Below, piece after piece: positions 1 through 49,126 of a DNA stretch of 49,126 nucleotides. The DNA is from an uncultured Bacteroidota bacterium (lineage in GTDB: Bacteria > Bacteroidota > Bacteroidia > Chitinophagales > LD1), in NCBI GenBank assembly GCA_903861145.1, contig CAIOTH010000036.1, forward strand, positions 1-49,126, in the 5' to 3' direction. Under the pieces are notes generated by a model, which worked only from the letters and a program-made list of their open reading frames with translations, made no database searches and was not told the origin of the DNA. The position numbers were made by a program, and so were the translations under genes. Each line of letters opens with the position of its first letter. The stretch's first letter is position 1.

Positions 1-1503
1 CGTTCCGTTATTGCCTGTTGCACCAGTCGATCCGTCAGTGCCATTGATTCCATCGTTACCCGATGCACCGGTTGCACCATTATTGCCTGTAGCCCCTGTT
101 ACGCCGTTAACACCGTCATTACCTGATGCCCCTGTCGCACCCGCAACGCCTGTTGGGCCATTTGTACCGTCATTACCTGATGCCCCTGTCGCACCTGTTA
201 CACCATTTGTTCCATTATTGCCAGTTGCTCCGGTTGCTCCGTCGTTACCGGAAGCTCCCGTGGCACCAGTTAACCCATTCGTTCCATTATTGCCTGTTAC
301 TCCCGTCGCACCCGTAGAACCATTGGTACCATCATTACCTGACGCTCCCGTGACTCCAGTCGCACCGTTTGTTCCATTATTGCCAGTTACACCTGTTGCT
401 CCGTCGTTACCTGAAGCTCCTGTGGCACCGGTTAGCCCATTCGTTCCATTATTGCCTGTTGCCCCTGTCGCACCGGTAGAGCCATTGGTGCCATCGTTAC
501 CCGATGCACCGGTTGCCCCAGTCGCACCATTTGTTCCATTATTACCCGATGTACCGGTTGCTCCAGTAGCGCCGTTAACTCCGTCGTTACCTGAAGCTCC
601 TGTGGCACCGGTTACTCCATTTGTTCCATTGTTGCCTGTAGCCCCAGTCGTACCGGTAGAACCATTGATTCCATCGTTACCCGAAGCACCGGTAGACCCT
701 GTTGAACCGTTTGTACCATCATTACCTGAGGCTCCTGTTGCACCTGTTGCACCAGTTACCCCATTCGTTCCATTATTGCCTGTTGCACCGGTTGTTCCGT
801 TTGTCCCGTTATTGCCAGTTGTACCGGTTGCTCCATTCAGTCCGTTATTACCTGAAGGTCCTGTGGCTCCAGTTACTCCGGTTACTCCTGTTGTTCCAAT
901 ACCACCAATTGTTCCGGTAGCACCTGTGATACCGTTATTCCCTGTTGCCCCTGTTGCCCCGGTTACCCCCCTGGCCCCAGTGGCTCCTGCGATGCCCGCA
1001 GCACCGGTGGTACCGGTTATACCTTGTATTCCTGTTGCTCCTGTTACACCTCTGGCACCTGTAGCGCCCGTAACCCCAGTAGGGCCCGGAGTTGAAGTTC
1101 CGCCTGATGTAGCAGCATAAAGTGCGTACGGAACGCTAACCAGTTCGGTTGAGCCCATGCTGGTGAAGTTGGTACCTCCGTTGGGGTCGTATTCAACCAA
1201 TAAATACTTGTCGCCGGTTGCCCAGTTAATGCCCGGGAAAGTTCCAAAAACTACTGTTCCCTGTCCGATTTTGGCAGTAAACAAACCGAACTGGTTGGTA
1301 GTAAGTGTCTGTGTTTCCTGGTATTCGGGTGTGCCGGGATTAATTCCCTGATCGATAGTAAATCGTACCGAAACCGTGTGGTTTGTTATCGGGTTACCTG
1401 ATGCATCTCGGGCCACTGCCTGGTAATTAACGGCTTGAGGCACCTGGCCATAGGTAAATAGGTACATAGTAATTACAGAAAACAGCAGTAATAACTTCTT
1501 CAT
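1..1503 (-). CDS. Collagen-like (Gly-X-Y) repeat surface protein, 3' part outside window
   Basis: This gene reads leftward from an ATG at 1503 and is still open at base 1 (501 codons), so its C-terminus is missing. The N-terminus is a signal peptide ([20 protein letters not shown]), followed by a head of about 110 residues containing [12 protein letters not shown] and ending in [12 protein letters not shown]. From about residue 130 it is an uninterrupted Gly-X-Y repeat dominated by GATG, GNNG, GTNG, GVTG and GASG triplets. Such proteins form trimeric collagen-like stalks; the Thr-rich Y positions suggest glycosylation or polar packing rather than hydroxyproline (inference). The head matches that of the protein at 43616-45331, so they are paralogues. 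The repeat forces a long spurious open frame on the opposite strand. Confident on class; ligand or role unknown. Confidence 0.88.
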
Positions 1504-1680
1504 AATGTGGTATTCGTTAAGTGTGCAACTAGGGGGTGCCAAATTACGAAGATATTTTGGGTTATTGTTGCCTGAAAGTTAAGGATTGTGATACAAAAAT
1601 GACGCAAAAAATGTCTTTTTAGACAACTTTAGTGCCTGCAAGGGGTGTTTGGAAAGTAGCCCTATTATTTTGTCAGTTTT

Positions 1681-4600
1681 TTATCCTTTTACGATAGTTG
1701 CCAAGTTATCATCAGTATCGCGGTCAATGAGTTTGTTGTAAACGTCTATGCCGGCTTTTGCGGGTTCCTCGTTAACTATTACCACAAAGGTATTTTTGCC
1801 AGGCTTTATTAGTTGCTTTTGAAGGTATAATTGCTTATCGGTGTATTTGCCGTGGATCTCTTTACCCAGCACTCCTATATCGATGTAATCGGCAAACGGA
1901 ATGGCGGTTTCCTTACCTGCACTATCGGCCCGAAATTTTGCCGCAGTTACGTTTATTGTAACCTTGTACTTACCATCAGCGGTTTTTACCCAGCTTGCAC
2001 TATCGCATTTGTTAGAGTAAAGTGTGATGGTTTTATACATATCAGTTATAAGATACTTAAGCGAATCGGGGGTATAGTGCGAAATGGTATCAAGGTAATC
2101 AACCGAGTTTGCGTACGGCGCCCGTTGAAACTGGTTGGCTTTAATAAATGCGCTCATAGCTTTATCAAAATTTTCTTCGCCAATGTAATCCTGCATAGCA
2201 TACATTACGCAACTGGCTTTTTGATAGTAGATGTGCTGTTGATTTAAAACATGGTATAAAGGATATTCGCCATTGGGGTCAAGCTGCCGGCCGGCTAAAT
2301 AGCGGTCCTGTTCGTACTTCAAAAACTTTCGCATTTTATCTGCTCCGAATTTATGTTTCATTACCATCAGGGCCGTATACTGGGCCATACTCTCGGTCAT
2401 AATCAGCGAGCCTTTTTGACGAGAGCCTGAGACCTGGTGCGCCCACCACTGATGGCCAATTTCGTGTGCAGTAACATAGTACGGGTAATCTATTTTTTCA
2501 GGGTCGCGTAAGTCGGCAATAAAACCAATGGACTCGGAAAAGGGAACCGTATTTGCAAACGACTGAGCAAAACTTGCGTAGCGCGGAAACTCAATAATAC
2601 GCGCCTGCCTGAATTGGTAAGGACTGAAATTTTCGCCGGCGTATTTAAGCGCATCTTTCATCCCATCCATCATTGAGGTTAGGTTATAGCCATGACCCTT
2701 GTGATAGTAAATTTCGAGATTAATATCCTTGTATTTATCGCGCGCAACTTCGTATTCTCCGCTTAGGATAGAATAGAAGTTTAATATAGGAGCATCCATT
2801 TTGTAATGGAAATATTTTCTGCCGTTTTCGGTCCATTCTTTTTGCAAGTAGCCCGGCGAGATAGCAATTTGATTGGGCGAGGTACTGACAATACAATCGT
2901 AACGTATCCAGTCTGCATCGTCAAAATATTCACTCATTTCGCGACCAATATTTGTTTCGGGGTCCGACGGTTTTATTTGTTCTGCAAGGCCCTGTTTTTT
3001 GCGCTTGTCTTTTGCATCCAGTTCATTATCCTGGCTGTAGCCGAAATAAGGAACAAACTCATCACTATGTATAAATGAACCGTTGTAAGCAATGGTGTTA
3101 TTATACTGCCCGTTCGGAAAGCCTTTAAGCACCAACGATGAACGCCACGTTACTATTATGGAATCATTGGGTTGTAATGGTTTCGATAACTTATAAATTC
3201 TGAAACCAATCTTTTTATCGTTATAAATTATTTTGCCTAAGTCGTCAAACTCACCGGTGGTAAGCGTGGTTGGGCATGTCATAAATACAGAATCAAGCGG
3301 TTGCGAGGTGCGGTTTTGCAGCGTTATAAGGGTAACCGCTGAGTAGCGTAGTTCTTCCGGCACTAAATCTAATTTAACCTGTATGCCTGCAACTTTTGGG
3401 TTAGGCTGAAATAAAAATTTGCGGTACAGCTTTTCATATTCCGCCTGCGATTTTTCATCGCCTTTGCTAGTTGAGTATTTGTTCAGAACATTTGAGTTAT
3501 AATAAATCCAACCACCGGTACCGGTAAAAATCAGCAGCAAGACAAGCAGTATTACCGAAACCCGGCCCGTAAGGTTTTGACGAAGTAGTGCAAAACGGGA
3601 CTTCAGGTTTTCGTTAGTTCCCCTTTGCCACAATAACTGCGATATCATAGCCAGAATAACGGCTCCAATGCCCCAGTATAATTGGTACCATCCAATGCGG
3701 GAAAGATATTGACCGAAACTATTCATGTCTGAGTATCTATACCCCGGTATATTAAACAACCTGTACAGATAATGCTCGAAACCTAATAAGGGCAAAACCA
3801 GGTAAAACACCGCGTAATAGATGACCATGGCGAAATGACCAACAAATTTGTTGTTAATTATGGTTTGAATAAATAGGGCAAATATGCTTACAAGCATATA
3901 TTGGGGTAGAGCAATGAGATAGAGTGTTTTGAGGTAAAGAAGTAACTCGATATGCGAATAGCCCATCAAAAACTGAATAAAAATGCTGGTAAGCATAATT
4001 ACGGTTACTAATAATATGTTGATGAAGAAAAGCGTAAATGCCTTACTCCAAAAGGGAATCCAATTTGGAACAGGCAGCGTATCGAACATTTGGTCAAGCT
4101 TCAATTCACGCTCATTCCAAACCAGTTCTCCGCTATAAAACGTAATAATTATAAACACAAATAGCGTAAAGAACCCTTTGGTTAGTTCAAGCAGGGCATA
4201 GGTAACAGGGTACACTTTTGTACCATATAAGGCCTCCATATTGGTAGCAGCAAAAAACATAAACGCTACCCCGCCCAGCACAATGCCTATAAATGGAAGC
4301 TGACGCACGATGTTGACAAAACCAACCCATGACCCGTTCAGCATTAGAGCCACGTGATCGGTTAAAGCATAAGTAGTTGTTGTGACCGGCAGATGTGATA
4401 AACTTACAGAATCGCCTTCGGATTCTATGGCCTTTATCTTTTTCCCCGTAGTTGCGGGTGATTTGAATTTAAATACTGCATAGCAAAAAGCAAATATTAA
4501 AACACCAACCGTGATCCAGATCATTCTATTTACCAAAATTGTGCCGATAAAGGGCACCGGTAGTATATTCGATTCATCAACTGTCCAATACCGGGTTACT

Positions 4601-5259
4601 TCGGAAATGGCACCAATTCCAAACGGATCCAGTAGCGCCACTCTTTTAATATTCTCCATGTCGCTTTGAAGATTAAGCGAAATAAGATAGGCAACTAATA
4701 ATATCACATTCGCCAGATAAGCAAAAAGCATCTTTCTGCTTAATGTAGCCACGGCAAAAAAGATGGTGCCTGCAATAAAAATGTTGGGCAATATGAATAT
4801 AAGGTAGGGATGTAAATATAGCGCAAAGCTATTAGGCCCTATTTTTGTGGCGTCTATCAGGTTGAAAGCTGGCCATATAACTGAACCCACATAAAGGCCA
4901 AGAGGTAGCCCCGTAAAAATAAGAGCCGTAATGCAGAACGTAGCGCAAAATCTACCGATTAAATAGCCGGTCTTTCGAATTGGTGTGGTAAAGAACAAGG
5001 GATAGATGTTCATTTCGTAATCACGCTGAACGGTTACGCTAAACATGGCTGAGATAATCAGCATACCAAAGGCACCCAAAAAAGTAAGGGCCAGGGTAAC
5101 CGATATTGGCGCATTTTTGTACACGTTTTTGCTGCCAAAAGTCACGTTGTCTGACGACATCATCCATAACATTAACCCAAATAGCAGGATAAAATATATC
5201 CAGGTAGTAGGCCTGCGTAACCGGTAGTATAATTCGAAAGAGAAAATTTGAAGAAACAT
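1681..5259 (-). CDS. ABC-2 type permease fused to M1-family metallopeptidase
   Basis: An 1192-residue fusion. The first ~570 residues form a polytopic membrane region with two blocks of helices (roughly 15-260 and 310-560), typical of ABC-2 permeases. After a final helix near residue 590 comes a large periplasmic/extracellular part with an M1 (gluzincin) peptidase domain: zinc motif HEIGH at residues 932-936, followed by WW and the third ligand Glu about 20 residues on (TES, residue 956). The usual GxMEN substrate motif is replaced by a divergent PFSESIGF stretch, so aminopeptidase specificity is uncertain. It starts 33 nt after the stop of the ABC ATPase gene and is almost certainly co-transcribed with it. 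This fusion family is known in Bacteroidota; the substrate is not known. The permease may export, or respond to, peptides trimmed by the peptidase (inference). Confidence 0.9.
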   Translation of the reverse strand: MFLQIFSFELYYRLRRPTTWIYFILLFGLMLWMMSSDNVTFGSKNVYKNAPISVTLALTFLGAFGMLIISAMFSVTVQRDYEMNIYPLFFTTPIRKTGYLIGRFCATFCITALIFTGLPLGLYVGSVIWPAFNLIDATKIGPNSFALYLHPYLIFILPNIFIAGTIFFAVATLSRKMLFAYLANVILLVAYLISLNLQSDMENIKRVALLDPFGIGAISEVTRYWTVDESNILPVPFIGTILVNRMIWITVGVLIFAFCYAVFKFKSPATTGKKIKAIESEGDSVSLSHLPVTTTTYALTDHVALMLNGSWVGFVNIVRQLPFIGIVLGGVAFMFFAATNMEALYGTKVYPVTYALLELTKGFFTLFVFIIITFYSGELVWNERELKLDQMFDTLPVPNWIPFWSKAFTLFFINILLVTVIMLTSIFIQFLMGYSHIELLLYLKTLYLIALPQYMLVSIFALFIQTIINNKFVGHFAMVIYYAVFYLVLPLLGFEHYLYRLFNIPGYRYSDMNSFGQYLSRIGWYQLYWGIGAVILAMISQLLWQRGTNENLKSRFALLRQNLTGRVSVILLVLLLIFTGTGGWIYYNSNVLNKYSTSKGDEKSQAEYEKLYRKFLFQPNPKVAGIQVKLDLVPEELRYSAVTLITLQNRTSQPLDSVFMTCPTTLTTGEFDDLGKIIYNDKKIGFRIYKLSKPLQPNDSIIVTWRSSLVLKGFPNGQYNNTIAYNGSFIHSDEFVPYFGYSQDNELDAKDKRKKQGLAEQIKPSDPETNIGREMSEYFDDADWIRYDCIVSTSPNQIAISPGYLQKEWTENGRKYFHYKMDAPILNFYSILSGEYEVARDKYKDINLEIYYHKGHGYNLTSMMDGMKDALKYAGENFSPYQFRQARIIEFPRYASFAQSFANTVPFSESIGFIADLRDPEKIDYPYYVTAHEIGHQWWAHQVSGSRQKGSLIMTESMAQYTALMVMKHKFGADKMRKFLKYEQDRYLAGRQLDPNGEYPLYHVLNQQHIYYQKASCVMYAMQDYIGEENFDKAMSAFIKANQFQRAPYANSVDYLDTISHYTPDSLKYLITDMYKTITLYSNKCDSASWVKTADGKYKVTINVTAAKFRADSAGKETAIPFADYIDIGVLGKEIHGKYTDKQLYLQKQLIKPGKNTFVVIVNEEPAKAGIDVYNKLIDRDTDDNLATIVKG

Positions 5260-5292
5260 GAATTTTTAGTTTAGGATATCTACTTAAACTGA

Positions 5293-6171
5293 TTAAAGGC
5301 CCACTAACGAATTACCAACTACCGTGAAATAAACATCCTCCAAAGTCGGTTCTGATGCGGTAAAAGTGCCATCCGGATTTTCGGTACTAACAGATGTTAT
5401 TTCCATTTGCCCGGCCACCAACCTGTTCGATACCAGGTTGAAATGCGTGTATTTACCCAGCTCATTTTTGGCAATCAGTTTTTTCCAAATTCTGCCGCGG
5501 TAGCTATCAACGGCCTGTTGAGGTGTACCGGTCATTTTTACTTCACCCTTGCTAATAATGGCTAACTGGCTACAAAGGCTGTGTACGTCGTCAATAATAT
5601 GGGTGGAAAGTATAACCACAATATTTTCTGAAATTTCACTGAGCAGGTTGTGGAAACGGTTTCTTTCAGTAGGGTCCAAACCGGCGGTGGGTTCATCAAC
5701 AATAATCAACTTTGGATTGCCAAGCAAAGCCTGCGCAATGCCGAAGCGTTGTTTCATACCACCGCTATAGCCACCCAGGTTTTTCTTTCTTGATTCCCAA
5801 AGGTTGGTTCTTTGCAACAGAGCCTTTACTATTTCTTTTCTTTCAGAGGAATTACTGATTCCTTTTAATCGGGCAAAGTGGTCAAGTAACATTTCGGCAC
5901 TTACACGCGGATAGAGGCCAAACTCCTGGGGCAGGTAGCCTAACATTTTGCGCACCTCTTCTTTTTGATTGAGCACATCTATGTTGCCCATTTTCACCTC
6001 TCCCGAATCTGCTTCCTGCAGTGTGGCAATGGTGCGCATTAAAGAACTTTTGCCGGCGCCATTAGGACCCAAAAGGCCAAACATGCCGGTAGATATATCG
6101 AGCGATACATTTTTAAGCGCCTGAACTCCATTTGAATACGTTTTGTTCAGGTTTTTGATGGATAGTTGCAT
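5293..6171 (-). CDS. ABC transporter ATP-binding protein
   Basis: A 292-residue cytoplasmic nucleotide-binding subunit. Walker A is GPNGAGKSS (residues 35-43), the Q-loop lies in LGYLPQEFGLYP, the ABC signature is YSGGMKQRFGIAQAL, Walker B is LIIVDEPTAGLD, and the switch His is in STHIIDD. The last ~70 residues are a C-terminal extension like those of CcmA/NatA-type ATPases that pair with ABC-2 permeases. It is the first gene of a two-gene minus-strand unit with the permease-peptidase fusion downstream. The likely promoter is in 6172-6321, shared with the divergent P450. Substrate unknown. Confidence 0.93.
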   Translation of the reverse strand: MQLSIKNLNKTYSNGVQALKNVSLDISTGMFGLLGPNGAGKSSLMRTIATLQEADSGEVKMGNIDVLNQKEEVRKMLGYLPQEFGLYPRVSAEMLLDHFARLKGISNSSERKEIVKALLQRTNLWESRKKNLGGYSGGMKQRFGIAQALLGNPKLIIVDEPTAGLDPTERNRFHNLLSEISENIVVILSTHIIDDVHSLCSQLAIISKGEVKMTGTPQQAVDSYRGRIWKKLIAKNELGKYTHFNLVSNRLVAGQMEITSVSTENPDGTFTASEPTLEDVYFTVVGNSLVGL

Positions 6172-6321
6172 ACTAATTTTTTATGAGGTGGTAATTGTGT
6201 TACAGCGACTAATATATGAATAGATTTTAGAAGGGATGTGGCCGCCAAGAATAATGCGCTGAAAATTCAGAATTGCATAACTTGTGGCCATTAACGTAAC
6301 GACAACAACTGAAGTAAATCT

Positions 6322-7704
6322 ATGTCGCAAGCCGCTGCAATACAACCCAAATCTGTTCCTGTTTTGGATGGGCCATGGCCATTGGGTAGTGCTACCTATT
6401 TTGCCAAAGGTCCGCTGACTTTTTTAGATACCTACGTACCGCAGTATGACGGGGTATTTGAGGTAACTTCTTTGTTCTTTAAAATGACCACGGATTTTAA
6501 GAAGATGATGTTTGTTACGAACCCTGATTATGTGAAGCACATTATGCAGGACAACAACCGCAACTATCGGAAAAGCTTTGGTTACGAAGTGCTTAAACTT
6601 TTGTTGGGTAAAGGACTTGTTACCAGCGAAGGCGACTTTTGGAGAAAGCAAAGACGGCTAATGCAACCGGCCTTTCACCGTGACAGGTTGGCGGCTTTCT
6701 CTAAAATAATGACGGACGCATGTACCGTAATGTTGGATAAATGGAAAGCATTACCCGATAAATCAGTTATCAACCTTTCGCACGACCTAATGGAGATGAC
6801 TCTGGCCATAATATGCAAAGCCATGTTTAGTACCGGGGTAAACGATGTGGTTGAGGTGGTAAACCGCGAGTTTAATGTTGCGAATGAAAAGTTAATTGCC
6901 CGCGCTATCAATCCGTTTAGAATTCCTTTGTGGATTCCTACCCCGGGCAACAACCGCGAAAACCAGGCTTACAGTGCTTTACATCAAATTGTTAGCGAGG
7001 TAATTACCAAGCGGCGCAAAAGCACCGAGCGTTACGACGATTTGATGGCTATGCTGATGGAAATGAAAGATGAGGACACCGGTGAAATGATGAGTGATTT
7101 GCAGATAAGGGACGAGGTGGTTACCATATTTTTAGCAGGGCATGAAACGACATCGGTTGCGCTTGCATGGCTGTTTCACTGCCTGGATGAAAATCCTGAG
7201 GTGGAACAAAAGCTATTAGCCGAAGCAACGACTGCTTTAAACGGGAGGACACCCGCCCTTGATGATTTGCGGCAATTGGAATATACACGCATGGTGATTG
7301 AAGAAACCATGCGCCTTTATCCACCGGTTTGGGGTGTAGGTAGACATGCACTTGAGGATGATATGTTTGGTGAATACTTTATTCCAAAAGATACAAATTG
7401 TCTTATCTCGATATATTCTATCCATCGCGACCCGAAATATTGGCCTGAGCCGTTGAAGTTTGTGCCTGAACGTTTTAGCAAAGAAAACAGCAAGGACAGG
7501 CACCGGTTTGTTTACTTTCCGTTTGGCGGCGGGCCAAGGTTATGCATTGGCAATAACTTCGCACTGATGGAGATGCAACTAGCCGTGCCTATGATTGTGC
7601 AGTATTTTAAAATGCACAAACCGGCAGGTTTTAAATTTGAGCTTGACCCGCTTGTTACCATGCGCCCAAAGCCTGAAATGCAAATGGAGATAAGCAGAAG
7701 ATAA
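6322..7704 (+). CDS. Cytochrome P450
   Basis: A 460-residue soluble P450. Diagnostic elements in order: the I-helix oxygen-binding motif AGHETTS, the K-helix ExxR (EETMR), the PERF meander (VPERF), and the haem loop FPFGGGPRLCIG with the axial thiolate at Cys408. No N-terminal membrane anchor and no fused reductase are present, so it needs separate redox partners (ferredoxin/flavodoxin and reductase), none of which lie nearby. The start ATG follows an A/C-rich stretch with no strong Shine-Dalgarno, normal in this phylum. It is divergent from the ABC unit and alone on its strand until the polysaccharide operon 300 bp downstream. The motif set resembles fatty-acid/alkane-type bacterial P450s, but the substrate cannot be read from sequence. 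Confidence 0.95.
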   Translation: MSQAAAIQPKSVPVLDGPWPLGSATYFAKGPLTFLDTYVPQYDGVFEVTSLFFKMTTDFKKMMFVTNPDYVKHIMQDNNRNYRKSFGYEVLKLLLGKGLVTSEGDFWRKQRRLMQPAFHRDRLAAFSKIMTDACTVMLDKWKALPDKSVINLSHDLMEMTLAIICKAMFSTGVNDVVEVVNREFNVANEKLIARAINPFRIPLWIPTPGNNRENQAYSALHQIVSEVITKRRKSTERYDDLMAMLMEMKDEDTGEMMSDLQIRDEVVTIFLAGHETTSVALAWLFHCLDENPEVEQKLLAEATTALNGRTPALDDLRQLEYTRMVIEETMRLYPPVWGVGRHALEDDMFGEYFIPKDTNCLISIYSIHRDPKYWPEPLKFVPERFSKENSKDRHRFVYFPFGGGPRLCIGNNFALMEMQLAVPMIVQYFKMHKPAGFKFELDPLVTMRPKPEMQMEISRR

Positions 7705-7900
7705 ATTTCGCGTATCTTATTTTGCCCTTTCCACAAGTAACTACATTGTTTTCTGCAAGCAGTGATTAGCAAATTACTTACCGCAAGTTTTTCCTATGAA
7801 CGTCGTCTGATATAGTAGGAGGCCTGTATTTATTTTGCTCATTAAACTTTAGCCGGTAAAATGAATCTTATTTTTATAATTCGATGCTTTAAATAGCAAA

Positions 7901-7936
7901 GGAGGAAATCAATTACCTATGCAATTGATTTCCTCC
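7901..7936. terminator. Perfect 14-bp hairpin between P450 and polysaccharide operon
   Basis: GGAGGAAATCAATT at 7901-7914 pairs perfectly with AATTGATTTCCTCC at 7923-7936 around an 8-nt loop. There is no U-tract, so it is not a textbook intrinsic terminator. It may end P450 transcription, act as an mRNA-stabilising 3' structure, or be a leader element of the operon starting at 8004. The 5' arm carries GGAGG, an anti-SD-like match, but no start codon follows. The rest of the 299-bp gap (7705-8003) shows nothing else recognisable. Confidence 0.5.
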
Positions 7937-8003
7937 CCCATAAATCGTCAGGCGTACGAATGAAGCAGTGTTGACCTTGTTATATTTTATCCCATAAACC
8001 ACC

Positions 8004-9986
8004 ATGCAAATTTTAAACGGCGCTAAACTAAGGGCGCATAATTATTTTTTATCGTTATCACTCAATTCCGGAAAGTGGAAGAGGAGTTTTTTGATGTTGT
8101 GTATATTATTGACAAGCACTGTTGCTATGGCCTCGCACACCGATACTTTGGGTTATGCAAAACAGTTAAGAAGTGAGGGCAAATTGAAAGAGGCTGCCGG
8201 TTGGTTGAAAGCCTATCATGCCAACCATAGTACTGACCTCAATTCTTCGTGGATATATGCTCAAACGCTATACTGGTTGAAAGACTTTAAAAAGGCTGAA
8301 AGTATTTATCACGAGGCCATTCTCGCTCACCCCAATAATTATTATTTGCAGCTGGATTATGTTAATGTATTGGTTGCTCTGGGTAACACTAAAAGTGCGA
8401 AACCACTATTAAGCAACTACCGAACTTTTGATTCAACAAGCGCAGGTTTTAAATCGGCCGTTGCGGATTTATACTGGAGCGATAAAAAGCGCAAGGCCGG
8501 CGAAATTGTGTATCGCAATTTTGCACCAACCGCTGCTGATACATTGAAACGCGTGAAGCAGCTAAAAGGCGAAGCTAGAATTCGTGATTCGTATAAGTTG
8601 ATTAAAACATATTACGGCGGCCATAGCAGCGATTTAAATACTACCTGGCTGTTTGGGCAAATTGCTTATCTCGATAAACACTTTAAACAATCGAAAAAGC
8701 TTTATAAAAAGGTTATAGCGGCGCATCCTGATAATTATTATCTGAAATTGGATTATGCCAAAACATTGGTTGACTTTGCTGACTATAAAGAAGCGAAACC
8801 TTTGCTGAGTATGTATCGTGGTTATGATTCTGCCAACCTTGAAATGAGACTTGATTTTGCTAAAGTTTACCTGGCCGAAGGCGAATATGATAAAGCCAAA
8901 AAAGAAATCAATGTGGTTTTGGCTAAGGATGGAAAAAACAGCCGGGCACTGGCCTTGTTAGATGAACTACATGCGGCACAAGCTTCCTGGATAAAAATTA
9001 TGGGGAATTATAATTTCGACTCGCAACCATTGCAAACTATAACTCCGACGGTGGATGCAGGCGTTTATCTGCATCCCGAGGCAAGCCTTAGGCTTAACCT
9101 GCAAACGCCGCTATTTATTAGCAATGGTTCTTTGAAGAATGCACAATGGTTGCAAATTGGCGACCAGTCTGCTTTTCGAAAGGCGGGTTTTCAATTTTCG
9201 TATGATGCCGGTGTGGTAAAGCAGCCCTATTTGAATAAAATATCGTGGACCGGTAATTTGGAATTAAAGCAATTGCTTTTTAAGCATTTTGTGTTACAGG
9301 CTCAAGCTGAGCGAAAACCATATTACTACACTCTAGGCAGTTTAGATACCGTAATAGTGGTGAACAGGTTTTCGGCCTATGCTGAGTGGAACGACTTGAA
9401 TAGCTGGAATGGCCATATCGCTTTTGAATTGAACCAGTTTCCTGATAAAAATTATACCATTGGCGGTAATGGTTGGGTGTTTACTCCTCCGCTAAAGGTT
9501 TCGGTATTAGAGTTTCGCGTAGGGTATGCTTATAGTTATAGCACTTCGAAAAGCAATGGTTTTGTGCCCGAAAATACTTTAGCGCAAATTATAGCCAACT
9601 ACTCAACCACTACAGATATAACCGGTGTTTACAGTCCTTATTTTACGCCCGATAATATGAGCGTGCATTCTGCGCTTGTGTCTATTGTTGCCCACCCGGC
9701 GAAAATATTTGACCTTGGGTTTAATGCCAACGTCGGTTTTTATGCAACTGCTTTAACTCCGTATTTCTACCTTAATAAAAATGCCAGCGAGGCAACATAC
9801 ATAGCCGAGGGATATGCTACTGAGAAATTTTACCCCATGGAGTTCAGTGCTTACGCGCTGGTAAGAATTTCGAAAAAAATAAGCTTAAAAGCGGATTATA
9901 CTTATCGTAAAACATACTTCTATACCAGTAATACAGTGGGTTTAGGTTTGAAAATAAATTTCTGGAATGAGCAAAAAGGGAAGTAA
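8004..9986 (+). CDS. TPR-containing outer-membrane beta-barrel protein (YaiO-like)
   Basis: 660 residues. The N-terminus holds a hydrophobic signal (RSFLMLCILLTSTVAMA, about residues 29-45); the annotated start gives an unusually long n-region, but KWKR just before the hydrophobic core is needed, so the upstream ATG is kept. Residues ~45-330 are helical TPR-like repeats (recurring LKDFKKAESIYHEAI and DEYDKAKKEI type units). From ~330 to the end the sequence alternates in amphipathic beta-strands rich in Tyr/Phe and ends in an aromatic strand, consistent with an outer-membrane barrel like E. coli YaiO, or the TPR-plus-porin design of PgaA/BcsC. It is the first gene of a three-gene operon and overlaps the glycosyltransferase by 20 nt. 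Inferred role: polysaccharide export pore with periplasmic TPR scaffold. Confidence 0.82.
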   Translation: MQILNGAKLRAHNYFLSLSLNSGKWKRSFLMLCILLTSTVAMASHTDTLGYAKQLRSEGKLKEAAGWLKAYHANHSTDLNSSWIYAQTLYWLKDFKKAESIYHEAILAHPNNYYLQLDYVNVLVALGNTKSAKPLLSNYRTFDSTSAGFKSAVADLYWSDKKRKAGEIVYRNFAPTAADTLKRVKQLKGEARIRDSYKLIKTYYGGHSSDLNTTWLFGQIAYLDKHFKQSKKLYKKVIAAHPDNYYLKLDYAKTLVDFADYKEAKPLLSMYRGYDSANLEMRLDFAKVYLAEGEYDKAKKEINVVLAKDGKNSRALALLDELHAAQASWIKIMGNYNFDSQPLQTITPTVDAGVYLHPEASLRLNLQTPLFISNGSLKNAQWLQIGDQSAFRKAGFQFSYDAGVVKQPYLNKISWTGNLELKQLLFKHFVLQAQAERKPYYYTLGSLDTVIVVNRFSAYAEWNDLNSWNGHIAFELNQFPDKNYTIGGNGWVFTPPLKVSVLEFRVGYAYSYSTSKSNGFVPENTLAQIIANYSTTTDITGVYSPYFTPDNMSVHSALVSIVAHPAKIFDLGFNANVGFYATALTPYFYLNKNASEATYIAEGYATEKFYPMEFSAYALVRISKKISLKADYTYRKTYFYTSNTVGLGLKINFWNEQKGK

Positions 9987-11583
9987 AAATCTTTGGGAGT
10001 TCAGGCAATCGCCGGGGGTAAAAAACATCGACAGGTTTTTTCTGCTCGTGTTAGTAGCCGCCGGTATATTCAGCGTGCTACAATTTGCTGACTGGTGGTT
10101 CAGGCAAGATCATATTGCCAACCTCTTGTTCTTCATATTGCTTAGCGTGATATTTTGGTATGGTATTGGCCGGCTAATTTTAATCTGGATTAATTACCTG
10201 GGTATTAGCAAGCCAGAACCGGTTATAGCTGAAGAAGGTTTGAGTGTAGCAATTTTTACTACCAGCTCGCCGGGAGAGCCATTGGAGATGTTTGAAAAAA
10301 CGCTGGCGGCCTGCAAAGAGATTACATACCCGCATACTACTTATTTATTGGATGACACAGGAATACCAGCGTTTAGAGAATGCGCCGAAAGGAATGGGGC
10401 TGTTTGGCTTGAATTGGTTGGTTTACCCGGTGCTAAGGCCGGAAAAATTAACGGCGCCCTGAAAAAAACGCACGAAGATTTTATCCTGGTTCTTGATCCT
10501 GACCACATTCCGTTTCCGAATTTTTTGGATAATACGTTGGGCTTTTTCCTCGATGAAAAAATGGGGTTTGTCCAGGTATCGCAGGCTTATTATAATCAAT
10601 ACCGTTCGTTTACGGCACATGGCGCCGCTGAGCAGACATATACTTTTTACGGGCCTACACAAATGAGTTTAAGCGGATATGGTTGTAGCGTGGCCATTGG
10701 TGCGAATTGTACTTTTAGGAGAAAGGCGCTTGAAAGTATTGGTGGGCATGGAATAGGATTGGCGGAAGATTTAGTAACATCTATTCGCATACACGCCGCC
10801 GGGTGGAAATCGGTTTACAACCCGGTTGTGGTTAGCCGCGGTTTGGTGCCGGAAGATTTTGGTTCATTCTGCAAGCAGCAGTTAAAGTGGAGTCGTGGCG
10901 TGTTCGAGGTAACCTTCGAAGAGATTCCGAAATTGTTTTGGAAGTTGACGGGTTGGCAAAGGCTTTCTTATTTGTCGATAGGTACTTATTATTTAGTGGG
11001 GGCCACTTCATTTTTCTTTACCATCATTCCGTTCCTGTTTTTCTTTACAGGCGTTCTGCCTGCTAAAATGTCGTTTGTTGACTTTTTGATTCGCGGTTCA
11101 TTCGTTGCGCTTATGGGTGTTTTAATTTACCTGTATATGCAAAAATGGATGTGCCATCCTGAAACCGAAAGAGGTTTGCATTGGCGGGGTATGGTTTTGA
11201 AATACGCTTGCTGGCCGGTGTTTTTTCTCGGCTTTTTGCTGGCCGTTGTAAATGCTGATATCCCCTACATACCTACGGCAAAAAAGGCTGTACGCGGTTA
11301 CTTTACGCCTTTTGCCCGGCCTTTGGTAGCGCATGTGCTACTATTTCTGTTTGCGCTTGGTTCAGTTTTTTTCTATCGCAGATATGTTGCCGATGAAACT
11401 GACCTGGTGCTGACGGCAGAAAAGACCTGGGGAATGATGGGCTTTGCATTTATTGCATTTATTATGAGTGTGGGCGGAATTTTGGCAGCCCTTGAAGCAA
11501 ACTATTTGAAAGAAGAAGACCCCTGGGATAGCGTTGATTTAGGTAAAATTAAAACCAGTAACGATGAAGGCAAAGACATTTAG
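9967..11583 (+). CDS. Processive family-2 glycosyltransferase, cellulose-synthase-like
   Basis: 538 residues, inner-membrane. Two N-terminal helices (about 22-40 and 52-75) precede a cytoplasmic GT-A domain with DDTG (Asp129-130), the DxD-type metal motif DPDH (177-180), the catalytic-base motif AEDL (Asp268) and QQLKW (304-308), the counterpart of the QxxRW signature of processive beta-glycan synthases with Lys in place of Arg. Several C-terminal helices follow (~330-500), forming the likely translocation channel. No PilZ domain is visible, so direct c-di-GMP control like BcsA is not supported. It overlaps both neighbours by exactly 20 nt, indicating translational coupling. Known relatives make cellulose, mannans, PNAG or hyaluronan; which polymer is made here is unknown. 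E. coli yaiP beside yaiO is a comparable pairing. Confidence 0.9.
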   Translation: MSKKGSKNLWEFRQSPGVKNIDRFFLLVLVAAGIFSVLQFADWWFRQDHIANLLFFILLSVIFWYGIGRLILIWINYLGISKPEPVIAEEGLSVAIFTTSSPGEPLEMFEKTLAACKEITYPHTTYLLDDTGIPAFRECAERNGAVWLELVGLPGAKAGKINGALKKTHEDFILVLDPDHIPFPNFLDNTLGFFLDEKMGFVQVSQAYYNQYRSFTAHGAAEQTYTFYGPTQMSLSGYGCSVAIGANCTFRRKALESIGGHGIGLAEDLVTSIRIHAAGWKSVYNPVVVSRGLVPEDFGSFCKQQLKWSRGVFEVTFEEIPKLFWKLTGWQRLSYLSIGTYYLVGATSFFFTIIPFLFFFTGVLPAKMSFVDFLIRGSFVALMGVLIYLYMQKWMCHPETERGLHWRGMVLKYACWPVFFLGFLLAVVNADIPYIPTAKKAVRGYFTPFARPLVAHVLLFLFALGSVFFYRRYVADETDLVLTAEKTWGMMGFAFIAFIMSVGGILAALEANYLKEEDPWDSVDLGKIKTSNDEGKDI

Positions 11584-12733
11584 AATATTTTCAACGCTTG
11601 CGGCTGTACTAGCGGGTGTTATCATTGTACTGGTATTGTCTTTTGCAGGTAACAAATCGCGCGGTCCACTGGAGAATTTTTTCACCGGTGCGGGTAACGC
11701 GGTGCAGCAGGTGGAAAATAATGTAATCATTAAACAACGGCAGCATAAACGTGCCGATGACCTTACCTGGTTTAACAGTTATATATCTGACCCCGCTAAG
11801 CTTAAAAATCCAGCAACTATTTTGTTAGGTGCTTATGATAACCAGATAAGCGAATCATTTAAGGCGGTTACTGAACTTGAAGATTCAATGCATACCAAGT
11901 TTCCGCTTATCCATATTTACACAGCGTGGGGAACAAAGGCAGAGGAACAATTTCCGCAGCAACAGGTTGATGCAGTTATTGCCTTAGGCTCTGTTCCGGT
12001 TATTACATGGGAGCCCTGGTTATCTGATTTCGATGCTGAAAAATACCCAGCGCTGCGAAAGATGGAGGAGCGTGATAAAGGTGGCCTTGCGGATATTGCC
12101 AAGGGGCTTTATGACCCTTATATCAAGCAATGGGCAACTGCTGCTAAAGAATCGGGAACGCCTATATTTTTGAGAGTCGGTCATGAGATGAACGACCCTT
12201 ACCGGTATCCATGGGGCCCACAAAATAACTCAGCCAAAGATTTTATATCGGCATGGAGGCACATTCACAATGTATTTAAAGCAGCCGGTGCAACTAATGT
12301 GATATGGGTTTGGAGTCCGCACCCTGCTTACGGTTTTTTCGATGCATTTTATCCCGGAAGCGCTTATGTGGATTATGTTGGTATCGGAACATTGAATTAT
12401 GGCACGGTTGCCAGTTGGTCGAAGTGGTGGACTTTCCAGGAAATTTTTGGAAACCATTATAAAGAAATGACGGGCTTTAAAAAACCTATTATGATTACAG
12501 AGTTTGGTTGCCTTGCAGTTGGGGGTAGCCGAAGCCAGTGGTTTGGCGATGCACTGGCTTCTTTACCAAAAGATTATCCATTGGTAAAGTCAGTGGTATT
12601 TTTTCACTTCTCTGAAGATAAAACGACTACACAACAGGCTATTAACTGGTATATCAAAAACGATGCTCCAACGATTAAATCTATCAGACAACAAATAAGT
12701 TTGTGGCCTGATAGTTTGAAAGATGTAAAATAA
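11564..12733 (+). CDS. Membrane-anchored GH26-like glycoside hydrolase
   Basis: 389 residues. One N-terminal transmembrane/signal-anchor helix (about residues 8-28, ending in AGNKSRG) and a single (beta/alpha)8-type domain. GH26 hallmarks: RVGHEMND with the probable acid/base Glu208, an aromatic PYRYPWG loop after it, WVWSPHP, and the probable nucleophile Glu313 in MITEFG. GH26 enzymes cleave beta-mannans, beta-1,3-xylan or mixed beta-glucans. Its place as last gene in the operon, overlapping the synthase gene by 20 nt, suggests it trims or edits the nascent polymer, as BcsZ or AlgL-like enzymes do, and hints that the product is beta-linked, perhaps mannan-like (inference). It ends 8 nt before the convergent methyltransferase gene. 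Confidence 0.87.
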   Translation: MKAKTFRIFSTLAAVLAGVIIVLVLSFAGNKSRGPLENFFTGAGNAVQQVENNVIIKQRQHKRADDLTWFNSYISDPAKLKNPATILLGAYDNQISESFKAVTELEDSMHTKFPLIHIYTAWGTKAEEQFPQQQVDAVIALGSVPVITWEPWLSDFDAEKYPALRKMEERDKGGLADIAKGLYDPYIKQWATAAKESGTPIFLRVGHEMNDPYRYPWGPQNNSAKDFISAWRHIHNVFKAAGATNVIWVWSPHPAYGFFDAFYPGSAYVDYVGIGTLNYGTVASWSKWWTFQEIFGNHYKEMTGFKKPIMITEFGCLAVGGSRSQWFGDALASLPKDYPLVKSVVFFHFSEDKTTTQQAINWYIKNDAPTIKSIRQQISLWPDSLKDVK

Positions 12734-12741
12734 CTTTGAGC

Positions 12742-13440
12742 TTAGAGATAGGCGTAATACAAGCCTCTGCCAATCAATCCGTTTTCATCAAACTCAACAT
12801 TAAAGCCAGCTAGCTTGAAAGCTGTAATCATTTCTGCGTTTGATGTCAATCTAAGTTCATGCTTCTCACTGAAATGTTTGAGGCCTTGTTGCGGAGTTCC
12901 CACTAAATATTGGATATCAAGAACGGATAAGTCATCTTCCAAATTGCTTTGAGTCATTCTGCAAATCTTTATTTCGTTCTTATCATAAGCCAGCATGCCG
13001 ATTCTACCGGGGTAGTAATTGACTGGCGTAAACCAGGGCTCAACTATGACCATACCATTAGGATTAAGATGAGCAGCAAAACATTTTAGTGCGCTAACAA
13101 TATCATCCAGGCGTTTTAGGTAGCCGATGGAGCTGAAAAGACAAAGAATAACGTCATAGTTTTTGTTAAGAGCGAAGTTTCGCATATCGGCAATCCAATA
13201 GTTCCCATGCTCATTTTTTGTCTTTGCGATTTCGATGAACTTTGGATTTAGATCAATACCATCAAGAGTATAGGCTTCTTTCAAATATTTATGATGCTCA
13301 GCGGTACCACAACCTATATCAAGTAAGCTTTTACAATTGGGATGCCTCAACTTTATGATATCAACGATATTGGTTGATTCCTTTTGATAGTCTTTGAAAC
13401 TATAAATCAAATCATAAAATTCTGAGCTATCAGTATACAT
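12742..13440 (-). CDS. Class I SAM-dependent methyltransferase
   Basis: 232 residues, cytoplasmic. Motif I is LLDIGCGTAEHH (SAM-binding glycine loop), motif II the acidic residue in TLDGIDLNPKFI, then WIADMRNF and the YDVILCLFSSIGYL core of a Rossmann methyltransferase. It begins 32 nt after the cphA stop on the same strand and so is probably co-transcribed with cyanophycin synthetase. No substrate-specifying motif is recognised; a link to cyanophycin is only positional. Its terminator is not evident in the 8-nt gap to the convergent GH26 gene. Confidence 0.85.
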   Translation of the reverse strand: MYTDSSEFYDLIYSFKDYQKESTNIVDIIKLRHPNCKSLLDIGCGTAEHHKYLKEAYTLDGIDLNPKFIEIAKTKNEHGNYWIADMRNFALNKNYDVILCLFSSIGYLKRLDDIVSALKCFAAHLNPNGMVIVEPWFTPVNYYPGRIGMLAYDKNEIKICRMTQSNLEDDLSVLDIQYLVGTPQQGLKHFSEKHELRLTSNAEMITAFKLAGFNVEFDENGLIGRGLYYAYL

Positions 13441-13472
13441 ATCTTTTCGCTAAAAATTTTGAGTAGTAACTT

Positions 13473-16088
13473 TTACTGCTGTTCTTCTTCCTCTCTGTAT
13501 TTCATAACCTGATCTAAAGCATCAGGCACTACATCGCTAATAATGGTAATGAACGAGCCTTTGCCAGCATGTTTGATTGCGTAGTCAATAGCTTCGCTTT
13601 CCTTTTTAAGAACGGTTATTTTCTTTTTGGGATCGATGTTATGAATGCCTTGTGTTATTAGACGGATGATTTCATCATCGGCTTTACCTCGTAGGTTTTT
13701 ATCCTGGCGAATGATTATTTCATCAAATACCTTTGCGGCTTCTTCACCCAATTCAATGGTGTCGTTATCACGTCTATCACCAACACCGGCTACTATGCCT
13801 ACTTTGCAGGTGGCGTCGACTTTACCAAGGTACTTGCCAATGGCCTGCATGCCGTGGGCGTTGTGAGCATAATCAATGAGCACTGAGAAATTTTTAAACT
13901 GGAACATATTCATACGGCCCGGTGTTTGCGCCGGTGACGGCACAAAGGTTTCGAGCGCAAGCTTAATGTCCTCAATTTTGAAATCGCGCAAATATGCAGC
14001 CAGCACAGCGGCCAATGCATTTTGTATGTTGAACTCGGCTTTGCCACCAAAAGTGATTGGCACATTGGTAACCTTATCTACCCGTATTTTCCAATTTCCT
14101 TTTAATATGGTTATGTAGCCATGTTCGTAAACACAGGCTATGCCGTGTTTATCGCAATGCTCTTTAATACGCGGACTGTTTTCGTCCATGCTGAACAGCG
14201 CAATTTTGCAATCCAGTTCATCGCGCATTTTGTAGACCAAATCGTCATCGGCGTTAAGAATGGAGTAACCATCTTTTAAAACCGAATTAGGAACCACAGC
14301 TTTTACACGAGCTAATTGCTCCAGCGTGTCAATGCCTTGCAGCCCTAAGTGATCAGCAGCGATGTTGGTTACAACGGCCATATCGCAGTTATGGAAACCA
14401 AGGCCTGCACGCAAAATGCCGCCGCGGGCACATTCAAGCACGGCAAAATCAACGGTTGGGTCTTTCAAAACAAACTCTGCACTGATAGGGCCGGTACAAT
14501 CACCGCGCATCATCATTTGGTTTTGGATGTATACGCCATCGGTGGTAGTGAAGCCGACCTTATGGCCCATCTGTTTTACGATGTGTGCAATTAATCTCGT
14601 GGTGGTTGTTTTTCCATTGGTGCCAGATACGGCGATGATTGGAATACGAGCCGACGCGCCCGGAGGATAAAGCATATCTATAACCGGTTCGGCCACGTTA
14701 CGGCCAATGCCATCGGTAGGATCTAAGTGCATGCGGAAGCCTGGTGCGGCATTTACTTCCAGTACTGCCCCACCGTTTTCACTAACCGGCTCAGTAAGGT
14801 TTTCGGCCATAATATCAATGCCGCAAATATCGAGGCCGATAATGCGCGCAATTCTTTCGGCCATAAAAATGTTGGATGGATGTACCAGGTGTGTTACATC
14901 GTTTGCTGTACCACCGGTTGAAAGGTTAGCTGTTGTTTTTAGCCACAGTTCTCTGCCTTTTTCAATGACAGTTTCGAGCGTAAGGTTTTTATCTTTTAAA
15001 ATGTTGAGGGTTGACTCGTCAACCTTGATTGCAGTTAAAACTTTTTCGTGGCCATAGCCACGGCGTGAGTCGCTGTTTACAATGTCGATTAACTGCTGAA
15101 TGCTGTGAACCCCATCGCCAATAATGGCGGCAGGTGTGCGCAATGCAGCGGCAACAAATTTGTAATTGATAACTAACACCCGGTAGTCGCGGCCGGTAAT
15201 AAATTTTTCGCATATAACGGCGCGCCCATATTTTTGTGCCGCATTAAAACCAATTACGGCTTCATCCCAATTGGTAAGATTGGTTGTTGCACCTTTGCCG
15301 TGGTTGCCATTAAGCGGCTTGGTTACCAGCGGATAGCCGAATTTATTAATTGCAGCTTTTAAATCATCCTCGTCATAAACTACCGCTCCGCGTGGCACCG
15401 GTATCTCGGCTGCTTCAAGCAGGTTCTTGGTATCTTCTTTATCGCATGCAATTTCCACCGCTATACTTGATGTTGTTGATGCAATAGTTGCCTGTATGCG
15501 CTTTTGGTTTTTACCGTAACCTAATTGCACTAAGGAGTGGCGGTTTAAACGAATCCACGGAATTTGCCTTTTAATAGCCTCATCAACAATCGACCCCGTG
15601 GAAGGCCCGAGACGTTCGTCTTCGCGTATCTCGCGTAACTTTTGAATGCACGCAGGCAAATCGTATAGTGTACTATCCATTAGTGACTGTGCAATATCAA
15701 CAGCGGCGCGGGCAGCAAAAATGCCGGCCTTTTCTTCGTAGTATGAAAACACCACATGGTATACTCCCTTTTCCGATGTTTCGCGGGTGCGGCCATAGCC
15801 GCAGTCCATGCCCGCGAGGGTTTGAATTTCGAGTGCAATATGTTCAATTACATGGCCCATCCAGGTGCCTTCTTTTACTCTCGAGAAAAAACCACCTGGT
15901 GCCCCCTCACTACATCGGTGTTCGTACATAGTAGGGAAAGTTGCTTCAAGGCGCTCAGCAAACCCCGGAATTTTGTGCGTGGGCTTCTCTTCTGTTTCCT
16001 GAAGGTCGAGGCGCATTACAATTAGCTTATGACGCTTGTTGCTCCAGTAATTAGGGCCTTTCATTACTTTAATGTCGACAATTTTCAT
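13473..16088 (-). CDS. cphA: Cyanophycin synthetase
   Basis: 871 residues, the usual CphA1 length. It polymerises Asp and Arg into multi-L-arginyl-poly-L-aspartate using ATP. Order of domains: N-terminal domain (~1-160, beginning MKIVDIKVMKGPNYWS, a strong family signature), ATP-grasp domain (~165-480, with VTKPLNGNHGKGATT and VLEVNAAPGFRMH) that adds Asp, and a Mur-ligase-like domain (~485-871) with P-loop SGTNGKTTTTR (Gly489) that adds Arg. Upstream 16089-16246 is the divergent promoter region shared with cphB. The methyltransferase follows 32 nt downstream. Product granules are cytoplasmic nitrogen reserves. No truncation or missing key motif seen. Confidence 0.96.
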   Translation of the reverse strand: MKIVDIKVMKGPNYWSNKRHKLIVMRLDLQETEEKPTHKIPGFAERLEATFPTMYEHRCSEGAPGGFFSRVKEGTWMGHVIEHIALEIQTLAGMDCGYGRTRETSEKGVYHVVFSYYEEKAGIFAARAAVDIAQSLMDSTLYDLPACIQKLREIREDERLGPSTGSIVDEAIKRQIPWIRLNRHSLVQLGYGKNQKRIQATIASTTSSIAVEIACDKEDTKNLLEAAEIPVPRGAVVYDEDDLKAAINKFGYPLVTKPLNGNHGKGATTNLTNWDEAVIGFNAAQKYGRAVICEKFITGRDYRVLVINYKFVAAALRTPAAIIGDGVHSIQQLIDIVNSDSRRGYGHEKVLTAIKVDESTLNILKDKNLTLETVIEKGRELWLKTTANLSTGGTANDVTHLVHPSNIFMAERIARIIGLDICGIDIMAENLTEPVSENGGAVLEVNAAPGFRMHLDPTDGIGRNVAEPVIDMLYPPGASARIPIIAVSGTNGKTTTTRLIAHIVKQMGHKVGFTTTDGVYIQNQMMMRGDCTGPISAEFVLKDPTVDFAVLECARGGILRAGLGFHNCDMAVVTNIAADHLGLQGIDTLEQLARVKAVVPNSVLKDGYSILNADDDLVYKMRDELDCKIALFSMDENSPRIKEHCDKHGIACVYEHGYITILKGNWKIRVDKVTNVPITFGGKAEFNIQNALAAVLAAYLRDFKIEDIKLALETFVPSPAQTPGRMNMFQFKNFSVLIDYAHNAHGMQAIGKYLGKVDATCKVGIVAGVGDRRDNDTIELGEEAAKVFDEIIIRQDKNLRGKADDEIIRLITQGIHNIDPKKKITVLKKESEAIDYAIKHAGKGSFITIISDVVPDALDQVMKYREEEEQQ

Positions 16089-16246
16089 GGGTAAAGGGTT
16101 TATAGGTTATTGCGCTGGTAATGCCATAGGGGCTTGGCTTTACCTTCTTGCAATTTAAAGTTTTCGTTCAATTGATAAGCATTGTTGAAAAAAAAATTTC
16201 ATAATACTAATGCTTTTCCCAATTTCGGTTTTCAATTGTGTGGTAA

Positions 16247-17119
16247 ATGATACCTAAAGGAAAACTGATAGCCATAGGCGGAGCTGAAGATAAAGGCACT
16301 GACCTTGAAGCGGGAATAATTCAACGGAGCCAACTCAATTTTTTTGAAATTGGCATACTTAAAACTATCAGCAAACTGCTTGCTGATAAAAATGACCGCA
16401 TTGAAATTATTACTACCGCATCATCGGTACCTGATGAAGTTGGCGAGCAATACACTCTTGCATTTAATAAGTTGGGGTGCGGTAATGTTGGCCATTTAAG
16501 AATACGCGTGCGTGATGAGGCACTTGAGTATGAAAGCGTAGAGCGCCTTAAAGCATGCAAGGCCGTTTTATTTTCGGGCGGAAACCAGTTGAGGTTATCA
16601 TCAATTTTTGGTGGCACAGAGTTTTTAGACATTTTGAAAGAGCGCTATGAAAGCGAGCACTTTTTAATAGCGGGCACCAGCGCCGGTGCCATGGCTATGT
16701 CGTTAACCATGATTTATGAGGGGAACGCCACCAATGCTCATTTAAAAGGTGAAGTGAAAATTACCACCGGCCTGGGTTTTATACCGGGTGTAATCATCGA
16801 TTCGCATTTTAATAAGCGCGGCAGGTTTTCGAGGCTTGCACAAGCCGTTGCAGCAAACCCTGGTACAATCGGTATTGGGTTAGGAGAGGACACCGGTATT
16901 GTTGTTAGTAATGGTGAAGAACTGGAGGCCATAGGCTCTGGTTCGGTGATGATTCTTGATGGCAGAAATATTCATCACAATAACATTGCGGATATTGAGT
17001 TTGACCAGCCAATTTCGGTTGAAAATATTGTTGTGCACATCATGGCCAAGGGCAATACCTATAATATCAGGTCGCGCAAATTTAGGGGTAACGAGGTTGT
17101 GGTTAAACCAGCAGAATAG
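16247..17119 (+). CDS. cphB: Cyanophycinase
   Basis: 290 residues. A serine exopeptidase of family S51 that releases beta-Asp-Arg dipeptides from cyanophycin. The start MIPKGKLIAIGGAEDKG is typical, the nucleophile is Ser145 in AGTSAGAMAM, and FSGGNQLRL and the GLGFIPGVIIDSHFNKRGR stretch belong to the substrate-binding part. No signal peptide, so it is an intracellular CphB rather than a secreted CphE. It is divergent from cphA across 158 bp, so synthesis and breakdown may be controlled from one region. No isoaspartyl dipeptidase gene lies in the window; that final step must be elsewhere. It ends 11 nt before a convergent gene. Confidence 0.95.
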   Translation: MIPKGKLIAIGGAEDKGTDLEAGIIQRSQLNFFEIGILKTISKLLADKNDRIEIITTASSVPDEVGEQYTLAFNKLGCGNVGHLRIRVRDEALEYESVERLKACKAVLFSGGNQLRLSSIFGGTEFLDILKERYESEHFLIAGTSAGAMAMSLTMIYEGNATNAHLKGEVKITTGLGFIPGVIIDSHFNKRGRFSRLAQAVAANPGTIGIGLGEDTGIVVSNGEELEAIGSGSVMILDGRNIHHNNIADIEFDQPISVENIVVHIMAKGNTYNIRSRKFRGNEVVVKPAE

Positions 17120-17130
17120 CAGTGATTGCT

Positions 17131-19368
17131 TTACTTTTCTATCAGGACCTTTCCGGTAAATAAGGTGCCCGATTGGTTGATTCGAACGACATAAAAACCA
17201 TTGCATAACCCGGCGGTATTTACGGTAACGTGATGGCTGCTAAAGGTTGTTTCGGCAAATACTTTTTGGCCAAGCACATTAATTATCTCTGTCTGCGGAT
17301 TGACAAGATAATCACCGGTTATATCACAAACTACATAATCTTTAGCAGGGTTGGGAAATACATATAGTTGATGCTGTAAGGATGGAGCAACATCGGCTAC
17401 ACCTAATGAAGTGCCCGGATCCCAAACCGAATCTGAATACATCATCAACCCGCCCCTCGAATTTCCAATCAAGTATTCCATTTCGCCATCGCTGTTAATG
17501 TCGGCAATAGATAAGGTAGAATTATGGCCTACCGGTTGCCCTATAAAATCGGTTGTTATCCGGTTAAAAGTGCCGTTACGTAATTGACCTTGATCAATTA
17601 CATATTCATAGATGTTTCCTGATAATGAACCTACAAACAGTAACATATTTCCGGCTGAGTCTTTGCGTATAAAGGGCTGGCTATAACCTACAGAGTTTGG
17701 CGAAACTGTAACATTGATATTTCCGAAATTCGGGTTTACGGAGTCAGCATTGAAAACTGCCGAATCTTTGGTGCCGAAATTCCAGTAATAAGAAAGAGTG
17801 CCGTTTTGATTGCCCACAATTAGGTCATTCAGCGAATCGCCATTTACATCGTAAATAAAAGGAGCGCTGTATAAGCCCACGTTAATATTGAAGTATTGGG
17901 CCTGGGTCATTGATGGGTAGGAAGAACCGGTAGTGCCTGTGTTTTTAAAATAATGAATATTACCGGTAATATCACCAAGTAACAAATCCGCCTTCCCATC
18001 GCCATCTAAATCGCCGAATGCGGGGTTTGCTCCTTGCAGGCCATATGTGCTCATATTGTTGTAATCCTCGGTTAGCATAGTAAATTGAGGGTGCGTGGCA
18101 TCACCGGTATTTTCATAAAACGCCAGGGTAGATTTGTATGGATTGGAAGGTACAAAGTAACCGTAGTTGCCTACTACTATGTCCTGCAGTCCATCGCCGT
18201 TAAAATCATAAAATACAGCTTTTGACGCCGTACCAAAATCGAGCATGCTATGCACTAAAAACGAATCGCTTTGATACTCGTACCTGCAATTGACGTTACC
18301 GGTGTTTTTATAATACATCACATTTTTTATATCGCGCGCCTCGGTAGTTTGGTTAGGTGCAACCAGCAAATCTTCTTGCCCGTCGGCGTTTACATCAACT
18401 CCAAATCCGGCAGGGTAAGTGCGCATTACAATTGGCACATCGCACAAAGGATAGCTCGAATCAACCAGGCAGATATTTGCGTACGAGCTATCGCCACAGT
18501 TTTGCAGAAAACTAAGATTATCGTAACCAATATTACCATTCAATAAATCAACGGTTCTGTATTGAAGGTCCTGCACGGCATAAAGGCTATTGCCGGCATG
18601 TCGTGGGCCATGGGGTTGAGTAGTATCCTGGCCCGTTCCGCCTTTGCAGGTTATATTTAGTTCAATTGAGTTGCTTCCAGCATTTTGGCTGAAGTTTCCC
18701 CAGCAGGAGCTAGCCAGGACGTAATTAAAAGAATCAATATCGTAATGAGGGTTACCCGGGTGCTCCTTACTTTGGTTCTCGTAATACACCACATTGGTTC
18801 CAAACACTGCATAGGTTAAAATATCAATATCACCATCACGGTTTACATCGGTAATAACGGGTATATCGGCATAGTTCGCAAAGGCAATTGCGGTAAAGGG
18901 CGAATCGGTTAAGTACCGAATAACAGGGCATACTAAATCGTAATGCAAAAGGCCGTTTTGCATGCTGCCTTTAAAAACTTCTATGCCGGCCTGCGAACCG
19001 TTAAATGTAAATAAGTCGGGTATGCCATCATGATTATAATCGCGAAGTAGCGCAAACTGGCTAAGCCCGGATGGGAATAGGGCCTCGTATTGAGGAGCGT
19101 ATGTATACATTGAATCGGTGCCACTGCCATTGCTGAGATATGTAATAACCTTATTACCTTCTCTATCGAATATAAACAGGTCCTTAATCCCATCATTGTT
19201 CAGGTCGCCGGATGAAAACTGGGGGGCATTTACGCCTCCTGTCCATGCGGCGGATAGCAAGGCTCCGTTTTTATAAACCGGTATGCTGATAACCCTGTTT
19301 TTTGAGTTTTGGCCGTTTACGTGCACACTCCATAAAATCAAAATAGAAGCCAGCAGGCGATTCAGCAT
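17131..19368 (-). CDS. Secreted FG-GAP/VCBS repeat protein with T9SS sorting domain
   Basis: 745 residues. Signal peptide at the start (MLNRLLASILILWSVHVNGQ). At least eight calcium-binding-like FG-GAP/VCBS motifs recur, such as DLNNDGIKDLFIF, DYNHDGIPDLFTF, DVNADGQEDLLVA, DFNGDGLQDIVVG and DLDGDGKADLLLG, indicating one or two beta-propellers as in integrin alpha-type repeats. The last ~80 residues (LYVFPNPAKDYVVCDI ... GFYVVRINQSG ... GKVLIEK) form a type A T9SS sorting domain, so the protein is exported across the outer membrane and probably surface attached. The middle contains a Cys-containing, less regular insert (~210-310). Ligand unknown. Same strand as the copper-protein pair upstream, but separated by 119 bp with repeats. 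Confidence 0.9.
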   Translation of the reverse strand: MLNRLLASILILWSVHVNGQNSKNRVISIPVYKNGALLSAAWTGGVNAPQFSSGDLNNDGIKDLFIFDREGNKVITYLSNGSGTDSMYTYAPQYEALFPSGLSQFALLRDYNHDGIPDLFTFNGSQAGIEVFKGSMQNGLLHYDLVCPVIRYLTDSPFTAIAFANYADIPVITDVNRDGDIDILTYAVFGTNVVYYENQSKEHPGNPHYDIDSFNYVLASSCWGNFSQNAGSNSIELNITCKGGTGQDTTQPHGPRHAGNSLYAVQDLQYRTVDLLNGNIGYDNLSFLQNCGDSSYANICLVDSSYPLCDVPIVMRTYPAGFGVDVNADGQEDLLVAPNQTTEARDIKNVMYYKNTGNVNCRYEYQSDSFLVHSMLDFGTASKAVFYDFNGDGLQDIVVGNYGYFVPSNPYKSTLAFYENTGDATHPQFTMLTEDYNNMSTYGLQGANPAFGDLDGDGKADLLLGDITGNIHYFKNTGTTGSSYPSMTQAQYFNINVGLYSAPFIYDVNGDSLNDLIVGNQNGTLSYYWNFGTKDSAVFNADSVNPNFGNINVTVSPNSVGYSQPFIRKDSAGNMLLFVGSLSGNIYEYVIDQGQLRNGTFNRITTDFIGQPVGHNSTLSIADINSDGEMEYLIGNSRGGLMMYSDSVWDPGTSLGVADVAPSLQHQLYVFPNPAKDYVVCDITGDYLVNPQTEIINVLGQKVFAETTFSSHHVTVNTAGLCNGFYVVRINQSGTLFTGKVLIEK

Positions 19369-19397
19369 TTATTTTACATTTTAAATATTATAAAACA

Positions 19398-19451
19398 AAT
19401 GTGCGATACTCGAAGTCCGGATTAAAAATCGCACATCGTATATCGCACATT
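19398..19451. repeat. Inverted/direct repeat built from the word ATCGCACAT
   Basis: AATGTGCGATA at 19398-19408 is the reverse complement of TATCGCACATT at 19441-19451, and another direct copy of the word (AATCGCACATCG) lies between them. A short imperfect hairpin (GGCAGGT/ACCTGTTGCC, about 19462-19482) follows and may help terminate the gene ending at 19488. The tract fills the gap between two minus-strand genes and resembles the other word-repeat tracts in this window. Confidence 0.6.
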
Positions 19452-19487
19452 ACAAGGTCAAGGCAGGTTATTACCTGTTGCCAAAAA

Positions 19488-21152
19488 TTAATTAGTTACA
19501 ATTAGTTTTTGGGTAGTTTCTTTGCCGCCAATATTTACTGATACCAGATATACACCGGCTGCCAAATGATATTGTTCGGTATGTATTGGTAACGAATATT
19601 TACCCGATGGCTGATTAGTGTTGCTTAGCAAGGTGCCAATTTTGTTACCGGTAACATCGTAAAGGCTAATATCAACGGCCTGTTGGTCGGCAATTTCATA
19701 TTGAATTACGAATTCATCGGCCAAAGGATTAGGGAAAATTTTGATTGAGGTCTGCTCCTGGGGCACAGTTGCAACAGCAGTTATGTTATCGCCGGGAACG
19801 TAGAAGAAACCTACATCCATCATTTCATCTAATGCCGAAAATCCCCAAACCACCGGATTAGGGCCAGCGGTATTTATCCATGTTGCTTCTCCTATAAGGC
19901 CATTAAGTGGGTTAACGGGAAATAAAGAGTCGCCTGGCCAGGTACGGAAAGTAACATGTGGCCCCCAGCGGTAATATCCTACATCATATCCATCTTCATA
20001 ACTATAATTGCCATTGTAAATTTGCGCGCCTTTCGATCCATCCGGATTTCGCAGCCATACGTTAAACGCAGTGCCATATTTATGGGTATGCGTATAGAGC
20101 TTCCAGATATTCCAGTTCTGTGTTTGGCTGCTATCAAGGTCGGTTATTCTAAAGGTATGGGGTTGGCCATCTTCAGGTATAGATATATCGAGGTTTGGAA
20201 CATTATTTACCTGCATATATTTTTGCGCTGTTCCAACCGGTTGAGTATAGAAATTTATGTAAAGGTCTGTACTATAAATAGAATCGAGGCTTGGATTTTG
20301 GATATGTATATCGAAGTCGAACAATTGGCCTTGAGGAAAATAGAATGCCGTGCCGGTAGGTAAGGTATAGCTCCATAAACCTGCAGCTGTGCCTATGCCA
20401 TAAAGATCATTCTCCATAGAACTTTGAGCGAGCGGTCTAAGGCCATACGGGTATTGGGACGCGGAGCCGGGTTGAAATAGTAAAATTTGAAAATGATGAT
20501 CATTAGCCGGCATCATGGTGCTTATTTCTTTGGCCTCAATAGCAGCGGTTAAATGTGGATCGATTTTATAGAAAAGTTCAGTATCGCGGGTAGCGGCACT
20601 TAAAAATATTCTTCCGTAATATATTTGGAATCCGGTACCGGGTGCAGGCGCAGCATGCGGGCTATAGGTATCGTCAATTCCACCAGTGCGGTAATAACTG
20701 TTTATCACGGCGGTATCAATAACATTACCCGTTTCAGGTGCTCCAAACAAAATCCATTGCCGTATTAGTTCAATTTCGTTGTTAGCGAGGGCAGGAAGGC
20801 CGCTTGGCATATCTAACCCTTCCGATGGATGGTTCAGCTTTAAACCATCGCTTATACCATGGGCTACTTTGCGTAGCAAAAAGCTGCGCTGTACATCGCC
20901 GGGTGTAATGATTTTGTTAAAGCTGGCCACAGCCGCAGGATTTAGGGGAGTAAGATTGACCACCTCGTGGTAAAAAGAATCGGCAGAAACATTGATGTTA
21001 AATGTTGGCACGGTTCCATCATGACATGAAGAGCCGGCGCAGTGCGTTTGGATTATTGAATAAACCTGAGCGTAAGTGCTCTGCGCCTTCAATGAATTTT
21101 GAAGGGAGCTTATTACAAAAAACGCAATCAACAGGGGTGAAAACTTCTTCAT
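19488..21152 (-). CDS. Secreted haem-c / copper type II monooxygenase-like protein, T9SS cargo (copy 1)
   Basis: 554 residues. Signal peptide (1-23), then a small cytochrome-like segment with CAGSSCH (Cys38, Cys43, His44), a CX4CH rather than CXXCH haem motif, and a PSCyt-like continuation to ~130 (MPSGLPALANNEIELIRQWI). Residues ~170-460 resemble the two-domain peptidylglycine alpha-hydroxylating/dopamine beta-monooxygenase fold: NDHHF (His219-220, CuA-like), THTHKYG (His355 and 357, CuB-like) and ALDEM (Met444, CuB-like), followed by the FFYV strand. A T9SS type A sorting domain (IKIFPNPLADEF ... QKLIVTN) ends it. Inferred: extracellular copper-dependent oxidation or binding with electrons delivered through the haem. 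Substrate unknown. The paralogue at 21287-22954 is immediately upstream. Confidence 0.82.
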   Translation of the reverse strand: MKKFSPLLIAFFVISSLQNSLKAQSTYAQVYSIIQTHCAGSSCHDGTVPTFNINVSADSFYHEVVNLTPLNPAAVASFNKIITPGDVQRSFLLRKVAHGISDGLKLNHPSEGLDMPSGLPALANNEIELIRQWILFGAPETGNVIDTAVINSYYRTGGIDDTYSPHAAPAPGTGFQIYYGRIFLSAATRDTELFYKIDPHLTAAIEAKEISTMMPANDHHFQILLFQPGSASQYPYGLRPLAQSSMENDLYGIGTAAGLWSYTLPTGTAFYFPQGQLFDFDIHIQNPSLDSIYSTDLYINFYTQPVGTAQKYMQVNNVPNLDISIPEDGQPHTFRITDLDSSQTQNWNIWKLYTHTHKYGTAFNVWLRNPDGSKGAQIYNGNYSYEDGYDVGYYRWGPHVTFRTWPGDSLFPVNPLNGLIGEATWINTAGPNPVVWGFSALDEMMDVGFFYVPGDNITAVATVPQEQTSIKIFPNPLADEFVIQYEIADQQAVDISLYDVTGNKIGTLLSNTNQPSGKYSLPIHTEQYHLAAGVYLVSVNIGGKETTQKLIVTN

Positions 21153-21286
21153 AATTATTAGTGTTTTTTTAGTTTATATTAAAACGAAACCAGGTTCGTT
21201 GTTAATTCAAATTCCTATCACCATTGGTGCCCCCGGCCTCCGGAAAAACACCTTTTACATTTACTGCCGATCAATTAATAAAACTA

Positions 21287-22954
21287 TCACTCTGTTATTA
21301 TCAACTTCTGTGTTTCGATTTTACCACCAATGTTAAAATTAACCAGGTAAATGCCCGGCTGTAATTTATATTCAGATGCGTTAACATCATGCGTGTACTG
21401 ACCGGGGGCCTGCCCTTGTTCATTTACAAGGTTGGCAACTTTATGGCCAAGTACATCTAATAAATCAACCTGTACGTGTGCCGGTTGATCAAGGTCGTAT
21501 TTAAGTATAAACGCATCGGATACCGGATTAGGAAATACCCGGGCAGAGAAATTGTTGGCCGGAACCGTATTTACCGCAGTAGGTAGCGCTTCGCCATCAA
21601 CATAATAAAAGTAAACGGCCTCCATTTCATCGAGCGATGAGAAACCCCACCAAACTGTATCGGGGCCCATGGTATTAAGCCAGGTAGCTTCGCCAATAAC
21701 ACCTGTTAATGGATTTATTGGGAACAGAGAGTCGCCGGGCCAAGTGCGGAATGTTGCGTGCGGCCCCCAACGATAATACCCCACATCAAAGCCATCTTCA
21801 TAGCTATAGTTACCGTCATATATTTGTGCGCCCTTGCTTCCATCGGGGTTTTGCAGCCAAATATTAAATGAGGTGCCGTACCGGTGGGTATGGCTACTGA
21901 GTTTCCACAAATTCCAATAGTTACTACGGCTGGAATCCTGGCAAAGTAATGGATAAGTATGCGTATGTCCGTCTTGCGGTATGGATATATTCATGTTAAC
22001 GAATGACTCCATTCTCATATATGTGGTAGTAGTAGTAGCGGGTTCGGTATATACATTTATATACATCTCGCAACTGTAAATTGAATCGTGATAGGATGGA
22101 TTAGTTAAATGAAGATCAAGATCGAACATTTGGCCCGGGTTAAAGTAAAATGCAGTACCTGTAGGTAATTCGATGCTCCAGGTGCCGGTTGAGCCAATGC
22201 CAAACTGGTCGTATTCCATTGAGCCATCTGAAAGCGGCCTGATACCATAAGGATAATTCAAATCTCCTCCCGGTTGAAAGAGATACATAATAAAATGATG
22301 GTCATCTGAAGGCATCATATAAGAAACCTTATAAGCTTCGATGGCTTGAGTGATGTGTGGGTTAACTTTATAAAATACTTCGGTATCGCTAATTCCTTTA
22401 TTCATAAAAAAGCGGCCGTAGTAAATTTGGAAACCGGTTCCGGGAGCCGGAGGGTCGTGCTGGCCATAAACATCGTTCATGCCACCTGTGCGGTAATAAG
22501 TATTAATAATAGAGGTGTCAACAACATTGCCGGTTTCAGGCGCACCATATAGTATCCATTGGCGCACCAACTCAATTTCGTTATTGGCAAGTGCCGGCAA
22601 ACCATTAGGCATATCCAATCCTTCGGCGGGTTGATTTAGCTTTAATCCATCGCTTATGCCATGCGAAATTTTGCGCAACAAAAAGCTGTGTTGCACATCG
22701 CCGGGAGAAACCAGGGTATTGTAGTTTGCAGCTGCAGCCGGATTTACGGGTGTTTTGCCAATAATTTCATGATAAAATGAATCGGCGCTTACGTTGATAT
22801 TGAATGTGGGTACCGTACCATCATGACAGGAAGAGCCCGCACAATGGGTTTGAACCAACTGGTATACCTGGGCATAGGTGCTTTGGGCAGCCACGGGGCT
22901 TTTTACCTGAAATAGTATTAAGGCTAAGAACAACAGGGGTAAGAAATGTTTCAT
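21287..22954 (-). CDS. Secreted haem-c / copper type II monooxygenase-like protein, T9SS cargo (copy 2)
   Basis: 555 residues, colinear with copy 1: signal peptide (1-23), CAGSSCH with Cys38/Cys43/His44, DDHHF with His219-220, SHTHRYG with His355/357, and SLDEM with Met444. The key residues fall at identical positions in both copies, so all presumed ligands are under selection. The N-terminal ~170 residues and the region around YEDGxDVGYYRWGPH are almost identical; residues ~180-330 differ more. Ends in a T9SS type A domain (ARVFPNPVSDAF ... QKLIITE). It is upstream of copy 1 with 134 bp between them, on the same strand, so they are a tandem duplication and possibly one transcript. Haem attachment to CX4CH and copper binding are inferred from motifs only. 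Confidence 0.82.
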   Translation of the reverse strand: MKHFLPLLFLALILFQVKSPVAAQSTYAQVYQLVQTHCAGSSCHDGTVPTFNINVSADSFYHEIIGKTPVNPAAAANYNTLVSPGDVQHSFLLRKISHGISDGLKLNQPAEGLDMPNGLPALANNEIELVRQWILYGAPETGNVVDTSIINTYYRTGGMNDVYGQHDPPAPGTGFQIYYGRFFMNKGISDTEVFYKVNPHITQAIEAYKVSYMMPSDDHHFIMYLFQPGGDLNYPYGIRPLSDGSMEYDQFGIGSTGTWSIELPTGTAFYFNPGQMFDLDLHLTNPSYHDSIYSCEMYINVYTEPATTTTTYMRMESFVNMNISIPQDGHTHTYPLLCQDSSRSNYWNLWKLSSHTHRYGTSFNIWLQNPDGSKGAQIYDGNYSYEDGFDVGYYRWGPHATFRTWPGDSLFPINPLTGVIGEATWLNTMGPDTVWWGFSSLDEMEAVYFYYVDGEALPTAVNTVPANNFSARVFPNPVSDAFILKYDLDQPAHVQVDLLDVLGHKVANLVNEQGQAPGQYTHDVNASEYKLQPGIYLVNFNIGGKIETQKLIITE

Positions 22955-23156
22955 GAAATGAGATTTCTTTTTTATTTAATCAGCGAATCTAGCTTTACAC
23001 AATGTTAAATCCAAGTTTTAGGCTATGTATTTTAAAGGGGCCCCCAATGTGGCTTAATTTGTGGATAAAGATGTTGGAGCCCCGTCAGTAATTCGGTCAA
23101 AAAGTATATTTTTAACCATCATTTATTTTTTTAACCTAAATCATAAAATTATTGCT

Positions 23157-24041
23157 ATGAAATTTTTTACCCTTCTGTTAATAACAACATTTATTTCCAC
23201 CTGGGCTATTGCCCAGGATACTATTCCTAACGCTGGGTTTGAAAACTGGACAGCCAATGTTGTTCCGGCGTATAATAACCCTGACGGTTGGACGACCCTA
23301 AATCCACTTACCGGCGCACTGAACGTGTTTACCGCTTTCAAAGATTCTACAGTTGTGCATTCGGGACATTATTCAATTAAGCTTGTAACCAAATCTGTAG
23401 CGGGTCAAACGGCTCCTGGTATTTTAACCACGGGAACCGTAAACGCCGGCAGTGGCAACATAACAGGTGGCGTTCCTATTGCATCGCGTCCGGCTTATTT
23501 AAGCGGATGGTATCAATATTCTCCGGTAAGTGGCGATACCGCGGCGGCGTCTATTTTGCTTACCAAATGGGATGCGGTTGGTGATTCGGAAATTATTGTT
23601 GGCCAGGCCAGTAAGAATATTGGATCTGCAGCCAGCAGTTGGACCTCGTTTTCGATGGCTATTAACTATTTAACGAACGCTACACCTGATACCGTATTGA
23701 TTTCGTTTTTCTCCAGCGCTACTCAAGCTGGTGCAGTGAATAGCACACTTTGGCTTGATGATTTAAGCTATACAGCCATTAATGGAATAAATGAAATAGA
23801 AAATAGCCCGATGAGTTTATATCCTAACCCGGCTAGTCAACAAATCAATATTGACAACGGGAATATGCAGGCTGCCAGCGTTAATTTGTACGCAGTTGAT
23901 GGCCGTTTTATTAAGTTGATAAAAATGCACGAAGGTCTAAATACATTGGATGTTAGCTCGTTGCCTGCCGGTGTTTACATTTTGAGTGGGGTAGGAACTG
24001 AAGGGAATGTCTACCATTCATCGGTAGTGATTGATAAATAA
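23157..24041 (+). CDS. Secreted PCMD-like protein with T9SS sorting domain
   Basis: 294 residues from the chosen ATG at 23157. A longer frame reaches back to a GTG at 23061, but only the 23157 start gives a clean signal peptide (MKFFTLLLITTFISTWAIAQ). The mature N-terminus DTIPNAGFENWT, with the later GWYQYSP and STLWLDDLSY segments, resembles the jelly-roll putative carbohydrate-metabolism domain (PCMD) or carbohydrate-binding modules. The C-terminus from ~215 (MSLYPNPASQQINI ... GVYILSGV ... SSVVIDK) is a T9SS type A sorting domain. Divergent from the copper-protein genes. Probable outer-surface sugar-binding protein; ligand unknown. Confidence 0.8.
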   Translation: MKFFTLLLITTFISTWAIAQDTIPNAGFENWTANVVPAYNNPDGWTTLNPLTGALNVFTAFKDSTVVHSGHYSIKLVTKSVAGQTAPGILTTGTVNAGSGNITGGVPIASRPAYLSGWYQYSPVSGDTAAASILLTKWDAVGDSEIIVGQASKNIGSAASSWTSFSMAINYLTNATPDTVLISFFSSATQAGAVNSTLWLDDLSYTAINGINEIENSPMSLYPNPASQQINIDNGNMQAASVNLYAVDGRFIKLIKMHEGLNTLDVSSLPAGVYILSGVGTEGNVYHSSVVIDK

Positions 24042-24066
24042 TAGGTTTAATGTTAAAGAAATTGAA

Positions 24067-24091
24067 GGGGCCGCAAAACGGCCCCTTTTTT
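24067..24091 (+). terminator. Intrinsic terminator after PCMD-like gene
   Basis: GGGGCCG (24067-24073), five-base loop, CGGCCCC (24079-24085), then six T. It lies 25 bp after the stop at 24041. Confidence 0.92.
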
Positions 24092-24206
24092 ATTGAGTTG
24101 GGTGCCTGGCTAGCGACTAATATTTTGGCAAAACCAATTAACCTGAACACTTATTTGGTTTTTCCGTTTTATTTTTTCTAATTTTCAATTTACAAACCCC
24201 TGTAAC

Positions 24207-25478
24207 ATGAAACACTTATACCTTGTTTTATTCATTGCCTTTTTAAGCTTCTTCTCGCTTGAATCTAATGCTCAATGCAGTAATGGCCGCTATTACAATG
24301 CAATTTTTAGCGAAGCGGTAACCACCGTTGCATATGGCAATGCTGTTGAGTTTGACGGTAAAGACACTACCCTGTTGGTAGATATTTACCAGCCGACAGG
24401 CGATAACTTTGCCCGCAGGCCATTAATGATTTTTGCTTTTGGCGGAAGCTTTACAGCCGGTGTTAGGCAAAGCCCTGATTTGTTGCAGATATGCGATTAT
24501 TTTTCGAAACGCGGCTATGTATGCGCCTCAATTGATTACCGCCTGGGTGTACCAAACGGCAATGGTAACGATACCAATATGTTTGCGGCTTTGTATCGCG
24601 GCGTGCAGGATATGAAAGCGGCAGTGCGTTTTTTTCATAAGGACGCTTGCACCGGTAACCTTTACAGGATAGATACCAACCAGATATTTATTGGGGGCGT
24701 TTCGGCCGGTGGATTTATAGCCTTAGATTATGCCTACATGAAATTTGATTTTTTTTCAAGGCCGGTTCCCGGATTTGCTGCTCCTATAATTAATCAACTT
24801 GGTGGTGTTGACGGTAATAGCGGAAACCCGGGTTACTCGCAAACAATTAAGGGTGTGATTGACTTGAGTGGTGCTATTTACGATACGGCCTGGATACAGC
24901 CCGGCGACCCCATGTTAGTAGGTGAGCATGGCACTTTTGATAGCACGGTAACGTGTTGGTGGGATAGTGCTTATGCCGCCAATAACATAAGGTCAGATTT
25001 TTTTGGAGGAGGAGATATTAAAAACCGGATGGATCATCTTGGTTTTCATGATACCATTAATCTGTTTGTTAATGCAGGCCATTGCCCTTTTATTATTCCT
25101 TTTGACCAATCACTTCCTTCTATCCTGAATGTGACTCATTATATGGATACTACTGAATGGCTGATACGCGATTTTCTTTATCAAAATGTAACGTGCGATT
25201 CGACCATTGCGGGTATTGAAGAGCAGGAAAGTAATTTGGCGGTGCAAGTTTACCCCGTGCCTTCAAACGATGAGGTTGTAGTTTACTCGCATCAGCCTAA
25301 CCAGTTGCAGGTATCGGTTATCAATTTAATGGGCCAGGTATTGCATACCCAGGTTTTAGATGCCAACTCGGTGCTTACTTTGTATAAGCAAGATTTTAGT
25401 GCAGGTATTTACCTGTTGCAGTTTAGTGATAAAGGCACTAATAAGACACTCAAAACTGATAGGATAGTTTTCTACTAA
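24207..25478 (+). CDS. Secreted alpha/beta-hydrolase (esterase-like) with T9SS sorting domain
   Basis: 423 residues with signal peptide (MKHLYLVLFIAFLSFFSLESNA). The catalytic domain shows the oxyanion region FAFGGSFTAG, YVCASIDYRLG, and the nucleophile elbow GGVSAGG with Ser166, typical of BD-FAE/hormone-sensitive-lipase-like carboxylesterases. A candidate catalytic His is in NAGHCPF (~300). The C-terminal ~80 residues (VQVYPVPSNDEVVV ... GIYLLQFSD) are a T9SS type A sorting domain. Likely removes ester groups (acetyl, feruloyl or lipid) outside the cell; the substrate is not determined. It is monocistronic, bounded by the terminator at 24067 and the shared terminator at 25499. Confidence 0.88.
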   Translation: MKHLYLVLFIAFLSFFSLESNAQCSNGRYYNAIFSEAVTTVAYGNAVEFDGKDTTLLVDIYQPTGDNFARRPLMIFAFGGSFTAGVRQSPDLLQICDYFSKRGYVCASIDYRLGVPNGNGNDTNMFAALYRGVQDMKAAVRFFHKDACTGNLYRIDTNQIFIGGVSAGGFIALDYAYMKFDFFSRPVPGFAAPIINQLGGVDGNSGNPGYSQTIKGVIDLSGAIYDTAWIQPGDPMLVGEHGTFDSTVTCWWDSAYAANNIRSDFFGGGDIKNRMDHLGFHDTINLFVNAGHCPFIIPFDQSLPSILNVTHYMDTTEWLIRDFLYQNVTCDSTIAGIEEQESNLAVQVYPVPSNDEVVVYSHQPNQLQVSVINLMGQVLHTQVLDANSVLTLYKQDFSAGIYLLQFSDKGTNKTLKTDRIVFY

Positions 25479-25498
25479 ATTTTATCTCTGGTTAATTT

Positions 25499-25539
25499 AA
25501 AAGAAAGGGCCACGCTTAATAAACGTGGCCCTTTCTTTT
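25499..25539. terminator. Bidirectional intrinsic terminator
   Basis: A perfect 16-bp inverted repeat (AAAAGAAAGGGCCACG at 25499-25514 with CGTGGCCCTTTCTTTT at 25524-25539, 9-nt loop) has A-rich and T-rich flanks, so it can stop both the esterase gene and the convergent VOC gene. Its right arm overlaps the VOC stop codon (25538-25540). Confidence 0.93.
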
Positions 25540-25885
25540 AATACTTTACCTGTTGCATAAAATAAAGCACGGTTCCATCTGGGTCTTTAAAGTGCGCAAA
25601 CTTACCTGACTTGCCATCTTCGGCTTTAAAAGGAATTTGATTTTGCTCTAACAAGGTTTTTGCCTCATTAATATCATCAACCAAAAAACCTATCGAAACG
25701 CTTCCGCTCCCGCTTTTTTCATTGCCACCTGGATGAAGGCCAATGGTTATGCCGGTAGTAACAACACGGGCATAATGGTTACCCCAGCGGTTTTGTAAGG
25801 TAAGCCCCATTTTTTCATAAAAGGAAATGGCTTTATCCATGTCTTGTACCATAATGGTAATGTCTGTTTCCTTAATTACAGGCAT
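25538..25885 (-). CDS. VOC (glyoxalase/bleomycin-resistance) family protein
   Basis: 115 residues, a single VOC module pair of beta-alpha-beta-beta-beta units: KETDITIMVQDMDKAISFYEKMGL at the start, GITIGLHPGG in the middle, and AHFKDPDGTVLYFMQQV at the end, with the metal/substrate face around His and Glu/Asp positions. Family members are small metal-dependent dioxygenases, isomerases or resistance proteins acting in the cytoplasm; the specific reaction cannot be assigned. Stand-alone gene whose stop codon lies in a bidirectional terminator. Confidence 0.88.
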   Translation of the reverse strand: MPVIKETDITIMVQDMDKAISFYEKMGLTLQNRWGNHYARVVTTGITIGLHPGGNEKSGSGSVSIGFLVDDINEAKTLLEQNQIPFKAEDGKSGKFAHFKDPDGTVLYFMQQVKY

Positions 25886-25936
25886 AATGCTGGTGTTTAG
25901 TTTTAACGAAGCTAACTAGTAATGTTGAGATGCGGA

Positions 25937-25990
25937 TATTCCAAAAGGATTTGACGAACTATAAAAATGTTCGTCAAATCCTTTGGAATA
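25937..25990. terminator. Long hairpin downstream of PKD/CHU_C gene
   Basis: Arms at 25937-25959 and 25969-25990 pair over 22 bp with one bulged A and a 9-nt A/T loop. It lies 21 bp beyond the stop of the minus-strand gene at 26011 and upstream of the VOC gene. No U-tract; probably a transcript end or stabiliser for the PKD gene. Confidence 0.6.
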
Positions 25991-26010
25991 AAGTGCTGGT
26001 AAGTTTTGGT

Positions 26011-29000
26011 TTACCTAAGTAAGGTCACCCCGCCCCTGGCATCAATATGGTCGCCATTGCAAACATACTTGGCAACGTAAACATATACGCCCTGAGGTGC
26101 AGGTTTACCGCAATACTGTCCGTCCCATGTTGCAGTTTCATTGTTTGTTTCAAACACCTTTTCACCGGTCCGGTCAAAAATGCTTATGGAGAAATACTCC
26201 GAAGGCTCAACGTTCATACCCTTGATTAAACCAAATTGATCATTGTGTCCATCGCCGTTTGGTGTAAATACATTTGGAATGAAGTAATGATCGCGGCATG
26301 AGTTAGTATCGCAGGTTAAAACATTAATCGAGTCGGAGGCGGTGCAACCGTTGTTATCGGTAACGGTGCAGAAATAGGTGCCAAACATTGATACCGAATT
26401 ATATTCGGTAGCTGCGCCATTACTCCAACTATAACTGCTGAAAGGCCCACCGACTGAAAGATTAACCGTTTCGGTGCACAGGCGTATTGTGGATTGACAA
26501 TCGAATTGTATTTGGGGATAGTATGAAACCCTGATGCTATCGCCGGCATGGCACCCAAAAGAATCAGTAACGTTTACGTAATACAAGCCGGCGTGATGCA
26601 CTAAATAGGTAACACCAGTGGAGTTGTTTTGCCAAATCATACCCGGGAAGTTACCACTCACGGTTAAAAGTAGCGTTGAATTTGGACATAACGTTGTATC
26701 GTTGCCAAGCCCGACGGTAGGTGAATGAACAGTAACCACAATACTATCAGCAACCGTACAACCTGTTGAAGTAGTAGCGGTAACTATATAATCGCCTGAC
26801 TGCGTTACCGTGTAGGTTGAACCGGTTGAGCCATCTTGCCAAATAATGCTTGTAAAGTTGCCGGCAATCTGCAATTGCACGGTATCGTGGTTGCAAATTG
26901 AGGTGTCGTTTCCAAGGCTTATGCTTGCGGCAATATCATTTATGGTTATACTATCACTGGCCTTGCACCCGTAAATATCGGTTACTGAAACTTTATAGAA
27001 CCCGGCCTGTGTTACGTTGTAAGTTGAAGCGGTTGAACCATCCTGCCAGATAATGCTTGTGAAGTTGCTGTTAACGGTAAGGGGCAAATTAACGGTGCCG
27101 CATATGGTGGTATCATTACCAAGATTTACAACAACGGTATCTACATTTACGTGAATGGTATCAGATGTTATGCAGCCCTGACTGGTGGTTACTTGTACGT
27201 AGTAAAGACCGCTATCTACTACTGTAAATGTTTGATTGGTTGAGTTATCCTGCCATTTAATGGTGGGGTAAGCACCGGCATTAAGCACTACGGTTTGGCC
27301 GGCGCAAATGGTAGTATCATTCCCCAAATTCAAATTGGCTGAGCCAAATACATCAATAGAAAAAGAACCCGATTGGCCCGAACAGCCATCAGTACCGGTA
27401 GCAGATAAGCTGTATGTGCCGCTGGTGCTTAAGGTAATACTTTGGGTATTGGCGCCGTTACTCCAGTGGTAACTTTGCATACCCGCAGGGCCTGTTACGG
27501 TTACGTTGCTGCTTTGGCATATTTGGTAGCAACCGGCAGGGAACAACGTAAAATCGGGTGACGCTGCAAAATTTACCGTTGCGTTGTTATGGCTTGTGCA
27601 ACCAAAACTATTAGTGGCAACAACAGCGTAATACCCGCTTTGATAAACTACGTCAGTATTTCCGCTAATACCGTTGCTCCATTGGTAAAGGTCTGTGCCG
27701 CTAACGCTTAAAACTACCGGTTGGCCCGAACAAACCGTACCCGTAGGGGCTTGTAAAATAGATGGCATTGGTGGTGCAGGAGCTACAGCAATAGTGGTTA
27801 TAGCTGAAGTGTCTTTACAACCGTTTGGATCGGTAATTACTAATTGGTAATTACCTGATTGTGCGATAGTAGCATTCCAATAACTTAAATTGTTTAACGT
27901 GCTTACTACGGTGTTATTAAGATACCACTCATAAGTAACACCACTGTAAGGCAGGCCGGTTAAATCCAGCATAACGCCTTCGCAGATATGGGTTGCCCCA
28001 CCAGGATTACCAATAAATGCCGGTGGCGGAATATTTTCAATAACTATAACCGTATCGCTAAAACCGCTGCAGCCGGTGGTGAGGTCTTTTACCCAGGCGA
28101 AGTAAGTTCCACCATGTGTTACATGTATACTTGTTGTGGTATCGCCGGTGTTCCAGTAAATACTATAACCTGTTGGTAAACTTAAATCGACGGATGAATC
28201 CTGGCAGAATGTAAGTGGTCCGCTGGCATTAACAGGTAATGCTCCAAATTGATTTACCGGCACCGATTGTGTTGCAAGGCTGGTGCATCCGTTGGCATCC
28301 GTTACAGTTAAATTAACCGTGTAGTTAGCAGCGGTGTGGAAATAGGTAACAGGGTCGTAATAATCGGCAGTTTCACCATTACCAAAACTCCATGCATAAC
28401 TGGCAATAAGGTTGCTATGGATGGTGGCATCGTTAAACAGGGCGGGGTTATCTTTACAAACATCGGAATAAGTAAAGTTTGCTACCAACTGGTTGGTTGA
28501 TATTGGTTTTTGCCTTGAGTCAGTACAGACGCCATCATTAAGCGTTAAGGTAACCTGGTAAGTAGGCGAGGTGCTGGGATAAGTGTGGTTGACAACAGGT
28601 GTGGTTGCTGAAGTAACCCCATCGCCAAAGGCCCATAAAACTGAAGTTACCGGCAGCGCTGATGTTGAAGTATTTGTAAGCGTAGTTGCACCATTGCATA
28701 CACCGGAACTTGTAAAGTCTATATTCATTACGGAAGTAATATTCAAAGTTTGGCTGCATTGGTACCAGTTTGTTCCATCGTTTGAATAATTAAGGAAAAC
28801 GGTTTTTGTACCGGGCGATGTAAAACGGTGTGTTGGGTTACTCAATGAACTATAAACGCCATCGTTGAAATTCCACAGATAGTAGGTAGCGACTACACCC
28901 GGAGTAAATTGAACGGGATTGCAAATTGGGTTATTAGTGGTAAATACCGGGCTAAGACCGGGGCAGGCCAATATAACCGAGGTGCAAGGGGGGCATCCGG

Positions 29001-29097
29001 TGCACTGCATAGTTGTTGTTGTAATAGTAACGCTTTGTGTAGCTGTGCAGCCGTATTGGTTAGTCATGGTTGGAGTGCCGAATACCAGATTGCTCAT
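26011..29097 (-). CDS. PKD/Ig-like repeat adhesin with CHU_C (T9SS type B) domain, N-terminus missing
   Basis: 1028 residues. PKD-type domains near the start (YYLWNFNDGVYS, VLWAFGDGVTS, YAWSFGNGETA), then about ten Ig-like/SprB-like repeats with recurring LGNDTTIC and WQDGSTxSTYxVTQxGxY elements, and a C-terminal gliding-motility/CHU_C domain (FIPNVFTPNGDGHNDQF ... IFDRTGEKVFE ... PQGVYVYVAKY) that directs T9SS export. There is no signal peptide: the frame begins MSNLVFGTPTMTNQYGC, which reads like the tail of a repeat domain, and an in-frame stop lies eight codons upstream. The 5' end is therefore probably lost and the product may not be secreted. Could be a pseudogene remnant or the result of rearrangement into the adjacent repeat tract. 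Confidence 0.85.
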   Translation of the reverse strand: MSNLVFGTPTMTNQYGCTATQSVTITTTTMQCTGCPPCTSVILACPGLSPVFTTNNPICNPVQFTPGVVATYYLWNFNDGVYSSLSNPTHRFTSPGTKTVFLNYSNDGTNWYQCSQTLNITSVMNIDFTSSGVCNGATTLTNTSTSALPVTSVLWAFGDGVTSATTPVVNHTYPSTSPTYQVTLTLNDGVCTDSRQKPISTNQLVANFTYSDVCKDNPALFNDATIHSNLIASYAWSFGNGETADYYDPVTYFHTAANYTVNLTVTDANGCTSLATQSVPVNQFGALPVNASGPLTFCQDSSVDLSLPTGYSIYWNTGDTTTSIHVTHGGTYFAWVKDLTTGCSGFSDTVIVIENIPPPAFIGNPGGATHICEGVMLDLTGLPYSGVTYEWYLNNTVVSTLNNLSYWNATIAQSGNYQLVITDPNGCKDTSAITTIAVAPAPPMPSILQAPTGTVCSGQPVVLSVSGTDLYQWSNGISGNTDVVYQSGYYAVVATNSFGCTSHNNATVNFAASPDFTLFPAGCYQICQSSNVTVTGPAGMQSYHWSNGANTQSITLSTSGTYSLSATGTDGCSGQSGSFSIDVFGSANLNLGNDTTICAGQTVVLNAGAYPTIKWQDNSTNQTFTVVDSGLYYVQVTTSQGCITSDTIHVNVDTVVVNLGNDTTICGTVNLPLTVNSNFTSIIWQDGSTASTYNVTQAGFYKVSVTDIYGCKASDSITINDIAASISLGNDTSICNHDTVQLQIAGNFTSIIWQDGSTGSTYTVTQSGDYIVTATTSTGCTVADSIVVTVHSPTVGLGNDTTLCPNSTLLLTVSGNFPGMIWQNNSTGVTYLVHHAGLYYVNVTDSFGCHAGDSIRVSYYPQIQFDCQSTIRLCTETVNLSVGGPFSSYSWSNGAATEYNSVSMFGTYFCTVTDNNGCTASDSINVLTCDTNSCRDHYFIPNVFTPNGDGHNDQFGLIKGMNVEPSEYFSISIFDRTGEKVFETNNETATWDGQYCGKPAPQGVYVYVAKYVCNGDHIDARGGVTLLR

Positions 29098-29124
29098 AAC
29101 TCTATTTTTTAAAAAGTGGAATTA

Positions 29125-29164
29125 GCGAATGCTTAAACATTTAAGGTAATGTTTAAGCATTCGC
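29125..29164. other. Perfect 17-bp hairpin upstream of the truncated adhesin
   Basis: GCGAATGCTTAAACATT (29125-29141) pairs with AATGTTTAAGCATTCGC (29148-29164), loop TAAGGT. It lies just upstream of the adhesin-like frame, where a promoter and signal-peptide region would be expected. No U-tract. Could be a junction scar, an operator, or part of the dispersed repeats beyond it. Confidence 0.6.
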
Positions 29165-29317
29165 TTCACTCGCAGTGCCTCGTTAGCAATGACGCGCCAA
29201 GTGGGGAAAACATGGTGGGGGGTAATTTTTGCACCGGTAGTTACGGATGAAAATGGGTGTATTTTTTTATTACCAGGAATGATTATTTTAAGGCATTAAA
29301 TGCTTATAATAAATTGC

Positions 29318-29450
29318 TTATAAATAACGATTTATAGAAAAGTTTACACTTGAAAAAATGATTGATTTTGGGACAATTTGGGTTGGACAGTGGGTTTAAA
29401 ATCAGTGGTTTATATATAATGATTTATAAAAAAGTTTACAAAAGTTTACA
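29318..29450 (-). repeat. Dispersed A/T-rich repeat, copy A (inverted)
   Basis: Reverse-complement relative of the tracts at 35899-36036 and 36127-36264. Shared landmarks in order (minus strand): TGTAAAC twice with TTTT between, TTTTTTATAAATC, TTATATATAAAC, then after ~60 bases GTGTAAAC. The central portion is the least similar between copies. Confidence 0.75.
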
Positions 29451-29451
29451 G

Positions 29452-29572
29452 AATTCGGAATTTCGAGTTTCGGGTTTCGAGTTTCGAGTTGAGATGCAAA
29501 AAGTTGACAAAACTTGACAAAACCCGACAAATTCTAGAATTCCGAGTTTCGGGTTTCGAGTTTCGAGAGGTG
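29452..29572. repeat. CGAAACTC-type word repeat tracts
   Basis: Two blocks of reiterated TTTCGAGT/TTTCGGGT words (29452-29490 and 29534-29567) flank a block of repeated TTGACAAAA words (about 29503-29530). Related CGAAAC/CGAAAT tracts occur at 31551-31640, 35858-35895, 36055-36080 and 47475-47510, always between genes. Confidence 0.7.
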
Positions 29573-29593
29573 TAAGGGGGGTATCTAATGTGA

Positions 29594-29701
29594 TTGACTT
29601 AAGAAAATTGCCATGCGACCCACTCTGGGGTCGAATATCTTCTTTATGGATTATTTCTATAAAGCTGTGACCTCGCTGAGGTCAACATCAACTTAAGTCA
29701 A
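29594..29701. mobile_element. MITE-like 108-bp element
   Basis: Terminal inverted repeats TTGACTTAAG (29594-29603) and CTTAAGTCAA (29692-29701) enclose two internal hairpins: CGACCC/GGGTCG (29616-29633) and TGACCTC/GAGGTCA (29668-29684), with an A/T-rich middle. No coding capacity. The form fits a non-autonomous element or a dispersed structured repeat; no transposase is in the window, and mobility is inference. Confidence 0.45.
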
Positions 29702-29949
29702 CAAAATTGGGGGGGTATCATTTTGGGGTTGAAATTGGGGTAATGGATTGAAGGTCAATATACATGGTTTTTAAAAGTGGGTACCCCCCGCGTTGTGGTT
29801 CCCCACTTTTATACTGTTGAACAGCCAACTCACCCAGCTGCCTGTCGGCATCTTCCCTCTCTCTCAAAAAACCAAGCTGCGCAAGGTAATTTGACATAGA
29901 GGGAAGAACCAAATTATTAATTATTGACCGTAGATTTTTTTGGGCTGTT

Positions 29950-29963
29950 CCGATAGCTATCGG
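29950..29963. repeat. CCGATAGCTATCGG palindrome, copy 1
   Basis: A perfect 14-bp palindrome, a slightly shorter version of the 18-bp palindromes at 31030-31047 and 35575-35592. Confidence 0.7.
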
Positions 29964-30063
29964 GAGCGGAGGGAACCCCATATATAAATAGATGCTGAAT
30001 AGCCTTATATTGGCGGCCGGAAAGGCGATTAACCCCGGGGTTTCATTTATTTCGGCCAAACCT

Positions 30064-30093
30064 TTTGAAAAATCATCTAAGTGGTTATATTTG
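30064..30093 (+). promoter_or_regulatory. Probable promoter of tRNA-Trp-secE-nusG
   Basis: TTTG at 30064-30067 and TATATTTG at 30086-30093 fit the Bacteroidota sigma-70-type consensus (TTTG ... TAnnTTTG) with an 18-nt spacer. It lies 75 bp before the tRNA. The following GCGTCCCTTTTT resembles the initially transcribed sequences of the rplL and rpoB promoters. Confidence 0.65.
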
Positions 30094-30168
30094 CGTCCCT
30101 TTTTAACGAGAGGGGTGAGGGGCTATTGGCGGAAGTCGAAGTCAAAGGTCGCTTTGAAATTTTGGAAT

Positions 30169-30239
30169 AGGGGCATGGTGCAGTGGTAGCATACGGGTCT
30201 CCAAAACCCTTGACGTCAGTTCGAATCTGGCTGCCCCTG
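30169..30239 (+). tRNA. tRNA-Trp (anticodon CCA)
   Basis: A 71-nt cloverleaf: acceptor AGGGGCA with TGCCCCT, discriminator G, D-arm with AGTGGTAGC, anticodon loop CTCCAAA (anticodon CCA) on a CGGGT/ACCCT-type stem, and T-loop TTCGAAT. The 3' CCA is not encoded. It sits directly before secE, as is usual in Bacteroidota, and is probably cut out of the secE-nusG transcript. Confidence 0.96.
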
Positions 30240-30278
30240 CAAGTATTTTTTAGTTGAAGTAGTTTAAAAAACAGGAAG

Positions 30279-30479
30279 ATGAACAAGATTACAACATACT
30301 TTGAAGAAGCTTACGACGAGCTGATGCATAAAGTGACCTGGCCTACCTGGGGAGAGTTACAAGACAGTGCCGTAGTGGTATTGATTACAGCTGTAATTAT
30401 ATCGTTTGTGGTGTTAGGTATTGATATCACCTTTAAGGAAGGAACTTCATTCTTGTATAAAATAATTATTGGAAGCTAA
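30279..30479 (+). CDS. secE: Preprotein translocase subunit SecE
   Basis: 66 residues with the short single-helix form of SecE: amphipathic N-terminus with KVTWPTWGELQ (the conserved VxWPxxxE motif), then one membrane helix (about 30-48). It joins SecY and SecG in the inner-membrane translocon. It lies 39 bp after tRNA-Trp and one base before nusG, the standard order. Confidence 0.95.
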   Translation: MNKITTYFEEAYDELMHKVTWPTWGELQDSAVVVLITAVIISFVVLGIDITFKEGTSFLYKIIIGS

Positions 30480-30480
30480 C

Positions 30481-31014
30481 ATGGAAGAAGGGAAAAAGAT
30501 AAGTGTAGTACGTGTAATAAGCGGCCAGGAGCGTAAAATAAGAGAGCACATTTTGCTTGAAATTAACCGCGCTAAATGGGATCATATTGTTACTGCCATA
30601 TTAGTACCTACCGAAAAGATATATACTATCAAAAACGGTAAAAAGACTATAAAAGATAAAACCCTTTACCCGGGTTATATATACATGCAGGTTGATGAGA
30701 AGAAAATAACCCAGGAAGTTTGGACAACGGTTAGACAAGTGCATGGAGTGTTAGGGTTTTTAGGATTTCTTTCGAGAGCAGAAGAGTTTAAGATGTTGGG
30801 TAAGGCCGACGAAATGCTGGATGCTAACGAAACAATGGCTGAGCCTTATATTATTAATGAAGAAGTGAAAATTATTGACGGGCCTTTTAATGACTTTTTG
30901 GGCACTATTGAAGAGATAAATGCCGATAAGAAGAAGTTGAAAGTGATTGTAAAAATATTTGGCAGAAGAACACCGGTTGAGGTTGGTTTTGTGCAGGTAG
31001 AGAAGATATCGTAA
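30481..31014 (+). CDS. nusG: Transcription termination/antitermination protein NusG
   Basis: 177 residues from the ATG at 30481, which follows the secE stop by one base; an upstream TTG at 30469 is in frame but overlaps secE and is not needed. NGN domain first (VVRVISGQERKIREHI ... YPGYIYMQVDE ... VHGVLGFLGF), then the KOW domain (EEVKIIDGPFNDFLGTIEEI ... VKIFGRRTPVEVGFVQVE). It links RNA polymerase to Rho or the ribosome. Its 3' side carries a palindrome before rplK. Confidence 0.96.
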   Translation: MEEGKKISVVRVISGQERKIREHILLEINRAKWDHIVTAILVPTEKIYTIKNGKKTIKDKTLYPGYIYMQVDEKKITQEVWTTVRQVHGVLGFLGFLSRAEEFKMLGKADEMLDANETMAEPYIINEEVKIIDGPFNDFLGTIEEINADKKKLKVIVKIFGRRTPVEVGFVQVEKIS

Positions 31015-31029
31015 CGGATAGCCCCTTCC

Positions 31030-31047
31030 TCCCGATAGCTATCGGGA
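31030..31047. repeat. TCCCGATAGCTATCGGGA palindrome, copy 2
   Basis: A perfect 18-bp palindrome in the nusG-rplK gap, nested within a further possible stem (CCCCTT at 31022-31027 with AAGGGG at 31053-31058). As RNA it would form a strong hairpin in the rplK leader. Same element at 35575-35592. Confidence 0.8.
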
Positions 31048-31125
31048 CCCTAAAGGGGAAACCGGGATAGGAGAAAAGTAAAAAGTATTCAATATTTAAT
31101 TAGTTAATCGTAATTCAAGAATAAA

Positions 31126-31554
31126 ATGGCAAAGGAAATTCAAACATTCATCAAATTGCAGGTAAAAGGCGGTCAAGCGAATCCTGCTCCACCAATAGGC
31201 CCGGCGTTGGGTTCAAAGGGTGTGAACATTATGGAGTTCTGCAAAAGATTTAACGCTGTATCGCAAGATAGGATCGGTAAAGTTCTTCCTGTAGTAATTA
31301 CCGTATATACCGACAAGAGTTTTGACTTTATAGTTAAGACCCCACCGGTACACGCATTATTGATGGAGTACACTAAGAAGACTGCAGGTTCGGCTGAGCC
31401 AAACAGAAAGAAAGTTGGCACCGTTAGCAAGGATATTATTGAGAGAATTGCTAAGGAAAAAATGCCAGACTTAAACTGCTTTACTGTTGAATCGGCCATG
31501 AGTATGGTTGCAGGTTCGGCTAAGAGTGCAGGCTTTAACGTAGAAGGATACTAG
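31126..31554 (+). CDS. rplK: 50S ribosomal protein L11
   Basis: 142 residues, the normal length. Signature parts: [40 protein letters not shown] at the start (proline-rich L7/L12-stalk contact) and the C-terminal rRNA-binding domain ending [20 protein letters not shown]. It binds the GTPase centre of 23S rRNA with L10. Preceded by a 111-bp gap containing the palindromic hairpin and followed by a CGAAACTC-type tract before rplA. Confidence 0.97.
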
Positions 31555-31640
31555 TTTCGAGTTTAGGATTTCTAGTTACGAATTAAATGCAAGTTTAGCC
31601 CGAGACGCAACTAGAAACTCGAAATTTGAAACTCGAAATT
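31551..31640. repeat. CGAAACTC-type inverted tract between rplK and rplA
   Basis: Left CTAGTTTCGAGTTT (31551-31564, overlapping the rplK stop) is largely complementary to AAACTCGAAA words at 31615-31638, so the 143-bp rplK-rplA gap can fold into a hairpin. A compact hairpin-like AGGAAGGGTTTC ... GACCCG lies just before rplA. Such an insertion inside a ribosomal-protein operon could affect rplK/rplA coupling. Confidence 0.6.
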
Positions 31641-31697
31641 ATTATATAACCGAGGAAGGGTTTCATTGACCCGTAACAACCTCAAAAACCAGAATCA

Positions 31698-32399
31698 ATG
31701 AAATTAACTAAGAAGAGAAAAGCCGTTGCAGGCAAGGTTGATGCTAATAAGCTATACAACCTACAGGACGCCGCAAAGCTTGTAAAGGAAACAACTACCT
31801 GCAAATTCGATGCATCGGTAGATTTACATATTCAGTTAGGTATTGACCCTAAGAAAGCTGACCAGGCCGTAAGAGGCACAGCTGCGTTACCACACGGAAC
31901 CGGTAAAACCAAGCGCGTATTAGTTTTAACCTCGCCAGACAAAGAAGAAGATGCAAAGAAAGCAGGTGCTGACTTTGTAGGTTTAGAAGAGTTTGTTCAG
32001 AAAATTGAACAAGGCTGGACTGACTTTGACGTGGTTATTGCATCGCCTAACGTAATGGCTAAGATTGCGAAAATAGGTAAGATATTAGGACCACGTAACT
32101 TAATGCCAAACCCTAAATCGGGTACTGTTACACCTGATGTAGGCAAGGCAGTTGAGGAAGTAAAGAAAGGAAAGATTGCCTTTAAAGTAGATAAGTTTGG
32201 TATTGTACACAGCTCAGTAGGCCGCGTATCATTCTCGGCTCAGCAAATCAATGAAAATGCTGAAACACTGTTACAGGTACTTGCTAAAATGAAACCTGCT
32301 ACGGCAAAAGGAATTTATTTTAAGGGTATCAGCATGGCGTCTACAATGAGCCCTGGTATTAATGTAGATTCTAAAACTGTATCGGGCTTAGCTGTTTAA
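31698..32399 (+). CDS. rplA: 50S ribosomal protein L1
   Basis: 233 residues. Contains the L1 hallmarks [33 protein letters not shown], and [19 protein letters not shown], with the rRNA-binding ends. It forms the mobile L1 stalk at the E site and in many bacteria represses its own operon. It lies 36 bp before rplJ. Confidence 0.97.
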
Positions 32400-32435
32400 G
32401 CAGGCTAAATTCTTAATCTTCAAAAAAAGGAAATC

Positions 32436-32960
32436 ATGGAAAAAAGTAAAAAAAACCAGGAAATAGCTGACTTGAAAGAGAAGTTCAGCAACTCAACATA
32501 TTTTTATATTACAGATTCTTCAACTTTAACAGTTGAGAAAATCAACAAGTTCCGCCGTCTTTGTTTCAACTCGGGTATTGAATACCGCGTGTCGAAAAAC
32601 ACTTTAATCCGTAAGGCATTAGAGCAAGTTGGCGAAGGATACGAAGCTTTGTATCCCTTGTTGAATGGCCCTACAGGTGTAATGTTCTCAACTGATGGAG
32701 CATCACCGGCTAAGGTTATTAAAGAATTCAGAAAAGACGGAACACGCCCGGTATTGAAAGGCGCTTATATTGATTCGAGCATTTTTGTTGGCGACGACCA
32801 GTTAACGGTTTTAGCAGCATTAAAGAGCAAGAAGGAATTGCTTGGCGAAATCATTGGCCTGTTACAATCGCCTGCAAAGAACGTTATTGGTGCTTTGCAA
32901 GCTTCTTCAGGGCAAAAAATCGCTGGTTTGTTAAAGACTCTGGAAGAAAGAGCCAACTAA
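32436..32960 (+). CDS. rplJ: 50S ribosomal protein L10
   Basis: 174 residues. N-terminal rRNA-binding domain (IADLKEKFSNSTYFYITDSSTLTVEKINKFR, FNSGIEYRVSKNTLIRKAL) and a C-terminal helix (ASSGQKIAGLLKTLEERAN) that binds L7/L12 dimers. Normally rplL follows directly, but here an intrinsic terminator (32983-33011) and unrelated genes follow, and rplL is about 7.7 kb away. The protein itself looks complete. Confidence 0.97.
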   Translation: MEKSKKNQEIADLKEKFSNSTYFYITDSSTLTVEKINKFRRLCFNSGIEYRVSKNTLIRKALEQVGEGYEALYPLLNGPTGVMFSTDGASPAKVIKEFRKDGTRPVLKGAYIDSSIFVGDDQLTVLAALKSKKELLGEIIGLLQSPAKNVIGALQASSGQKIAGLLKTLEERAN

Positions 32961-32982
32961 ACATAACCATTATGGAATACAG

Positions 32983-33011
32983 AAAGCCCTATCGAAAGAT
33001 TGGGCTTTTTT
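32983..33011 (+). terminator. Intrinsic terminator directly after rplJ
   Basis: AAAGCCC (32983-32989), 12-nt loop, GGGCTTT (33002-33008) running into a T-tract. It lies 22 bp past the rplJ stop and ends the tRNA-Trp-to-rplJ transcript before the accessory genes. Confidence 0.88.
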
Positions 33012-33061
33012 GTTTTGGGGCGGCACTCGGTCTTATTCAAAAATAATGATATTTTTAAACC

Positions 33062-33577
33062 ATGTTTAAATGGTTAGAAAAGTATTTCACCTTTAGCCGG
33101 ACAGAGCGCAATGGCATTGTTGTGCTGATACTGTTGTGTCTCCTGGTCCTTATTGCACCACGCGTTTACTTCTATTTTAAGCCTGTTGAACACGCCGATA
33201 ACTCCAAGTATAAAGCCGAGATAGAAGCCTTCGAAAAAGGCCTGCCCCTTAACGAGGACCTTACTGATACCACTGCAGGGGCCGACAGTTCATCTACTCA
33301 CCACGATACCACCATCATCCAAAAACTCAAGCGCCGCCAGGCCACCTACTTCGAGTTCGACCCCAACAAAATAGGAGTGGAGGACTGGGTGCGCCTCGGC
33401 TTTACCGAAAAGCAGGCCCAAAGCATTGAGCTATACAAACAAAAAGGCGGCAAGTTCTATCGCCCGCAAGACCTCATGCGCCTCTATGTTATGGACGAAG
33501 AGCACTACTACAAACTAAAACCCTTCGTCAAAATCGACCTCTCCGCCCTCCCTAAACGAAACTACGATAGGTATTAA
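33062..33577 (+). CDS. Membrane-anchored helix-hairpin-helix protein
   Basis: 171 residues. One N-terminal membrane helix (about 19-38, GIVVLILLCLLVLIAPRVYFYF), a polar linker (~45-95) rich in Asp/Thr/Ser, then a ComEA-like helix-hairpin-helix region (FDPNKIGVEDWVRLGFTEKQAQSIELYKQKGGKFYRPQDLMRL). HhH motifs bind DNA non-specifically or mediate protein contacts, and anchored versions are common in Bacteroidota; a DNA-uptake role is possible but not shown. It is the first gene after the rplJ terminator and has strikingly C-ending codons, unlike the ribosomal genes beside it. The DUF885 gene follows 74 bp later. Confidence 0.8.
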   Translation: MFKWLEKYFTFSRTERNGIVVLILLCLLVLIAPRVYFYFKPVEHADNSKYKAEIEAFEKGLPLNEDLTDTTAGADSSSTHHDTTIIQKLKRRQATYFEFDPNKIGVEDWVRLGFTEKQAQSIELYKQKGGKFYRPQDLMRLYVMDEEHYYKLKPFVKIDLSALPKRNYDRY

Positions 33578-33651
33578 ACGAGAGGTTAAAACTCATGGCC
33601 CATTGCTCAAAGCTCACAGCTTTTATTACATTACGCCCTCAAATATCTGCC

Positions 33652-35370
33652 ATGAAAAAGCTACTCATCATCCCCGCTTTACTGCTATTGCTTTCATCCT
33701 GTCAAAAAAGCTTCGATACTACTAAACAAGAGTTTATCAAAAAGCTATGGGTAACCTACCCCGGCTTCGCTACCTCGCAGGGCTATCACAAATACGACAG
33801 CGTTTTGGTGGTTCCCAACCAGGAATCGCGCTATGCCGAGCTTAGACTTGCCAAGTGGATTGAGAACGAATTGGCCGACTTCAAATTTGAAAAGCTAAGC
33901 GCCAATGATAAAACCGACTACCGCATTTTGCAAGACTATGCCAAAAGCATACGATTTAATGTTAATGAGTTTAAAAGCCACGAATGGGACCCCTCATCAT
34001 ACAACCTCGGCGGCGCCATCTTCGGCGTTATGGATTACAAAGGCGAAAGCGTTGACGATAAACTTCGCGCCATATCTTCCAAACTCAAAAACGCACCGGC
34101 CTACTTCGAAGCCGCTAAGGCCAACATACACAACCCAACCTTCGAGCACACCTCGCTGGCTATAAAGCAAAACAACGGCTCGCTCTACTTCTTCAAAAGC
34201 GTCTTCCCCGACTCACTCGCTACCTCAAAGCTAAGCGATGCCGAAAAGGCCGCCTTTAATACCAACGCCGCCGCCGCTCAAAAAGCCATCGAAGGCTACG
34301 TTAGCTTTTTGCAGACCGATGTGCTGGCCAAGTCCGACACTACCAAAATGCGCAGCTTCCGTATTGGTAAATCCCTCTATGCTAAAAAGTTCCTCCTCGA
34401 TATCGACTCTCGCTACACTGCTGATGAAATGTATGCCAAAGCCGAAGCCCGCAAAGCCTGGCTGCACCAGGATATGAACCGGTTGACTGATAGCCTGTGG
34501 CCCAAGTACCTTGCCAAAGTTGCCGCACCGGTCGATACACTTGCCAAAATCAAAATGCTGATTGACAAAATAAGCGAACAGCACTGCCAGGCCGACTCAT
34601 TCATGTCCACTATCGAAAAGCAACTGCCCGAGCTTACTACCTTTATTAACGCCCACCACCTTATTGATTTAGACAGCACCAAGCCGCTTAAAGTGCGCAA
34701 AACCCCCGAGTATGCCGCCGGTGTTGCCGGTGCCGGTATTGATGCCCCCGGCCCTTACGATAAACAGGCTGCCACCTACTACAATGTTACCCCCCTCACC
34801 GGTTACACGCCCGAAGAAGCCGAAAGCTACCTGCGCGAATACAACAACTATGTATTACAAATTTTAAATATACACGAAGCCATCCCCGGCCACTACACAC
34901 AACTAATTTACGCCAACCGCACCCCCGATATTATTAAAACCATTTTCGGTAATGGTAGTATGATCGAGGGCTGGGCCTGCTACGGCGAGCGCATGATGAT
35001 TGAAGAAGGTTACGGCAAAAGCCCCGAAATGCAATTGTTTTACGACAAATGGAACCTCCGCGAAGTTTGCAACTTCATCCTCGACTACAACATACACTGC
35101 AACAACTGGTCCGAAGGCCAGGTGCTTGACCTGATAGTAAAACAGGCCTTTCAACAAACCGCCGAGGCGCACGAAAAATGGAAACGCGCCACCCTTAGCC
35201 AGGTACAACTGGCCAGCTATTTTAACGGCCTAACCGAGATTTACGAGTTGCGTGAAGAAATGAAGCAAAAACAGGGCGCTCAATTCGATCTAAAAAAATT
35301 CCACGAACAATTCCTAAGCTACGGCTCGGCCCCCGTTAAAGAAATCCGCGCCCTCATGCTTGGTAACTAA
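33652..35370 (+). CDS. DUF885 family lipoprotein (putative metallopeptidase)
   Basis: 572 residues from the ATG at 33652, chosen because it opens a lipoprotein signal (MKKLLIIPALLLLLSSCQKS, lipobox LSSC); an in-frame ATG at 33595 adds 19 residues unlike a signal. The DUF885 zinc-type motif is HEAIPGHYTQ (His408, Glu409, His414), with a downstream GSMIEGWACYGERM stretch providing a likely third ligand. Family members are thought to be metal-dependent carboxypeptidase-like enzymes. Anchored in the envelope. Codons are strongly C-ending (GCC, CTC, GAC, CGC), as in the preceding gene and unlike the flanking operon. Substrate unknown. Confidence 0.88.
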   Translation: MKKLLIIPALLLLLSSCQKSFDTTKQEFIKKLWVTYPGFATSQGYHKYDSVLVVPNQESRYAELRLAKWIENELADFKFEKLSANDKTDYRILQDYAKSIRFNVNEFKSHEWDPSSYNLGGAIFGVMDYKGESVDDKLRAISSKLKNAPAYFEAAKANIHNPTFEHTSLAIKQNNGSLYFFKSVFPDSLATSKLSDAEKAAFNTNAAAAQKAIEGYVSFLQTDVLAKSDTTKMRSFRIGKSLYAKKFLLDIDSRYTADEMYAKAEARKAWLHQDMNRLTDSLWPKYLAKVAAPVDTLAKIKMLIDKISEQHCQADSFMSTIEKQLPELTTFINAHHLIDLDSTKPLKVRKTPEYAAGVAGAGIDAPGPYDKQAATYYNVTPLTGYTPEEAESYLREYNNYVLQILNIHEAIPGHYTQLIYANRTPDIIKTIFGNGSMIEGWACYGERMMIEEGYGKSPEMQLFYDKWNLREVCNFILDYNIHCNNWSEGQVLDLIVKQAFQQTAEAHEKWKRATLSQVQLASYFNGLTEIYELREEMKQKQGAQFDLKKFHEQFLSYGSAPVKEIRALMLGN

Positions 35371-35477
35371 AAAATAAATAACGCTGTCATTGCGAAGCCT
35401 TTTCCTTAAAAATCAATTAGCAAAAATGCTGCGGCAATCTTCAACTTTGTCTTTCTCGGCTGTTGGCTGCTAAAAAA

Positions 35478-35560
35478 CTCCCCTCCTTTTTTTAAGGAGG
35501 TGCTTCATCCCGCGGTTCCGGGCGGGAGGTGGCCTTTAGGCCGGGGTGGTTAGGCTGTTG
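35478..35560 (+). repeat. Dispersed hairpin repeat, copy 1
   Basis: Contains CCCCTCCTTTTTTTAAGGAG (a hairpin) followed by GGTGGCCTTTAGGCCGGGG and TGGTTAGGCTGTT. A shorter inverted copy lies at 40330-40385, so two inverted copies lie about 4.8 kb apart within the rplJ-rplL interval. Confidence 0.75.
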
Positions 35561-35574
35561 GGGGTTCCTTTCGC

Positions 35575-35592
35575 TCCCGATAGCTATCGGGA
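35575..35592. repeat. TCCCGATAGCTATCGGGA palindrome, copy 3
   Basis: A perfect 18-bp palindrome identical to that at 31030-31047. Confidence 0.8.
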
Positions 35593-35683
35593 CGCTCCGG
35601 TCGCGTCTTCCGCTCCAAGTCCTCCTTCGCAAAGCCTCAGTCCGGGCTTTCCACTCCAACCGCTAACCCGAAACTGCCAAAAA

Positions 35684-35802
35684 TTGTCTGAACCATGATT
35701 TTCCTGATTAACCTGATTCCCTTGATTAAATACACCCAATTATGCCCTCGCACCAATCCCAATCAGGTCAATCCCTTAATCCTTTAATCAAGGTTCAGAC
35801 AA
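35684..35802. mobile_element. 119-bp element with 17-bp terminal inverted repeats
   Basis: TTGTCTGAACCATGATT (35684-35700) and AATCAAGGTTCAGACAA (35786-35802) are inverted repeats with one mismatch. Inside, the word GATT recurs at roughly ten-base steps near the left end and ATCCC/ATCCTTT words near the right, giving a long imperfect palindrome. I recall similar TCTGAACC-ended palindromes scattered in Bacteroidota genomes, but did not check this. Non-coding and probably non-autonomous. Confidence 0.6.
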
Positions 35803-35898
35803 TGGCCACCCCAAAAACTGTAAACTGCAAACCGAAAACTGTAAACTTTCTTCCCCTCAACTCGAAACTTGAAACCAGAAACTCGAAACTCTGAACTA

Positions 35899-36036
35899 TG
35901 TAAACCTTTGTAAACTTTTTTATAAATCGTTATATATAAACTACTGATTTTAAATAAACTAAAAACCAAAAATCGCTCAAAAATCAACCACTTTCTCAAG
36001 TGTAAACTTTTTCAAAAACTGCTATATATAACTAAC
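35899..36036 (+). repeat. Dispersed A/T-rich repeat, copy B
   Basis: Begins TGTAAACCTTTGTAAAC, then TTTTTTATAAATCG, TATATATAAACTACTG, and ends GTGTAAACTTTTT ... CTATATATAACTAAC. Preceded by a CGAAACTC tract, as in copies A and C. Confidence 0.8.
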
Positions 36037-36126
36037 GGTTACAATCTTTTTTTCTACTCGAAACCTGAAACTCAAAACTAGAATTTGTAACCCTTTGTAA
36101 CCTTTTGCCTTCCAACTCGAAATTTC

Positions 36127-36264
36127 AGTATACTTTAGTATACTTTTTTATAAATCGTTATATATAAACTACTGGTCTCAAATAAATTACAAAACCAAAA
36201 TCACTCAAAAATCAACCACTTTTTCCAGTGTATACTTTTTTAAAAATTGCCATATATAACTAAC
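36127..36264 (+). repeat. Dispersed A/T-rich repeat, copy C
   Basis: Colinear with copy B, but each TGTAAAC word is replaced by AGTATAC or TGTATAC: it begins AGTATACTTTAGTATAC and ends GTGTATACTTTTT ... CATATATAACTAAC. A partial intermediate with TGTAACC twice lies at about 36085-36105. Confidence 0.8.
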
Positions 36265-36463
36265 TCATTACAAGCGTTTAATGCCCTAAAAAAACATTCA
36301 CACTGGTCAAAAAACAGCCCCATTTCCATCTGCCCCTCCCGGTGCAACAATTAACCCCTATAATGTCAAACAACGCTAAATCAGTAACAAAACCTTAAAA
36401 TCCGGGGTTTGTCATTTCATATTATATTACGAAAGTAAAGCGTTTCCCAAAACCCCACAAGGG

Positions 36464-36793
36464 GTGCGGATAACTTGTTGCGCAACAAATACTCTAGCTG
36501 TATACGATTTGCTAATAGCAAAATTAAGGGTCTACCAACCCGAATACTTTAGAGACACTTTAGGACTTAGGAAAAGAATTGAATTCAAAGGATATGACAG
36601 GCCAGTTCAAGCCACCGTCCCCTACTCGATACAACCTGTGGAATTTTACAAATGGTGGTGTGCAAATCAGGATATCATAAATATGACATTTGAAGAAAAA
36701 ATTACCCTATTCAATAAAGGATATTTTGAAAAGTATGCAGCATTAAAACCTCAGCATAAACGACTGATAACTCGAAATAAAGGAGAGATTTAA
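36464..36793 (+). CDS. Hypothetical protein, possibly a gene remnant
   Basis: Up to 109 codons from a GTG at 36464; no ATG in the first 70 codons fits, so the start is uncertain and the 5' end may be lost. The residues from about 10 on look protein-like (YDLLIAKLRVYQPEYFRD, VEFYKWWCANQDIINMTFEE, KPQHKRLITRNKGEI): charged, aromatic, no membrane helix or signal. I do not recognise the family. It is followed by a hairpin at 36821-36852. It lies between a repeat island and a lipoprotein gene, a place where decayed genes would be expected. Confidence 0.4.
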   Translation: MRITCCATNTLAVYDLLIAKLRVYQPEYFRDTLGLRKRIEFKGYDRPVQATVPYSIQPVEFYKWWCANQDIINMTFEEKITLFNKGYFEKYAALKPQHKRLITRNKGEI

Positions 36794-36820
36794 TTTCCAG
36801 TTGTTCCAAGGTCCACCACT

Positions 36821-36852
36821 GGTCCAAGTTTAGGCTTTGCGTAACTTGGACC
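36821..36852. terminator. Hairpin after hypothetical gene
   Basis: GGTCCAAGTT (36821-36830) pairs with AACTTGGACC (36843-36852), 12-nt loop, no U-tract. A second GGTCCA lies just upstream (36810-36815). Confidence 0.45.
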
Positions 36853-36905
36853 TAAAATGCAATCAGCTTTCAGCTTATTGCAACGGCAACAGAACCACTA
36901 CAAAA

Positions 36906-36937
36906 CAAAAAGCCCGGTCTTCTGGCCGGGCTTTTTG
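36906..36937. terminator. Bidirectional intrinsic terminator
   Basis: CAAAAAGCCCGG (36906-36917) pairs with CCGGGCTTTTTG (36926-36937); A- and T-runs on the two sides. It lies 19 bp past the stop of the minus-strand lipoprotein and can also stop readthrough from the left. Confidence 0.92.
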
Positions 36938-36955
36938 TTTTAAACGCAAGTGGGT

Positions 36956-37702
36956 TTATTGCACAGTAGCATACTGCGCAAACCCATTCTCCTTAACAAA
37001 ATAATATTGCTTTCCGGCAATAGTTTGTGCGGTAATTTTTACCGGTAAAATTTGCACCACCAGGTTATCGCCCGAAACCGCCGCACTGGCAATTTGTGCA
37101 GCCGTAAACGTTACCGAACTTGCAGTAGTGTAATTGATATTAACCGTTTTTTTGCTGCCTTGTATAGTGCAAATTACCTCGTCGTAAGGCCCGGCAATGG
37201 TAAAAGTAAGCGTAAGTGGTTGCGATAATGAAACTGTAGCCGGTACCGTATAATTATTAACCACCGGAAAAACTGCATTATCGGTAAAATTAAACGCCGC
37301 TACTGAACCACTACCACTTACGCTCCATGCCACCGGCGTGGCAGAAAAATCTAGCATATTGCCATTAAGCAACGCTGCAGTACTTTCGTACCAAGGGTAT
37401 GCAACATTCGAAAACGGTATCTGCGTTGAAAGCGTGTCGCCATTGCATAATACTGCACCTGCCTGCGCTGTTGTGGTATAACTGTTAAACCAGGCAAAAG
37501 CAGTGCCTGTAGTTTGAGTTACCCCTTGCGTGGTGGCATTGCTGTTTACCGCATACAACGCACCCGCCGCGCCGGTAGGTATTGTAGGCGCATTATTGCC
37601 CAATGGGTTGGTTCCATTGTTTGTATTAGTCGTCTCTTTTTTGCATGACCATATGCTGATGGTTAAAACCAAAGCACAGATGAAGTAGTTCAATTTGTTC
37701 AT
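36956..37702 (-). CDS. Putative lipoprotein of unknown function
   Basis: 248 residues. Type II signal MNKLNYFICALVLTISIWSC with Cys20 as lipidation site, followed by KKETTNTNNGTN, a polar linker. The mature part is beta-rich, Thr/Val/Ala-rich, with no known motif; it may form one or two Ig-like sandwiches (TYTVPATVSLSQPLTLTFTI region). Monocistronic, with its own terminator at 36906. Function unknown; an envelope or surface location is the only supported inference. Confidence 0.75.
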   Translation of the reverse strand: MNKLNYFICALVLTISIWSCKKETTNTNNGTNPLGNNAPTIPTGAAGALYAVNSNATTQGVTQTTGTAFAWFNSYTTTAQAGAVLCNGDTLSTQIPFSNVAYPWYESTAALLNGNMLDFSATPVAWSVSGSGSVAAFNFTDNAVFPVVNNYTVPATVSLSQPLTLTFTIAGPYDEVICTIQGSKKTVNINYTTASSVTFTAAQIASAAVSGDNLVVQILPVKITAQTIAGKQYYFVKENGFAQYATVQ

Positions 37703-37939
37703 ATAGATATATTTTTGAGCTAAGGTAAAATTATTTATTAAAAATTACCTTTATAGTGTTTTAAGAAATTGCTATCAGTTTGTCAGGCCTCAGGCTACAA
37801 GTAATTTACCATTTGGCCGTGTAAGGCCAACTCAATTTTAACCTGCATAGTTCCTTATAACACCCTATTTTGGTATTGCTTTTCAGCAAACAATTTTGCT
37901 ATACTTAAAATAAGCCGCCCTTACTATTATAACTACAAT

Positions 37940-40264
37940 ATGAAAAAAACTATCCTCCTCATACTCTGCCTCGTGCTTATTTGCCGCATGGGTATATGCC
38001 AAACTTCCGGTTGGCAATGGGCACGTAGCTCGGCGGGCACCAATTACCAGGAGGGATTTGCTGTAGCAACCGATTCGGCCGGCAACATTTATAGCACCGG
38101 TTTTTTTGGCGGCCCTACCATTACCTTCGATACTTTTACCCTGCACAACAATGGTCAGCAAAATATTTTTGTAACCAAATACTCGTCAACCGGGGCTGTA
38201 TTATGGACCCAAAGCGCAACCTTTACGCATAACAACTTGATACAGGCCAATGGCATTGCTACCGATGCACAGGGCAACATTTATGTAACCGGCTTTTATA
38301 GTGGTACTTCCATTAGTTTCGGAGATTTGGCCGTGCCAAATACATCCCCAAATGCTTACAACCCCTTTCTTGTAAAGTACGATTCGGCAGGTAATGTGCA
38401 ATGGGTAAACTGTGGACTGGGCACCCCGGCACAGCAAAATCGCGGTCAGGCGGTAGCTACCGATAAAAATGGTAACATATATATTACCGGCTGGTTTAGC
38501 AGCGATAGTATTAAGTTTGGTAATGTAACACTGCATGGCTATCAACAGCAGCAGCAAATCTTCACGGTAAAATATAACAGCGCAGGCAATGCTTTGTGGG
38601 GCCAGGTAGCCGATGGGCAGGACAATGAAGTATTTGGAATTGCCACCGATGCAAATGCCAACGTATATATAACCGGCCTGTTTTTAGGGCCCGATATCGA
38701 TTTTGTTGGAGAAACATTATTCAACGGCACCAGTTCGCACGCAAACACCGATTATTTTATCGCCAAATATGATTCGGCCGGGCATTTTAACTGGTTTAAG
38801 GGCGAACAGGGCGCTCTACAATGCAGTGGGCATGCGGTGGCAACCGATGCCGCTAACAATGTTTATGTAACCGGTTTTATGGTAGGAAACTCTGCCACTT
38901 TTGGTGGAATAACTTTACCCAACCCATTTTCTAATTACAACTGCTTCATTGTAAAATATAATGCCACAGGTACCGTATTATGGGCGCAAAATGGCCTGGG
39001 CAATCAACAATCATATGGGTATGGTGTGGCCACCGATGCCGGTAACAACGTATATGTTGCCGGAGGTATTATCGGCGATTCTATAAAATTCGATACCGCA
39101 ACGGTTAAAGTGCCTGCCAACTCACCCGACCCTATTTTCCTTTTCAAATTCGATTCGGCCGGCAATGTACTTTGCGGTACGGCGCTGGCAAGCGGCGGCG
39201 ACGACCAGTTTGGTTTATGCGTAGACCTTTCCGGATATGCAATTGTTTGTTCCGATTTTGAAGCTAACCCCTTTGTAGTTGGGCCCGATACCCTACTGCT
39301 TACAGATACCGTTGTTACCGACGGTAGCGAAAATATTTATGTGGCCAAGTGGCTTTGCCCCGCGTGTACGCAAGGCCAATTAAGCTACCAACTAACCCAA
39401 ACCAGCATTTGCCCGCACGATTCAACCACTATTAGTTTAAGTGGATGTACAAGCTACACTATCTCGCCTGGCAGCGATGTAACCTGGATAGATTCCAGCC
39501 ACGCAAAACTAAGCGCCGATTCTACCACAGTATTTACCGTTAGTGGTTATTTACCTTGTGGGTTGTTCGTCCAACAAATGTTTACCCTGCCCGTGTTTGA
39601 CCCCCGCGCCATTCGCATTGTGCCCAACAAAACAGTTCTTTGCCCGGGCGATACAGCACAAATGTGCGTTCAGCCGGGGTTTAGCTATATCTGGAGCACC
39701 GGTGCCACCACAACCTGCATTACCACCGATAGTGCCGGTACTTATACCGTAACGGCAAGCTGTAACAACCTATGCCTTATTATTTCAACCCAAAATATTA
39801 CCGCTGTTTCAACCCAACCGTTTAATGTAATTGTACACGGCGATACCCTAAGTTACGATAGCGCCATTACCTATCAATGGCAGCTTAACGGAAATAATAT
39901 TCCCGGCGCCAACTCATCCGTTTATGTTGCACACACTGGTGGAACTTACACTTTACAAATTACCAATACCATCGGATGCACTGTCACATCAAACCCGGTT
40001 GTAATTTTAGGAATCAATCAATTAACCGGTGATGGAATTTCGGTTTATCCCAATCCTTCAACCGGCACTTGGGAGCTAACCGTTGATGATAATTTAATTG
40101 GAAGCGCGCTTAAAGTATTCAACGCTACCGGTGGGCAGGTTTATCAGTCCGTTATTGCCAATCAACATTTGCTAATTGATTTAAGCAATTGCGCTAGCGG
40201 AGTTTACGAGTTGCGAATTACGCTGCATGCAAATACAGTAGTAAAAAAATTGGTTAAACTATAA
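37940..40264 (+). CDS. Secreted SBBP-type beta-propeller protein with T9SS sorting domain
   Basis: 774 residues. Signal peptide (MKKTILLILCLVLICRMGICQ). Residues ~25-470 hold about eight repeats of the form ATDxxGNxYVTGxF, each followed by an FxVKYxxxGxxxW strand, characteristic of SBBP/YCF48-like beta-propellers. A Cys-rich segment (~480-620) and an Ig-like domain (WQLNGNNIPGANSSVYVAHTGG) follow, and the end (ISVYPNPSTGTWEL ... GVYELRITL ... VKKLVKL) is a T9SS type A sorting domain. Probably a surface adhesion or scaffold protein. It lies in the segment separating rplJ from rplL and has no evident link to ribosome genes. Confidence 0.88.
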   Translation: MKKTILLILCLVLICRMGICQTSGWQWARSSAGTNYQEGFAVATDSAGNIYSTGFFGGPTITFDTFTLHNNGQQNIFVTKYSSTGAVLWTQSATFTHNNLIQANGIATDAQGNIYVTGFYSGTSISFGDLAVPNTSPNAYNPFLVKYDSAGNVQWVNCGLGTPAQQNRGQAVATDKNGNIYITGWFSSDSIKFGNVTLHGYQQQQQIFTVKYNSAGNALWGQVADGQDNEVFGIATDANANVYITGLFLGPDIDFVGETLFNGTSSHANTDYFIAKYDSAGHFNWFKGEQGALQCSGHAVATDAANNVYVTGFMVGNSATFGGITLPNPFSNYNCFIVKYNATGTVLWAQNGLGNQQSYGYGVATDAGNNVYVAGGIIGDSIKFDTATVKVPANSPDPIFLFKFDSAGNVLCGTALASGGDDQFGLCVDLSGYAIVCSDFEANPFVVGPDTLLLTDTVVTDGSENIYVAKWLCPACTQGQLSYQLTQTSICPHDSTTISLSGCTSYTISPGSDVTWIDSSHAKLSADSTTVFTVSGYLPCGLFVQQMFTLPVFDPRAIRIVPNKTVLCPGDTAQMCVQPGFSYIWSTGATTTCITTDSAGTYTVTASCNNLCLIISTQNITAVSTQPFNVIVHGDTLSYDSAITYQWQLNGNNIPGANSSVYVAHTGGTYTLQITNTIGCTVTSNPVVILGINQLTGDGISVYPNPSTGTWELTVDDNLIGSALKVFNATGGQVYQSVIANQHLLIDLSNCASGVYELRITLHANTVVKKLVKL

Positions 40265-40329
40265 TGTTGAAAAAGTTGTTACCTGGTAGTCTCCAGGCTA
40301 CGAGCGCGCTGCCTATGGGGCTTAATCCA

Positions 40330-40385
40330 AAACAGCCAACCACCCCGGCCTAAGGGCCACCCCTCCTTAAAAAAGGATGGGATAA
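40330..40385 (-). repeat. Dispersed hairpin repeat, copy 2 (inverted)
   Basis: Read on the minus strand it gives CCTTTTTTAAGGAGGGG then TGGCCCTTAGGCCGGGG and TGGTTGGCTGTT, matching the copy at 35478-35560. Confidence 0.72.
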
Positions 40386-40408
40386 ACCCATTTCCTCTAT
40401 AGTTTAAC

Positions 40409-40433
40409 CTTTGCGGTCTTTGCGCCCTTTGCG
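40409..40433. repeat. Tandem CTTTGCG repeat
   Basis: CTTTGCG occurs three times with exact 9-bp periodicity (40409, 40418, 40427), then a stretch with recurring AGTGTT words (about 40455-40475). It lies about 80-110 bp upstream of the rplL promoter. A word-repeat tract like the others in this window. Confidence 0.7.
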
Positions 40434-40515
40434 ATAAAAAAATGCATTTCCTTAGTGTTTCTCAGTGTTCTTCGTGCCTTAATGGTTAATCTCTCTGCAT
40501 TTCTCTTCAAAAATA

Positions 40516-40546
40516 TTTGCGCAAATGGGGATAAATCTTACTTTTG
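40516..40546 (+). promoter_or_regulatory. Probable promoter of rplL
   Basis: TTTG at 40516-40519 and TACTTTTG at 40539-40546 match the Bacteroidota consensus with a 19-nt spacer. The downstream TTTGCCGTCCGTTTT is nearly the same as the rpoB promoter's TTTGCCATCCGTTTT. This gives rplL its own transcription start, needed because rplJ is far away. Confidence 0.75.
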
Positions 40547-40588
40547 CCGTCCGTTTTCAAATCTGCTTCCACATTCTTGATAACGGCA

Positions 40589-40653
40589 GTTCTTTAAAAC
40601 CCTGTTTAGCATGTGCTTGTGAGGGCGCAGTTTACGGCAGGGTTGGCAAGAAC
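40589..40653 (+). promoter_or_regulatory. Structured leader RNA of rplL (candidate r-protein autoregulatory site)
   Basis: GTTCTT (40589-40594) pairs with AAGAAC (40648-40653) and AACCCTG (40598-40604) with CAGGGTT (40638-40644), separated by a symmetric 3x3 internal loop, with a ~33-nt apical part containing possible smaller pairs. It ends 35 nt before the rplL start. By analogy with L10 leaders, which contain a kinked internal loop recognised by L10-L12, this may sense L10/L12; that is inference. Confidence 0.5.
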
Positions 40654-40688
40654 AAAAACATGGTTTAACAAATTAAAACTTATAAAAA

Positions 40689-41063
40689 ATGGCAGACTTA
40701 AAAGCATTAGCTGAACAATTAGTAAGCTTATCAGTAAAAGACGTTCAGGAATTAGCAGGCATTCTTAAAGCCGATTACGGTATCGAACCAGCTGCTGCTG
40801 CAGTTGCTGTAGCTGCCGGCGGTGGCGGTGGTGCTGCTGCAGTTGCTGAAAAAACTGAATTCGACGTAATTTTAAAGAGCGCAGGTGCTCAAAAATTGAA
40901 CGTTGTTAAAATTGTAAAGGACATCACTGGCCTTGGCTTGAAAGAAGCTAAAGACTTAGTTGACGGTGCTCCAAAACCGGTTAAAGAAAAAGTTGACAAA
41001 GCAACTGCCGAAGATATCAAGAAGAAACTTGAAGAAGCAGGTGCTGAAATCGAAGTTAAGTAA
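40689..41063 (+). CDS. rplL: 50S ribosomal protein L7/L12
   Basis: 124 residues. N-terminal dimerisation domain ([23 protein letters not shown]), Ala/Gly-rich hinge (~residues 35-55), and C-terminal domain binding translation factors ([47 protein letters not shown]). Codon use is of the highly expressed type. It is isolated: rplJ ends about 7.7 kb upstream and rpoB starts about 6.7 kb downstream, with its own promoter, leader and terminator. L7/L12 is needed in four to six copies per ribosome, so an independent unit may set its higher dose (inference). Confidence 0.98.
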
Positions 41064-41100
41064 TTAACCCGTTCAGCTTTGCCTTAACAGGCAACAATAT

Positions 41101-41135
41101 AAAAAGCACTTAGCCCTTCGGCTAGGTGCTTTTTT
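41101..41135. terminator. Intrinsic terminator of rplL, probably bidirectional
   Basis: AAAAAGCACTTAGCC (41101-41115) pairs with GGCTAGGTGCTTTTT (41120-41135 region) with one G-U, loop CTTC. It lies 38 bp after the rplL stop and 18 bp before the stop of the convergent phosphoesterase gene. Confidence 0.93.
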
Positions 41136-41152
41136 ATTTTAGGTATTTGGCC

Positions 41153-43300
41153 TTACTCACCTTTTACAAAGCGCCCAATAAGTTGGTGGTCATTAGTCTG
41201 TATTTTTATGCAATAGGTTCCTCCGGCTAATAGGTGGGCGTCAATTAGCAAGCCATCGCTACGTTTGGTAATAGGGGCGCTTACAACCCTACCCATTACA
41301 TCAAACACCACAGGTTGGGCACCGGTAATATCAAATTGTCCGCACTTTACCGTCAACTGATTTTGCGCCGGGTTAGGATACAAAGCCAATTCCGCTTCAG
41401 CCACAGCACCAATACCGGCAACTATAACCACGTAGGTTTTGGTTGCACTGGCCATGCAGTTATTGCCATCGGTGTAACTATAAGTAATGGTATACGAACC
41501 GGGGCCAACCGAGTCGGGGTAAAACGCATTGGCAAACACACCTGCACCGCTGAATGTTCCTCCCGCAGGGCTTGCACCGGTTAGCGGCACCGCATTACCA
41601 TTGCTATAGACTGTATCGGCGCCATTACCCCAACTTATCACGGGTAGGCTGTTTACAGTAAGCATTAGGCTAACTACACTATCGCAACCACCTATAGCCT
41701 GCACAGTATCGGTATAGGTGCCCGCATTTGAGAGTGTTTGCCCGTTAAATGAATAGCTATCTCCGGTGCATATACCCACCGAGGTAGACGAACTTAGGCT
41801 TTGATTTACCCCCAGATTTAGGGTAACAATGCTATCGCAGGTGTTAGCTGCAGTAAGTGTATCAACATAACTACCTGCCACCGAAATATTTTGACCCTTA
41901 AATGCATAACTGCTCCCTGAACATATGGAGGTGTTAATGGTATAAGTTGACGGCGGATTGATGAGTACATAAGCAGACACCGTATCGCCATGGCAACCAT
42001 TAGTGCTACCCGTAACCCTGTATGTTGAATTGGTAGATGGATTAGCCGTAAGTGTGTTGCCTGTATTCGAGATAATTGAATTACCCGGCAGCCAGGTATA
42101 ACTGGCTGCACCATTAGATGTAAGCGTGGCAGTTTGCCCCCTGCAAATAAATACCGAGTCGTTAGTAAGCGAAATAGAAGGGCTTGGGTTAACCGTTATA
42201 TAGGCCGTTTTTACAACGGTGTCGTAACCCATGTGGTTATTGGTAACAAGGGTAATATTGAAAGTGCCCGGGCCATTATAGTTAATAAAAGGCGGGTGCT
42301 GACCCACCGCCGAAGGTGGCGTACCACCGGGGAAAGACCACACCCAACTGGTAGGCGAATTGGCGCTTGAGTCGGTAACAGTAATAGCCTGCCCCTGGCA
42401 AATGGTAAGCGGTGTGGCGCCCAGCTTGCTTACCGGTTTATAAACCCAGCACTCGGTAATGGGTGCCGGGGTAGAACTTGCACCGGCATGCCCCAGTCCA
42501 TACATATCTTCCATAGTACGCAATACGCGGTTGTGGTCAATCTGTTCGGTGTATTGGCCCATCTTAACCATCTGCCCTATAAAAATGGTGGTAATGGGCG
42601 TGCTGTTGCCTGTTGAGTTTTCGTCTTCATCATAAGTTAGTATCAATAGGCTGTTATGCGTTTTGGCCCATTGTATGTAACTATCCATGTGCGCTTGCAC
42701 CCAGGCATCGCCTTGTGCAATGGTGCCGTTGTGCATGTCGTCATTCAAATTAGGTATTACCCAGCATAACGTAGGCAGGTTGTTGTAATTGGTGGGAAAG
42801 CTATCGAATGGTAACGCTAAACTTGCCGAAATATGATTGGCCGCTGTATTGCCCTGCCAGTTAACCCAGGGCGCATGCTTCCGGGCATAATTATTATAGG
42901 TATCACCGGTAAACCCTACACTTGGCAAGTCTTCCGAAAAACCCTTAAACGTCCTTCCCGCCGAAATCAGCTCGGCACCTAAATTAGCGGTAGTAAATGG
43001 CAATTGAAATGATGCAGGTGTAAGGTCGCCAAGTACACCCTGGCTTGCGCCCGAAAACAAGTAAAGATAATTGGGTTGGCTGGGGTGCGTTATGGCCAGG
43101 CTATTGGTAAATAGCGCAGCAAACGAATCTACTGCCAAACTATTAATGTAAGGGGCACCGGTGTTAGTGCCAATAATTTCACTATATCCGTGGTTCTCCA
43201 TAACCAATACTACCACGTGGTCGGGGGTGGGAACCGTTTGCGCATTTAACCCTGCAGCAATAAGCACGCATATAATGGTAGAAAGTAACCTTGTTTTCAT
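41153..43300 (-). CDS. Secreted phosphoesterase-family protein with PKD/Ig domains and T9SS sorting domain
   Basis: 715 residues with signal peptide (MKTRLLSTIICVLIAAGLNAQ). Residues ~25-290 are a phosphoesterase (acid phosphatase/phospholipase C-like, alkaline-phosphatase superfamily) domain: HVVVLVMENHGYSEI with a metal-binding Glu-Asn-His at the start, THPSQPNYLYLFSG, and LLILTYDEDEN with metal-binding Asp/Glu. It is followed by a PKD domain (WVWSFPGGTPPS), Ig-like and HYR-like repeats (GQTATLTSNGAASYTWLPG), and a T9SS type A domain (LALYPNPAQNQLTV). Likely releases phosphate outside the cell; the exact substrate is unknown. Convergent with rplL across its terminator. Confidence 0.88.
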   Translation of the reverse strand: MKTRLLSTIICVLIAAGLNAQTVPTPDHVVVLVMENHGYSEIIGTNTGAPYINSLAVDSFAALFTNSLAITHPSQPNYLYLFSGASQGVLGDLTPASFQLPFTTANLGAELISAGRTFKGFSEDLPSVGFTGDTYNNYARKHAPWVNWQGNTAANHISASLALPFDSFPTNYNNLPTLCWVIPNLNDDMHNGTIAQGDAWVQAHMDSYIQWAKTHNSLLILTYDEDENSTGNSTPITTIFIGQMVKMGQYTEQIDHNRVLRTMEDMYGLGHAGASSTPAPITECWVYKPVSKLGATPLTICQGQAITVTDSSANSPTSWVWSFPGGTPPSAVGQHPPFINYNGPGTFNITLVTNNHMGYDTVVKTAYITVNPSPSISLTNDSVFICRGQTATLTSNGAASYTWLPGNSIISNTGNTLTANPSTNSTYRVTGSTNGCHGDTVSAYVLINPPSTYTINTSICSGSSYAFKGQNISVAGSYVDTLTAANTCDSIVTLNLGVNQSLSSSTSVGICTGDSYSFNGQTLSNAGTYTDTVQAIGGCDSVVSLMLTVNSLPVISWGNGADTVYSNGNAVPLTGASPAGGTFSGAGVFANAFYPDSVGPGSYTITYSYTDGNNCMASATKTYVVIVAGIGAVAEAELALYPNPAQNQLTVKCGQFDITGAQPVVFDVMGRVVSAPITKRSDGLLIDAHLLAGGTYCIKIQTNDHQLIGRFVKGE

Positions 43301-43615
43301 AAAAAGTTATTTAATTAAATAGGAGTAATTGCGAACTGGCCCGGCCCATAATCTAAACTCAATTTCCGGGTAATAAATTCACCGGCAACTAACACTAGCT
43401 TGTCATTGTGAACATAGTAAAAAAACTTGAAACTGATATGGGTAACAGGTTGATGCTCATTCATGACCACGGTTTTAACAGGTTGGGCTCAAAATATATT
43501 CGATAGCCGGCCCACGGAATTTTTAATGTTAAATGCCTTAACTTCTTAATAACATGCTTATATTACATTACACAGCTTTCGACACAGCATTATCTTTTTA
43601 CTAAAACAGCAACTC
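43301..43615. promoter_or_regulatory. Divergent intergenic region
   Basis: A 315-bp gap between the divergent phosphoesterase and collagen-like genes that must hold both promoters. TATCTTTTT (about 43589) could be the -7 element of the collagen-like gene. No repeat family or small gene was seen. Confidence 0.4.
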
Positions 43616-45331
43616 ATGAAAAACCAATTTCTACTTGTAATAGCTTTTGTCTTTTCAACCGCCATACTATTTGCCCAGGCCCCTCAAAAAATGAACTACC
43701 AGGCCGTTGTGCGCGATGCGCAGGGCAACGTGGTTGCTAATGCCACCCCGGTATCGGTAAGGTTCTCTATACATGATTTAACATCTACCGGCACAGTAGT
43801 ATTTACTGAAACCCAGTCAACCACCGCTAACCAGTTTGGTTTAATTAACCTGCAAATTGGCAACGTTAGTAATAACCTGCCATCTGTAAATTGGGGTGGT
43901 GGCACCAAGTATTTACAGGTAGAAATTCAGCTAAATAACGGCTCGTTTATTGATATGGGCACCTCGCAGCTAATTAGCGTGCCATATGCTTTATATGCAG
44001 CAAACAGTGCCGCTGGCCCTCAGGGTATAACCGGTCCACAAGGTAACCAAGGCGCTGTGGGCCTTACCGGTCCAACCGGTTCAGCAGGCCCAACGGGTGC
44101 AGGCATTCAGGGGCCAACAGGTGCAACCGGCGTTCAGGGCGATGTAGGCCCAACCGGTGCGGGGGCTCAAGGCCCCACAGGTAGCCAGGGCCCCGCTGGT
44201 GCTACTGGCTCGCAGGGCTTAATTGGCCCAACAGGCGCAGGTGTTGCAGGCCCTACTGGTAATGCAGGCCAGCAAGGCCCTACAGGCGTACAAGGCCTCA
44301 CCGGTGTAACCGGTGCAGGAGCTACCGGCGCCCAGGGTGCAACCGGTGCTACAGGAGCGCAAGGCGTAAGCGTAACCAGCGTAACCGACAATGGTAATGG
44401 CACGGCCACAGTGCTTTTAAGCAATGGCAACTCTTCAGTTATTACAATGCCGGCCGGCCCAACGGGTGTTACCGGTGCAGCAGGCCCTACCGGTGCTAAC
44501 GGAACAGGCTCTATCAATGGTACCGTTAACTACGTAGCTAAATTTACCCCAAACAGCACCTCAGTCGGTAACTCGCAGATATATGACGATGGCACCAATG
44601 TCGGCATAGGCACTACAACAGCGGCCGAAAAACTTGAAATCTCAGACGCCAATACCGACCTTTTAAAACTAACCAGTACACTAGGCGGAGCTGGTAACGA
44701 TGCTTACTTAGATTTTCTTACTTATTCTGGTACCGGTGTTAGCGCCCGCATAGGCGCGGTTGACGAGGGCAACCACAATGGTGGTTTGGTTTTCGAAGTG
44801 AACAACAATAGCGTCCTAAACAATACCGGCACGGCCGAAGCCATGCGTATTGATAACAACAAAAACGTTTTGGTTGATGCGGGTAATTTAACGGTAACAA
44901 GCTTAAATACTTCAACGGTTACTAAATCGGTTTATGCCAATACCTCGGGCACATTAATTACTGCGCCTGCCAATTACGCCAGCCGTATTTTATGGGGCGG
45001 GCTCGACCTTGGCGATGTGGGTGGCTCAAGCTTAACACCGGCTAATTATAGCGGGGTAGTAGTTTCGGCGGTAAAGAACTACAGCAGTGGTAACGATGCC
45101 ACGGTAACAATAACACATAACCTCAATCTCGGCACAAACTATACTCCTTTTATAACCGTGGTTAGTATCAACCCCGGTAACACAACCTCAAGCGGTGGCC
45201 AGTGGAATAACGACAACGAAGCAAGCGCAATTGTTGGAAACATCAGCTCAAATTCATTCGATATTTACCTGCGCGAACAATCAAGCGATGTAGAAAATAT
45301 AAGGATTGAGTTTATGCTGATGGTAAAATAG
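43616..45331 (+). CDS. Collagen-like (Gly-X-Y) repeat surface protein
   Basis: 571 residues with signal peptide ([20 protein letters not shown]). The head (~22-130) contains [13 protein letters not shown] and ends [14 protein letters not shown], the same head as the partial gene at 1-1503. Residues ~131-265 and ~280-300 are Gly-X-Y repeats ([20 protein letters not shown]), interrupted by a [22 protein letters not shown] segment. The C-terminal ~270 residues are a non-collagenous trimer-like domain ([23 protein letters not shown]) resembling phage tail-spike or head-fibre folds, with a beta-rich tip. No T9SS domain is visible. Inferred: trimeric surface stalk. Its stop is 7 nt from the convergent acyltransferase stop. 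Confidence 0.88.
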
Positions 45332-45338
45332 TTTGGCG

Positions 45339-45878
45339 TTACAATACACCTAACTCCCGGTACTTGCCTTTAATCGGCCTGTAGAAATCTTTAATGGTTT
45401 CAATGTCCTTATCAATATCACCGGTAGGATAAAAGGTAGGGCCAATACCCGCCCTTTTTGTTTCGAAATTGATAAACCCTAATACTATGGGCACTTTTGC
45501 GTATAACGCTATGTAATAAAAGCCCGTTTTCCATTTAGGCGCATAAGCCCGTGTTCCTTCCGGCGATAGGGCCAGAATAAAATCTTCGTTCTCTTCAAAT
45601 TGCTTAACTACCTGCTCCACCAGGTTATGGCTGCTGCTCCGCTCAACCGGTATACCACCCAGCCACCTGAAGATAAACCCGAACGGCGGCTTAAAAATCT
45701 CAGCCTTACCCAGGTATTTAAACTTAATATCTAAAATAAATTTGGCGCACATGCCAATAAAAAAATCCTCGCCACTGGTATGCGGTGCCATAATAACCAC
45801 AAACTTTTTAAGCGCTGGTACCTCACCGGCAATTTTCCAGCCGGTAATCCAGAAAATGAATTTTGATATTAATCTCAA
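45339..45878 (-). CDS. 1-acyl-glycerol-3-phosphate acyltransferase-like (PlsC domain)
   Basis: 179 residues. The acyltransferase catalytic motif HX4D is HTSGED (His33-Asp38), with motif III-like GIPVERSSS and the PEGTR motif (LSPEGTRAY) of the PlsC family. It is shorter than most PlsC proteins and has only an N-terminal hydrophobic stretch rather than several helices, as in small Bacteroidota acyltransferases that may act in glycerolipid or lipid A-like metabolism. It lies 64 bp after the PhnA-like gene on the same strand, probably one transcript. Exact acceptor unknown. Confidence 0.85.
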   Translation of the reverse strand: MRLISKFIFWITGWKIAGEVPALKKFVVIMAPHTSGEDFFIGMCAKFILDIKFKYLGKAEIFKPPFGFIFRWLGGIPVERSSSHNLVEQVVKQFEENEDFILALSPEGTRAYAPKWKTGFYYIALYAKVPIVLGFINFETKRAGIGPTFYPTGDIDKDIETIKDFYRPIKGKYRELGVL

Positions 45879-45942
45879 AATCAGGTGGTGTTATTAATGA
45901 CAATCGGAAGATAGAAAATTTCCTTAATGCCGCCCTACTAAC

Positions 45943-46521
45943 TTATCCCTTCTTCAAATACTTCGTCAAAATAACAATGGTCTGTCCTTCAATTTTTCCT
46001 TCAATTTGTTCAAAATTATCAGCCACCAGTTTTATGCCTTTTACCACGGTGCCCAATTTGGCATTTAGGTTACTGCCTTTTACATCCAGGGTTTTGGTTA
46101 GTACCACGTTATCGCCATCGTGCAATTGCTGTCCGTTGCAATCGCGGTGCAATTCAACCTCGCTGCTGTTTTCATGGTCGCCGGTGGCTTTGGCCCAGGC
46201 TAAGGTTGGTTCATCTAAAAACATCAGGTCAATAGCATCTGCCGCCCAGCTTTCATTGCGCAGCCTGTTTAACATTCGCCAGCTAACTACCTGTACTGCG
46301 GGCACCTCGCTCCACATACTCTCGTTTAAGCAACTCCAGTGCTTGTTATCCAGTTCTTCCTTTTTGGTTAGCTGCAAATCGCATTTTTCGCACACCAAAA
46401 TGCAGTCTTCTTCGCGTTGCTCGCTGTGGGGCGGCACCTCATACACGGTCAGCTTGTTTTCCGATTTACACAATTCGCACTGATTGTTGCCTCGCGCCAT
46501 TAATGCAGTTTCTAAACTCAT
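45943..46521 (-). CDS. PhnA/YjdM-family zinc-ribbon protein
   Basis: 192 residues. A zinc-ribbon with CELC and CEKC pairs (QCELCKSENKLTVYEV, CILVCEKCDLQ), a central helical segment (WRMLNRLRNESWAADAIDLMFLDE), and the C-terminal YjdM/PhnA SH3-like domain (CNGQQLHDGDNVVLTKTLDVKGSN ... GTVVKGIKL). Despite the historical name, there is no evidence for phosphonate metabolism, and no phn genes are nearby. Cytoplasmic; function uncertain. Upstream of and likely co-transcribed with the PlsC-like gene. Confidence 0.9.
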   Translation of the reverse strand: MSLETALMARGNNQCELCKSENKLTVYEVPPHSEQREEDCILVCEKCDLQLTKKEELDNKHWSCLNESMWSEVPAVQVVSWRMLNRLRNESWAADAIDLMFLDEPTLAWAKATGDHENSSEVELHRDCNGQQLHDGDNVVLTKTLDVKGSNLNAKLGTVVKGIKLVADNFEQIEGKIEGQTIVILTKYLKKG

Positions 46522-46665
46522 ATTTTTAATTTAAGGCGCCGAAGTTAATTATTTTGAAGTGAGGTGATTGCACGTGCAGTATGATACAACACCAATTGGA
46601 AACAAAAGACTCTGTATAATATCTAATAAACGTTATCTATATTTGATATAAATCAGGTTTCAAAA

Positions 46666-47424
46666 ATGAAAGTAAACTACAATCCCAACATGATGCTGAT
46701 ATGTTTGTTGCTGGTAATGTTAGGTGCTTGCAAAAAAAATGACGGACCAACACCCGTAAGCATTGTGGGAAATATCAAGACCCAAAATATCGTTACCACT
46801 GATTCAACAGGTACAGTTGTTAATACAAACAACCTTCTCTATACATACGATCTTCAGGGTAGGCTAAGCCTTATACAAAATACAAGTTCCGGTGGGCTTA
46901 ACGAAACTTTTACGTACCATGGAAATATAGTAACGATGGTTCAACAACCCATAGGTCAGCCGGCTTCTGATCCGGTTATTTATAACTTAAATAACCAGGG
47001 CTATGCGCAAAGCGATAACCAAAATACTGTCTATACCTATGATGTAACGGGACGTTGTTTAACTGCCATTGTAACACTACCTCAACTAACCGATACAACA
47101 CTTAACACCTACCTTAACGAAAATTTAATTGTGTCACGCCACTCAGCAAGATTTACCGATAGCGTTAATCTGCATGTTGATAGTACCTTATATACCTATT
47201 TACCAAATGCAGATAAACGAAATGCCTTGCCTGCTTTTTGGGGGCAGGGCAACGTAAACTTAGCCGCAACGCAAACTGTTACCAGTGGCACTTACCGGCA
47301 AACTGCCAACTACACATACGACTTAGATACCCAATCAAGAGTGGTTACTGAAAGACATGTATCTCAAAGCCCCTCCACTGGCCTTACCTTATATACTACT
47401 GTAACCCAATATACTTACTACTAG
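46666..47424 (+). CDS. Putative lipoprotein with YD/RHS-like repeats
   Basis: 252 residues. Lipoprotein signal (MMLICLLLVMLGACKKND, lipobox LGAC) after a short basic start. The mature part contains YD-like repeat units (LLYTYDLQGRLSLIQN, TVYTYDVTGRCLTAIV, NYTYDLDTQSRVVTERH) typical of RHS/YD proteins or DUF4595-like lipoproteins of Bacteroidota, forming a short beta-structure. TATATTTG at 46638-46645 may be its promoter's -7 element. It lies between rplL and rpoB with no evident functional link. Role unknown. Confidence 0.78.
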   Translation: MKVNYNPNMMLICLLLVMLGACKKNDGPTPVSIVGNIKTQNIVTTDSTGTVVNTNNLLYTYDLQGRLSLIQNTSSGGLNETFTYHGNIVTMVQQPIGQPASDPVIYNLNNQGYAQSDNQNTVYTYDVTGRCLTAIVTLPQLTDTTLNTYLNENLIVSRHSARFTDSVNLHVDSTLYTYLPNADKRNALPAFWGQGNVNLAATQTVTSGTYRQTANYTYDLDTQSRVVTERHVSQSPSTGLTLYTTVTQYTYY

Positions 47425-47774
47425 CAAATGAAACTTGACCTATTTTAATGTCTTAAACACCAACTCCGTTTAATTCGAAATTTGAACTCCGAAACTAGAA
47501 ACTCGGAATTTGCCCCTTTTAACAACCCTTCACCCGAGGATTTTAACACTTCAGCCCCAATTTGGTACGATATTTGTTTTTTTAGTAAAAATGTTTGCAA
47601 TTTGGCTACTGTCTACTATCTTTGCCATCCGTTTTGCAAATCCGGTTCCAAAATATAACATCAAAATGTCGATTTTACCAGTGTTTTTGTCTCTGTAATT
47701 AAAGAAACAATTACGCCGGAAATTCCATTTATTATACTTTGGAAATTTACTGAACCTTAACCAATTGTTACGTT
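47425..47774 (+). promoter_or_regulatory. rpoB upstream region and leader
   Basis: 350 bp. A CGAAATTTGAACTCCGAAAC-type word-repeat tract (about 47475-47510) is followed by an A/T-rich stretch, the promoter (47601-47634) and a ~130-nt leader with a possible small hairpin (GTAATT/AATTAC, about 47694-47714) and complementary TCCGG and CCGGA segments near its two ends. A 62-codon frame at 47510-47698 lacks any protein-like feature. Confidence 0.55.
47601..47634 (+). promoter_or_regulatory. Probable promoter of rpoB
   Basis: TATCTTTG at 47627-47634 matches TAnnTTTG. The TTTG at 47601-47604 gives a 22-nt spacer (slightly long). Downstream TTTGCCATCCGTTTTGCAAA closely matches the start of the rplL transcript. 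The gene at 46666 upstream is unrelated, so an own promoter is required. Confidence 0.65.
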
Positions 47775-49126
47775 ATGGCTGAAATTTTGAAGAAACAAGC
47801 TGAGAGAATCAACTTCGGTAAAATTAAACTCCCTGACGAACAGCCCGACCTGCTCGACATCCAGTTAGAGACTTACAAAGAATTCATTCAATTAGAAACA
47901 ACACCCGAAAACCGCAGCAATGAAGGTTTATACCAGGTGTTTAAAGAAAATTTCCCAATATCTGATACCCGCAACATTTTCGTGCTGGAATTCATCGATT
48001 ATTTTGTTGACCCTCCACGGTATACTATTGATGAGTGTATTGAGCGCGGTTTAACTTACTGCGTGCCGTTGAAAGCTAAACTAAAACTTAGCTGTAACGA
48101 CCCTGAGCACATCGACTTCAAAACTATCGTTCAGGACGTGTTTTTGGGTAACATCCCATATATGACCCCGAAAGGAACATTCATCGTTAACGGGGCTGAG
48201 CGTGTTATCGTTTCTCAGCTTCACCGTAGCCCGGGCGTATTCTTCGGCCAATCGTTCCACCCGAACGGAACCAAGATTTACTCTGCCCGCGTTATTCCTT
48301 TTAAAGGAGCCTGGATGGAATTTGCTACCGACATTAATAATGTAATGTATGCGTACATCGATCGTAAAAAGAAATTCCCTGTAACCATGTTGCTTCGTGC
48401 AGTAGGTTACGATACTGATAAAGACATCCTTACCCTATTTGACTTAGCCGATGAAATCGAAATAAGCAAAAAAGGTGCAAGCAAAGCCATAGGCCGTAAA
48501 CTGGCTGCAAGGGTTTTGAAAACCTGGATGGAAGATTTTGTTGATGAAGACACCGGCGAAGTAGTATCTATCGAGCGTAACGAAGTATTGTTAGAGCGCG
48601 ATACTATTATTGACGACGAGAACTTTAGTTTGATACTTGAATCAGGTAACAAAAGTGTATTTGCCCACAAGGACAGCCACACTGCCGATTACTCTATCAT
48701 CTTTAATACCTTAAATAAGGATACTTCAAACTCAGAAATTGAAGCCCTTAACCACATCTACAAACAATTACGTGGTAGCGAACCACCTGATGAAGAAACC
48801 GCGCGCGGAATTATTGAAAAATTATTCTTCAGCGATAAGCGTTACGATTTAGGTGAAGTAGGCCGTTACAAAATCAATAAAAAGCTTGAGCTTGATATTG
48901 ATATGGACACTAAGGTGCTTACCAAAACCGATATCATTGCCATCGTTAAATATCTCGTAAACCTTTCTAACCAGAAAGCTGAAATTGATGATATTGACCA
49001 CTTGAGCAATCGTCGTGTAAGAACAGTAGGCGAGCAGTTGTATACCCAGTTCGGTGTAGGTCTTGCACGTATGGCAAGAACTATCCGCGAGCGTATGAAC
49101 GTGCGTGATAATGAAGTGTTCACACC
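47775..49126 (+). CDS. rpoB: RNA polymerase beta subunit, 3' part outside window
   Basis: 450 codons are present from the ATG at 47775; the frame is open at the window end. The N-terminus [17 protein letters not shown] and the lobe/protrusion segments ([65 protein letters not shown]) are typical of Bacteroidota RpoB, which forms the core enzyme with alpha, beta-prime and omega. rpoC would be expected downstream. It is separated from rplL by five unrelated genes instead of being directly after it. The visible part has no frameshift. Confidence 0.97.

Follow-up and report, generated by a model that had tools for sequence, protein, structure and literature searches.

Tandem predicted type IX cargo proteins from Bacteroidota joining a haem c-like domain to a PHM/DBH-like dicopper core

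The window analysed here, a 49,126-nucleotide stretch of DNA from an uncultured Bacteroidota bacterium (GenBank assembly GCA_903861145.1, contig CAIOTH010000036.1), carries a tandem pair of minus-strand genes whose products combine a signal-like start, a haem-c-like domain, a PHM/DBH-like dicopper core and a type A sorting tag of the type IX secretion system (T9SS). Copy 2 encodes 555 aa (21287..22954) and copy 1, with 554 aa (19488..21152), repeats its layout; the two are 63% identical across the 539 columns of a pairwise alignment. Each protein is probably a copper monooxygenase, displayed on the cell surface or secreted, that resembles peptidylglycine alpha-hydroxylating monooxygenase (PHM) and dopamine beta-hydroxylase (DBH) and contains its own haem electron donor. 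Loading of the mono-haem cytochrome c domain (CX4CH, M115) and of the two copper sites would presumably take place in the periplasm, after which the folded protein would be exported by the type IX machinery and its C-terminal tag processed. The haem may receive electrons from a partner and hand them to the CuH site, replacing the ascorbate with which eukaryotic PHM/DBH members work, while O2 would be activated at CuM and a substrate C-H bond hydroxylated. The arrangement suggests that in bacteria an electron supply became hard-wired into this type of enzyme.

The copper fold proposed in the initial annotation is borne out by an AF2 model (mean pLDDT 85.4) that matches PHM and DBH far above everything else. 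Against the PDB, Foldseek rows 1-31 are all PHM or DBH, with E-values down to 1.2e-12, and the best VIA match is PHM (Z 22.6, rmsd 3.0, 264 residues aligned, model residues 167-455 on PHM 53-327); the best VIA row other than PHM or DBH (Z 11.3) covers the tag domain only. The Foldseek rows and the VIA score across residues 167-455 show that the two-domain PHM core fold is present. In copy 2 this core occupies residues 162-456 (21587..22471, minus strand), as placed by the fold match and by register with PHM, and in copy 1 it lies at 19785..20669 (minus strand) by alignment to copy 2. Neither Pfam Cu2_monooxygen nor Cu2_monoox_C matched the window copies, whether E was allowed up to 10 or, in the search of their own genome, up to 1, and copy 2 used alone as query against PDB sequences gave no hit up to E 10. 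With a limit of E 1, Cu2_monoox_C matches 18 of the 32 members of the family alignment, the best at 6e-6, and the family copies C15 and C117 from the same genome exceed its cut-off.

Within this core, six residues make up two candidate metal sites (all on the minus strand). For copy 2, the putative CuH ligands H219-H220 (22295..22300) and H282 (22109..22111) are assigned by their invariance and by register to a sister family and thence to DBH, and the putative CuM ligands H355-T-H357 (21884..21892) and M444 (21623..21625) by the alignment of HTHkyG to PHM HTHHLG and of adEMmvvyilY to PHM SDEMCNLYIMY, together with the sister-family register. Their counterparts in copy 1 follow from alignment to copy 2: H219-H220 (20493..20498), H283 (20304..20306; also from the 32-member alignment), H355-T-H357 (20082..20090) and M444 (19821..19823), the last two also in PHM register. 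The PHM register matches are themselves weak, with whole-sequence E-values of 0.04-0.22, no significance for single stretches and the HTH pairing visible in a single alignment out of four. The window and sister families align by hhalign over their whole length, T9SS tails included (probability 99.8, E 2.1e-27), which pairs C..CH, HH, the third His, HxH and EM, and the sister family in turn aligns to DBH at HH, HY and HxH. The initial annotation had equated HH, HTH and DEM with the copper ligands of PHM; the PHM register supports this for HTH and DEM, and the route through the sister family to DBH supports it for HH. Of the structural comparison with PHM that it proposed as a check, the fold agrees, and a candidate for the third CuA histidine, H282/H283, is supplied by sequence register; the clustering of HH, HTH and DEM into two metal sites is likewise answered indirectly, by fold match and register combined. 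A CuH site (H219, H220, H282/283) and a CuM site (H355, H357, M444) can thus be predicted in both copies.

Conservation points the same way. C38, C43, H44, H219, H220, H355, H357 and M444 carry equal residue numbers in copies 1 and 2, so that the residue list of the initial annotation is confirmed by the pairwise alignment; the third histidine of CuH (H282/H283), M115 and the CX2CH and CX3CH motifs of relatives go beyond it. In the 32-member alignment H219, H220, H282, H355, H357 and M444 are invariant in 32/32, C38 is invariant, and C43 and H44 are nearly so. Since these residues are unchanged or nearly so at identities to copy 2 as low as 26%, the shared motif set exceeds chance. All six copper ligands are present in every row reaching those positions in a wider family set of 122, from which row L059_11494, a sister-group sequence that had caused a lone G at H219, was excluded. 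The EM motif formed part of the scan pattern that collected loci L039-L117, and its conservation there is therefore partly by construction. Invariance of the two copper sites, down to the Met ligand and the CuM pair, exceeds the needs of copper storage and argues against a protein that retains the PHM metal sites for surface copper binding or electron transfer, as in copper capture or extracellular electron transfer, and is not a monooxygenase. We regard such a role as improbable, even with the points that favour it: the substrate is not known, the substrate-clamp positions of PHM are not conserved, and lipoprotein-like genes with an HMA motif occur in 10 of 79 scanned loci, and in 7 they adjoin the family gene directly (Pfam HMA was confirmed in both of those tested).

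The haem segment carries a putative attachment motif, CAGSSCH in copy 2 (C38-H44, 22823..22843, minus strand), recognized from the CX2-4CH pattern of the family and its alignment to CXXCH of the sister group; copy 1 has its CX4CH at C38-H44 (21021..21041, minus strand) by sequence and alignment to copy 2. C38 is found in 115 of the 115 family rows reaching it, C43 in 114 of 115 and H44 in 114 of 115, and the C..CH is retained at the same place while its loop alternates among two, three and four residues. The probable distal ligand is M115 in copy 2 (22610..22612, minus strand); the presumed distal position is occupied in all 114 rows that have a C..CH, by Met in 99, by a His no more than two residues away in 11 and by Cys in 4, and this residue would contact the haem iron. 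The four-residue loop was initially taken as unusual, a view that did not hold: CX4CH is not special because the spacing shifts repeatedly within the family and because haem attachment is proven at CXXXCH and CXXXXCH motifs in MmcA (PMC11024163). The MmcA precedent, along with canonical CXXCH at the same columns in relatives and the Met, His or Cys at the distal site throughout, speak against the C..CH segment being a structural or zinc-type element with no haem in the CX4CH copies.

That alternative, to which we give very little weight, draws on the weakness of profile and fold matches to solved cytochromes. Modelled alone, the haem-domain stretch of copy 2 (residues 22-161, 22472..22891, minus strand) gives a confident helical model (pLDDT 87.2), for which none of the three Foldseek rows is significant (the best at E 0.4, two unrelated ones at E 9.8). 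VIA placed it near hydrazine synthase (Z 6.9), FoxE (Z 6.5) and a 7e1v chain (Z 2.3), where 6.5-6.9 is a range that a common arrangement can give. FoxE is also the top profile match of the segment, weak at E 0.13, and the NCBIfam SO2930 model of a dihaem c-type cytochrome matches, with E allowed up to 1, 14 of the 32 members (best 1.8e-6; member 1 falls far below the cut-off). The presence of cytochrome c maturation genes in the genome argues further against a haem-free element: ResB, of System II maturation, was not found there, so System I-type genes were looked for, and Cytochrom_C_asm and CcmE genes were found. Overall, the family-wide CXnCH motif and the conserved distal site uphold the reading of the segment as a haem-c type, and haem binding by it is well supported at the level of sequence.

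The spread of the family bears on the proposed role of the haem as electron donor. The layout is not peculiar to this locus, since the source genome holds five family copies plus the sister group and relatives occur across the Bacteroidota. In a sample of the phylum, 21 of 22 relatives from other genomes have the haem motif and the core on one ORF. This retention, like that of C38, C43 and H44 across the family rows, counts against a PHM/DBH-type monooxygenase reduced by small diffusible reductants, in which the haem domain would serve redox or O2 sensing, docking of a partner cytochrome or electron draining. Eukaryotic members do run on ascorbate, and the haem motif is missing from L030 and L137, both of which retain the full set of copper ligands, so the haem is not needed in every member; even so, we judge this explanation unlikely. 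Two further rows that seemed haem-less, L089 and L104, were artefacts: the C..CH precedes the first Met in L089 and lies in a different frame in L104. Locus ends truncate the first ORF of L012 and the fragments of L017, L027 and L102; the 331-aa fragment L081_10369 lies away from any locus end. A scan of genome contigs with a single protein matched 17 stretches, none of which was confirmed, and a subsequent scan with an alignment found the relatives; a protein-mode search of a plasmid collection gave no match.

A built-in donor would be carried to the cell surface or beyond by the C-terminal tag. Both copies end in a T9SS type A sorting domain recognized by Pfam Por_Secre_tail and TIGR04183, at 21296..21538 in copy 2 and 19497..19739 in copy 1 (minus strand). 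Por_Secre_tail scores 1.3e-11 and 1.1e-9 in the two copies and is the only Pfam family over its cut-off in either; TIGR04183 is over its cut-off in both. With a PorU gene present in the genome, both proteins are predicted type IX cargo. Matched tags, a matched core fold and open reading frames at the expected coordinates together sustain the description of the pair in the initial annotation as tandem secreted proteins with CX4CH, a PHM/DBH-like core and a T9SS tag. The surroundings include a divergent neighbour, a T9SS-tagged protein with a PCMD (putative carbohydrate metabolism) domain (23160..24041, plus strand), and in 14 of 80 loci a PCMD-like gene is the immediate neighbour of a family member. 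Downstream lies an FG-GAP repeat T9SS protein (17131..19368, minus strand), relatives of which also adjoin a family gene in L039, L040 and L066.

More broadly, and tentatively, a large and uncharacterised branch of the PHM/DBH superfamily may exist in the Bacteroidota, with a haem c domain permanently wired into the dicopper enzyme and electrons passing from haem to CuH to CuM in place of ascorbate. The haem of such a branch would have been repeatedly retuned, through a loop of two, three or four residues and a Met, His or Cys axial ligand, and delivery would be either lipoprotein-like or by T9SS. This haem wiring could be older than the ascorbate-driven animal enzymes. If true, the family would offer a tractable system for the long-debated question of how electrons arrive at, and cross between, two distant coppers, since its donor would belong to the same polypeptide and could be switched off by single cysteine changes. 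The cargo repertoire of T9SS would likewise gain oxidative surface chemistry.

PHM and DBH are textbook enzymes, known for the most part from eukaryotes and studied mostly in animals. No bacterial PHM-cytochrome enzyme is described in the titles and abstracts of the matches listed from open-licence PubMed Central papers, which is not proof of absence. The core of PHM (PDB 1phm, 6ala and others) is matched end to end and HxH and DEM are in register, whereas identity is approximately 13% and the window proteins have a haem-type domain and a T9SS tag fused to this core. The Arg two before HTH (column 353) and the Asn two after the Met (column 446), which we take to be the substrate clamp of PHM, are seen in the PHM alignment and occur in 0 of the 120 family rows reaching them. 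Given the missing peptide-clamp residues, a peptide with a C-terminal glycine is an unlikely substrate and peptide amidation an unlikely activity; Pfam found no PAL domain in either copy, although PAL can be a separate protein. A lytic polysaccharide monooxygenase was also rejected, as the core is of the PHM fold and no His that could form an N-terminal brace was seen by eye at the mature start (probably near residue 24, QST). FoxE (5mab) and hydrazine synthase (5c2v), the weak structural neighbours of the haem domain, presumably both carry c-type haem in the domains concerned but are without a copper core. MmcA of Methanosarcina acetivorans, a heptahaem archaeal cytochrome that is otherwise unrelated, shares the longer attachment motifs.

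C157, C17, C24 and C113, which make up the sister group within this genome, share with the window family a haem-like segment and a Cu2_monoox_C-type core; Pfam Cu2_monoox_C is over cut-off in C157, C17 and C24, Cu2_monooxygen also matches C157, and the T9SS tag is confirmed in C157 and C24, with no T9SS match in C113. The group differs in having MPPW in the haem segment, HMH or HCH where the window family has HTH, and HYP or HYG where it has HxxN, and C17 carries CTSYHH in place of CXXCH. The DBH/MOXD type (PDB 4zel) has the same core (VIA Z 21.5), and HxxNP, the motif around the third His in the two copies, resembles VHYHNP of DBH. DBH carries a DOMON domain, whereas the window family is bacterial and T9SS-tagged and has a c-type haem segment in that place.

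The tandem genes occupy the minus strand at 19488-21152 (copy 1, 554 aa) and 21287-22954 (copy 2, 555 aa), and their products are 63% identical over 539 columns. By eye, each product starts with a signal-like stretch, and each ends in a T9SS type A sorting domain. The residues that the initial annotation had placed at identical positions (C38, C43, H44, H219, H220, H355, H357 and M444) do carry these numbers in both copies. The genome encodes five family members, two on the window contig and one each on C117, C15 and C89. In a tree of 123 core sequences (quick search, LG+G4, with a long-branch warning for locus L137), copy 2 falls in one group with closely similar copies of two genomes from its own genus, copy 1 branching outside that group, so that the duplication looks older than the split of those species.

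The copper core went unrecognised by Pfam in both window copies; its fold is indicated by modelling copy 2 with AlphaFold2 from a 32-member alignment (mean pLDDT 85.4, pTM 0.74). The top 31 rows of a Foldseek search of the PDB with this model were exclusively PHM or dopamine beta-hydroxylase (DBH), at E 1.2e-12 to 4e-8. VIA aligned model residues 167-455 with PHM (6ala_C) at Z 22.6 (264 residues, rmsd 3.0) and the model with DBH at Z 21.5, while the best unrelated row (Z 11.3) was confined to the tag domain. Against PHM, a core profile placed HTHkyG over HTHHLG in one of four printed alignments and adEMmvvyilY over SDEMCNLYIMY, the whole-sequence E-values being weak in both cases (0.04-0.22). 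Profile-profile comparison aligned the family over its full length with a sister family found in genomes of the same order (probability 99.8, E 2.1e-27, T9SS tails included). CX4CH lay opposite CXXCH, HH opposite HH, H282 opposite the His of HY, HTH opposite HxH and DEM opposite NEM, which makes the register of HH and of the third His more secure. One sister protein in turn paired with DBH (E 0.017) at VHH/VHH, IHY/VHY and HCHL/HTHL. From these three registers we assign H219, H220 and H282 (H283 in copy 1) as predicted ligands of CuH, and H355, H357 and M444 as those of CuM. The sister group in the genome itself (C157, C17, C24, C113) also joins a haem-like segment to the core; C17 (L119) has CTSYHH in place of its relatives' CXXCH, and this haem site looks damaged.

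All six copper ligands are invariant in the 32-member alignment, at identities down to 26%. It comprises the two window copies, the three paralogues and 27 of 30 loci from the genome-sample search, whose ORFs were listed by an HH/HTH pattern that every locus but L022 passed; outside it are L022 (cut by a contig end), L009 (the window itself) and L035 (a near-copy of L034). Among 122 family ORFs taken without a motif filter, one sister-group row having been set aside, and counting rows that reach the column, H219 and H220 are each conserved in 119/119, H282 in 121/121, and H355, H357 and M444 each in 120/120, with the conservation of E443 and M444 in L039-L117 partly by construction, as the scan pattern there included [DEN]EM. 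In the 38 of the 122 ORFs that do not derive from that scan, no exception occurs at any of the six ligands either.

The haem motif is nearly as constant in the 122 ORFs (C38 in 115/115 rows that reach it, C43 and H44 each in 114/115), and its spacing varies: in a motif-filtered set of 108, CX4CH occurs 52 times, CX3CH 29, CX2CH 23 and none 4. Three of these four cases are explained, since the first ORF of L012 is cut by the locus end and the motif lies upstream in L089 and in another frame in L104. As a four-state label, spacing needs 27 changes on the core tree, where five rows were labelled none, including these three artefacts; well-supported branches alone force 10 changes for X4, 9 for X3 and 10 for X2. 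Of 114 rows with C..CH, 99 have Met at the M115 column, 11 have a His no more than two residues from it and 4 have Cys; a nearby His accompanies 11 of the 15 rows without Met vs 2 of the 99 with it. Such a distribution would be expected if the axial ligand of a haem were exchanged without being lost. C43 and H44 are gone from L030, the fourth of the motif-less cases above, and its distal column is without Met. Profile libraries gave weak agreement: the NCBIfam SO2930 dihaem cytochrome model, with E limited to 1, matched 14/32 members (best 1.8e-6), and Pfam Cytochrome_CBB3 matched 3/32 (best 0.0048). Modelled alone (pLDDT 87.2), the domain gave weak matches in the PDB to hydrazine synthase (Foldseek E 0.4, the other two rows being unrelated at E 9.8; VIA Z 6.9), FoxE (Z 6.5) and a complex III supercomplex chain (Z 2.3). 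Haem attachment at CXXXCH and CXXXXCH has been shown by mass for MmcA (PMC11024163).

Matches at E up to 0.001 occurred in 43/60 genomes, own genome counted. Four of these (G033:C130, G038:C392, G040:C69, G053:C82) are ORFs of 316-326 aa in which the match is confined to the haem domain. G033 and G053 have no other match, and the haem domain seems to occur also without the copper core. In a wider phylum sample the core was found in 22/395 genomes, own genome counted, both whole-genome samples being exclusively Bacteroidota. C(X2-4)CH lies upstream of the core in 21 of 22 ORFs outside the own genome, the exception being L137, a stand-alone PHM-like core of 307 aa from a genome of ~1.7 Mb, which lacks the haem domain and starts with a lipobox-like stretch. 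By eye, a lipobox-like [SAG]C lies near the start of 19/22 phylum-sample matches and is absent from L140, which has a T9SS tag, L145 and L147. A contig scan confirmed 121 stretches, and the best 80, which form 79 loci, have Bacteroidota titles except for two 'uncultured bacterium'. Tandem copies are common, with two or more members in 20/80 loci, window counted.

Beside copy 2 and divergent from it lies a PCMD-domain T9SS gene (23160-24041); the genome has a second PCMD gene on C65. A PCMD-like gene directly adjoins a family gene in 14/80 loci, and such genes make up 14/149 adjacent vs 5/675 other ORFs, a contrast that is indicative only because adjacent genes served as seeds of the profile and the loci share ancestry. 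In 10/79 scanned loci there is a lipoprotein-like gene whose HMA metal-binding motif has CX3C (GMTCxxGC type) in place of the usual CXXC; it is directly adjacent in seven (L061, L064, L067, L068, L072, L074, L081) and lies elsewhere in the locus in L076, L087 and L091. Pfam HMA was confirmed in both genes tested, and one of the two matched NCBIfam models for metal-binding proteins, mercury proteins and copper chaperones, in each case below the cut-off; we regard genes of this type as encoding a candidate metallochaperone. Elsewhere in the window, at 13473-17119, a cyanophycin synthetase (1267 bits with TIGR02068) and a divergently oriented cyanophycinase (232 bits with TIGR02069) each score above cut-off and form the predicted nitrogen-storage pair of this bacterium. 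Three slightly overlapping genes at 8004-12733, encoding a TPR-type protein, a glycosyltransferase resembling cellulose synthase (CelA at 4.4e-40, under its cut-off) and a protein of 389 aa that matches no NCBIfam model, are possibly a surface polysaccharide operon. A cytochrome P450 (6322-7704) resembles albaflavenone/pentalenene oxygenase models and a 571-aa protein (43616-45331) matches collagen-like adhesin models, all below cut-offs.

The genome encodes PorU, a Cytochrom_C_asm protein and CcmE; ResB was not found in it. The T9SS moves folded proteins out of the periplasm, so haem and copper could be loaded there ahead of export. The likeliest, putative route would then run from a donor through haem to CuH and on to CuM, where with O2 the substrate would be hydroxylated, haem standing in for ascorbate as electron source. 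L030 and L137, natural copies without the haem motif, offer controls for the need of haem. Overall, the architecture is real and conserved, and we found no description of it among the open-licence PubMed Central papers that the searches listed. It differs from PHM in the substrate clamp, as the Arg two before HTH and the Asn two after M444, which we take to be the clamp residues in PHM, are each kept in 0/120 family rows. The role proposed here for haem would be analogous to that of cytochrome domains in other oxidoreductases, where they serve as built-in mediators (PMC6472588).
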